Origin: a virus
Strand: one strand, 5' to 3'
Virus record (IMG/VR): IMGVR_UViG_3300044815_000127
Span: 1-34,491 of that record
Length of the DNA stretch: 34,491 bases
In this document: positions 1-34,491 of the stretch, piece after piece
Position numbering within the stretch: the first letter of the stretch is position 1
Layout of the letters: each line of letters starts with the position of its first letter
The notes under the pieces: generated by a model
The model's input: the letters and a program-made list of their open reading frames with translations, nothing else
Told to the model about the DNA's origin: nothing
Databases searched by the model: none
Translations under genes and position numbers: made by a program

Positions 1-89
1 GCAGCGTTCGGCGTTCCTCCCGGGTAACCAGCACCAGCACGGCTACGGTGATCAGTAGCACCAGCATGACCTACAACTTTCCGAACTGA
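1..89 (+). CDS. 3' end of an unidentified structural gene (start lies outside the window)
   Basis: The frame is open from position 3 to a TGA at 87-89. The 28 visible residues are rich in Ser and Thr and end in TYNFPN. The next gene begins 11 bases later behind a GAGGAGA ribosome binding site, so the two are probably co-transcribed. The position just before the major tail protein-like gene suggests a capsid or head-joining protein, but the fragment is too short to assign. Confidence 0.5.
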   Translation, partial: SVRRSSRVTSTSTATVISSTSMTYNFPN

Positions 90-100
90 GGAGAAAGCCC

Positions 101-1039
101 ATGTCACGGGTAACCAAGACGCTGACGCCGGTACGCGGCCGTCGCTACCGCATCACGCGGCTCGACGCCTGTGGCAACCCGGTTTACGGAGACGACGGAC
201 AGGTCGTCACCAGCGGTGTGATCACCGCGACCTTCACGGCAAGCACGAGCGCCACCGATGAGATCAAGGTGGTGAACTCGGGCGGCGAGACCTGCGTGCT
301 CGAGCCCGCGATCACCTCCCTCGAGGGCTACACGGCCGAGTTCGCGCTGTGCGGCATGGACCCCGATATGTTCGAGATCATGACTGGGATGCCGGTCATC
401 TACGACATTGACGGCGCCGCAGTCGGCGTCGCGATTGACATTGGTGTCTCTCTGGAGGACTTCTCCTTCGGGGTCGAGATCTGGACCGGGCTCGCGTCCG
501 ACGACGCCTGTGGCGAGGTCGGCACCGTCGAGTACGGCTACATCCTCACGCCGTATATGAAGGGCGGCCACCTCGGCGATTTCACGGTCGAGAACAACGC
601 CATCAACTTCACGATCTCCGACGCGGCCAGTCGCAAGGGCGGCTCGTGGGGCAAGGGACCGTACAACGTCGTGGTCAACGCCGGCGATGTGGCGGGCCCG
701 CTGCTCTCCGCGCTGACCAGCACGCAGGTACTGCTCATGCAGCGCACGAAGGTCGCACCGCCGGCTGCCGCTGAGGGTGGGCGCCCCTTGCTCGATCCGG
801 CCGCCGTGGCGATCATCACTGTGACGGCTACGCCAGACGATCTGGACGTCGACTTCGACATCAGCCCCACGATCAGCACCGGGGTCTACTACGACTTCGG
901 TGATGACACGTGGGACTACGTCACGACCTCGGGTGGGGACACCTCGCACACCTACGCGGCAGCGGGTACCTACACGTACACCGCCTCTTCGAACGGCACG
1001 GTCGTCAGCCACACGGTCACGGTCACCGAGGGGTCCTAG
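101..1039 (+). CDS. Major tail (tube) protein-like, with C-terminal PKD/Ig-like domain
   Basis: This 312-residue protein probably builds the tail tube. The N-terminal part has the pattern of actinophage major tail proteins: GRRYRITRLDACGNPVYG near residues 13-30, then an extended beta-rich region with a VDP-like element (CGMDPDMFEIMTG near 84-96). From about residue 238 to the end there is a PKD/Ig-like beta sandwich: YYDFGDDTWDY, then SHTYAAAGTYTYT, a typical PKD close. Such domains are often appended to tail-tube or decoration proteins and are exposed on the virion surface. The ATG at 101 follows a good GAGGAGA site. One odd point is that it precedes the head-tail joining genes, whereas tube genes usually follow them. 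A capsid decoration protein is therefore the main alternative. Confidence 0.6.
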   Translation: MSRVTKTLTPVRGRRYRITRLDACGNPVYGDDGQVVTSGVITATFTASTSATDEIKVVNSGGETCVLEPAITSLEGYTAEFALCGMDPDMFEIMTGMPVIYDIDGAAVGVAIDIGVSLEDFSFGVEIWTGLASDDACGEVGTVEYGYILTPYMKGGHLGDFTVENNAINFTISDAASRKGGSWGKGPYNVVVNAGDVAGPLLSALTSTQVLLMQRTKVAPPAAAEGGRPLLDPAAVAIITVTATPDDLDVDFDISPTISTGVYYDFGDDTWDYVTTSGGDTSHTYAAAGTYTYTASSNGTVVSHTVTVTEGS

Positions 1040-1045
1040 ACTCAA

Positions 1046-1066
1046 ATCGTCTAGTCGCTAGACGAT
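1046..1066. repeat. Perfect CTAG dyad (9-bp arms, 3-base centre), copy 1
   Basis: The arms ATCGTCTAG and CTAGACGAT are perfect inverted repeats around TCG. The element fills the gap between two structural genes and ends 12 bases before the next ATG, immediately upstream of the AGGAGGG ribosome binding site. There is no T-run, so an ordinary intrinsic terminator is unlikely. It is the best copy of a six-member family in this window. Confidence 0.85.
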
Positions 1067-1078
1067 CAGGAGGGACCC

Positions 1079-1900
1079 ATGATCTGCCACCCGGACAACG
1101 CCATCTGGCCCACCGGCACGGTTCTCACTGTGCCGGTGGATTCAGATGACCCCACGGAGGAAGAGGCTGCGGCCCTTCTCGACGAGGAGATCGCGCTGTC
1201 CTTCGGCTGGACCACTCTCCAGTCCCTTTCCGCCTACCAGATCGCTATCTGCACGACCACTGTGCGGCCCTGCAAGCGCGCGTGCGTACCGCGTGTCTAC
1301 CAGATCGCCCCCGTGCTCTGGGGAGCCCCTCAGGCGCCGTTCTGGCCCATGGTGACTAATGGGGTATGGACGAACATCTGGTGCGGTCACGGGAGCGGCT
1401 GTGGCTGCTCTCGCATCCGTCAGGTGGTGCTGCCCGGGCCGGTCGGCGGCATCGTCGCGGTCACCGTCGACGGTGTGGACCTCGATCCCGACCAGTATCG
1501 CCTCGACAACGGCAACCTGCTCGTGCGTCAGGACGGCGAGGACTGGCCGCTGTGCCAAGACATGAACCTCCCGGCCGGCGAGGAGAACACGTGGAGCGTC
1601 ACGTACTACCACGGGGCCACTGCTGACCTCGAGGTCCGTGCGGCGGCCGGGACACTGGCAGCCGAGTACCTCAGCGCGCGGCGGGACGGCACCTGCCGCC
1701 TCCCACTGGGCACGGTGAACCTGATTCGTCAGGGCATCAGTATCGAAGTCCAGAACAACTTCTTCACCGCCGGCACCACGGGCATTCTCGAGGTCGACAC
1801 GGTGATCCAGCGCTTCAACCCCTACGGCCAGCGCATGCCGTCGCGCAGCTGGTCGCCTGATCGCAACCGGGGCCGTGTAACCACGATCGACGTGGAGTAG
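1079..1900 (+). CDS. Head-to-tail adaptor-like protein
   Basis: This 273-residue protein starts at an ATG behind a strong AGGAGGG site. The N-terminus has several cysteines (MICHPDN, then CTTTVRPCKRACVP near 58-71 and CGHGSGCGCSRI near 102-113). The second half has a pattern I associate with actinophage connector or adaptor proteins: VTVDGVDLD, LVRQDGEDWPLCQ, then VTYYHG, AAEYL and CRLP followed by a RQGISIE element. It would join the portal ring to the tail. It lies between the tail-tube-like gene and a tail-terminator-like gene. The cysteine cluster could form disulfides or bind metal. The family call is from memory and moderately sure. Confidence 0.55.
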   Translation: MICHPDNAIWPTGTVLTVPVDSDDPTEEEAAALLDEEIALSFGWTTLQSLSAYQIAICTTTVRPCKRACVPRVYQIAPVLWGAPQAPFWPMVTNGVWTNIWCGHGSGCGCSRIRQVVLPGPVGGIVAVTVDGVDLDPDQYRLDNGNLLVRQDGEDWPLCQDMNLPAGEENTWSVTYYHGATADLEVRAAAGTLAAEYLSARRDGTCRLPLGTVNLIRQGISIEVQNNFFTAGTTGILEVDTVIQRFNPYGQRMPSRSWSPDRNRGRVTTIDVE

Positions 1901-1902
1901 CC

Positions 1903-2418
1903 ATGGCTGACTTCCGTGAGGACGACAGCATCTATCCCGTCCTGCTCGCGATGCTGGAGTGCGCTGAGCTCGAGCTGGAGAAGTCGGGGCTGCCACCGGT
2001 CGGCTACGCCTCGATCCAGCCCGGTGCGCTACCGGTGCTCGATCATGTGGGCAACGGGAAGGAGTGTGACGAGATGATCATCAACGTCACCAACGGCTTC
2101 CCGACCAACGGCTTTCCGATCATCGACCAGTTCGGCACGTGCGGCAGCGCCATGGCCTTCGAGGTGCAGCTCGGGGTCTTCCGCTGCGCGCCCGTGCCCG
2201 CCGGCAAGCTCCCCCAGAACTTCAAGCTGCCCACCCCGGTACAGCAGCTCAACGCCACCCGCCTGCATCTGGCCGACATGCAGGCCATGAAGCGCGCGCT
2301 CGCGTGCTGCCTCAAGAACTACGAGTACGTGATCCGCACTTGGCTGCCCTACGGGCCCGCCGGTGGCGCCGTAGGTGGCGCTTGGCTCGTGGCTGTCGGC
2401 GGGCGGAAGGACGAGTAG
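1903..2418 (+). CDS. Tail terminator / head-tail joining protein-like
   Basis: This 171-residue protein begins two bases after the previous stop. It contains FEVQLGVFRCAPVPAG near residues 86-101 and CCLKNYEYVIRTWLPYGPAG with a following GGAVGGAWLVAVGG at the C-terminus. This pattern recurs in actinophage proteins placed between the adaptor and the tail chaperones. The N-terminal third is helical and acidic. It probably closes the head-tail joint or the tail tip proximal end. It overlaps the next gene by one base (TAGTG). A head-stopper role is the alternative. Confidence 0.5.
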   Translation: MADFREDDSIYPVLLAMLECAELELEKSGLPPVGYASIQPGALPVLDHVGNGKECDEMIINVTNGFPTNGFPIIDQFGTCGSAMAFEVQLGVFRCAPVPAGKLPQNFKLPTPVQQLNATRLHLADMQAMKRALACCLKNYEYVIRTWLPYGPAGGAVGGAWLVAVGGRKDE

Positions 2419-2828
2419 TGGCCTATCGGGTCGAGGTCTTCGAGTCGGAGATCCAAGGGATGTTCGCGATGTCGGGTGAGGTCGGCCGCGAAGCCCAGTT
2501 CACCGCTCGGGAGATCACCGTGGCCGCAGAAGCGATAGTTCCTCGCGGTGCGGTACCACGAGGTGACACGCTCTCAGGTCAACACCGGACACGCTTCGTC
2601 CCGGCATCCTTCGGGTATGGATTCCGCTTCTACGTCGAGAACACCTCCGGTCACGCCGAGTGGGTCCACGAGGGGGTCGATGGAATCATCTACCCATGGG
2701 GCAAGGTTCTGGTGCTCCACCTACCCGGAGGGTCCGTAAAGGCACGTTTTGTAAGGGGACAGGGCAGCCAGCCATGGCTGCGCGAGGCGGCCGAGGGAGT
2801 ACTCTTTGGGAAGTACGGCCGGTCATAA
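2418..2828 (+). CDS. HK97 gp10-like head-tail joining protein
   Basis: The frame starts at a GTG that shares a base with the previous stop (TAGTG), giving 136 residues. The layout is that of gp10-type minor joining proteins: a helical N-terminus (REAQFTAREITVAAEAIVPRG), a basic stretch, then FRFYVENTSGHAEWVHEGV near residues 73-91 (the YA-x-x-VE-x-GT-like element of the family), and a C-terminal PWLREAAEG helix. It would sit at the head-tail interface. No in-frame ATG near the start competes with the GTG. Confidence 0.5.
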   Translation: MAYRVEVFESEIQGMFAMSGEVGREAQFTAREITVAAEAIVPRGAVPRGDTLSGQHRTRFVPASFGYGFRFYVENTSGHAEWVHEGVDGIIYPWGKVLVLHLPGGSVKARFVRGQGSQPWLREAAEGVLFGKYGRS

Positions 2829-2843
2829 CAGAGAGAAGACCCC

Positions 2844-3272
2844 ATGAAGGAAATGCGGTTCGCCACCGAGCGGACGAAGGATAAGGACGGTCGCGACACC
2901 GTCGAACTTCCAATCAACGGTGAGGCGTACTTGGCTTATCGGCCAAGCACTAACATCATCGCGCTGTTCTACGCCGCGCAGGGCAAGAAGAATGTCGCTA
3001 CCGCACTGGCAGGTATTCTCGATTTCCTCCAGCGGACCCTTGAGCCTGAGGCCTACGCGATCATCCTCAAGGCGGTGGAGGAGGACGCGCTGGAGTTTGG
3101 TGAGCTCATTGAGCTCGCGCACGACATCATCGCGGAGTTCGCCGAAAACCCTACTGGGTCGTCCGCCGACTCTTCTTCGTCGCGGGCGAGCACTGGGGGA
3201 GCATCGACGGCGAGCTTGCGGCGGCCGGCGTCGACCCGGGTGCCCTCCCGCTCCCGCGCTTCCTCCGACTGA
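2844..3272 (+). CDS. Tail assembly chaperone, short form (gpG-like)
   Basis: This 142-residue acidic, helical protein (DFLQRTLEPEAYAIILKAVEEDALEFGELIELAHDIIAEFAE) lies directly upstream of the tape measure gene, the standard place for the first tail chaperone. The start ATG follows AGAGAAGA. After residue 103 the zero frame becomes a low-complexity Ser/Arg tail. The -1 frame, by contrast, reads as a well-composed protein, so the tail of the short form is probably just read-through to the first stop. The protein guides tape measure folding and tube polymerisation and is not usually in the virion. Confidence 0.75.
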   Translation: MKEMRFATERTKDKDGRDTVELPINGEAYLAYRPSTNIIALFYAAQGKKNVATALAGILDFLQRTLEPEAYAIILKAVEEDALEFGELIELAHDIIAEFAENPTGSSADSSSSRASTGGASTASLRRPASTRVPSRSRASSD

Positions 3273-3439
3273 TCTACTGGTTTTTCACTCGCAATCTCAC
3301 AACTGAACAACGCGAGGAGTTCTATCTCTGGCTCATGTTGCCCCCTGCGGGTAGCGAGTCATCCCCCGAAGTGATGGAAGCCTTGAGAGAATCGGAGCTA
3401 GCCGCGTTCGACGCGCTGTCTAGGCAACAAGGGGGGTAG
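2844..3439 (+). CDS. Tail assembly chaperone, frameshifted long form (gpGT-like)
   Basis: A -1 ribosomal frameshift at A-AAC-CCT (3146-3152) would join residues 1-103 to a 95-residue extension (YWVVRRLFFVAGEHWGSIDG onward, ending LSRQQGG), about 198 residues in all. The coding join is 2844..3152 and 3152..3439. The extension contains LPLPRFLRLIYWFFTRNLT and EQREEFYLWLML, well-formed protein in an otherwise unexplained 170-base stretch between 3272 and the tape measure. It has no good start of its own. This is the conserved G/GT arrangement of lambda-like tails. Confidence 0.75.
3146..3152 (+). promoter_or_regulatory. -1 frameshift slippery heptamer AAACCCT
   Basis: In the zero frame the codons are GCC GAA AAC CCT, so the heptamer fits X-XXY-YYZ: AAC can slip to AAA and CCT to CCC. 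It lies exactly where the gpG frame stops making sense and the -1 frame begins to. Confidence 0.7.
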
Positions 3440-3442
3440 GGC

Positions 3443-5860
3443 ATGACGACTGTAGGTTCAGTGAACTACCTCGTCGACTTCGACGGCAAGGCCCTGCCTG
3501 CCAAGGCGCGCAAAATCGGAGAAGAGGCCGGTCAGGAGGCCGGTCAGGGATTCAACGATCGCTTCGAGGCTCGATTCTCCAAGCTTGCGCAAGAACTGCT
3601 CCCGGAGATGGACAAGACCGGTCGCCTTGGTGGTGCCCGGATCTCCGATGCCATGGAGAACGCGATTGAGCTTCGGCTCAAGGGGATCGCAGCCAAGATC
3701 GCCGACGCGTTCCTGACCCCAAGCGGACTGGACAACTTCGCCTCGAATTTCGACTCGGTCGACGAGGCTGCCAATCAACTCCGTGGGGACCTCCAGCTCC
3801 TGCACGACGCCGGGTCACTGAACGACAAGATGTGGGGACGCTTCGGCGGCACGATCAACCAGTGGCTCGGTGGCGCCCGTGACACCGAGGCCGCCATCAA
3901 GGCGGAGAAGGCCGCCCTTGAGGACCTTGCTCCCGTACTCGATGACGTCGACAAGAAACAGAAGAGGGTCACCAAATCCAATAACGATCAGGGAGCCAGC
4001 TGGAAGAACCTCTCCATCAATGCCCGGCAGGCGCTCCTGATTATCGCCGCCCTCGCATCGGGTGCCGAGGAGATCGCCGTGCTCGGCTCTGCGGCCGGCG
4101 CGGGGATCGTTATCTTTGGGGCCGCTGCCGTGACGGCCGGCGTGGGGCTCGGGGTGCTGATCGCCGGACTGGTCGGGCTCAAGCAGGAGATGGCGGACAT
4201 CACCGAGCGCAACACCCTGCTCAATGTCTTGCCCGAGGACCTGACTGACGCCCAGCTCGCGCGCCTCGATGCCCTACAGGCCAAGATCGCTGGGTTCGAC
4301 CCGGCTGTGCAGTCCATCATGAAGGTGACAGCAGCCTTCCACGACATGCAGGACGCCATCGAGAAGGCGCTACTGGGCGGGCTAGCCCCGGCGATCGACA
4401 ATGTCGTCACCGTGCTGCTGCCTACCCTCCAGTCCGGGTTCGTAACTGTCGCGGATGGGCTCAACGCCGGGATCGACAATCTGCTCGCCCGGCTGACCAC
4501 TCCGGCGGCTCAGGCCGAACTTACCGGCATCTTCACGACCATCGGTGCCCAGATGCCGATCCTTCTCGACGTCATCGGCAATGTGGGTGCGGCCATCGGT
4601 GGCCTGCTCACCGCCGCCGGTCCCTTCGTCTCTGAGTTCCTGCTCTTTCTCCAGAAGATCACCACGGAATTCGACAACTTCGTCCACTCGGCCGAGGGCA
4701 AGAACGCGCTCGCGGAGTGGTTCTCCAACGGAGAGAAGATCCTCTCCAGCTTCTCCGATCTGCTTGGCGGGGCCGGAAAACTCTTGGCCAACCTCGTTAC
4801 GCCAGAGTCCGTAGCTCGAACACAGGCCTTCCTCGATCACTTGACGAACTCCCTGCCGTTCCTCGAGAAACTCTTCACGGTGCTCGGTGACCTCGATATC
4901 TTTGGACTCTTCGCGCAGGTTCTGGACGAGATCGGGAATGGGCTTGTACCCATCCTTGATCTTGTTGGTCCGATCGCCTCAATCATCAACAGCCTGCTCA
5001 AGCCGGCCATTGCCACCCTTGGCATCCTGTTCCAGACCCTCGGCATTCTGCTGACCCCGCTCAAGTTCGTCCTCGATATCGTGGCTCAAGCCATGGCTGG
5101 ACTCGCGACCTACATGGCCCCGCTCCTACAGGCGTTCTCCGACATCCTCGCGGCCATACAGCTGGCCCTTGATGACGGGTTTGCCCAGCTCCAGCCAGCC
5201 CTTGATGATCTCGGACAGGCAATCCTCGACCTCCTCCCCAGCCCGGAAGAGCTCGCACGCATCCTCAAGGAGGACGTGATCCCGTGGATCACCCAGTTCG
5301 CGAGCGATCTGGAGACCAAGGTGATCCCGTGGATTTCCAAGACCATCGAGTGGCTCGCTGATTTCCTCGAGCATTTTAGCTTCGAGAAGGCCATGAAGAA
5401 CCTCGACGATTTCCTGACCGACCTGCGCATCTTCGCGGACACCTTCATCCTGATCATTGGTGGGCCCCTTGGTGCAGTCATCGCGCTCATTGACGCCATC
5501 AATATCCTCAACGGCAAGAACATCTCGGCGCCGCTCAGGAATCTGGGCAGCGATCACACGATCGGTGGGCCGGGCAACGCCGTCGCCGCAGCCGGCGGCA
5601 TCGCGGGAGAGCCCACATGGGGCCTGTGGGGCGACAACGGCCGGGAGGCGCTCGTGCCGCTCGACACCCCCCTCTCGCAGGTAGATCCCTCGGTACGGGC
5701 GCTCTCCGCGCTGGCACAGGGCAAGCAGGTCCCCGGTTCTCCGGCCGGGGGGCCTAGCATTGTGGTCGAGGCCGGAGCGATCGTTGTCGCCGGGGTATCG
5801 GATAACGGGCAGGCAGCAGACGCCATGCTGGACCGCCTCGTGGCGCTGGTGGGGGTGTAG
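3443..5860 (+). CDS. Tape measure protein
   Basis: At 805 residues this is the longest helical protein in the window, and it lies right after the tail chaperones. It sets tail length and is packed inside the tube. The N-terminus is a charged coil (GKALPAKARKIGEEAGQEAG). Residues about 195-245 form a hydrophobic segment (ALLIIAALASG, then GAGIVIFGAAAVTAGVGLGV), and hydrophobic helices continue through the centre. The C-terminus carries GGIAGEPTWGLWGDNGREAL, a motif common near the end of tape measure proteins. The usual relation of about 0.15 nm per residue suggests a tail of roughly 120 nm. No lytic transglycosylase or peptidase domain was recognised. Confidence 0.88.
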   Translation: MTTVGSVNYLVDFDGKALPAKARKIGEEAGQEAGQGFNDRFEARFSKLAQELLPEMDKTGRLGGARISDAMENAIELRLKGIAAKIADAFLTPSGLDNFASNFDSVDEAANQLRGDLQLLHDAGSLNDKMWGRFGGTINQWLGGARDTEAAIKAEKAALEDLAPVLDDVDKKQKRVTKSNNDQGASWKNLSINARQALLIIAALASGAEEIAVLGSAAGAGIVIFGAAAVTAGVGLGVLIAGLVGLKQEMADITERNTLLNVLPEDLTDAQLARLDALQAKIAGFDPAVQSIMKVTAAFHDMQDAIEKALLGGLAPAIDNVVTVLLPTLQSGFVTVADGLNAGIDNLLARLTTPAAQAELTGIFTTIGAQMPILLDVIGNVGAAIGGLLTAAGPFVSEFLLFLQKITTEFDNFVHSAEGKNALAEWFSNGEKILSSFSDLLGGAGKLLANLVTPESVARTQAFLDHLTNSLPFLEKLFTVLGDLDIFGLFAQVLDEIGNGLVPILDLVGPIASIINSLLKPAIATLGILFQTLGILLTPLKFVLDIVAQAMAGLATYMAPLLQAFSDILAAIQLALDDGFAQLQPALDDLGQAILDLLPSPEELARILKEDVIPWITQFASDLETKVIPWISKTIEWLADFLEHFSFEKAMKNLDDFLTDLRIFADTFILIIGGPLGAVIALIDAINILNGKNISAPLRNLGSDHTIGGPGNAVAAAGGIAGEPTWGLWGDNGREALVPLDTPLSQVDPSVRALSALAQGKQVPGSPAGGPSIVVEAGAIVVAGVSDNGQAADAMLDRLVALVGV

Positions 5861-5862
5861 AC

Positions 5863-8800
5863 ATGGGCTACGACGGATTCTTGGCCTTCGGTGGCATCGA
5901 GATAATCAACGCCGCCCGCACCACGGCGTACATCAACAACCTGATGCCGTCGTTCCCGCTGGTGCGCCGCACGAACATCTACGACCAGCTGCACACCGCG
6001 CTCGAGCAGGAGCCCTACCGCACCCCGTTCCTTGACCAAGCAGACTGGGTCGATCTCAACCTGCCGGACTACGCCACCGGGTCCACGACGAGCCCGACGC
6101 ACGGCTTCTACGGGCTCTACCCGCTGGCCATCACCGGTATCGGGGACTCAACCATGAGTGCTGCGGTAACGGAAGGAATTCTCGACGGGGGCTCCATCAA
6201 CTCTGAGCGTGACTCGACGCGCAGTATCCGGGTCCGAGGCATTCTCGTCGGTGCCAACAAGCTGGCCGTGGAGGCCGGGCTTACGTGGCTGCGCAATGCG
6301 CTGCGGCGCAACTCCTGCGGGATGCATGGGGACCTGTGCGGATACGCCGACCTGCGCTTCCTCCTCGCGCCCCCCGAGGTCTGTGACCCAAAGTGGGAGT
6401 CGGCCTATGAGAACACCGAGCTTGTCGACATGGGCCCGATCGACCCGGCGTCTTCGCCGTTGGTGTACGTGGATGGTGAAGAGACTCGCCCGACGCGCAC
6501 GCGCTGGGTGCTCCCGCTTACCGATGGCGTGATTATCCGGTGGGAGGCACGCTCGTGGGATAACACGGAGCTGCTCGAGACCCATGGGCCGCTGTTCCTG
6601 CGTCGCTCGAACTTCGTGCCGAACCCTACCTTCGCGGTCGATGCCACCAACTGGACCATGCTCAACGACGCTACCCCAGCGGGGACGCCTACTCGGAAGG
6701 TGGGCATGCGCACCTATGGCCGCGTGGGAGAGGCGATCGCTGATATCTCCACGAACTGGCTGCCAGACCCGGGGTTCGAGAACGGCGACCCGACCACCAA
6801 TGGCTGGCGTTCGACCACCGCCGGCGGGATCACGGCGGTCACAGACGGCACCGCCCCGGATGGGACACACGTTGCCCGGGTCGCGGGGATCGCGGGCCTG
6901 ACGATGCTCGAGGTCAGCGCGCTCGGCCCGTACGACCCGGCCGACATGTACTTCAACCTCCAGATCAAGCAGTCCGTCGACGACGTGGTTGTCCACCTGA
7001 TCGACAATCACGGGGTCGAACTCGAGAGCCACACCGTTCTCGCCAGCGCCCTGACCTCGACGTGGAATGCCACAAGCGTCCACTTCACGGCGACCGTGCT
7101 CAAGGATTACGTCATCCGGCTGACCACGGCAGGCACGCAGGAACTGCGTATCGACTCGTGCATCCTCGCGATTACCAATGCCGCCTTCTTCTCGGGCGAC
7201 ACCGGCGCCTCGGCCGGCAACGTCTACTCGTTCCCCAATGGCTTTGCTGGCGTCTCGCGCAAGGTCCACGCGAACGCCGTGACTGCGAGCACCGCGCTCA
7301 CCGTGGAGACCGACTCGCCCTTCGGCAACGTCATCGTCAGCACCGAACTGCGCGCGCCCCACACGGAACCCACGGTCTTGATGGAGCTCATCGACCATGA
7401 CGGTTTCGTAGTCGCCAGTCAGGTCGTGACCCCCCCGCGCGATTGGACCCGCTACGCCTTCTCGGCGCCGTATGGTCGCACGCTGCGCCTGCGGGTCAGC
7501 TCGGCCCACCAGTTTGATATCTCCAAGGTGATGCTCGAGGCCGGCACCCAGCTCAACGCCTACTTCGACGGCTCCTTCGCGGCCCCCGCCGGATACACGC
7601 TGGTGTGGGTTGGCGCACCGAACGGGTCCATCTCGCGCATGGACTGGACCGGTGACACCGAGATCACGCTCAGCACGAACTTCCGCAGCATGCTGTACGT
7701 AGATCAGGGCACGATCAATAACGCACAGGTAGACGTGGACTACTCCAACGAGATCCCGATGTCGGTGCAGGTCGACCCCTATGACCGCACTTACCATCGC
7801 GTGGCCTGCACGACTGGCATCTCGCGTATTCGGGACATTGAGCTCGGGGTCGGCGCGGCGACGGAGGTTGACTTCGTCCTGACGGCCGCGACCCCCCACG
7901 CCTTCCAAACAATCCCCACGGACTTGAGCTTCGTGACGCCCGTGCCGACCACGATCTCAGACGAGGAGATCAACCTCGTCAAGTACCCCAGCGGTGAGAA
8001 GACCACGGGCACCACTGTCGACCTCACGAATATCGTCACCAACCCCAGCGCGGAGTCGGGCACAACCGGCTTCACCGCCCTGCCGGGTACGACGGGTGTT
8101 GCTGCCTGCACAAACCCCGTGCCGTCGACGACAACTGCCTTTGGAGCCAAGGTTCTCAAGACAACATGGAGCACGGCGAGCACGGCCGGTAGCACCGGTG
8201 TCCTTTTCACCCTCGCGGTTGGGTCGCTCACGGCCGGTACGGCGTACTCGTTCGGGATCAGCCACGTAAAATCTTCGATCAACCAGCGTCTGCGACTGGC
8301 TATTGACTGGAAGACGGCTGGGGGATCTACCATCAGCACCGACCTTTCAGCAGCCCCCATCGATGTTGTTGCTGGAACGATTTACAACACCTTCAAGATG
8401 GAGAACTTCGTCGCACCCGCGACCACCTCCTACGCGATCCTCTACCTGATCACTGCCACCGGTGGCAGCTTCGCGAACATGTCGATCGGTGCGTACTACG
8501 AGGTCGACGGCCTGATGATGGTCAATGCTTCGGTATTGCCAACGTGGTTTTCCGGTGCGACCGTCGCGGCGGGCGACTACACCTTCGCGTGGACCGGCAC
8601 GGCTGAGCTCAGCTCCAGCCAGCGGCTCACACCGCACGCGGATGGCCAGTATCCATTCACGGGGGTCGCCGATAAGGGAGCCGCCTTCCGCACGAGCGCG
8701 CAGTTCAAGTACGGGACACACGCGACGCGCTACGTGTGGCATGTCGCCCCGGCAGAAGATTCTAATCGCTCCTTCGGGTCTTCGATTGTGCCCGCCGAGG

Positions 8801-9732
8801 CGGCGGTCGTCGTCCCGCTACAGACATACACCGGCTCGATCTGGGTACGCCCGAGCAAGACCCAGAGCATGAGGGCCTCGCTCTGGTGGATGGATGCAGC
8901 TGGTGCCCCACTGGGAGAGTCTCTCGGGACCACGGCCAGCCGGGCCGGGGCGACGTGGGTGCGCCTGTCTGCCACTGGGGCCGCCCCAGTGGGAGCGGTA
9001 CGGGCCGCAATATTGGCATGGTCAATCACGCCGGGAACGGGCTACTCTCGCTGGGTCGCCGAAGACTACGTCGACATCGACGGGGAAATGATCCACTACG
9101 GGGACCCAAGCACGACGTTCTTCGATGGTGACACCATTGACACCTCCGCCTATGACTACTCGTGGGACGGGGTCGCTCAAGCGAGCCAGAGTCGACGGGT
9201 ATTCCACGTCGTGACACCGAGCCTTGTCGTCGACCCCGACCTGCCCGTGGTGCCCACCACCCCGGCGCCGCCGACTATTCCCGACCTCGCGATCGTGGAC
9301 CAGAATGAGTGGCTGCGCTATGCGGTGGAGATTCCGGCCGGCCTCGTCCCGCTATGGGCGGCCACTGTGCCGACCATCACGCTGCTCACCAAGACCACCG
9401 ATGTGCGGCAGGTCCGGGTCCGTTTCCACGCAAACCCCTTCGGGCGCCCGCTTAGTGGGATTGACCCGAGCGATTACTGTGGCGAGTTCCTGCTTAGCTA
9501 CCTACCGGCCAACTCCGCGCTCACGGTGAACGGCGTAACGCAGGAGGCGTACGCGGTCGTCGCTGGCGCGGCACCGGTCCCCGCGAGCCACCTGCTCTAC
9601 GGCACCGGTGGGACCCCCATGGTCTGGCCGGACCTGTCGTGCGCCCTGAGCTACTGGATGACCATCGACATTCTTCCGACCTCGAACGTGGCAAACCTCA
9701 CGTTCGATATGGTTTTCAATAGGCGCGAGTAG
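5863..9732 (+). CDS. Large minor tail protein with carbohydrate-binding-like modules
   Basis: This 1289-residue protein follows the tape measure, where the distal tail protein and tail-tip genes sit. The first ~200 residues resemble actinophage distal-tail proteins (YDGFLAFGGIEIINAART, then SIRVRGILVGANKLAVEAGL). The rest is a string of beta-sandwich modules like CBM4/9 domains. Module starts include NFVPNPTFAVDATNW (about residue 246), NWLPDPGFENGDPTTNGW (about 302) and NPSAESGTTGF (about 726). Module ends share an aromatic-F-[DS]-G...W-x-G...S-x-[SQ]-x-R pattern near 565, 892 and 1084. A Pro-rich linker near 1130 (VVPTTPAPPTIPD) leads to a final domain. It is likely to contact cell-wall glycans during adsorption. 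Confidence 0.75.
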   Translation: MGYDGFLAFGGIEIINAARTTAYINNLMPSFPLVRRTNIYDQLHTALEQEPYRTPFLDQADWVDLNLPDYATGSTTSPTHGFYGLYPLAITGIGDSTMSAAVTEGILDGGSINSERDSTRSIRVRGILVGANKLAVEAGLTWLRNALRRNSCGMHGDLCGYADLRFLLAPPEVCDPKWESAYENTELVDMGPIDPASSPLVYVDGEETRPTRTRWVLPLTDGVIIRWEARSWDNTELLETHGPLFLRRSNFVPNPTFAVDATNWTMLNDATPAGTPTRKVGMRTYGRVGEAIADISTNWLPDPGFENGDPTTNGWRSTTAGGITAVTDGTAPDGTHVARVAGIAGLTMLEVSALGPYDPADMYFNLQIKQSVDDVVVHLIDNHGVELESHTVLASALTSTWNATSVHFTATVLKDYVIRLTTAGTQELRIDSCILAITNAAFFSGDTGASAGNVYSFPNGFAGVSRKVHANAVTASTALTVETDSPFGNVIVSTELRAPHTEPTVLMELIDHDGFVVASQVVTPPRDWTRYAFSAPYGRTLRLRVSSAHQFDISKVMLEAGTQLNAYFDGSFAAPAGYTLVWVGAPNGSISRMDWTGDTEITLSTNFRSMLYVDQGTINNAQVDVDYSNEIPMSVQVDPYDRTYHRVACTTGISRIRDIELGVGAATEVDFVLTAATPHAFQTIPTDLSFVTPVPTTISDEEINLVKYPSGEKTTGTTVDLTNIVTNPSAESGTTGFTALPGTTGVAACTNPVPSTTTAFGAKVLKTTWSTASTAGSTGVLFTLAVGSLTAGTAYSFGISHVKSSINQRLRLAIDWKTAGGSTISTDLSAAPIDVVAGTIYNTFKMENFVAPATTSYAILYLITATGGSFANMSIGAYYEVDGLMMVNASVLPTWFSGATVAAGDYTFAWTGTAELSSSQRLTPHADGQYPFTGVADKGAAFRTSAQFKYGTHATRYVWHVAPAEDSNRSFGSSIVPAEAAVVVPLQTYTGSIWVRPSKTQSMRASLWWMDAAGAPLGESLGTTASRAGATWVRLSATGAAPVGAVRAAILAWSITPGTGYSRWVAEDYVDIDGEMIHYGDPSTTFFDGDTIDTSAYDYSWDGVAQASQSRRVFHVVTPSLVVDPDLPVVPTTPAPPTIPDLAIVDQNEWLRYAVEIPAGLVPLWAATVPTITLLTKTTDVRQVRVRFHANPFGRPLSGIDPSDYCGEFLLSYLPANSALTVNGVTQEAYAVVAGAAPVPASHLLYGTGGTPMVWPDLSCALSYWMTIDILPTSNVANLTFDMVFNRRE

Positions 9733-9735
9733 CTC

Positions 9736-10833
9736 ATGATCGAGCCACTGGAGAAGCACTCCGTCTTCATCATGGACAAGGGCGGCAAACAGCGCATCCA
9801 AGAGATCACCGACCTGACGCAGGTGGTATGGGAGCGCACTCGTGACGACATCTCGACGGCACAGGTGAATGTCTCGGCCAACAAGGACTCAGCACAAGCG
9901 GATTTTCTACGCTCGCTCGTCGGCGCCACCGGCCGCTACGAAATGTGCATCTGGCGCGAGGGGGTCCGCGAGTGGGAGGGCCCCTTGCTGCTACCAACCT
10001 TCACGAAGAATGGCGTGACGCTCGCGGCCCGCGACGTGATGCACTACTCCGAGCGGCTCATCATGAAGAATGCCTACAGCAACGCGTACCCGGCGGTCGA
10101 GTATGTCTCGACCCGAGCGGCCAATATCATGACGGCAGAGTTCGCTCGGCTGGAAGCGCTGAGTCCGGCGGTGAACGTGCTGCCATGGATGGTCAACCAC
10201 CACTTCTCGACCGACGCGATGACATCGCGCTCGACACTGCCCTTTCAGTACTACGTCTACGAGCACATCGACGACATGGCGGCCAACGCGGGGATGGACT
10301 ACACGGTGCTCGGCCGCGCGGTCCATTTCTGGGACACTTCGCAGCCCGTGATGGGCTACACCCGGACGGTCACCGAGAGCGACTTCTTCGGTGAGATGTA
10401 CGTCTCGGCCTACGGGATGGAGTTGGGCACCTACGCTGCCGTCACGGACGGGCAGGGCAATTATGGCGAAACGGGTGGGATCGATCCTTACTACGGGCTC
10501 GTCGAGCGCCTCGCAACGGCATATGACGAGAATGCCACCGCGCTGCCGTCATTGGCCGAGCTCACCTCGCAGGCCGTTCGCAACCTCGCTGGCCGCAACC
10601 CGACGCCGCTACAGGTCCGCGTGCCAGATGGCTCAAGCGTGAATATGTCGGGGGTACTGACGATGGCCGACTTGGTCCCCGGAATCTACGTGCCGATGCT
10701 GGCGCACTTCGGGATCGTGAAGGTCTCCCAGATGCAGAAGCTCAATAACGTGAAGGTGACCGAGACGGCGCAGGGCGAGAAGGTGGAAGTCAAGTTCTAC
10801 CCAGCTTCTGACTCGGATACGGTGGTGTCATGA
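9736..10833 (+). CDS. Minor tail protein (tail hub / Gp37-like)
   Basis: The 365 residues begin with a beta-rich domain (LEKHSVFIMDKGGKQRIQ, then LTQVVWERTRDDISTAQVNV), a pattern seen in actinophage minor tail proteins related to ReqiPepy6 Gp37-type hub proteins. The middle is aromatic (LPFQYYVYEHIDDMAANAGM), and the C-terminus returns to beta strands (MADLVPGIYVPML). It probably forms the baseplate hub below the distal tail protein. It overlaps the following gene by the four bases ATGA, which points to coupled translation. Confidence 0.65.
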   Translation: MIEPLEKHSVFIMDKGGKQRIQEITDLTQVVWERTRDDISTAQVNVSANKDSAQADFLRSLVGATGRYEMCIWREGVREWEGPLLLPTFTKNGVTLAARDVMHYSERLIMKNAYSNAYPAVEYVSTRAANIMTAEFARLEALSPAVNVLPWMVNHHFSTDAMTSRSTLPFQYYVYEHIDDMAANAGMDYTVLGRAVHFWDTSQPVMGYTRTVTESDFFGEMYVSAYGMELGTYAAVTDGQGNYGETGGIDPYYGLVERLATAYDENATALPSLAELTSQAVRNLAGRNPTPLQVRVPDGSSVNMSGVLTMADLVPGIYVPMLAHFGIVKVSQMQKLNNVKVTETAQGEKVEVKFYPASDSDTVVS

Positions 10834-12326
10834 GCGACTTTGCCCCGCAGAGCGGCAAGGAGTGGATGCGTCAGCAGACCAAGGACGGCGCCATTACGAA
10901 GCGTCGGGTTCCAAAGAACTGGCAAGCCACGATCGACGCGAATGCTGCGCTAGTCGCGCTCGCGGCGCGCAACCGCAACCGCATCCGCAACGGTAACAAC
11001 CGCACGAACCAACTCGGCATCATCTCCCCGAAGACTCTCGCGCCTCGGGAAATGGGCTTCGATGGGTGGGAGTGCGCGGGGATCACGAACCTCGTTACTA
11101 ACCCACGCGCGGGGACCAACACCACCGGGCAGCTTGCCAATAACGGAACCCTGTCCCGAGTCACCACTGGCGGGCCCACGGCGGCCATTCCTAGCTTCTT
11201 CCGCAATACGATGACCAGCACCACCGGCTCGGGAATCTTCATGCCCGATGCGACCATGACGAACATCGTTGCGAACAAGCTGTATACCGTGAGTGCCTAT
11301 CTCCGTTCCTCAGCGGCACTCACGCTCACCGGCCTTGACTACGTGCTTTTTAGCGGCGCCAGTCTGGTCTACGACGGCCCCAATACCACCGTGACCCTCG
11401 CCGCCAACACTTGGCAGCGCGTAACTTTCCAGATGAACACCTTCGGCGTGCCAGCCTTCACCTCGGCAAGCATCCGCTTCCTGAGTGGGGCATCCCTGGC
11501 CTCGGGTCAGACTCTCGATATGACAGGTCTCATGATCACCGAGGGGAGCCTTTTGTGGCCCTACCTCGACGGGGATTGCACTGACTGCGCCTTCACGGGA
11601 ACCTCCCATGCCAGCACGAGTGTTCGCGGCCCGTCGACTACAACCTTGACGTGGACGACAGCTCCGCATGGACAGCTTGTCACGCTCTCGTCGGGCGGTG
11701 GCGTTTCGCAAGTAGACGAGCGCGCTGATCTCGAAGCTGGGACTTGGATCGTCTCCCACGCGGGTACGGCTACCCTGCGCGTCTACAACGTGGGCACCGA
11801 TCCAGCCTCCCTGCCCGCGTTCGCGGCGTCCCCTGTTACCGTCACTCTCGACGGCCTCGATGACGTCGTGGTCGAGCTTCGGGCGGTCGGCGGTACTAAG
11901 ACCTATGGCAGCGTGCAATTCGAGAAGGGCGCTATCGCCACCCCATTCGAGGACATCCCAGTCCAGCAGGAGCTTGCCATCTGCCAGCGCTACTACTATC
12001 GCTGGACCTCGGTGTTGAACAATCAAAGCCTCGCGGGCGGCTTCCAGCAGATCACGGCTGGCGCCATCGTTTCCTTCGCGCTACCCGTGCCGATGCGAGG
12101 GCAGCCCTATGGCGTCGCTGCGAGTGGGATGTTCTGGACAGACGGAATCTCCTTCGCTAACGCGATCACCGCCGTATCACCAACGGATGTCACCGGGCGC
12201 TATTCTGGACCTCAACAGCTTTGGTTCTTCGCCGCATTCAGTGCTGCTGGAGCGCAGCGCTGGCCCGGGTTCGTTACCGCAAATACCGCTGGTGGTTGGT
12301 TTGAAGTGAATGCGAGACTGTACTAA
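10830..12326 (+). CDS. Minor tail protein / candidate receptor-binding protein
   Basis: The 498 residues start with a helical, basic N-terminus (MRQQTKDGAITKRRVPKNWQ, then AALVALAARNRNRIRNGNNR) that could attach to the hub. A beta-sandwich module follows, closing with LLWPYLDGDCTDCAFTG near residue 240, a version of the module-end motif in the 1289-residue protein. The C-terminal part has QELAICQRYYYRW, a motif frequent in phage tail-fibre tips just before the final beta domain. These features make it the best candidate for the host-binding protein. Coupled to the upstream gene by ATGA and to the downstream gene by TAATG. Confidence 0.6.
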   Translation: MSDFAPQSGKEWMRQQTKDGAITKRRVPKNWQATIDANAALVALAARNRNRIRNGNNRTNQLGIISPKTLAPREMGFDGWECAGITNLVTNPRAGTNTTGQLANNGTLSRVTTGGPTAAIPSFFRNTMTSTTGSGIFMPDATMTNIVANKLYTVSAYLRSSAALTLTGLDYVLFSGASLVYDGPNTTVTLAANTWQRVTFQMNTFGVPAFTSASIRFLSGASLASGQTLDMTGLMITEGSLLWPYLDGDCTDCAFTGTSHASTSVRGPSTTTLTWTTAPHGQLVTLSSGGGVSQVDERADLEAGTWIVSHAGTATLRVYNVGTDPASLPAFAASPVTVTLDGLDDVVVELRAVGGTKTYGSVQFEKGAIATPFEDIPVQQELAICQRYYYRWTSVLNNQSLAGGFQQITAGAIVSFALPVPMRGQPYGVAASGMFWTDGISFANAITAVSPTDVTGRYSGPQQLWFFAAFSAAGAQRWPGFVTANTAGGWFEVNARLY

Positions 12327-12562
12327 TGGCCGACTGGAACGTAAGCCGCGTGGGAGAAGACGATGTCTCTATTTCCGCAGACACACTGCTGGCGGCCATG
12401 GATGAAGCCCGAAGGCTCGGCGGCGAGCTGTTAGGTGTATCTCTGATCGTGGTCCAGCCCATCGACGCCCTCGCCTCGGGGATCGCAAAGCTGGTCGATC
12501 TTGGACTCTCCCCCGACGAGGCAGCAGCAATTGCTGGGACCGTGCCGGGCGAGCCGGCGTAG
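12326..12562 (+). CDS. Small unrecognised protein in the tail-lysis block
   Basis: This 78-residue acidic protein starts at an ATG sharing a base with the previous stop (TAATG). It has a helical segment (ADTLLAAMDEARRLGGELLG), a short hydrophobic strand (VSLIVVQPID) and a UBA-like ending (LVDLGLSPDEAAAIAGTVPG). The last element is suggestive but too short to assign a domain. The position before the endolysin could fit a chaperone or small tail component. Confidence 0.6.
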   Translation: MADWNVSRVGEDDVSISADTLLAAMDEARRLGGELLGVSLIVVQPIDALASGIAKLVDLGLSPDEAAAIAGTVPGEPA

Positions 12563-12587
12563 ACTACCTGCGATCGAGAGGACTTCC

Positions 12588-12767
12588 ATGCGGGCCATCA
12601 TCACGTTGAATCGGTCAGACGGATCTATCGTCGGTAAGCCCATTCCCGTGGACATCGACGAGTCCGGCGACATTCAGGCGCAGTTCGACAAGCTCAACGA
12701 AGAGTACGCTGCCAAGGTCGCTGACCCCTCAGACGACATCACCAACTTCCAGATCTTGGGCGCCTGA
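12588..12767 (+). CDS. Small unrecognised acidic protein before the endolysin
   Basis: The 59 residues start at the ATG at 12588 behind GAGAGGACTTCC. An upstream in-frame ATG at 12501 lies inside the previous gene and lacks a binding site. The protein begins MRAIITLNRSDGSIVGKPIP and ends NFQILGA, with an acidic helix between. The stop overlaps the endolysin start (TGATG). Function unknown. Confidence 0.6.
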   Translation: MRAIITLNRSDGSIVGKPIPVDIDESGDIQAQFDKLNEEYAAKVADPSDDITNFQILGA

Positions 12768-14527
12768 TGGCCTCCGCCGGCTGGGGTGGCTTCCAGAATG
12801 GTGAGATCCCGCTCAGCGCCATGGTGCAGGCCGAGCCCGGAATGTACCTACAGGCTGATGCTGCCGCGACGTGGCAGCGGATGGATGCCGCGTGCCCCTA
12901 CGCCCTCTCAATCAATGAGGCGTACCGCGATCTCGCGACTCAGCAGTATTACTGGAATCGCTACATCAACCACCTCCCGGGGTGGACGGTAGCCGCAGTT
13001 CCCGGAACCTCCAACCATGGTCGAGGCATGGCCGTCGACATCAACGAGTACAACGGCTCGGCATTCGACTGGCTCCGCTCCAACGCCGGCAACTTCGGCT
13101 GGAGCTGGGCCACGGGACAGGCGTCCGGTGAGCGCTGGCACTGGGAGTATGTGGGCTCGACCGGCTCAGCTTCCGCTCCGGCCACGATCAACTCCCGCCT
13201 CGACGAGGCGCGGCGCCGCGTTCTACAGGGCCAGCTCGGTGTGGCAGTGGATGGGGACTTCGGACCGATCTCGACTACCGCCCTCCAGAACCGCATTGGA
13301 ACGATCGGCGATGGTGACTTCGGCGAGCAGTCGACCCGGGCGCTACAGGCGTTCATCGGGGCAGATGTGGATGGCGTGTGGGGCTCGCAGACCCAGAGCC
13401 TCTTCGAGCAGAAGATCGACGCTGGCGCGTTCGGGGCCACCTCGAGCACTCCGGCACCGAGCGAGGGGATTGGCTTCGCCGCCCTCGGCTCCGCCCGAAT
13501 CGTCAACCTCCAGACCCAACTCAAGGTGGATGCGGACGGTGACTTCGGGATCAACTCCACGAAGGCCCTCCAGACCAATCTCGGGGTCGAGGCCGACGGG
13601 GTGTTCGGCCCGGTCAGTATCACCGCCCTCCAGCACCGCATTGGTGCTGCGGAGGACGGCGTGTGGGGACAGGAGACGCAGGACAAGTTCGGGCCGGCGA
13701 TCGACAGGGCGTTGTTCGTCACCGGCGCCACGACCCCACCCCCGGAGCCCGAGACGCTCCCGGCAGGGTATGGCTTCGGACCGGACGTGTCGTTCTACCA
13801 GTCGGGCACGATCGACTGGCCGACGTTCAGGGCCAACTTCGCGTTCATCGGCATCAAGGCCGCAGGAGCAGAGGACCCCCAGCCCAACCCGATCTACGGC
13901 CCGGCTGGACTCACCGACAAGCACCTCGCGGGCGCACGTTCCGTGGGACTGCCGGTGATCTTCTACTTTTTCAACAACGGAGCCCTGCCAGTGAAGCCGC
14001 AGGCAGACAAGTTCATCGAGGTTCTCAAGACCCGTATTCAGCCGGGCGACTGGATCGCGCTGGACGTGGAGAACGACGGCACCGCAGTGCCCCAGTTCTC
14101 GGAAGCGCAGGTGCTCGAGTTCGATGGTTACATGGAGACGGCGATCGGCATCAAAACGCTCAACTACCTCAATCGCAGCCTGATGAACAACGGCCAGTGG
14201 GGCCCCGTGGTCGACGCCGGCCACCCGTTGTGGCTCGCGGTGCTCGATGGCAGCGTGTCGAAGGGGTTGGCGGCCGCGAAAAAGACGCAGTTCTGGAGCG
14301 CGCCGGTCGTCGTGCAGTACGACAGCTCGACCCCCGCACCCGGCTACGCCGGCAATATCGACAAGAACTTCGCCAACCTGTCCGAGCTCGCGCGGTACGC
14401 CTTCAAGGCATTCCCGGTACCGACGCCCACACCCGATCCAGTCGACGTGCCGAAGCTCAAGGACCTAACGGCCGAAGTGGTCACCGCGACGAATGCTCTC
14501 GTGGGGTACGTCAACACGCTGGAGTGA
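12767..14527 (+). CDS. Endolysin: M15 peptidase + peptidoglycan-binding repeats + GH25 muramidase
   Basis: This 586-residue enzyme degrades host peptidoglycan. Residues ~1-130 form an M15 (VanY-type) peptidase: SNHGRGMAVDI gives zinc ligands H84 and D91, and GERWHWEY gives E122 and H125. Residues ~145-310 carry six peptidoglycan-binding-like units with DG[DV][FW]G cores near 162, 182, 202, 257, 277 and 297, in two blocks of three, each with a 20-residue period. Residues ~334-545 look like a glycoside hydrolase family 25 lysozyme: GPDVSFYQ with D340, IALDVEND with D433 and E435, and a closing GYAGNIDKNF. A PTPTPDP linker leads to a short helix. It has no signal peptide, so release probably needs a holin. 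The nearest candidate holins are on the plus strand at 22688-23927. Confidence 0.85.
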   Translation: MASAGWGGFQNGEIPLSAMVQAEPGMYLQADAAATWQRMDAACPYALSINEAYRDLATQQYYWNRYINHLPGWTVAAVPGTSNHGRGMAVDINEYNGSAFDWLRSNAGNFGWSWATGQASGERWHWEYVGSTGSASAPATINSRLDEARRRVLQGQLGVAVDGDFGPISTTALQNRIGTIGDGDFGEQSTRALQAFIGADVDGVWGSQTQSLFEQKIDAGAFGATSSTPAPSEGIGFAALGSARIVNLQTQLKVDADGDFGINSTKALQTNLGVEADGVFGPVSITALQHRIGAAEDGVWGQETQDKFGPAIDRALFVTGATTPPPEPETLPAGYGFGPDVSFYQSGTIDWPTFRANFAFIGIKAAGAEDPQPNPIYGPAGLTDKHLAGARSVGLPVIFYFFNNGALPVKPQADKFIEVLKTRIQPGDWIALDVENDGTAVPQFSEAQVLEFDGYMETAIGIKTLNYLNRSLMNNGQWGPVVDAGHPLWLAVLDGSVSKGLAAAKKTQFWSAPVVVQYDSSTPAPGYAGNIDKNFANLSELARYAFKAFPVPTPTPDPVDVPKLKDLTAEVVTATNALVGYVNTLE

Positions 14528-14533
14528 AACACG

Positions 14534-14570
14534 GATGCTGGGCCTGCTACTAGGAAGCGGGCCCAGCATC
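14534..14570 (+). terminator. Hairpin after the endolysin (possible terminator)
   Basis: Perfect 11-bp arms GATGCTGGGCC (14534-14544) and GGCCCAGCATC (14560-14570) can be lengthened by three pairs, leaving a 9-base loop. The sequence after the stem is TATCCTTAG, with no real T-run. It could be a weak intrinsic terminator ending the tail-lysis unit, or an RNA processing or stability element. Confidence 0.55.
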
Positions 14571-14597
14571 TATCCTTAGGTGGGAAGGGGGGTTCTC

Positions 14598-15335
14598 ATG
14601 GCATGTGGCTGCGGCAATGCGGGCTGCGCGTGCATCATCCAGCCGGGCGCGGGAATTGCCGTCACCGGCTCGGGGTCAACCACTGACCCGTACGTCATCG
14701 AGTCGACGATCTCCGGTCTGAGCCAGTTCCTCACTGTCCTCGACACGCCCACGGTCAACCTCACCCTGACCGGCGCTGGCACGGTAGCCGATCCGCTCCT
14801 GCTGCGCGCGGCATCGACCCTCAAACTGACCGACCTCAAGGATGTTGCCGACCCCGGCGGCGGGCCGGCGGTAGGCGAGTCCCCCGTGTGGACTGGGTCC
14901 GGCGCCGATGGCCACTGGGAGTTCAAGATCCCGCCGCCCAGCCCGGCTGGCTCCACGAACGTCAGCAATGGCCTCACGGGCGTCGGCTCTGTAGGCGATC
15001 CGGTGCTACTCGCGACATCTGGTGTCTGGGGTTCCGGTTCGCTGGCCGGTCTCGGTTCAGACTCAACCATCGGCCTCGCGGTCTACATCGACTCTGCTGG
15101 CAAGGTGCGCGCCGCGCCCGTCTCCGCTCCATCGTGGGCCTCAATCACGGGTAAGCCCACCGTATTCACCCCGGACCCCGCCGCGACATACACTGTCTCG
15201 CAGATCACCGACCTCTCGACGAACGGCAACGCGGCCAAAGTCGGCGGGCACAAGTTCACATCGCAGGCCAACTCGGTCACGATGCCATCCAGCCCCAGCG
15301 ATGGGGACATCGTTTTCTTCCCCAAGGGGACCTAA
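14598..15335 (+). CDS. Cys-rich structural-type protein with GxGTxxDP repeats
   Basis: I chose the ATG at 14598 behind AAGGGGGG over an upstream GTG at 14580, giving 246 residues. It opens with MACGCGNAGCACI (a CxCxxxxCxC cluster) followed by GAGIAVTGSGSTTDPYVIE. The motif G-x-G-[ST]-x-x-D-P-[YLV] recurs (GAGTVADPLLL, GVGSVGDPVLL). The middle is a Gly/Pro-rich linker, and the C-terminus is beta-rich (ITGKPTVFTPDPA, then HKFTSQANSVTMPS). Short G-x-G-T-x-x-D-P beta units of this type occur in phage tail and head fibres. It abuts the next gene, which has the same N-terminal plan. I infer a virion appendage, perhaps a minor tail fibre. Confidence 0.55.
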   Translation: MACGCGNAGCACIIQPGAGIAVTGSGSTTDPYVIESTISGLSQFLTVLDTPTVNLTLTGAGTVADPLLLRAASTLKLTDLKDVADPGGGPAVGESPVWTGSGADGHWEFKIPPPSPAGSTNVSNGLTGVGSVGDPVLLATSGVWGSGSLAGLGSDSTIGLAVYIDSAGKVRAAPVSAPSWASITGKPTVFTPDPAATYTVSQITDLSTNGNAAKVGGHKFTSQANSVTMPSSPSDGDIVFFPKGT

Positions 15336-15853
15336 TGGCAAAGTGTGGATGCGCCGGTACTACCTGCGGCTGCAAGCTGGTCGGATCGTCGCAGGTGACA
15401 GTCACCGGTACGGGGACGGCGCAGGACCCGTATACTGTAACGCTGGGCGCGCTGGCGATTGCCGCGAATGTCCACGTGGACGACACCACGAGCGTGGACA
15501 TGACGATCCTTGGCGCCGGCACAACGTTGGACCCGTTGGTCATCTCGGCCGTCGTCAAGACCGGATCGGATGTCACGGTGACACCGGCTACCGGTGGTAC
15601 CACAGTGATCGACGCGAACACGAACCTCGAGGTGTTCGACGCAGCAGCCACGATCGCGACCCACACGATCACGCTGCCGCTGACGACGAACTCCTTCCTC
15701 AAGGAGATCACGATCATCTCGACGCACATCATCACCGCGCTCACGGTCGGGGGGGCGGTGGGAACTACCGTTGCCGGAGCACCCACCACCCTCGCCGCCA
15801 ACGCCTACTTCAAGATGCGCCTCGTGGGCACGGTCTGGCGTCGGGTCGTCTAG
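15335..15853 (+). CDS. Second Cys-rich structural-type protein with GxGTxxDP repeats
   Basis: The 172 residues start at an ATG that shares a base with the previous stop (TAATG). The N-terminus MAKCGCAGTTCGCKLVG repeats the CxCxxxxCxC plan, and GTGTAQDPYTV and GAGTTLDPLVI repeat the upstream motif, so the pair probably arose by duplication. The C-terminus is beta-rich (TIATHTITLPLTTNSF, then AYFKMRLVGTVWRRVV), like a trimeric fibre head. The stop TAG lies inside the flank of CTAG dyad copy 2. It is the last gene of the late plus-strand block. Confidence 0.55.
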   Translation: MAKCGCAGTTCGCKLVGSSQVTVTGTGTAQDPYTVTLGALAIAANVHVDDTTSVDMTILGAGTTLDPLVISAVVKTGSDVTVTPATGGTTVIDANTNLEVFDAAATIATHTITLPLTTNSFLKEITIISTHIITALTVGGAVGTTVAGAPTTLAANAYFKMRLVGTVWRRVV

Positions 15854-15882
15854 CGGATTGGTCGTCTAGTTGCTAGACGATC
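15848..15882. repeat. CTAG dyad copy 2 with extended 22-base flank
   Basis: The dyad is TCGTCTAG-TTG-CTAGACGA at 15862-15880. The preceding 22 bases, 15848-15869, match copies 3 and 6 at 18 and 19 positions. The element spans the convergent ends of two genes and carries both stop codons (plus-strand TAG at 15851-15853, minus-strand TAG at 15868-15866). Here it could also act as a two-way terminator, though no T-runs flank it. Confidence 0.8.
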
Positions 15883-16498
15883 CCATGGCTGCGTCGCGGT
15901 CGGCCTCGCTGTACTCAGTCGCTACCCCGGCACGCGTGGCGCCCATGTATACGCTGGCCGCGACGATGGCGTCCGAGGACATATTGGCGGCGAAGTTCAG
16001 CGTCTCGCCCCGCGAGATGCCATATCCTCCGGCCACCGCGAACGAGTCGATGCCGGTGCCGAGGAACGTGAAGGCCCAGTTGAACTCGGCCTTCTGCTTC
16101 TCGACCAGTGCCTTGACCTGCTCAGTGGTGTACTCACGCGAGGCGTTCTCCTGTCCGTCCGTGATCACTGCGAGGATGACCGTGCCGGGTCGGTCTTCCT
16201 CGGGCATGTTCGCGAACTTCTCGCCGAGGCGGACGATCGTCGAGCCGAGAGCATCGTTGAGCGCGGTGCCACCTCGGGGAACGATAATCCGGCCCTTGAC
16301 CTCGTCCGGTCGCACGTCCACGTAGAGCGTCTCGATCGTCGTGTCGAAGGTCGTGACGTCGATGTGTAACTCCCCGGGCAGTTTGGCCTGCTCCGCTATC
16401 AAGCCGTGGATCGCGGGCTCCATATCGCCCTCGATGGAGGTCATCGAGCCACTGCGATCAACGATCAGGGCGAGGTGGGTGTACTGGCTATTTGTCAT
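15866..16498 (-). CDS. von Willebrand factor A (VWA) domain protein
   Basis: The 210 residues form a single VWA domain. The metal-ion-dependent adhesion site is complete: D14-x-S16-x-S18 in LIVDRSGSM, T78 in RGGTALND, and D114 in VITDGQEN. It is close in style to TerY-like and other stand-alone VWA proteins of bacteria and phages, which bind a partner through Mg2+. No signal peptide or membrane segment is seen, so it is cytoplasmic. It overlaps the upstream zinc-ribbon gene by ATGA, and a CCCAACAGAGAG leader precedes its start, so the two proteins are made together. Its partner and role in the phage are unknown. Confidence 0.8.
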   Translation of the reverse strand: MTNSQYTHLALIVDRSGSMTSIEGDMEPAIHGLIAEQAKLPGELHIDVTTFDTTIETLYVDVRPDEVKGRIIVPRGGTALNDALGSTIVRLGEKFANMPEEDRPGTVILAVITDGQENASREYTTEQVKALVEKQKAEFNWAFTFLGTGIDSFAVAGGYGISRGETLNFAANMSSDAIVAASVYMGATRAGVATEYSEADRDAAMGSSSN

Positions 16499-16785
16499 TT
16501 CTCTCTTCTCTCTGTTGGGGTACGGTACGGGCCGAGCGCCGCGATGTGCGCGCGAATCCTTTGGACACCGGGGTCATTCTTCACGAATTCGATCGCTTGT
16601 GGGTCGGTAATGGGTTGCAGGCTCAGATCGGCGGCATACTGCGCTGCTCCACCGCAGTATGAACAGATGGAGAGGCTTCCCTCCTCGGGGGCATCGGTGT
16701 GTCCGAGGGGGGCCGCGCCATCCATGGCGGCACCACAGGAAGGGCAGCGCGACATGGGCACGCTGTAGTCAATGAAGTCAGACAT
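16495..16785 (-). CDS. Small zinc-ribbon protein, partner gene of the VWA protein
   Basis: This 96-residue protein has MSRCPSCGAAMDG near the N-terminus and SICSYCGGAAQYA near residues 39-51, two CxxC knuckles about 25 residues apart that fit a zinc ribbon. The C-terminal half is helical (DPQAIEFVKNDPGVQRIRAH). The start ATG follows AGAGGGAATC. Translational coupling (ATGA) to the VWA gene suggests a joint function. TerY-type VWA proteins elsewhere also occur beside zinc-ribbon partners, but a direct relation is not shown here. Confidence 0.65.
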   Translation of the reverse strand: MSDFIDYSVPMSRCPSCGAAMDGAAPLGHTDAPEEGSLSICSYCGGAAQYAADLSLQPITDPQAIEFVKNDPGVQRIRAHIAALGPYRTPTERREK

Positions 16786-16924
16786 GATTCCCTCTTATTC
16801 CTTTGGGGCGAGGGGTATCCCTCGGTTCATCTGCCTGCGGGCGGGAATTGTCGGGGGCGGGATAGATGCGCGACAAGAACTCTTGCCGGTATCGCTCGTC
16901 AGCCTGTCGCTGGGTCTCAGCCAC
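16778..16924 (-). CDS. Very small coupled gene (48 aa), unrecognised
   Basis: A GTG at 16924 overlaps the end of the upstream gene and the frame ends at TGA (16780-16778), eight bases inside the zinc-ribbon gene. The product is charged and Pro-rich: VAETQRQADERYRQEFLSRI, then YPAPDNSRPQADEP, ending KGIRGNHV. It fills what would otherwise be a 130-base gap in a block where genes overlap throughout, and it keeps the same overlap style. Function unknown. The start is the only plausible one. Confidence 0.55.
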   Translation of the reverse strand: MAETQRQADERYRQEFLSRIYPAPDNSRPQADEPRDTPRPKGIRGNHV

Positions 16925-17093
16925 GGTTGCCCCGCTCCGCGTCTTCGCGCTTTCGCTGTCGCACCCACGGCGGTTCGTAGGTGTCCATCACCCGCTCCGC
17001 GTGGGCGCGCTGCTCGCGGCTATATCCCTGTGGGCGGCGGCAGACCTCGCAGGAGCCGGAGGCGCAGCACTCGAAGTCGTCATCGTCATACAT
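16917..17093 (-). CDS. Small Cys-rich protein (58 aa)
   Basis: The ATG at 17093 overlaps the upstream stop (ATGTATGA). The longer open frame upstream of it is a shadow of the neighbouring gene. The product opens MYDDDDFECCASGSCEVCRR, with cysteines at 9, 10, 15 and 18 that could bind a metal, followed by a helical, basic end (YSREQRAHAERVMDTYE). No family recognised. Confidence 0.6.
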   Translation of the reverse strand: MYDDDDFECCASGSCEVCRRPQGYSREQRAHAERVMDTYEPPWVRQRKREDAERGNRG

Positions 17094-17340
17094 CGGCGGT
17101 GCCCTCCTTACCCTGAGATTGGCGCAGCAGCGCATCGGTAACGTCGCGCACAGAAACACCCGCCGCCGCGCAGGTGCGTCGCAGCGCCGATGCGAGCAGC
17201 GACGGCAGCGGCTCAGCCAGACGGTCGAAGTCGATTGGAGCGCCGTACTGGACACTCGGCCCGAGCCTGTCGGTGTTCGACTCGCGGATCTCGATCTCCG
17301 TATCTTCTCCGAGTTGCACTTGCATTCGGACGTTCGCCAC
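17086..17340 (-). CDS. Unrecognised 84-aa protein
   Basis: The start is a GTG at 17340 with AAGGA eight bases upstream. The longer frame reaching 17412 lies within the preceding gene. The N-terminus is a beta strand set (VANVRMQVQLGEDTEIEIRE), and the C-terminal half is helical (LPSLLASALRRTCAAAGVSV). It ends four bases inside the next gene. Position suggests an early or middle regulatory or accessory role, but no motif supports one. Confidence 0.6.
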   Translation of the reverse strand: MANVRMQVQLGEDTEIEIRESNTDRLGPSVQYGAPIDFDRLAEPLPSLLASALRRTCAAAGVSVRDVTDALLRQSQGKEGTADV

Positions 17341-17342
17341 GG

Positions 17343-17525
17343 TCAGTCCTTCGCTTTCGGTTCGGTGGTGCCTAGATCGGCGGCTAGCGCCCTGTTGATG
17401 CACTTCGCGCAAAGGTGCTTTCCTGTGCTGACTTCGCGCCAGCCCTCAGTCATTGCAGTGTCGCCTCCCTTTAGCTCGCGCTGCCTCTTGCATCCATCGC
17501 AGGTCTGGATCACCTGTAGCGTCAT
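17343..17525 (-). CDS. Small zinc-ribbon protein (60 aa)
   Basis: The ATG at 17525 follows AGAAGGAGAACAGCT. The product has CDGCKRQRELKGG near residues 9-21 and GKHLCAKCINRAL near 40-52, two CxxC pairs with a WREV strand between them, the plan of a single zinc ribbon. It is coupled by ATGA to the upstream gene. Such proteins may bind nucleic acid or support another protein. No family name is offered. Confidence 0.65.
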   Translation of the reverse strand: MTLQVIQTCDGCKRQRELKGGDTAMTEGWREVSTGKHLCAKCINRALAADLGTTEPKAKD

Positions 17526-17917
17526 AGCTGTTCTCCTTCTGTGGTCGGAAGATCGGGTGACTGTGGATCGTACGTTGCAGGTGTCGGCCTTGCGCTGACG
17601 AACCAATGGCGCGGCATCACCCCGGGGAATGACTCGAGAAACTCGATCAGGTGCCATGGGACGCCCTTGCGGAATTCGAGCCACGGAACGATGGGTAGCC
17701 CGGCCGTCTCCACGCGATAGCGCGCGGCCCCACGATCACAGCCCGTCGAGACGCGCGTCAGGCCGACGGCGTCACGCATGGGCAGGTCGAGGTCGGTGAG
17801 CCAGACGAGCGTGTCATTACCGGGCTTGATCAGGCCGCTTCCGTAGATGCCGGGGTGACCGTGATCGAGACAGGTGTAGTGGTAGAGGGCTTTGGGAACC
17901 TCGGGGATGAGGCTCAC
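17522..17917 (-). CDS. Unrecognised 131-aa protein with an HYT motif (possible ADP-ribosyltransferase-like fold)
   Basis: The start is a GTG at 17917 overlapping the upstream TGA (GTGA). The N-terminus PKALYHYTCLDHGHPGIYGS is followed by GLIKPG and LVWLTDLDLPM. A Y-H-Y-T element, a following 'I..SGLI' helix end, and a hydrophobic strand with Thr are the opening arrangement of several NAD-using enzymes (DarT-like, and RNA 2'-phosphotransferase-like proteins). A later CDRGAARYRVET strand and WHLIEFLESFPG helix could complete the fold. The usual catalytic Glu cannot be assigned with confidence. The gene is real by its coupling to both neighbours. The enzyme idea is an inference. Confidence 0.5.
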   Translation of the reverse strand: MSLIPEVPKALYHYTCLDHGHPGIYGSGLIKPGNDTLVWLTDLDLPMRDAVGLTRVSTGCDRGAARYRVETAGLPIVPWLEFRKGVPWHLIEFLESFPGVMPRHWFVSARPTPATYDPQSPDLPTTEGEQL

Positions 17918-18138
17918 GAGCCGTCCGCGCGGTCGAGGGGCACTGGTGGCTCCACCACGATGAATATCTTCACGCCCATCTGGTCGAACGCGTCGTCGCG
18001 CAGTCGGAACCGGGTGGTGTAATTCTGGTCGGCGTCGATCACGGGCTCGAGTTCGATGCCGTGTCTCATCGCCGCGCCCATAACCATGCCAGTGACCAGC
18101 GCGTGGCCGTCATCTTCGAAGTTATTGTTCTCTGCCAT
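17914..18138 (-). CDS. Unrecognised 74-aa protein
   Basis: The ATG at 18138 follows AGGAGAGAAG. The product is acidic, with a helix (DDGHALVTGMVMGAAMRHGI) and two beta strands (YTTRFRLRD, VKIFIVVEPP). It overlaps the HYT-motif gene by GTGA, so the two are co-translated. No family recognised. Confidence 0.6.
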   Translation of the reverse strand: MAENNNFEDDGHALVTGMVMGAAMRHGIELEPVIDADQNYTTRFRLRDDAFDQMGVKIFIVVEPPVPLDRADGS

Positions 18139-18159
18139 CTTCTCTCCTATTTGCGGGTG

Positions 18160-19119
18160 TTACTTCGGCACGCGTACGTCCAGTCGGTCGGCGACGCCCC
18201 CTGATTCGGTGTTACTGATGGTCCAGCGCACCACGACGCCGTCTGGGGTGACCCCCTCAACCCCCCGTAGATCCTCGCGTGCGGCCTCACGACGCTCTTT
18301 GGCGCCCTTCTCATCGTCCCGGTTCTCCACGAGGCGCCTGACGGCGTCCAGTGCCCGGGGATGGGTGATCTTGTTGGTCGGAACGTAGCCCTCCCAGCAC
18401 GCCGCGTAGAACGGGCACGAGATGGCGTAGCACCACGACTCCGGCTCGTCGCGCAGATAGGTCTGGCTGACCTTGGTGGCCAGCGCCGTCTGCACATCCA
18501 CCAGCCGGTCCTCCACCGCATCAAGGATGGCCAGTGCGACCTCGTAGGTGACCGACCAGACGAACGGCTCGTTCTCTTTGCCGGAGCGGTCGAGGTAGAC
18601 TAGGTGCCCGGTGGCATTCTTGTCGACGACGCCCTCCTGCACCTTGCCCACGAAGTAGCCGCTGATCTGCGCCTTCTCTTTGAAGGGTGGGCCCTCCCGC
18701 CTCACATCGGCCAAACCGTCCCGGGTCTTGAGGTCGATGATCCCGTCATTGGTACGCGCGTCAAGATGGCCCCGCACCGTAATGCCCGTGCGCGGCAGGG
18801 TAACCACCGCGTCCTCCTGCGTGTGAAAACCCATCTCACCGAGGATGCCTTCGATGTGATCTCCGATGGCGGTGCCCAGATACGCGGCCCACTTGAGCGA
18901 TTCGGGTGGGCCCTTGGGGTCGCCGGCGATCGTGGCCCGGACATACTCCCGGCAGCCACCCATCTCGCTCATGCCGAGGATGCGCTGGGTGGACTGCTTC
19001 GTGCGTGGGGCATTCTGCTGCCAGTCACCGATGGCCGCCATGACCATCTCGCCGATCTCGAGGCCCTTGATGTCCGCCTCGACCTGCGTGGTCACGATGG
19101 CCACCCGGGAAGGAGCCAT
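18160..19119 (-). CDS. Cas4/RecB-like exonuclease (PD-(D/E)XK)
   Basis: The ATG at 19119 gives 319 residues. The frame runs on upstream, but there it shadows two other genes. The nuclease core reads GHLDA with D120, then GIIDLKTR with D129 and K131, then QISGYFVG with Q151 and Y155, the signature of RecB/Cas4 nucleases. Cysteines fit an iron-sulfur cluster: C56 in EMGGCREY, then C230, C235 and C241 in WCYAISCPFYAACW. It probably resects DNA ends to make single strands for the adjacent Rad52-like protein. Coupled transcription with recombination genes supports this. Confidence 0.8.
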   Translation of the reverse strand: MAPSRVAIVTTQVEADIKGLEIGEMVMAAIGDWQQNAPRTKQSTQRILGMSEMGGCREYVRATIAGDPKGPPESLKWAAYLGTAIGDHIEGILGEMGFHTQEDAVVTLPRTGITVRGHLDARTNDGIIDLKTRDGLADVRREGPPFKEKAQISGYFVGKVQEGVVDKNATGHLVYLDRSGKENEPFVWSVTYEVALAILDAVEDRLVDVQTALATKVSQTYLRDEPESWCYAISCPFYAACWEGYVPTNKITHPRALDAVRRLVENRDDEKGAKERREAAREDLRGVEGVTPDGVVVRWTISNTESGGVADRLDVRVPK

Positions 19120-19325
19120 GGCAGCTTCTCGCCCGCCGCGTAGCGGAAGACCCCCGTCTTGCCCCCCCCCGGCCCGAGCTGGAGGCCGCCACCGTGGTAC
19201 CGAAGATCGCAAGCGCCGCCCTCGCGTATCTCGATGACCTCGTACTTGCAACCAAGGAAATCGTGCCACTTCGAACCGACTACCCACTGTTGGTCTGGCA
19301 CGTCTGGCGTGAATGTCGGGGTCAC
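19092..19325 (-). CDS. Unrecognised 77-aa protein between the annealing protein and the exonuclease
   Basis: The start is a GTG overlapping the upstream stop (GTGA). The product is beta-rich with many glycines: KWHDFLGCKYEVIEIREGG, then DLRYHGGGLQLGPGGG. It looks like a small SH3-like or barrel protein that could bind a protein or nucleic acid, but no family is recognised. Its last 28 bases overlap the exonuclease start, an unusually long overlap for this phage. Confidence 0.6.
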   Translation of the reverse strand: MTPTFTPDVPDQQWVVGSKWHDFLGCKYEVIEIREGGACDLRYHGGGLQLGPGGGKTGVFRYAAGEKLPWLLPGWPS

Positions 19326-20206
19326 TTCTCGCCCCCAAACCCGACGGCCATCTGCTCCCCGGCCTGCGCGAGGACATCCTGCGGAATGCTGGCGGCCCGG
19401 CGTTCGATGTCACGCTTGACCTCGCCGATTTTCTGGATCGCGATCAGCACGTCCTTCATCTGCTGCGTGGCCTGTGGGCCGAAACTCTGCTTGGCCTTGC
19501 GCCAGACCTCCAGCACCGCGTCGGCCGAGACGGCCTTATCGGCCAAGGTGATCCATACCTCCGGTGCCGCTGGCTGCTCGCTGTCGTCTTCGTCGTCACC
19601 CACGCCGGCGATCGCATCGTCTGGCGTGGGGTCCTTGGCATCCTTCCTCACGGCGATATCCGCGATGAGCGCCATCTGGCCGGGAGCGAACACGGTGCGC
19701 ACGATGTCCCGCACCGAGCCCTTGTTGTAGAGGGAGAGACCGAACTGCGTGCCGAGGTTCATGGCACAACGCTTGAGGGCGTCCGAGGCTGCCGTCTTGA
19801 GCGCGAAGTCCATGACGTCCCCGACGATCGCACCGGCCTGAGTGGATACGGCTGCCTCGGTGTAGACAGCGCCGGTCTGGAGAATCGTCAGCCTCATGGT
19901 GGCAAGCATGGTGACGCGCCGCGCGGTGGTGCCGCCGCCACTCTTGGGTACGTCGTTCTCGATCTCGACGACCTGCTTGTCGAGCATCTCTGCCGACCAG
20001 CTCGCGAAACCGAACACCCGGATCAGGCTGGCACGCACGTCCCATGCCTCAAGGTAGCTCAACTTCGAACCACCTTGACTGCGGTGGGCGATTCGGTTGG
20101 GATTGAGGTCGGCGATGAGCGCCTTGAGCTGATCCCGGGTCAGGCCGTCGACAAGCGCGACCTCCTCTACCTCGGGGGTTTCTGGGGAAGCGGGCTTTGC
20201 GGCCAT
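19322..20206 (-). CDS. Rad52-like single-strand annealing protein
   Basis: This 294-residue protein has the Rad52/Rad22 opening found in actinophage annealing proteins: NPNRIAHRSQGGSKLSYLEA, then WDVRASLIRVFGFASWSAEM near residues 55-74. The core continues with ARRVTMLATMRLTI, a VSTQAGAIVGDVMDF strand-helix, and SDALKRCAMNLGTQFGLSLY near 150. The linker is acidic (VGDDEDDSEQ) and the C-terminal part is helical. The protein should coat and anneal single-stranded DNA made by the neighbouring exonuclease. A CACCAACAGAGAACGGA leader precedes the start. Confidence 0.85.
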   Translation of the reverse strand: MAAKPASPETPEVEEVALVDGLTRDQLKALIADLNPNRIAHRSQGGSKLSYLEAWDVRASLIRVFGFASWSAEMLDKQVVEIENDVPKSGGGTTARRVTMLATMRLTILQTGAVYTEAAVSTQAGAIVGDVMDFALKTAASDALKRCAMNLGTQFGLSLYNKGSVRDIVRTVFAPGQMALIADIAVRKDAKDPTPDDAIAGVGDDEDDSEQPAAPEVWITLADKAVSADAVLEVWRKAKQSFGPQATQQMKDVLIAIQKIGEVKRDIERRAASIPQDVLAQAGEQMAVGFGGEK

Positions 20207-20244
20207 GGTGTATCCGTTCTCTGTTGGTGGATCTGTACTGTCTA

Positions 20245-20793
20245 TCAGGGGTAGATGACATTGGCCGGGTCAAGGCCCGCCGCTCGCGCCCGGGTGCAGG
20301 TCCGGCACTTACGCCGGATACCACCGCTGGGCGTGGGATAGGTGTAGAGGTTGCCCTCCACATAGGGATGTCCCTGCGGGCAGAACATCAGGGCAACCTC
20401 GCGCTGCCAGCCGTTCAGCCCCCCTCGACGTCGCCTCACCAGCCGTGCGTGGGCACAGACGTGGCAGCGGTGGGCACCCCATGGCGTGCGGTCCCGCACG
20501 CCATAGACGTGGCCATTGCGGCAGTGCGTAACCACGTTGTAGGGCTTGTCCGATGGAAAGTAGTGCCACGGGTTGACGCAGCCGAAGGTGTCGCATTTCT
20601 TGAGCAGGAAGTGCGGCAGGTCGTAGAAGACCCGACGGTAGATCTGGCGGTGCAGGTAGATCCTGAGCTTGTCACGGGTGACGAGGATGCGCCCCTTGTC
20701 GTCGAAACTCGACTGGACAGGGGGCAGCACGCAGGCGTTCGGCGCGGCGAACACCGCGTCAACGAGTCGGTCTTCCGTGGCAAGCGAGATCAC
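20245..20793 (-). CDS. HNH endonuclease with two added Cys2-GH zinc knuckles
   Basis: A GTG at 20793 overlaps the previous stop (TAGTG), giving 182 residues. The frame upstream is a shadow. The centre reads LPHFLLKKCDTFGCVNPWHY, an HNH_3-like motif with H61, C67, C72, N74 and H77. Two similar units follow: CRNGHVYG...CHVC (91-113) and CPQGHPYV...CRTC (138-166). This is a common plan in actinophage HNH proteins. It may be a recombination or packaging-linked nuclease, or a free-standing homing endonuclease. There is no strong ribosome binding site, so translation probably depends on coupling. Confidence 0.7.
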   Translation of the reverse strand: MISLATEDRLVDAVFAAPNACVLPPVQSSFDDKGRILVTRDKLRIYLHRQIYRRVFYDLPHFLLKKCDTFGCVNPWHYFPSDKPYNVVTHCRNGHVYGVRDRTPWGAHRCHVCAHARLVRRRRGGLNGWQREVALMFCPQGHPYVEGNLYTYPTPSGGIRRKCRTCTRARAAGLDPANVIYP

Positions 20794-21293
20794 TATGTGG
20801 CAGCCGTTCTTGCGAGGTAGGGATGGAGCACCGGGAAGAGGTCGGCGCCGTGCTTGAAAGCTGCATCGACCGATCTCACTTTGGCGAGATATCGCTTTCG
20901 GAGTTTCTCCTTGCGCTCGGCCAGCCCTCGCAAGAACGTCACATCCTGCTGGGCGCCGACGAGGTTCTCTCGGCACTCGCCTAGTGCACCCTCGAGCCGG
21001 TGCGCGTACGCCTCCAGCTGTGGGCGACTGATGGTCTGCACGCTGAGTACGCGGCCGTGACGTCGGGGTGCTATCTCGATGGCGGTGCCGACGTAGGGCA
21101 CGAGGTCGTGCGCCTGTGTCACGTCCTCAAGTAGGTCAGGGCGCTCCTGTGCGATGTAGAGCGCGGCCTGCCAGACCGTCTTACGGTAGTGATGGACCGC
21201 GATCGAGACGAGCTTGGACAGGCCCCAGAGGATGAGGAAGACGACCGCCATAGCCGGTATCCCGACGAGTGCGGCGTTGAAAGTTTGCTCCAT
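20793..21293 (-). CDS. Membrane-anchored coiled-coil protein
   Basis: The 166 residues start at an ATG behind GGAGTAAATC. Residues ~7-30 form one membrane helix (ALVGIPAMAVVFLILWGL). A central domain follows, and then a long charged helix (YAHRLEGALGECRENLVGAQ, then GLAERKEKLRKRYLAKVRS), likely a coiled coil in the cytoplasm. It sits between RusA and HNH genes, so it could tether replication or recombination to the membrane, but this is inference from position. Confidence 0.6.
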   Translation of the reverse strand: MEQTFNAALVGIPAMAVVFLILWGLSKLVSIAVHHYRKTVWQAALYIAQERPDLLEDVTQAHDLVPYVGTAIEIAPRRHGRVLSVQTISRPQLEAYAHRLEGALGECRENLVGAQQDVTFLRGLAERKEKLRKRYLAKVRSVDAAFKHGADLFPVLHPYLARTAAT

Positions 21294-21296
21294 GAT

Positions 21297-21689
21297 TTAC
21301 TCCATGAGGTAGAGGCGAACTTCCGTTCGCGGGTTCGCTGCGTCAACGAACTTGTCGACGTGCGCGGACCATATTTGCCCGTCGTCTTTGTAGGCGACGA
21401 GGTTCAGCCCGTCGGAGACGGTCTTGCCGATATTGTCCCAGTCCCGAGTCCTGAGGTCTGGGACATAGGCGTCTACTTCGAGACGAAGTCGAACCTTCCC
21501 TTCTGCGATCAATGCCGGTGGATAGCGGGTGCGATCTCGCCACCCAGCCATGAATGCCCAGCCGATCTTCTCTTCGGCGGCGAGCGTTTCCTTCGGCGTG
21601 TAGGTCTTACCGTTGGCACCGTGCCGGGGACGCTGTTTGGGGACGGGTGTCCCGGGCACGGTGAAGTGGGCGACTAGTCGATTGGTCAT
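21297..21689 (-). CDS. rusA: RusA-like Holliday junction resolvase
   Basis: The 130 residues match RusA: a PVPKQRPR loop near residues 15-22, RDWDNIGKTVSDGLN with D83, D85, K89 and D93, and YKDDGQIW with D102 and D103, together the metal-binding acidic cluster and essential Lys of the family. The dimeric enzyme cuts four-way junctions formed in recombination and replication. The start ATG lies inside the flank of CTAG dyad copy 3, so a protein bound there would directly block its translation or transcription. Confidence 0.9.
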   Translation of the reverse strand: MTNRLVAHFTVPGTPVPKQRPRHGANGKTYTPKETLAAEEKIGWAFMAGWRDRTRYPPALIAEGKVRLRLEVDAYVPDLRTRDWDNIGKTVSDGLNLVAYKDDGQIWSAHVDKFVDAANPRTEVRLYLME

Positions 21690-21704
21690 CTAGCGGCTAG
21701 GTGC
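21672..21704. repeat. CTAG dyad copy 3 with extended flank
   Basis: The core CATCTAG-CGG-CTAGGTG occupies 21687-21703 (one G-T pair in the arms). The flank 21672-21693 matches copy 2 at 18 of 22 positions. It covers the RusA start codon and the stop codon of the small membrane gene upstream. Confidence 0.7.
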
Positions 21705-21804
21705 TTGCTGCCCAGACGAAGCCGATGGTGATCAAGCCAAGGGCGTAGCCGACAGCGAAGATCACAATCACCGCGATCAGGGCGTTGCGATTGGAGGTCT
21801 TCAT
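21697..21804 (-). CDS. Tiny single-pass membrane protein (35 aa)
   Basis: The ATG at 21804 follows GAGAGAAGTGGCTCG and the TAG is at 21699-21697. The product has a charged start (MKTSNRN), one membrane helix (ALIAVIVIFAVGYALGLITI) and a short tail ending WAAST. It fills the gap between RusA and the next gene, and its hydrophobicity is not what a random frame would give. Small phage membrane peptides of this kind may affect host membranes or other proteins. Function unknown. Confidence 0.6.
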   Translation of the reverse strand: MKTSNRNALIAVIVIFAVGYALGLITIGFVWAAST

Positions 21805-21805
21805 C

Positions 21806-21835
21806 GAGCCACTTCTCTCATGAAGTGACTGGCTC
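21806..21835 (-). other. Bulged hairpin at a gene junction
   Basis: GAGCCACTTC (21806-21815) pairs with GAAGT (21822-21826) and, after a four-base bulge, GGCTC (21831-21835). It spans the stop of the 83-aa gene and the leader of the tiny membrane gene. It might modulate translation of the latter, but chance is not excluded. Confidence 0.3.
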
Positions 21836-22069
21836 AATCTCGATCTCAGGAGCAAGGAAGTCACCCTCTCGGATTTCAGCCTCGACCACCGGGATGAAGG
21901 TGTCGAACAGGCCCATGGGGATGGACAGCACGACCTTCACGGCTACCTGTCCGGCAGCCAGTTTTGGCTTCGTGGCACGAATGGTAACGATGCGTGGCGG
22001 GTCGTAGCGCCAGCGGGGACGCTCCAGTATCAGGTAGCAAGAACTCTTGCGGATATCGGTATCGGTCAT
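21818..22069 (-). CDS. Unrecognised 83-aa protein next to SSB
   Basis: I chose the ATG at 22069 over a GTG at 22078 because GGGTGGACGAA stands in front of it. The product is beta-rich: KSSCYLILERPRWRYDPPRI, then GQVAVKVVLSIPMGLFDTFI, ending in an acidic strand. It is directly downstream of SSB and probably co-transcribed. No family recognised. Confidence 0.6.
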   Translation of the reverse strand: MTDTDIRKSSCYLILERPRWRYDPPRIVTIRATKPKLAAGQVAVKVVLSIPMGLFDTFIPVVEAEIREGDFLAPEIEIEPVTS

Positions 22070-22079
22070 TTCGTCCACC

Positions 22080-22529
22080 CTAGAACGGGTATTCGTCAGC
22101 TGCGGACGACTGCTCGGTGGGCTGGCTTGCTGCCCGCTGGTGAGTGTCGGCCTGATTACGGTTGGTCTGCTGGCGGGTCACCTGCGCGGTGGCGTACTTG
22201 AGCGATGGACCGATCTCATCGACCTCGAGCTCGAGGCTGGTGCGCTTCTCTCCCTCGGCCGTCTCGTAGCTGCGCTGCTTGAGGCGACCACTGGCGATGA
22301 CGCGGGAGCCCTTCGTGAGGCTGCCGGCGACGTGCTCGGCGAACTCACGCCAGCAAGATGCTCGGAGAAAAAGGGGTTCGCCATCCTTGTACTCATTGGC
22401 TGCCCTGTCGTACTCGCGCGGCGTGGAGGCGATGGTGAAGTTGGCCACCGCCAAACCAGTCTGGGTGAAGCGAAGCTCGGGGTCTGCGGTGAGGTTCCCG
22501 ATGACGGTGACGACCGTCTCTCCTGCCAT
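22080..22529 (-). CDS. ssb: Single-stranded DNA-binding protein (SSB)
   Basis: The 149 residues form an OB fold of the bacterial SSB family: [20 protein letters not shown], then [47 protein letters not shown] and [16 protein letters not shown] Gln/Ser-rich linker leads to SAADEYPF, a slightly changed form of the acidic DDxxPF tip that recruits partner proteins. It protects single-stranded DNA in replication and works with the exonuclease, annealing protein and RusA downstream. It is the first gene of its minus-strand unit and has a long AT-rich leader. Confidence 0.93.
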
Positions 22530-22687
22530 GTTCTGTCTCGTTTCGTATCGGTGGGTTTCCCCACGTTTTTAGTGTAAACAAGTGTAGCACAGAATAGACC
22601 GTGCCGCGAGGGGCAATCCGGCGCTGGGGTGCGAGAATGGTCTGGACCGGGGGGCCATGGGGTCCTCCATGAGATTGGAGCACTTCC
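22530..22687. promoter_or_regulatory. Divergent intergenic control region
   Basis: The 158 bases separate the SSB unit (minus) from the membrane-protein unit (plus). Around 22563-22600 the sequence is unusually AT-rich and holds two AGTGTA copies exactly 10 bases apart (22571-22576, 22581-22586). Read on the minus strand these give TACACT, an acceptable -10 hexamer, but no convincing -35 is seen. No clear plus-strand promoter is recognised. It is the natural place for the promoters of both units. Confidence 0.55.
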
Positions 22688-23176
22688 ATGCATGCGATCT
22701 ATGACGCGGTGACCGGGGCGACCAGCCTCATCACGTCGTCCATCAGCTGGGTTGACATAGTCTCAACCCTCGTCCTACCCCTGATCCTGCCAACGCTGGT
22801 TGGCCTCGCCACGAACTCGAAATGGCCGACTCTCGCCAAGCGTCTCTCGCTGGGGGGCCTGACGCTGATAGCCACGGTACTCCAGAACCTCGTCGAGGCA
22901 GCCGTGTCGAACACGCCGTACGACATCGGCATGGGACTGGTCCAGTTCCTCGCCACATGGGGACTGGCGGAACTCGCCTACTACGGCCTGCTCAAGGCTC
23001 CGATCACCGTGTCAGAGCCGCAGCTCATCGAGGCCACGCCAGTACCGGACGACCTCGACTCGCTCACCAAGGCACAGCTGGTCAACTTCATCCAGAACGT
23101 CCCCGTGGCCACCGTCTCGGTGGCTGATCCACCCAAGTCGATCGCCTCGGTGATCGCGGTCGTCGGCAACAAATAG
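22688..23176 (+). CDS. Membrane protein, possible holin or lysis protein
   Basis: The 162 residues contain about three hydrophobic helices: VDIVSTLVLPLILPTLVGLA, RLSLGGLTLIATVLQNLVEA, and MGLVQFLATWGLAELAYYGL. The C-terminal 60 residues are soluble (DDLDSLTKAQLVNFIQNVPV). It starts a plus-strand set of three membrane genes. Clustered small membrane proteins in actinophages commonly form the lysis cassette, so a holin role is likely but not proved. The ATG has only a weak binding site (GATTGGAGCACTTCC). Confidence 0.55.
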   Translation: MHAIYDAVTGATSLITSSISWVDIVSTLVLPLILPTLVGLATNSKWPTLAKRLSLGGLTLIATVLQNLVEAAVSNTPYDIGMGLVQFLATWGLAELAYYGLLKAPITVSEPQLIEATPVPDDLDSLTKAQLVNFIQNVPVATVSVADPPKSIASVIAVVGNK

Positions 23177-23190
23177 CCCTCGGGGGGATC

Positions 23191-23604
23191 ATGGAAAACG
23201 TGGTGCACTGGTGGCGCCAACGGGTATTGATCCCACGGTGGGTGCTGACCCTCGAGTACATCGGCCTCGCGGTTCTGGGCACGGTGGCAATCGTTATCGG
23301 AATCCCCACTCTGGACCTCACCACCATCGACGGTTACACGACGATCTGGGGGTGCTGGGTCACCTTCTGGGCGGTCGGGGCTGCCCTTGGCTCGTTTCAG
23401 GAGCGATGGGAAACGATTGAGCGTTGGACCGGGGTGGCGCTCGTTTCGTTCCTCGTCGTCTACAGCGTGCTCGCCATCGCGCACGGGCGCCAGCTTGCCG
23501 GCGTGGTCATCGTCATCATGATGACCCTGATTCCCGCCGTCAGGGTCGCCTACCTTCTTACCCGCACGGGACTCCCGGCAGGCCGACCGCCGGGAGCATC
23601 GTGA
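23191..23604 (+). CDS. Polytopic membrane protein in the putative lysis cassette
   Basis: The 137 residues hold four hydrophobic stretches: VLTLEYIGLAVLGTVAIVIG, WGCWVTFWAVGAALG, GVALVSFLVVYSVLAIAHG and GVVIVIMMTLIPAVRVAYLL. A basic N-terminus (WWRQRVLIPR) suggests a cytoplasmic start. It follows the first gene by 14 bases and overlaps the next by GTGA. Holin or holin-modulating function is inferred from topology and neighbours. Confidence 0.55.
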   Translation: MENVVHWWRQRVLIPRWVLTLEYIGLAVLGTVAIVIGIPTLDLTTIDGYTTIWGCWVTFWAVGAALGSFQERWETIERWTGVALVSFLVVYSVLAIAHGRQLAGVVIVIMMTLIPAVRVAYLLTRTGLPAGRPPGAS

Positions 23605-23927
23605 CCGACTACACTCCGTACTTCATTTCCGGTATCTTCCTGATTGGCGGCGGCCTCGTAGGAGGCTTCTTCCTGCTGCGTAACCGCCGTCGGCAAGAGC
23701 TCATACCGGTGCCTCCGACATGGCCGGAGATCCTCGCGAAGTTCGAGAGCCAAGACAAGAAGATCGCCGCGCTCGGCCGACTACTCGCCAGCGCAGCCGA
23801 GCAGTGGCCGAGTGACCGACCGGGCCCGATCTTCGACGACCGGGACCTGATGGTCGTCGACGAGGACACGATGCCCGCCAACTGGCGGCGGACGCCGCGC
23901 CGCCCACGGACTGCCCCTCAGGGCTAG
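23601..23927 (+). CDS. Single-pass membrane protein, third of the cassette
   Basis: The GTG at 23601 overlaps the previous stop (GTGA), giving 108 residues. One N-terminal helix (YFISGIFLIGGGLVGGFFLL) is followed by RNRRRQE and a charged cytoplasmic region with a possible short coil (LAKFESQDKKIAALGRLLAS). An N-in or N-out anchor with a soluble coil could be an antiholin or regulator. Its TAG stop shares a CTAG with the stop of the convergent gene. Confidence 0.55.
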   Translation: MTDYTPYFISGIFLIGGGLVGGFFLLRNRRRQELIPVPPTWPEILAKFESQDKKIAALGRLLASAAEQWPSDRPGPIFDDRDLMVVDEDTMPANWRRTPRRPRTAPQG

Positions 23928-24781
23928 TGGCCCAGTGGCCCCCACGTTCCGGGGCCGTAGTTATACCGCAGCGCGTCCAGTGGCTGCCACGTCCCGGTTG
24001 AGGCGTTGTAGCGCTTTCCGTCGTTGACGTCCCAGATCCCGGTGCTGCTCTTGAAGCGCCGGCCGAGGCCCACGGGGTCCGTCTGGGTAAGGAGGATGGT
24101 GCTAGACCATGCGCCACCGAGCACGCCGGCCGCATCCGTGAGAGCGTTACGCGCGACCGCACGATAGTAGTAGTCAGCCCCCGGGGTTAGACCGGTCATC
24201 ACCGTGATGCCGGTGGAGTTGACCGTCGCCACCCCAGTGGTGAAGGCGGAGTTGGTAGCGCGCTGCACCCGCCATCCAGTGAGCCCTGAGCCACCGTCAT
24301 CAACGGGGGTGCCGGTATTGAGGGTGATGGTCGCTTGGTCACCGTCGGAGTTCGAGACCACTGAAATGACGGTAGGCGCCAGCGGCGGCTGGATGTATCG
24401 GTACGCCCCGCCGATCACGCCGGACCATGCCGGGTTGTCGTAGGAGTCGCGCGAGGCGCCGGTGCCGTTGCTCGATCGCAGGAAATGGAAGGTCGAGATT
24501 GTCTGGGACTGGATGGTGAAAGTGGCGCTGCCGCCGGAGACGATCCAGAGGTTGGTCCCGACGTAGCCGGTGCCGCCGAGTGTGCCGCCGAAATACCCCG
24601 TGGCAGCCGAGCCGAGGATCAGGGCGATGGTGCCGCTGCTGTAGGCGTAGAGGGCCGTGATGCCCGCCCGGTTCGCGCCGTCCGAGCAGGCCCGGCCACC
24701 CGGCAGGCCAATGCCGTCGGTGGCGGCGAACTGGTCGGTGAACGAGTTGACCGCTGTTCCGCCGAACCCTACGTCTGGCAT
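23924..24781 (-). CDS. Fibronectin type III structural-type protein (candidate virion appendage)
   Basis: The 285 residues have a Gly-rich beta N-terminal domain (1-130, e.g. GGTLGGTGYVGTNLWIVSGG), an FN3 domain (about 132-228: PPLAPTVISVVSNSDGDQAT, then LTPGADYYYRAVARN), and a C-terminus with repeats of an [RK]-[FY]-x-x-STG-x-W type (RRFKSSTGIW, KRYNASTGTW, then a variant RYNYGPGTW). FN3 domains are frequent on phage virions and tail proteins. It is the only structural-type gene on the minus strand, isolated from the tail operon. Confidence 0.6.
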   Translation of the reverse strand: MPDVGFGGTAVNSFTDQFAATDGIGLPGGRACSDGANRAGITALYAYSSGTIALILGSAATGYFGGTLGGTGYVGTNLWIVSGGSATFTIQSQTISTFHFLRSSNGTGASRDSYDNPAWSGVIGGAYRYIQPPLAPTVISVVSNSDGDQATITLNTGTPVDDGGSGLTGWRVQRATNSAFTTGVATVNSTGITVMTGLTPGADYYYRAVARNALTDAAGVLGGAWSSTILLTQTDPVGLGRRFKSSTGIWDVNDGKRYNASTGTWQPLDALRYNYGPGTWGPLGH

Positions 24782-24847
24782 GCCGTCTCCCTCTGACAGC
24801 TATCAGGATACGCGGGGAGGGGCCCATTTGGGCGCCACGACTACGGC

Positions 24848-25693
24848 CTACTTCGGAACCGGGAACGCCTCAGGAGAGGCCCCGCCGCGACGGTAGGTCA
24901 TCTGTCGCACGATCCCACCCTCGCGATAGGCGTTCCATGCCTTGACCATCAGCGCGATAGCGAGGTCCAGCGGGAGCTTCGCCCGGGTGGAGCTGCCGGC
25001 CAGCGCACGCAACAGGTAGTTGCGCAGCGCAAGAATGGCATCGCCGTCAGCAAGGCCCACCCCATCGAACAGGTGGGTGAAGAAGTACTCGGCATCCGCC
25101 GCGTCGATAGCGTCGAAGATCCAGTGCGCCAATCCGATCGACGTGCCCGACAGGCCACGCATCCGCTTGGTCCCATTGGCGCCCATTCGGCAGCACTCAA
25201 TGAGGCGCCCCCGGTTCTCCCGGAAGAACTCCAGAAGAACCGCGTTGGGCACTACTCCCCCCGTCCCCGCTCCACCGGCAGAGAGGGCCGAGCCTCGGCG
25301 GCCGTCCTCCCAGCGGTAGACCGCGTTGGTCACTGCCGCCAACGTGGTGAGCTGGGCGAGATCGTTGTCCTCGAGCGAGAGGATGTCAGTGAAGGTGCGT
25401 GACTTACCGGTGTCCATGGTGGCCATGGCCTCCTGCGTGATGCCGCGCAGCACGAGGAACTGTGCCTCATGCCCGGCCTCAACCAGAGCCCAGAGCCGGT
25501 GCTGACCGTCGATCAGGTTACCTGTTTCATTGAAGCGGATGGGCGAGCCATCGAAGATCCATAGCCCGTCCTTCATCTGCTCGGCGAATTTGTCGACGTT
25601 GCGGGTGGAGAGCTTACGGTTGTGCACCATCGTGCCCAGCCACTGCTCGGCAATTACCGGGGTGACCTGAACAACTTCTTGTGTAATTGTCAT
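24848..25693 (-). CDS. ParB-like nuclease domain protein
   Basis: The 281 residues begin with a ParB/sulfiredoxin-type core: a helix (RNVDKFAEQMKDGLWIFDG), PIRFNETGNL, then IDGQHRLWALVEAG (residues 61-74), the GxxR-like nucleotide or DNA-binding box, and VLRGITQEAMATMDTGKSRT. The rest is helical with a Gly-rich loop. Such proteins are common in actinophage early regions and are thought to bind or cut DNA. There is no partner ParA in the window, so plasmid-type partition is not supported. The start has an ACACCCCAACAGAGAGATAA leader. Confidence 0.8.
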   Translation of the reverse strand: MTITQEVVQVTPVIAEQWLGTMVHNRKLSTRNVDKFAEQMKDGLWIFDGSPIRFNETGNLIDGQHRLWALVEAGHEAQFLVLRGITQEAMATMDTGKSRTFTDILSLEDNDLAQLTTLAAVTNAVYRWEDGRRGSALSAGGAGTGGVVPNAVLLEFFRENRGRLIECCRMGANGTKRMRGLSGTSIGLAHWIFDAIDAADAEYFFTHLFDGVGLADGDAILALRNYLLRALAGSSTRAKLPLDLAIALMVKAWNAYREGGIVRQMTYRRGGASPEAFPVPK

Positions 25694-25716
25694 GCCTTAT
25701 CTCTCTGTTGGGGTGT

Positions 25717-25983
25717 TCATCGCCAGCGGTCGCTGATCTCGTCGTAGAGATCCACGAGGGGCTCCACGAACCAGCGCCACAGGGCCGTCCGAAATCTGAC
25801 CCGGGGTGGGTCGTTCGGCGGCACGACGATGTAGGGGCGGACGTAGTCAAGGGCGATGGCTACGGCCTTCTCGGTGATGCGGTCCTGCACCACGTTGGAC
25901 TCAACGCTGCGCAGGTACTCGCGGGCTGCGACGAGCGCGTGGTACGCGACCATCTCGACATCCGGGTCCGGTTCAGTTGTCAT
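25717..25983 (-). CDS. Unrecognised 88-aa helical protein
   Basis: The ATG at 25983 overlaps the previous gene by 11 bases. The product is acidic and helical: VEMVAYHALVAAREYLRSVE, then ITEKAVAIALDYVRPYIVV, ending in an amphipathic helix (RTALWRWFVEPLVDLYDEIS). The aromatic C-terminus might touch a membrane or partner. No family recognised. Confidence 0.6.
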   Translation of the reverse strand: MTTEPDPDVEMVAYHALVAAREYLRSVESNVVQDRITEKAVAIALDYVRPYIVVPPNDPPRVRFRTALWRWFVEPLVDLYDEISDRWR

Positions 25984-26191
25984 ATTTGCGCCCTACGATC
26001 GTTGCTGCCGAGGCTGCCCTGATCGTCTGCATCGTGCGCTCGAAGTCGATCTCGTCCTTGAGGATCGGGGCGTACTCCTGCAACGTGCTCAGGGCTGCGC
26101 AGACGCGAGCCCACTCGTCGAAGGTCATGGTCACCGATACGGGAATCGGACCCCATTCCCTTTCTCGTTCTTCGCGTGAGAGGTCACTCAT
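25973..26191 (-). CDS. Unrecognised 72-aa protein
   Basis: Two ATGs (26194 and 26191) are tandem. The second is preferred because GGAG lies seven bases before it. The charged start MSDLSREEREREWGP is followed by a strand (IPVSVTMTFDEWARVCAALS) and a helix (LKDEIDFERTMQTIRAASAA). It overlaps both neighbours. Function unknown. Confidence 0.6.
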   Translation of the reverse strand: MSDLSREEREREWGPIPVSVTMTFDEWARVCAALSTLQEYAPILKDEIDFERTMQTIRAASAATIVGRKYDN

Positions 26192-26429
26192 CATTCGGCT
26201 CCGGCAAGGGGATGGCCGAGACGATGTGCTTGCTTTCGTCGACTGCGAGGAAGCTATCCCAGACCACGCCGTGCGCGGCGCCGAGCTCTTTCCATACGGC
26301 GTTGACGTTCTGTTGGGGGGATCTGGGTTCAACCCCGTCGAAGATCATGTATGGCACAGGCTTGGACGCGGCGATGATGGCATCCCACTCGGTCTGGTTG
26401 AGAAGGATCTGGATGCGTTTTGCGGTCAT
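26184..26429 (-). CDS. Unrecognised 81-aa protein
   Basis: The ATG overlaps the previous stop (ATGA), with an embedded CCAACAGGAGAA leader upstream. The product starts MTAKRIQILLNQTEWDAIIA and contains VWKELGAAHGVVWDSFLAVD. It has mixed helix and strand and could be a small adaptor. Nothing specific is recognised. Confidence 0.6.
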   Translation of the reverse strand: MTAKRIQILLNQTEWDAIIAASKPVPYMIFDGVEPRSPQQNVNAVWKELGAAHGVVWDSFLAVDESKHIVSAIPLPEPNDE

Positions 26430-26767
26430 GCGAGTCGTTCTCCTGTTGGGTCGATGAAGGTGGAAAGGAACTGGAGTAGGCCCGCCCAGCTATAGCCGAA
26501 GGTCGGGCATGACGAGCCCGTGGTGTACCAGCGGCCGTTGCCGGCGCGGATCACGGCGTAGTCGTAGGTCTTCCCGCGAGCCCCACCGTACGAGTTCTGG
26601 AGCTGGCCAGAGATGCGCAGCACCGCGCCGATGGGCGGCTCGACGATGGTGCCGTCACGGAACAGCACACGGTCCCCACCGACCCGCATCTCACGCGGAG
26701 AAACCTCTACCTCACTACGACGCGGCGGGAACGGCCTACCGTTGAGGGGAATCACGCCGTGGCTCAC
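26426..26767 (-). CDS. Unrecognised 113-aa beta-rich protein
   Basis: A GTG at 26767 overlaps the upstream stop (GTGA). The N-terminus is a barrel-like run (VEVSPREMRVGGDRVLFRDG, then GAVLRISGQLQNSYGG). The C-terminal half contains YDYAVIRAGNGRWYTTGSSC and YSWAGLLQFLSTF, a strand-helix pattern I have the impression of seeing in other actinophage early proteins of unknown function. No role is assigned. Confidence 0.6.
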   Translation of the reverse strand: MSHGVIPLNGRPFPPRRSEVEVSPREMRVGGDRVLFRDGTIVEPPIGAVLRISGQLQNSYGGARGKTYDYAVIRAGNGRWYTTGSSCPTFGYSWAGLLQFLSTFIDPTGERLA

Positions 26768-27150
26768 GAGCCCGCCCGAATCTCGGCGGCACGATCAAAA
26801 GCGCCGTCTGCTCCGAACTCCTCCAACGCCTCGGCCTTCACCTCGTTCACGTCCACGAGTGCGGCACTGGCGAGGATGCGATCGGCCGCAGCGAGCGACT
26901 CGGCCCAGACGCTGCCGGGCTCGTCACCTATCGCAGCGGCCAGCGCTTCCCGTGTAATCGCGTAGGTGGCGGCAGCGCCCTCCATGCCCACAGCGAAACC
27001 ATCCGCGTAGGCTGCATCGGCTTCTGCCTGTCGAGAAGCAGCGCCCCGGTCGAACGCGGTGCGGAGGGCGATCAGGCGAGACTCCCGCCAGTCGCGCAGC
27101 CCGTTCGGGTACGCGGCCTTGGCGGCGTCGGAGTGCTCAGCGTCGCCCAC
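26764..27150 (-). CDS. Ala-rich helical protein (128 aa)
   Basis: The GTG at 27150 overlaps the small zinc gene upstream by 14 bases. The frame above it is a shadow. Almost all of the protein is helical and Ala-rich (AASRQAEADAAYADGFAVGM, then WAESLAAADRILASAALVDV). The stretch AYADGFAVGMEGA resembles WAADGFAKGYAAG in the gene at 27253-27495, so the two may share a short motif or a common origin. Confidence 0.55.
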   Translation of the reverse strand: MGDAEHSDAAKAAYPNGLRDWRESRLIALRTAFDRGAASRQAEADAAYADGFAVGMEGAAATYAITREALAAAIGDEPGSVWAESLAAADRILASAALVDVNEVKAEALEEFGADGAFDRAAEIRAGS

Positions 27151-27256
27151 GTCGCACCCTGCCCTCGCGCTCGTAGCTGGCGCAGCAGTAGGGCACACCG
27201 CCGCTGGCGGCCAGTCCCTCGGTGGTGAGCTCCCACCCGCAGTAAGGGCAGGTCAC
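27137..27256 (-). CDS. Very small zinc-binding-like protein (39 aa)
   Basis: The GTG at 27256 overlaps the upstream TGA (GTGA), and the stop is at 27139-27137. The product is VTCPYCGWELTTEG, then GGVPYCCASYEREG, ending in a basic tail: CxxC plus CC about 18 residues later, a minimal zinc-finger or rubredoxin-like knuckle. Only the last third of a longer open frame is credible as protein. Confidence 0.55.
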   Translation of the reverse strand: MTCPYCGWELTTEGLAASGGVPYCCASYEREGRVRRGRR

Positions 27257-27495
27257 GGCAGGAATCCCTCGACTTCGCCACTGGCGATGCGCTGGATCGC
27301 GCGCTCCCGGGCGATTGCTTGACGCCGCAACTCGGCGCTGCGCCGAACGCCAGCGGCGTAGCCCTTGGCGAAGCCGTCGGCTGCCCACTTGCGTTCGCCG
27401 ACATTGGCGCCTGCCGCGAACGCGGCTGCCATGTACTTCTCGCCAGCCTCCTGCATGGACTCGTCGGGCGTGGGGATCATCGACGCGTCGCTCAC
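27253..27495 (-). CDS. Ala-rich helical protein (80 aa)
   Basis: The GTG at 27495 overlaps the upstream stop (GTGA). The product is helical and basic at the end: MQEAGEKYMAAAFAAGANVG, KWAADGFAKGYAAGVRRSAE, then ERAIQRIASGEVEGFLP. It shares the ADGFA-x-G motif with its second neighbour downstream. Function unknown. Confidence 0.6.
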   Translation of the reverse strand: MSDASMIPTPDESMQEAGEKYMAAAFAAGANVGERKWAADGFAKGYAAGVRRSAELRRQAIARERAIQRIASGEVEGFLP

Positions 27496-27740
27496 AGCAG
27501 GCCCAGCAGCCGTCGCAGCGCATTGTCGAGCACGCCGGCAAGCTTGGCGTTGTCGTTGAACGATGACCACATCTGGACATATCCCTCGCCATCGAGCTCG
27601 ATCACGACCCGACCGACCGCCGAGTCCGCCGCCTTCGGCGGGGGTGAGGTGACGAAGTCGGGTACCTCTTCGTCGGAAGTCATATGCGTCACGAAGCCAC
27701 CGGCCTCGTCGATCTTGCGCTGGTAGTCCTTGTCAGGCAT
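27492..27740 (-). CDS. Unrecognised 82-aa protein
   Basis: The ATG at 27740 overlaps the previous gene by eight bases (ATGCCTGA), a style repeated at other junctions here. The product reads MPDKDYQRKIDEAGGFVTHM, has a beta pair (VGRVVIELDGEGYVQMWSSF), and ends with a helix (LAGVLDNALRRLLGLL). No family recognised. Confidence 0.6.
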   Translation of the reverse strand: MPDKDYQRKIDEAGGFVTHMTSDEEVPDFVTSPPPKAADSAVGRVVIELDGEGYVQMWSSFNDNAKLAGVLDNALRRLLGLL

Positions 27741-28110
27741 GCTGCTCCATTTCTGGGTAGAGGTCCCTGCTCCATTCGAACTGGTCGAGCAGGGAGTTGG
27801 CGAGTGCGGCGCGGAGCAGGAGCAGCAACGCGTCGCGCTCGTCCTGCCACTGGGCGAACGCCTGCGCTTGGATACCGTAGGCGTCGTCGCTCATGTCGAG
27901 GTACTTGGGCTGCTCGGACACCATCTTCTCGAGCATGTCGAGAGCGAGGCGCACCAGCTGATCGGCCTTGGGCGCAGGGACCGGTGCTGCGGAGTCCCCG
28001 GCAACGATGTGGTAATCGATGATGCGGGTCAGGGCACCCAGCGGCAGGACGTCGCTACCGCTGACGCGGTACTTCTCGCGCAGTTGGATCAGATCGGAAA
28101 GAATGCTCAT
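27733..28110 (-). CDS. Unrecognised 125-aa helical protein
   Basis: The ATG at 28110 has AAGGACTTAGGC upstream and is the internal start of a longer frame. The helical product opens MSILSDLIQLREKYRVSGSD and contains LVRLALDMLEKMVSEQPKY and QDERDALLLLLRAALANSLL. CTAG dyad copy 4 lies about 15 bases before the start, and a hairpin separates it from the surface protein gene upstream, so this may begin a new unit. Confidence 0.6.
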   Translation of the reverse strand: MSILSDLIQLREKYRVSGSDVLPLGALTRIIDYHIVAGDSAAPVPAPKADQLVRLALDMLEKMVSEQPKYLDMSDDAYGIQAQAFAQWQDERDALLLLLRAALANSLLDQFEWSRDLYPEMEQHA

Positions 28111-28126
28111 GCCTAAGTCCTTAGAT

Positions 28127-28142
28127 GGATAGCGGCTAGATG
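28127..28142. repeat. CTAG dyad copy 4 (degenerate)
   Basis: Read on the minus strand, CATCTAG-CCG-CTATCC keeps one full half-site and the centre, while the second half is altered. It lies 17-32 bases upstream of the minus-strand start at 28110. Confidence 0.55.
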
Positions 28143-28150
28143 ACTGGGGA

Positions 28151-28191
28151 CCCGTGGGCCGGCGGCCTGTGACCTCCGGCCGGCCCACGGG
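28151..28191 (-). terminator. Strong hairpin after the surface protein gene (possible terminator)
   Basis: CCCGTGGGCCGG (28151-28162) and CCGGCCCACGGG (28180-28191) are perfect 12-bp arms around a 17-base loop. No T-run follows on either strand. It lies just downstream of the LASTG gene stop and is the clearest candidate for a factor-dependent or U-less terminator in the right half. Confidence 0.55.
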
Positions 28192-28198
28192 GGTTTAC

Positions 28199-29404
28199 CT
28201 ACTGGCGACGCAGGCGAACGGTGACGATCGTCGCGGCCAGTCCGAGCAGCACCAGAATGGCTCCGCCGAGGAACAGCGTGCCGGTCTGGTCAGCGTCGAC
28301 ACCGGTGGACGCCAGCGCTGGAGCACTGGGTGTCGGGGTCGGCGTGGGGGTAACCACTGCGCTGAATGGCTGGATGGTGCAGTTGTAGTGCTGTGCCGTC
28401 AGGAACAACGACCCGCCCGGGTTCACCCAGACCGCGATCTCGTCGATCTGCGGGTCAGCCATGGCGTCGCGCAGGTCGGTGACCGAGTAGTACGAGCCAC
28501 TGCCCGGGAACAGGCCCGGGGTGGTGGTCCAGTACGTGCCGCCGTCGAAGTGGATGTTCCACGTGGTGTTGTGGATGATCACCCCGAAGCTGCCGGTCTG
28601 GTCCGTGAACTCCGTCACCAGTGAGCCCATCTCAGACAGCGGGATGGTGGTGTCGAAGTCGAGGTAGGCGTATGCCTCCTCGACGGCGGTGGCCGTCAGC
28701 TGGATGCCGCCGGGCTCCCACGTCCCATTGAGCAGGTCGCCCCAACCCATCGGGTCCACATCGGTGGCCGTGGGCAGGGTTGACTCAGACTCGCACTCGG
28801 TGACCGGCAGGTAGCAGTAGCTGTCGTCGTTCACCGCGAGGCCGTCAGGCACCTCGGACTGGTTGCCCTCGATGTTGTCGCAGACGTCGACCGGCGGGCA
28901 GCAGTAGTCACCGTCGAGCGTGTAGCCATCGGGCACCTCCGTCTGCACGCCGTCGATGTTGTCGCAGACGTCCACGGGGGGCGTCTCACAGACATCGGTG
29001 GTTATGTACTTCCACGGGTTGCCATCGACAGCCCCGAAGGCGAGGTGCTCGGTCGGGTCGTTGGGCCCGTGCAGCACGTTGCCGGCGATGAGCGCGTCGG
29101 TGGTCGAATCGTTGAGGTACAGGTCGATCTGGTAGTAGCTGCCGCACGCGAACTCGCTGTTATCCAGCGCGCTCAGGTCAGCAGTGTCTTCCAGAACTTC
29201 GGCGAAGACCGTCTGGTCCGGCCCGAAGGGGTCGGCCGGTCCACCGGGGACCAGCCATGCGACGAGGTGGTAGGCCGGTGTTTCGACCACCGTCTCGGTG
29301 ATACCCGGATCGGGCGCGTCGTCGGCAATCGCGGGCGCGGCAAGAATGCCACCGAGCCCCGACGCAACGAGCACGGCCAGAGCCGCAGTTGCGAGTTTGT
29401 TCAT
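28199..29404 (-). CDS. Secreted, sortase-anchored surface protein (LASTG motif)
   Basis: This 401-residue protein has a signal peptide (MNKLATAALAVLVASGLGGI, predicted cut after A27 in APAIA-DD), a large exported region, and a sorting signal. Residues 142-169 and 170-198 are two similar units (PPVDVCDNIDGVQTEVPDGY and PPVDVCDNIEGNQSEVPDGL), each ending in Cys. A TPTPTPTPSAPA linker precedes LASTG (364-368), a hydrophobic helix (LFLGGAILVLLGLAATIV) and RLRRQ. LAxTG is the signal of class E sortases of high-GC Gram-positives. So the host sortase would fix the protein to the cell wall. It may change the cell surface, for example blocking other phages. Its start overlaps the upstream gene (ATGA). 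Confidence 0.8.
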   Translation of the reverse strand: MNKLATAALAVLVASGLGGILAAPAIADDAPDPGITETVVETPAYHLVAWLVPGGPADPFGPDQTVFAEVLEDTADLSALDNSEFACGSYYQIDLYLNDSTTDALIAGNVLHGPNDPTEHLAFGAVDGNPWKYITTDVCETPPVDVCDNIDGVQTEVPDGYTLDGDYCCPPVDVCDNIEGNQSEVPDGLAVNDDSYCYLPVTECESESTLPTATDVDPMGWGDLLNGTWEPGGIQLTATAVEEAYAYLDFDTTIPLSEMGSLVTEFTDQTGSFGVIIHNTTWNIHFDGGTYWTTTPGLFPGSGSYYSVTDLRDAMADPQIDEIAVWVNPGGSLFLTAQHYNCTIQPFSAVVTPTPTPTPSAPALASTGVDADQTGTLFLGGAILVLLGLAATIVTVRLRRQ

Positions 29405-29658
29405 TGTCGTGCCTCTCTGTTTTCCGCCACGGGTGTGGCGTCGTCCGGCTTTTGCCGGTCGTTCATGGGGTCACTTTGCGGGTGACTAGACCGTAGCATC
29501 CTCTTGCGCAGGTAGGCCAGCGTGCGCCCCTCCGCCCCCTCGATGCCGCTCTCGAAGTCCCGGATCACGTCGCCCGGGTCCAGTCCATCGAGCCATACTC
29601 CGAACGCGATGTCCGAGGCCAGCTCGTCATTCGGGGAAGGATCGTCGGGCCACGCCAC
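29401..29658 (-). CDS. Unrecognised 85-aa acidic protein
   Basis: The GTG at 29658 begins one base after the HNH stop. Earlier residues of the frame are a shadow. The product has VAWPDDPSPNDELASDIAFG, VWLDGLDPGDVIRDFESGIE and a basic helix (GRTLAYLRKRMLRSS). It ends MNDRQKPDDATPVAENREAR, overlapping the surface protein start. Function unknown. Confidence 0.55.
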   Translation of the reverse strand: MAWPDDPSPNDELASDIAFGVWLDGLDPGDVIRDFESGIEGAEGRTLAYLRKRMLRSSHPQSDPMNDRQKPDDATPVAENREARQ

Positions 29659-29659
29659 G

Positions 29660-30088
29660 TCAATCGAACTCCACCATGGCGAGGATCTTCTGGACGCGAT
29701 CCATCGCCCACCCGGGGTCAACCCACTGGCGGTCCCCGACGTCGTCGGCCAGCCACCAGTTTCTGGTCATCCGGTCAAAATATGGGACCATGTTGCAGGG
29801 GACGGGGCAAGAGCGGGCGACCTTCCACCCGCAGCGCAGGGCTTCGGCTTGACCGTACCCTTCCGCCTCCGAGTTGCAGGTCCCACACAGAACGAGACCG
29901 TCCGCGCAGGTCAGCTCGGGGGACTTCGGTCCTCGTCCGCCAGAGCCTTTCGCGCGCCGATGTTGCATGGTGACTGGCGATCTTCCGCACCGCAAGCATC
30001 GGTCGCCGTCGCGCGAGAAGATCCTGCGCCGTTGGTCGAGCGTGAAGTCGGATGTCCGCGCCGTGGACCACGGCCCAGAGCGCCTCAC
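29660..30088 (-). CDS. HNH endonuclease-like protein
   Basis: The GTG at 30088 overlaps the upstream TGA (GTGA), giving 142 residues. It has RIFSRDGDRCLRCGRS with C31 and C34, then MQHRRAKGSGG with H43, then DGLVLCGTCNSEAEG with C68, C71 and N72. This is the HNH plan with paired zinc cysteines, although the last His position is Asn. The rest is Trp-rich (MTRNWWLADDVGDRQWVDPG). It may cut DNA in the phage replication or packaging process, or be a homing endonuclease. Confidence 0.75.
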   Translation of the reverse strand: MRRSGPWSTARTSDFTLDQRRRIFSRDGDRCLRCGRSPVTMQHRRAKGSGGRGPKSPELTCADGLVLCGTCNSEAEGYGQAEALRCGWKVARSCPVPCNMVPYFDRMTRNWWLADDVGDRQWVDPGWAMDRVQKILAMVEFD

Positions 30089-30252
30089 TGCCTTGCCTTC
30101 GTGGCATCTGCCACACCTCTCTCGTAGATAGCCCGCAGCGCCGCGATGTGCGCCTTGCCGGGCCGGGTGGCACGCTTGTTGGCCGCGCCGTCGAACGCCT
30201 CGTCGTAGATCACGAGCAGCTCGTCGTCACTGATCGGTTGGGCATCATCCAC
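30085..30252 (-). CDS. Very small unrecognised protein (55 aa)
   Basis: The GTG at 30252 overlaps the upstream stop, and the TGA is at 30087-30085. The product is VDDAQPISDDELLVIYDEAF, then ANKRATRPGKAHIAALRAIY, ending TKARQ. The acidic helix-turn-basic helix pattern is compact and consistent with a real protein, and the overlap on both sides matches the operon style. Confidence 0.6.
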   Translation of the reverse strand: MDDAQPISDDELLVIYDEAFDGAANKRATRPGKAHIAALRAIYERGVADATKARQ

Positions 30253-30532
30253 CGCTGATGGCCAGAAGGATGTTGATCGAGATCAACACGACGAATACCA
30301 ACCCCGTGGCGGGCCAGAGGATGTAGCGCAGAAGCCACGTCGAGCGGCTGCGCTTGGGATCATTGATGGCCCTCAGCTGGTCGAGACGGAACGTTACCCC
30401 CCACCTCACTCCCTCGAAACTTTCGGGGTCGTGCGGGTTGTGCCATGAGATCCATGCGTCGGACGCCTTGGCATTCAGGTGGCGCGGAGACATCGCGCCA
30501 TCCTTCCATGTGAGGATGTCCGGCTCAGGCAT
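30245..30532 (-). CDS. Tail-anchored membrane protein (95 aa)
   Basis: The ATG at 30532 overlaps the upstream stop (ATGCCTGA); the upstream frame is a shadow. The product has a polar N-terminal domain (MPEPDILTWKDGAMSPRHLN, then WISWHNPHDPESFEGVRWGV) and a single C-terminal membrane helix (WPATGLVFVVLISINILLAI). The protein should face the cytoplasm with its tail in the membrane. Function unknown. Confidence 0.6.
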   Translation of the reverse strand: MPEPDILTWKDGAMSPRHLNAKASDAWISWHNPHDPESFEGVRWGVTFRLDQLRAINDPKRSRSTWLLRYILWPATGLVFVVLISINILLAISGG

Positions 30533-30785
30533 CGTCTTCGTCCATGCCCTCTTCGTTCCCATCATGCTCGATGTCCAGCGAGTCGGCGATGGCGCGGTAG
30601 TGCTCGAGGTTGTCAGTGTCGCCGACATCGGGCAGCCCCGATGTCTTGGCGAAGCCGGCGATCCCGTCGAGGTAGTCGGCGGCGCCGTCCCATTCGTAGC
30701 TCGCCCCGAGCATGGCGGCCACCTTGCGGCCGAACTCCGCGTAGGCGTTCTTCTCCTTGATGGTCATGTCAGCTGGTTTTGCCAT
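30525..30785 (-). CDS. Unrecognised 86-aa acidic protein
   Basis: The ATG at 30785 has AAAGGCAAG upstream, with CTAG dyad copy 5 14-30 bases before it. The helical product starts MAKPADMTIKEKNAYAEFGR and contains YEWDGAADYLDGIAGFAKTS, ending in an acidic tail (DGNEEGMDEDDA). It could begin a transcription unit. Confidence 0.6.
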   Translation of the reverse strand: MAKPADMTIKEKNAYAEFGRKVAAMLGASYEWDGAADYLDGIAGFAKTSGLPDVGDTDNLEHYRAIADSLDIEHDGNEEGMDEDDA

Positions 30786-30798
30786 GGTTCTTGCCTTT

Positions 30799-30815
30799 CA
30801 TCTAGCGGCTGGATG
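30799..30815. repeat. CTAG dyad copy 5
   Basis: CATCTAG-CGG-CTGGATG on the plus strand: one arm CTAG and one CTGG. It fills almost all of the small gap between the genes at 30525-30785 and 30802-30993 and overlaps the latter's last codons. Confidence 0.6.
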
Positions 30816-30993
30816 GTGTGAGTTTCCAACCCTTGCCGTCAACTATTTCTGCCGTGCCCTCGCGCTCGAGCTGGTTCAGGGCGCCGCGCAGGGTGCGCGT
30901 GGTCCAGCCCAGCTCTTTCTTGAGCACCCCGAACGGGGTGGGCTCGTGGTCCAATGCGTTGGCCGCGAGCTTGGCGGTGTGCTTGCCGGTCAT
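30802..30993 (-). CDS. Small winged-helix DNA-binding protein (63 aa)
   Basis: The ATG at 30993 has a strong GAGGAGCAC site, which decides it over an upstream ATG at 31026. The protein is one winged helix-turn-helix: HTAKLAANALDHEP, then TPFGVLKKELGWTTRTLRGA, LNQLEREGTAEIVDG and KGWKLTPSS for the wing. It lacks a ligand domain and could be a phage transcription regulator. Confidence 0.65.
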   Translation of the reverse strand: MTGKHTAKLAANALDHEPTPFGVLKKELGWTTRTLRGALNQLEREGTAEIVDGKGWKLTPSSR

Positions 30994-31000
30994 GTGCTCC

Positions 31001-31342
31001 TCAAAACAGCTCGGGGATCGTGGCATTTTCCGGGGCGATCACGTAGCCGGCGTGGGCCAGCAGGGCGGCGATCGCCTTGGTCTTGGTCAGCTCGTGGCCC
31101 TGAGCGCTGCCGTAGTCCCGCTCATCCCAGTACCACTGGAACGCGGCGTGGCTGTGGCTCTGCCCCTTGCGTGGGCCGGAGCTGTACTTCTCGGTCACGA
31201 TGATGGGGACGACCTGTCCGATCGGCTCCCACTTGTCGCCCTCGAAGATCGCCAGCTTCGCGCCGGTGCCCAGCAGCTTGAGCACCGAGACGGTACCGCG
31301 TCGCTCGCTGAGGTAGACCGGGGTGAGCGGGTCAGTTTCCAT
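31001..31342 (-). CDS. Unrecognised 113-aa protein
   Basis: The ATG at 31342 is preferred over one at 31372 because CCGGAGACC stands before it and it overlaps the upstream gene by only 11 bases. The N-terminal half is beta-rich (PVYLSERRGTVSVLKLLGTG, then KLAIFEGDKWEPIGQVVPII). The C-terminal part includes FQWYWDERDYGSAQGHEL and an alpha helix (TKTKAIAALLAHAGYVI). No family recognised. Confidence 0.6.
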   Translation of the reverse strand: METDPLTPVYLSERRGTVSVLKLLGTGAKLAIFEGDKWEPIGQVVPIIVTEKYSSGPRKGQSHSHAAFQWYWDERDYGSAQGHELTKTKAIAALLAHAGYVIAPENATIPELF

Positions 31343-31673
31343 GGTCTCCGGAGGGGGTGTCATCGAAGTCAATATCGTCCCTGTGGTCGGCGATCATCCG
31401 GTGGGCCAGTGCATCGCAGATCTCTCCCCATTCCCGCCATGACCTCTCGATCATGACAAGCCCGTTCTCGACAGTGAGCTCCCACACCCGGGGCGAGCCG
31501 GCGTAGTGGCTCAATCCGGAGAGCATCGAGTCATAGTGCGGCTGGATCGAGGCGTGCTGCTCGGGGTAGGGCCCGTGCAGCTTGAGCATGAACCGGTCGA
31601 GGGTCATCATCTCGTTGGGGTCGCGCTGCACCGTATCCACCAGCACACCGAGTCCGAACCGGGCGTCAGCCAT
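31332..31673 (-). CDS. Unrecognised 113-aa protein
   Basis: The ATG at 31673 overlaps the upstream gene by eight bases. The product opens MADARFGLGVLVDTVQRDPN and has FMLKLHGPYPEQHASIQPHY and RVWELTVENGLVMIERSWRE, then an acidic end (DDIDFDDTPSGDHGN). No motif of known function is seen. Confidence 0.6.
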   Translation of the reverse strand: MADARFGLGVLVDTVQRDPNEMMTLDRFMLKLHGPYPEQHASIQPHYDSMLSGLSHYAGSPRVWELTVENGLVMIERSWREWGEICDALAHRMIADHRDDIDFDDTPSGDHGN

Positions 31674-31926
31674 CGCTCTCGGTCCCTTCTGGCAACGGCA
31701 CCAGCCCAGCTATGGCCTCGATAGCACGGTGGCCCACGTCCATGGTCTTGTAGATGTGCACCACTGTGGCCACAGTGGGAAACCCCAGCGAGATGGCGGC
31801 GAGGTTTTGCGCGTCGGCACCAAGGGCGGCCTCGACCAGCTTCTCGTAGAAGCCGCCGGGCTGCTGGGCCCGCTTGTCGCCAGTCACCCACAGCACGTAG
31901 TTCGCCACGTCGTGCATGTTGAGCAT
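31666..31926 (-). CDS. Unrecognised 86-aa protein
   Basis: The ATG at 31926 shares a base with the upstream stop (TGATG). The helical product opens MLNMHDVANYVLWVTGDKRA and contains FYEKLVEAALGADAQNLAAI and VVHIYKTMDVGHRAIEAIAG. A second ATG lies three codons in. Function unknown. Confidence 0.6.
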   Translation of the reverse strand: MLNMHDVANYVLWVTGDKRAQQPGGFYEKLVEAALGADAQNLAAISLGFPTVATVVHIYKTMDVGHRAIEAIAGLVPLPEGTESDG

Positions 31927-32408
31927 CACTTGTCCGGCACCGGCATGGAGAACTTCACTGCCTCCAGCAGGCCCAGCTGCTTGAGGCCGGTGATCGTGTA
32001 CTCCTCGACCGGAGCCTCCTCGAAGTAGGCCAGCGTGTGGGTCAGCAAGGCCAGCTCCCGCTCGCATCTCTCGACGGTTACCGAAGCCCTGTCGGCGGCA
32101 TCGTCGTTGCTCTGGTTGGGGATCGAGGTGAAGTAGAAGTACCCCTTCTGCCCGGTGAGCGCTTGGTACTTCTGCTTTGGGGTATTCGCCTTGGCGTAAA
32201 GGGCCTGCACCTTGGTCCAGTTCTGGTTGAGGCCCGCCATCTGGATGGCGCGTGCCTCGATGACCGCGTCCATCTCAAGAACCCTCGATTTCCACCATGC
32301 CTCGAGCACGAGGTTCGCAGCCTTGATCTGCGATTCGAGCGATGCCTTGCGCGCCTCGATCCTTGCCTTTACGTACGCCTTGGGGAAGGTGTTCGGCTTG
32401 GTCGTCAT
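31926..32408 (-). CDS. Helical coiled-coil protein (160 aa)
   Basis: The protein is nearly all helical and charged: FPKAYVKARIEARKASLESQ, VLEAWWKSRVLEMDAVIEAR, NWTKVQALYAKANTPKQKY, then RASVTVERCERELALLTHTL. It probably forms a coiled-coil dimer. It starts at an ATG with AGAAGGGTCACCAC upstream, following CTAG dyad copy 6. Function unknown. Confidence 0.65.
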   Translation of the reverse strand: MTTKPNTFPKAYVKARIEARKASLESQIKAANLVLEAWWKSRVLEMDAVIEARAIQMAGLNQNWTKVQALYAKANTPKQKYQALTGQKGYFYFTSIPNQSNDDAADRASVTVERCERELALLTHTLAYFEEAPVEEYTITGLKQLGLLEAVKFSMPVPDK

Positions 32409-32422
32409 GTGGTGACCCTTCT

Positions 32423-32456
32423 GTCTATCGGATTATTCGTCTAGTGACTGGATGGT
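32423..32456. repeat. CTAG dyad copy 6 with extended flank
   Basis: The core CGTCTAG-TGA-CTGGATG lies at about 32438-32454. The flank 32423-32444 matches the copy 2 flank at 19 of 22 positions. It lies 15 bases upstream of the minus-strand start at 32408. Confidence 0.75.
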
Positions 32457-32562
32457 TCGATCGGGCGGGGGGCAGGTCTGGCTCGGGGCGAACCGCCCGT
32501 CATGGCCAGCCTTCGGGCGAGGCTCCCTATGAGAGATAACCCGTTGACCCCCCGCCCGAAAT

Positions 32563-32838
32563 CTAGTGGTGTGCGGTACGCGCCTTCTGCACCTGTCGCA
32601 ACCTCGCCTTCATCGCTGCCTCCGTGTTGTTCTTCAAGGGTGGCAGGCCACTGGGGTCGCTGGGTTTCTCGGTCAACCCCCGTGCCTGTTCTTCGAGGGA
32701 GGGGAATCTCACCCTGCTCGTAGTTGGAGGCGACGGAGCTTGCTCCGGCGGCAACCCGTTGCGGGACTCTTTCTTCGTGGTAATGATCGACTCCTTCGGA
32801 GACTTTCTTCTCGCCCCACGGGCAAGCTGTGCTTTCAT
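32563..32838 (-). CDS. Doubtful small ORF (91 aa), basic and unordered
   Basis: The ATG at 32838 has no good ribosome binding site. The product is Lys/Pro/Glu-rich and without a clear fold: MKAQLARGARRKSPKESIIT, then PSLEEQARGLTEKPSDPS, ending in a helix (EAAMKARLRQVQKARTAHH). Third codon positions are mostly G or C, as in real genes here, but the opposite-strand and other frames are also open. Confidence 0.35.
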   Translation of the reverse strand: MKAQLARGARRKSPKESIITTKKESRNGLPPEQAPSPPTTSRVRFPSLEEQARGLTEKPSDPSGLPPLKNNTEAAMKARLRQVQKARTAHH

Positions 32839-32936
32839 GCGAACAGCTTGGGATGGTGCGTCGTGGGATTGCTTGTTTCACGACCAGCTGGCTCGCTCCT
32901 ATTGTTGTGCCTGAGACACATGCAAGGGAAAAAGCC

Positions 32937-33107
32937 TCACCCTCTTACGGCTCTTGCGCCCACTGCGAATGGTACGAACTGCATTGCTCCGCGCGGTTCG
33001 GGCTGTCTCTCCCGCCTGCGAGGTGCGCAGAAACCCGGGAGCAGATAGACTGCCACCAAGGTTTCGTCGTTGGAGCCACCGTAGACCCCGGCAAGCGCCT
33101 CGCGCAA
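32937..33107 (-). pseudogene. Possible gene remnant or small TTG-start ORF
   Basis: A minus-strand frame reads NPDLREALAGVYGGSNDETL, then VAVYLLPGFCAPRR, a natural-looking peptide with good GC third-position bias. No ATG or GTG and no ribosome binding site stands in front of it. The only start is a TTG at 33107, and two in-frame TGAs lie just upstream. The second half (QPEPRGAMQFVPFAVGARAV) looks less real. It may be the remnant of a gene that lost its start, or be read by frameshift from the upstream gene. Confidence 0.3.
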
Positions 33108-33124
33108 GTCGGGGTTTTCGGGTA

Positions 33125-33397
33125 CTAGACCTTGTGGTCATCAGGCTCCTCGACCACTACACCTAGTCCGTACTGCTCTTGGATCCACACCTCGATGAAC
33201 GTCCGCGCGGCGATGGCTCCCTTGAGGTCGAGCAGGATCGCGGACATTGTCGCCGGGGTGCCCGGAGTGAGGTCGTTGATGACGACCCCAAGCAGGCGCT
33301 CGCCCGGTGAGCCGGGTGCCAGTATCTCGGTCATCGGCCGAAAGTGCAGGGTTGACGCACCCTTGGCCACCTCGTGCACCGTGCCGTGGGCGATCAC
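33125..33397 (-). CDS. Unrecognised 90-aa protein
   Basis: The GTG at 33397 overlaps the upstream TGA (GTGA). The product is VIAHGTVHEVAKGASTLHFR, then GERLLGVVINDLTPGTPATM, AILLDLKGAIAARTFIEVWI and GLGVVVEEPDDHKV. Alternating strands and a helix suggest a small alpha/beta protein. The upstream 116 residues of the open frame are a shadow. No family recognised. Confidence 0.6.
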   Translation of the reverse strand: MIAHGTVHEVAKGASTLHFRPMTEILAPGSPGERLLGVVINDLTPGTPATMSAILLDLKGAIAARTFIEVWIQEQYGLGVVVEEPDDHKV

Positions 33398-33558
33398 GGG
33401 GACACCGCCAGACCGATGTTCAGGAGGCCAAGGCAGAGAAGGCCAAGGCCGACGAGAACTCCCCACCACGGCAGTCGACCCCAGACGACGGTGCCAACGA
33501 GGTAGACGATGGCGACCAACAGGCAGAAGATTCCGATGACCAAACCGAAGACGTCCAT
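33394..33558 (-). CDS. Tiny membrane protein with two helices (54 aa)
   Basis: The ATG at 33558 shares a base with the upstream stop (TGATG). Two hydrophobic helices are clear: FGLVIGIFCLLVAIVYLVGT and WWGVLVGLGLLCLGLLNIGL, joined by VVWGRLP. The protein is likely to lie in the host membrane. It could alter membrane potential or block other phages, but no evidence decides this. Confidence 0.65.
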   Translation of the reverse strand: MDVFGLVIGIFCLLVAIVYLVGTVVWGRLPWWGVLVGLGLLCLGLLNIGLAVSP

Positions 33559-33890
33559 CAGTCCTCCCACTCCCACTTGTGGCTGCGGTGCTTGCCGGGA
33601 TGGAAGATGACCCGGTAGCACTTCTCGCCCTCGTGACGGGCCTCGCAGGTCGGGCGCGAGTAGCCGGTGAGGCCCTCGATCCGGTCGGGGTAGAGGTCGT
33701 CGAGCACGGCCACCCGGTTCTTATAGAAGCTGTAGACCGTGCCAATCGAAACGCCCGCCTCGGTGGCGATCATCTGGGTGGTGAAGCCATCCCGGCCACG
33801 CACGGCGATTACGTTGCGCGCGGCGTCACGGATGTTCTCGAGCTGGGCGAGGCCGCGTGCCTGCACCGGTGTCTTGCGGAGGGGTGTCAC
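33558..33890 (-). CDS. Stand-alone TetR-type helix-turn-helix protein (110 aa)
   Basis: The GTG at 33890 has GAAGGAATCACC upstream and overlaps the upstream stop. An ATG at 33905 lies inside the neighbour. Residues ~20-65 form the TetR N-terminal DNA-binding domain: LENIRDAARNVIAVRGRDGF, TTQMIATEAGVSIGTVYSFY, then KNRVAVLDDLYPD. The normal ligand-binding and dimer domain of ~130 residues is absent. Instead 40 residues follow, with C and H residues (PTCEARHEGEKCYRVIFHPG). It could bind short palindromes, including the CTAG dyads. Confidence 0.7.
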   Translation of the reverse strand: MTPLRKTPVQARGLAQLENIRDAARNVIAVRGRDGFTTQMIATEAGVSIGTVYSFYKNRVAVLDDLYPDRIEGLTGYSRPTCEARHEGEKCYRVIFHPGKHRSHKWEWED

Positions 33891-34168
33891 GGTGATTCCT
33901 TCCATGTCAGTGTTCCGTCAGACGCGATGCGCCCAATCTCACCCAGCCTCCAGAGCGCAACGCTCTTATCCGAGAAGAAGCCATCGCTCTGGTAGAGCAT
34001 CGACCACTTCCGGCCGAAGAGCTCATTCACGATTGAGCGCGCGGCGTCGTAGTCGAGCGCCTCGACAATGACGTACCCGTCACCACTGGCCTGCAACCAG
34101 CGGGGGTGAGGCTCCCTATTCGGACCGGGGCCAGTGCCAACACCGAAGGTCAGGACCCACTCGCTCAT
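33887..34168 (-). CDS. Unrecognised 93-aa protein
   Basis: The ATG at 34168 overlaps the upstream TGA (ATGA). An earlier ATG at 34234 would lie inside the upstream gene. The product opens MSEWVLTFGVGTGPGPNREP and has a YVIVEALDYDAARSIVNEL segment, FGRKWSMLYQSDGFFS and RLGEIGRIASDG. This looks like an alpha/beta protein. Function unknown. Confidence 0.55.
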   Translation of the reverse strand: MSEWVLTFGVGTGPGPNREPHPRWLQASGDGYVIVEALDYDAARSIVNELFGRKWSMLYQSDGFFSDKSVALWRLGEIGRIASDGTLTWKESP

Positions 34169-34473
34169 GCCCCTCGCCGCCAGTCCGCCACAGTTTTCTC
34201 GTAGGTCTCCCCCTTGTTCTGGGAGCGCAACCACTCGGCCACCCGGTGGATTCGGTCGGTGTCGGTGACGCGGTAGCCGATTTCCGAGTTGCCCGTTCGG
34301 ACATCGCGCATGCCCGGGAAGATCTCTCCGATATCTTCGAGCAGGACGAAGAGCTTCCGCTCCGCGCGCAGCGCCTCCTCGGCCTTCTCTCTGCCTATCG
34401 CGCGGAGATCATCGATCTGGCGCAGAAACTCGGTGGAATCGGATCGAGCGCGCTGCTCGGCCCTCTCGATCAT
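34165..34473 (-). CDS. Helical protein (102 aa), start may lie beyond the window
   Basis: The frame opens at an ATG at 34473 but continues without a stop to the end of the window, so the true start may be further right. The N-terminus is a long coil (RARSDSTEFLRQIDDLRAIG, then REKAEEALRAERKLFVLLED). The C-terminal part is VTDTDRIHRVAEWLRSQNKG, which looks globular. No family recognised. Confidence 0.5.
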   Translation of the reverse strand: MIERAEQRARSDSTEFLRQIDDLRAIGREKAEEALRAERKLFVLLEDIGEIFPGMRDVRTGNSEIGYRVTDTDRIHRVAEWLRSQNKGETYEKTVADWRRGA

Positions 34474-34491
34474 GGTGATCAGCTCGTGCCG

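Follow-up and report, generated by a model that had tools for sequence, protein, structure and literature searches.

A phage-encoded protein with a predicted LAxTG wall anchor and its counterparts in Microbacterium and Curtobacterium phages

Described wall-anchored proteins and the closest phage counterparts

Staphylococcus prophages are known to carry a gene for a surface protein anchored in the wall, SasX, which differs from the protein described here in its LPXTG signal, its class A sortase, its temperate phage carrier and its role in colonisation, and which is likened to it by architecture and not by sequence. The LAXTG signal is found in the Streptomyces chaplins ChpA-C, which go with the class E sortases SrtE1/E2, and is the class E sortase signal of soil and freshwater Actinobacteria (PMC5148588), in agreement with the original prediction for this locus; the chaplins, however, are bacterial developmental proteins and are not phage-encoded. 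Our literature search returned no paper linking actinophages with sortase substrates, and the pattern of one such protein per Microbacterium phage genome that is reported below was likewise not found.

Proteins of four Curtobacterium phages (Sunfish gp106, Kithara gp65, Shrew gp28 and Yappy gp103) resemble the protein described here in having a signal peptide, a homologous N-terminal domain, a LAFTG or LAYTG motif, a helix and a basic tail, but they lack its Cys units, their bodies finish in Pro/Thr/Ser-rich linkers and they are just 24-32% identical to it in the common domain. The LAxTG-anchored architecture is also shared by proteins of the Microbacterium phages Big4 (gp260), A3Wally, Zooman, Magritte and Pumpernickel and of Micrococcus phage Kurnik, although these are mostly larger and have repeat domains, with an Excalibur domain in Big4; the N-terminal domain is held in common with Big4 (40% identity over 68 aa). 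The homology search that had been proposed for the Cys unit found tandem copies in a 106-kb IMG/VR virus contig (L016), where the open reading frame at 2357-3421 joins a signal peptide, a tandem pair of DVCPNIEGDQATVPEG units and a LAMTG anchor to a different N-terminal domain. Separately, one and the same secreted protein of 294 aa, which has tandem DVCPN units and no LAxTG anchor, is encoded by three IMG/VR contigs from different samples (L014, L015 and L017).

The predicted anchored protein and its gene

The window, by which we mean the whole stretch of DNA analysed, is a virus record of 34,491 bases and represents an incomplete contig. Matches to its minor tail protein come from Microbacterium phages in 122 of 164 records, which points to a host among the Microbacteriaceae. 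The features needed for the comparison are as follows.

101-14527, plus strand: tail and lysis side (major tail, head-tail adaptor, tape measure, minor tail, tail fibre, endolysin)
27733..28188, minus strand: downstream gene, 151 aa, no assigned function, placed in the same operon by position
28199..29404, minus strand: anchored-protein gene, 401 aa, predicted to be secreted and wall-anchored, ATG at 29404, TAG at 28199
28202..28216, minus strand: basic tail RLRRQ, residues 397-401
28217..28279, minus strand: hydrophobic helix, residues about 376-396, from hydrophobicity
28301..28315, minus strand: sorting motif LASTG, residues 364-368, 38 residues short of the C-terminus
28316..28360, minus strand: Thr/Pro-rich linker, residues 349-363, putatively wall-spanning
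28361..28798, minus strand: C-terminal body domain, residues 203-348, without detectable relative
28805..28891, minus strand: Cys unit 2, residues 172-200
28892..28975, minus strand: Cys unit 1, residues 144-171
28988..29275, minus strand: N-terminal domain, residues 44-139, common to Sunfish, Kithara, Shrew, Yappy and Big4
29324..29404, minus strand: signal peptide, residues 1-27, from sequence and hydrophobicity, with probable cleavage between APAIA and DD
29401..29721, minus strand: upstream gene, 106 aa, no assigned function, its stop overlapping the anchored-protein ATG as ATGA
29412..29417, minus strand: Shine-Dalgarno-like GAGAGG, 7 nt ahead of the ATG

The reading frame at 28199-29404, originally proposed without a strand, is real and lies on the minus strand, its GC content by codon position (0.63/0.48/0.86) being coding-like for DNA of 64% GC. 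The gene sits within a leftward run of small non-structural genes, on the strand opposite to the tail and lysis genes, and farther right the same run holds genes for an exonuclease, a Rad52-type recombinase, an HNH protein, RusA and SSB. Its earlier description as part of an early-type operon, apart from the virion genes, is thus correct for position and company. Other observations in the window include a minor-tail-like protein (phrog_6977; 23924-24781, minus) on the non-structural strand and distant from the tail genes, a 586-aa endolysin with VanY peptidase and GH25 muramidase domains (12767-14527, plus), a protein of phrog_7371, function unassigned, whose VDRSGSM (MIDAS-like) motif suggests a von Willebrand A domain (15866-16498, minus), and a 115-aa protein consisting of a TetR-type DNA-binding domain only (33558-33905, minus).

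All of the elements originally read in the protein, namely the signal peptide, the LASTG motif, the hydrophobic helix, the RLRRQ tail and the two Cys units, were found again in the sequence. The signal peptide begins with MNK, is hydrophobic over residues 4-23 and ends in APAIA before DD, with the cut expected after residue 27; it was recognized as an N-terminal Sec signal peptide by crude hydrophobicity and the AxA rule, not by SignalP. The last cysteine of the N-terminal domain (C139) is invariant and both Cys units read VDVCDNI[DE]GxQ[TS]EVPDG. Sequence searches of Pfam, PHROGs, NCBIfam and the PDB gave nothing usable for the protein, and it had no match among the curated anchor models of Pfam and NCBIfam, which are a supporting and not a defining feature. 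AlphaFold single-sequence models of the two protein halves reached pLDDT values of 41.8 and 36.2, too poor for a fold search. As a lead, the C-terminal body is possibly a beta-sandwich. A likeness of this body to the body domain of Microbacterium phage MO526 was considered and is unsupported (BLASTP E=0.069 in a single comparison).

Relatives, sorting signal and distribution among phages

Relatives were sought with tblastn against 50,697 phage records, the LAxTG motif playing no part in their finding. The N-terminal domain was found in Big4 gp260 (E=1e-3 with the whole protein as query, 1e-5 with the domain only) and in Sunfish gp106 (E=5e-2 and 8e-3, respectively), and from these two further homologues were reached in Kithara, Shrew, Yappy, A3Wally, Zooman, Magritte, Pumpernickel, Kurnik, FuzzBuster and SM23, so that homologues of the N-terminal or linked domains span Curtobacterium, Microbacterium and Micrococcus phages. 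A profile HMM of the four Curtobacterium domains (leave-one-out) recovered the window protein with E=6.8e-4 as its sole extra match in 3,814 ORFs. With moderate confidence, we take the N-terminal domain homology among the window, Sunfish, Kithara, Shrew, Yappy and Big4 proteins, as judged from their sequences, to be real but distant. Every homologue with an intact C-terminus terminates in LAxTG, a helix and a basic tail, the motif variants among these body-homology relatives being LAFTG, LAATG, LATTG, LAYTG and LAQTG. SM23 is the exception, its reading frame diverging directly after LATTG; the annotated start of the SM23 gene (L010:2960-4897) lies about 200 codons ahead of the likely signal peptide, and the gene as deposited lacks the anchor helix. 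The relatives are annotated as membrane or hypothetical proteins and one as a glycosyl hydrolase. The latter, Sunfish gp106 (L001:5479-6519), is labelled "glycosyl hydrolase membrane protein" without Pfam or NCBIfam support for a hydrolase and is a LAFTG-anchored relative of the window protein. On curated models, Big4 gp260 falls below the cut-off of the LAVTG model (score 26.2, cut-off 27) and the MO526 protein below that of TIGR01167 (score 15.6, cut-off 15.9). The genes of the relatives occupy the positions of non-structural genes, adjoining a helicase gene in FuzzBuster, a sigma factor gene in Margaery, and resolvase and RecE genes in Nicole72. By a pattern method that detects close relatives only, no relative was found in viral contigs scanned with the whole protein and domain alignments, and none in chromosomes or prophages among genome contigs; a plasmid search gave no match.

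The sorting signal was scored where the motif fell within the last 55 residues and was followed by a hydrophobic 15-mer, with two or more K/R closing the protein. The window protein carries LAxTG, helix and basic tail in this arrangement, as does no other of the 235 ORFs in the window, and a full signal arose in 26 of 20,000 trials when its last 55 residues were shuffled. A motif-aware scan of 3,814 ORFs, comprising the window and eight phages with relatives, gave one match per genome except in SM23 (7 of the 8 relatives), all of them LAxTG and all with a signal peptide. Across approximately 10,000 ORFs of the window and 24 phages, LA.TG passed 18 times and LP.TG not at all, and the 23 other letter orders of the motif passed 8 times summed. 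A motif-blind test asking for a signal peptide, a C-terminal helix and a basic tail in at least 130 aa was passed by 19 ORFs, which come from the window and 18 phages, and in 16 of them LAxTG stands ahead of the helix. The same test, which is not fully sensitive (Viceroy was missed, though it passes the motif-aware test), found no ORF in the five controls from Arthrobacter, Gordonia and Streptomyces, nor any in Merry and the contigs G003-G005.

Prevalence was judged in a sample picked by minor tail homology and not by the anchored gene, with the exception of Cucurbita, which entered through an SSB match. Exactly one protein with a signal peptide and LAxTG is encoded by 9 of the 11 Microbacterium phages so picked (Viceroy, Margaery, Terij, ClearAsMud, MO526, Nicole72, Hendrix, Hyperion and Smarties), a count in which some phages are related (Viceroy and Hyperion are both Squashvirus), the independent number being nearer five groups, and which covers Viceroy, Hyperion and the control Kovu up to 60 kb and ORFs left uncut by division into 20-kb pieces. 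Merry has no such protein. In Fransoyer there is a short LAATG frame that lacks a signal peptide and may be a shortened form or one with another start; this frame (L071, minus, starting at 12088) also contains a helix and a Cys-rich stretch. None of the five controls, the Arthrobacter phages Kovu, Pointis and Michelle, Gordonia phage Cucurbita and Streptomyces phage TurkishDelight, has such a protein. Nor is such a gene seen in G003-G005, the three contigs (one of them 54 kb long) whose major tail proteins place them nearest to the window, and it is therefore accessory in the lineage of the window virus. The bodies of the phage LAxTG proteins are of several unrelated types. By sequence, the trait thus recurs in Microbacterium and Curtobacterium phages and is not peculiar to the window virus, a point which the original prediction had missed, and the more interesting result is that most of the sampled Microbacterium phages encode a single predicted substrate of a class E sortase.

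Probable anchoring to the host wall and possible roles in infection

The proposal of a sortase-anchored surface protein is supported by the finding that unrelated phage clusters keep LAxTG, helix and basic tail on divergent bodies, and it is very probable that the protein is exported and wall-anchored. A search of 30 phage records and the window for sortase genes gave none, which implies the use of a host enzyme, and the localization together with the part played by the host suggests, with good though somewhat lower confidence, a phage-encoded substrate of a host class E sortase. The protein would be exported through the host Sec pathway and its C-terminal helix would retain it in the membrane, whereupon a class E sortase, assumed to be present in the host, would cut LASTG between T and G and join the protein to the host peptidoglycan. 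The Thr/Pro linker would then span the wall, with the N-terminal domain, the Cys units and the C-terminal body displayed outside.

What the displayed protein does is a more tentative matter, no function having been recognized in the body domains of the anchored proteins, and the roles first suggested for it (a block to superinfection, altered adhesion or service during lysogeny) are conjectural. The protein is likely to be made in the infection cycle rather than in the lysogen only. Most Microbacterium phages are strictly lytic (PMC7302621), and the wall protein of a lytic phage has one infection cycle in which to act, which would favor an effect on how phages adsorb to the infected cell. We accordingly place receptor masking or superinfection exclusion tentatively first among the roles: the protein, made during infection, would change the outside of the infected cell and thereby reduce the adsorption of further phages, siblings included, or would keep progeny from adsorbing to cells already used.

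Lysogenic conversion, in which a temperate phage would provide its lysogen with a useful anchored adhesin or surface modifier, has a precedent in prophage-borne LPXTG surface proteins such as SasX of Staphylococcus. No head, terminase or replication genes were seen among the window proteins scanned, so the contig is a fragment, and integration genes may lie in the part absent from it. However, no integrase or repressor was identified among those same proteins, the relatives belong to phage groups mostly published as lytic, no chromosomal or prophage relative appeared in genome contigs at a sensitivity suited to close relatives, and the strictly lytic habit of most Microbacterium phages weakens the option further (PMC7302621); we consider it unlikely. 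Somewhat less likely still is an adhesin that clumps infected cells or fixes them to surfaces and so helps progeny to reach new hosts, for while the displayed multi-domain build with Cys units and the differences in body between phages would suit such a role, no known adhesin domain was recognized.

Phage superinfection-exclusion proteins that act at the membrane are known, and several relatives are annotated as membrane proteins, so the helix could be a plain C-terminal transmembrane anchor, with LASTG unprocessed and the protein acting at the membrane, for instance by blocking DNA entry. This is improbable given the 18 passes of LA.TG against 8 for its permutations in the same ORFs, the position of the motif ahead of the helix in most motif-blind matches and the presence of Thr/Pro linkers that suit wall spanning. 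A host surface-protein gene lately acquired by chance and without a role for the phage is more doubtful again: the Cys-unit and repeat modules, which we take to resemble actinobacterial surface modules, and the presence of the Cys unit in other virus contigs speak for it, but one such gene per phage over several unrelated clusters and host genera, and the lack of a close chromosomal relative in the genome contigs, speak against it. A virion component with a cleaved N-terminus and a hydrophobic C-terminus, for which no supporting point was found, is highly improbable and was rejected, given the strand opposite to the tail genes, the full wall-sorting signal and the location of relatives among replication and recombination genes.

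Returning to receptor masking, a broader and more speculative version is that obligately lytic Microbacterium and Curtobacterium phages generally encode one class E substrate each, with interchangeable bodies on a constant LAxTG anchor, and thereby re-coat the host wall within a short infection cycle, which would amount to a new sortase-dependent class of superinfection exclusion or receptor masking. Wall-anchored phage proteins have so far been known mainly as prophage cargo aiding a pathogen, whereas here they are found singly in phage genomes from a host group with mostly lytic phages, would rely on the sortase of the host and are labelled merely as membrane or hypothetical proteins. If receptor masking is the true role, these phages would possess a sortase-dependent exclusion system open to immediate testing with available phages in Microbacterium foliorum, and the sortase status of the host would help to determine competition between phages.
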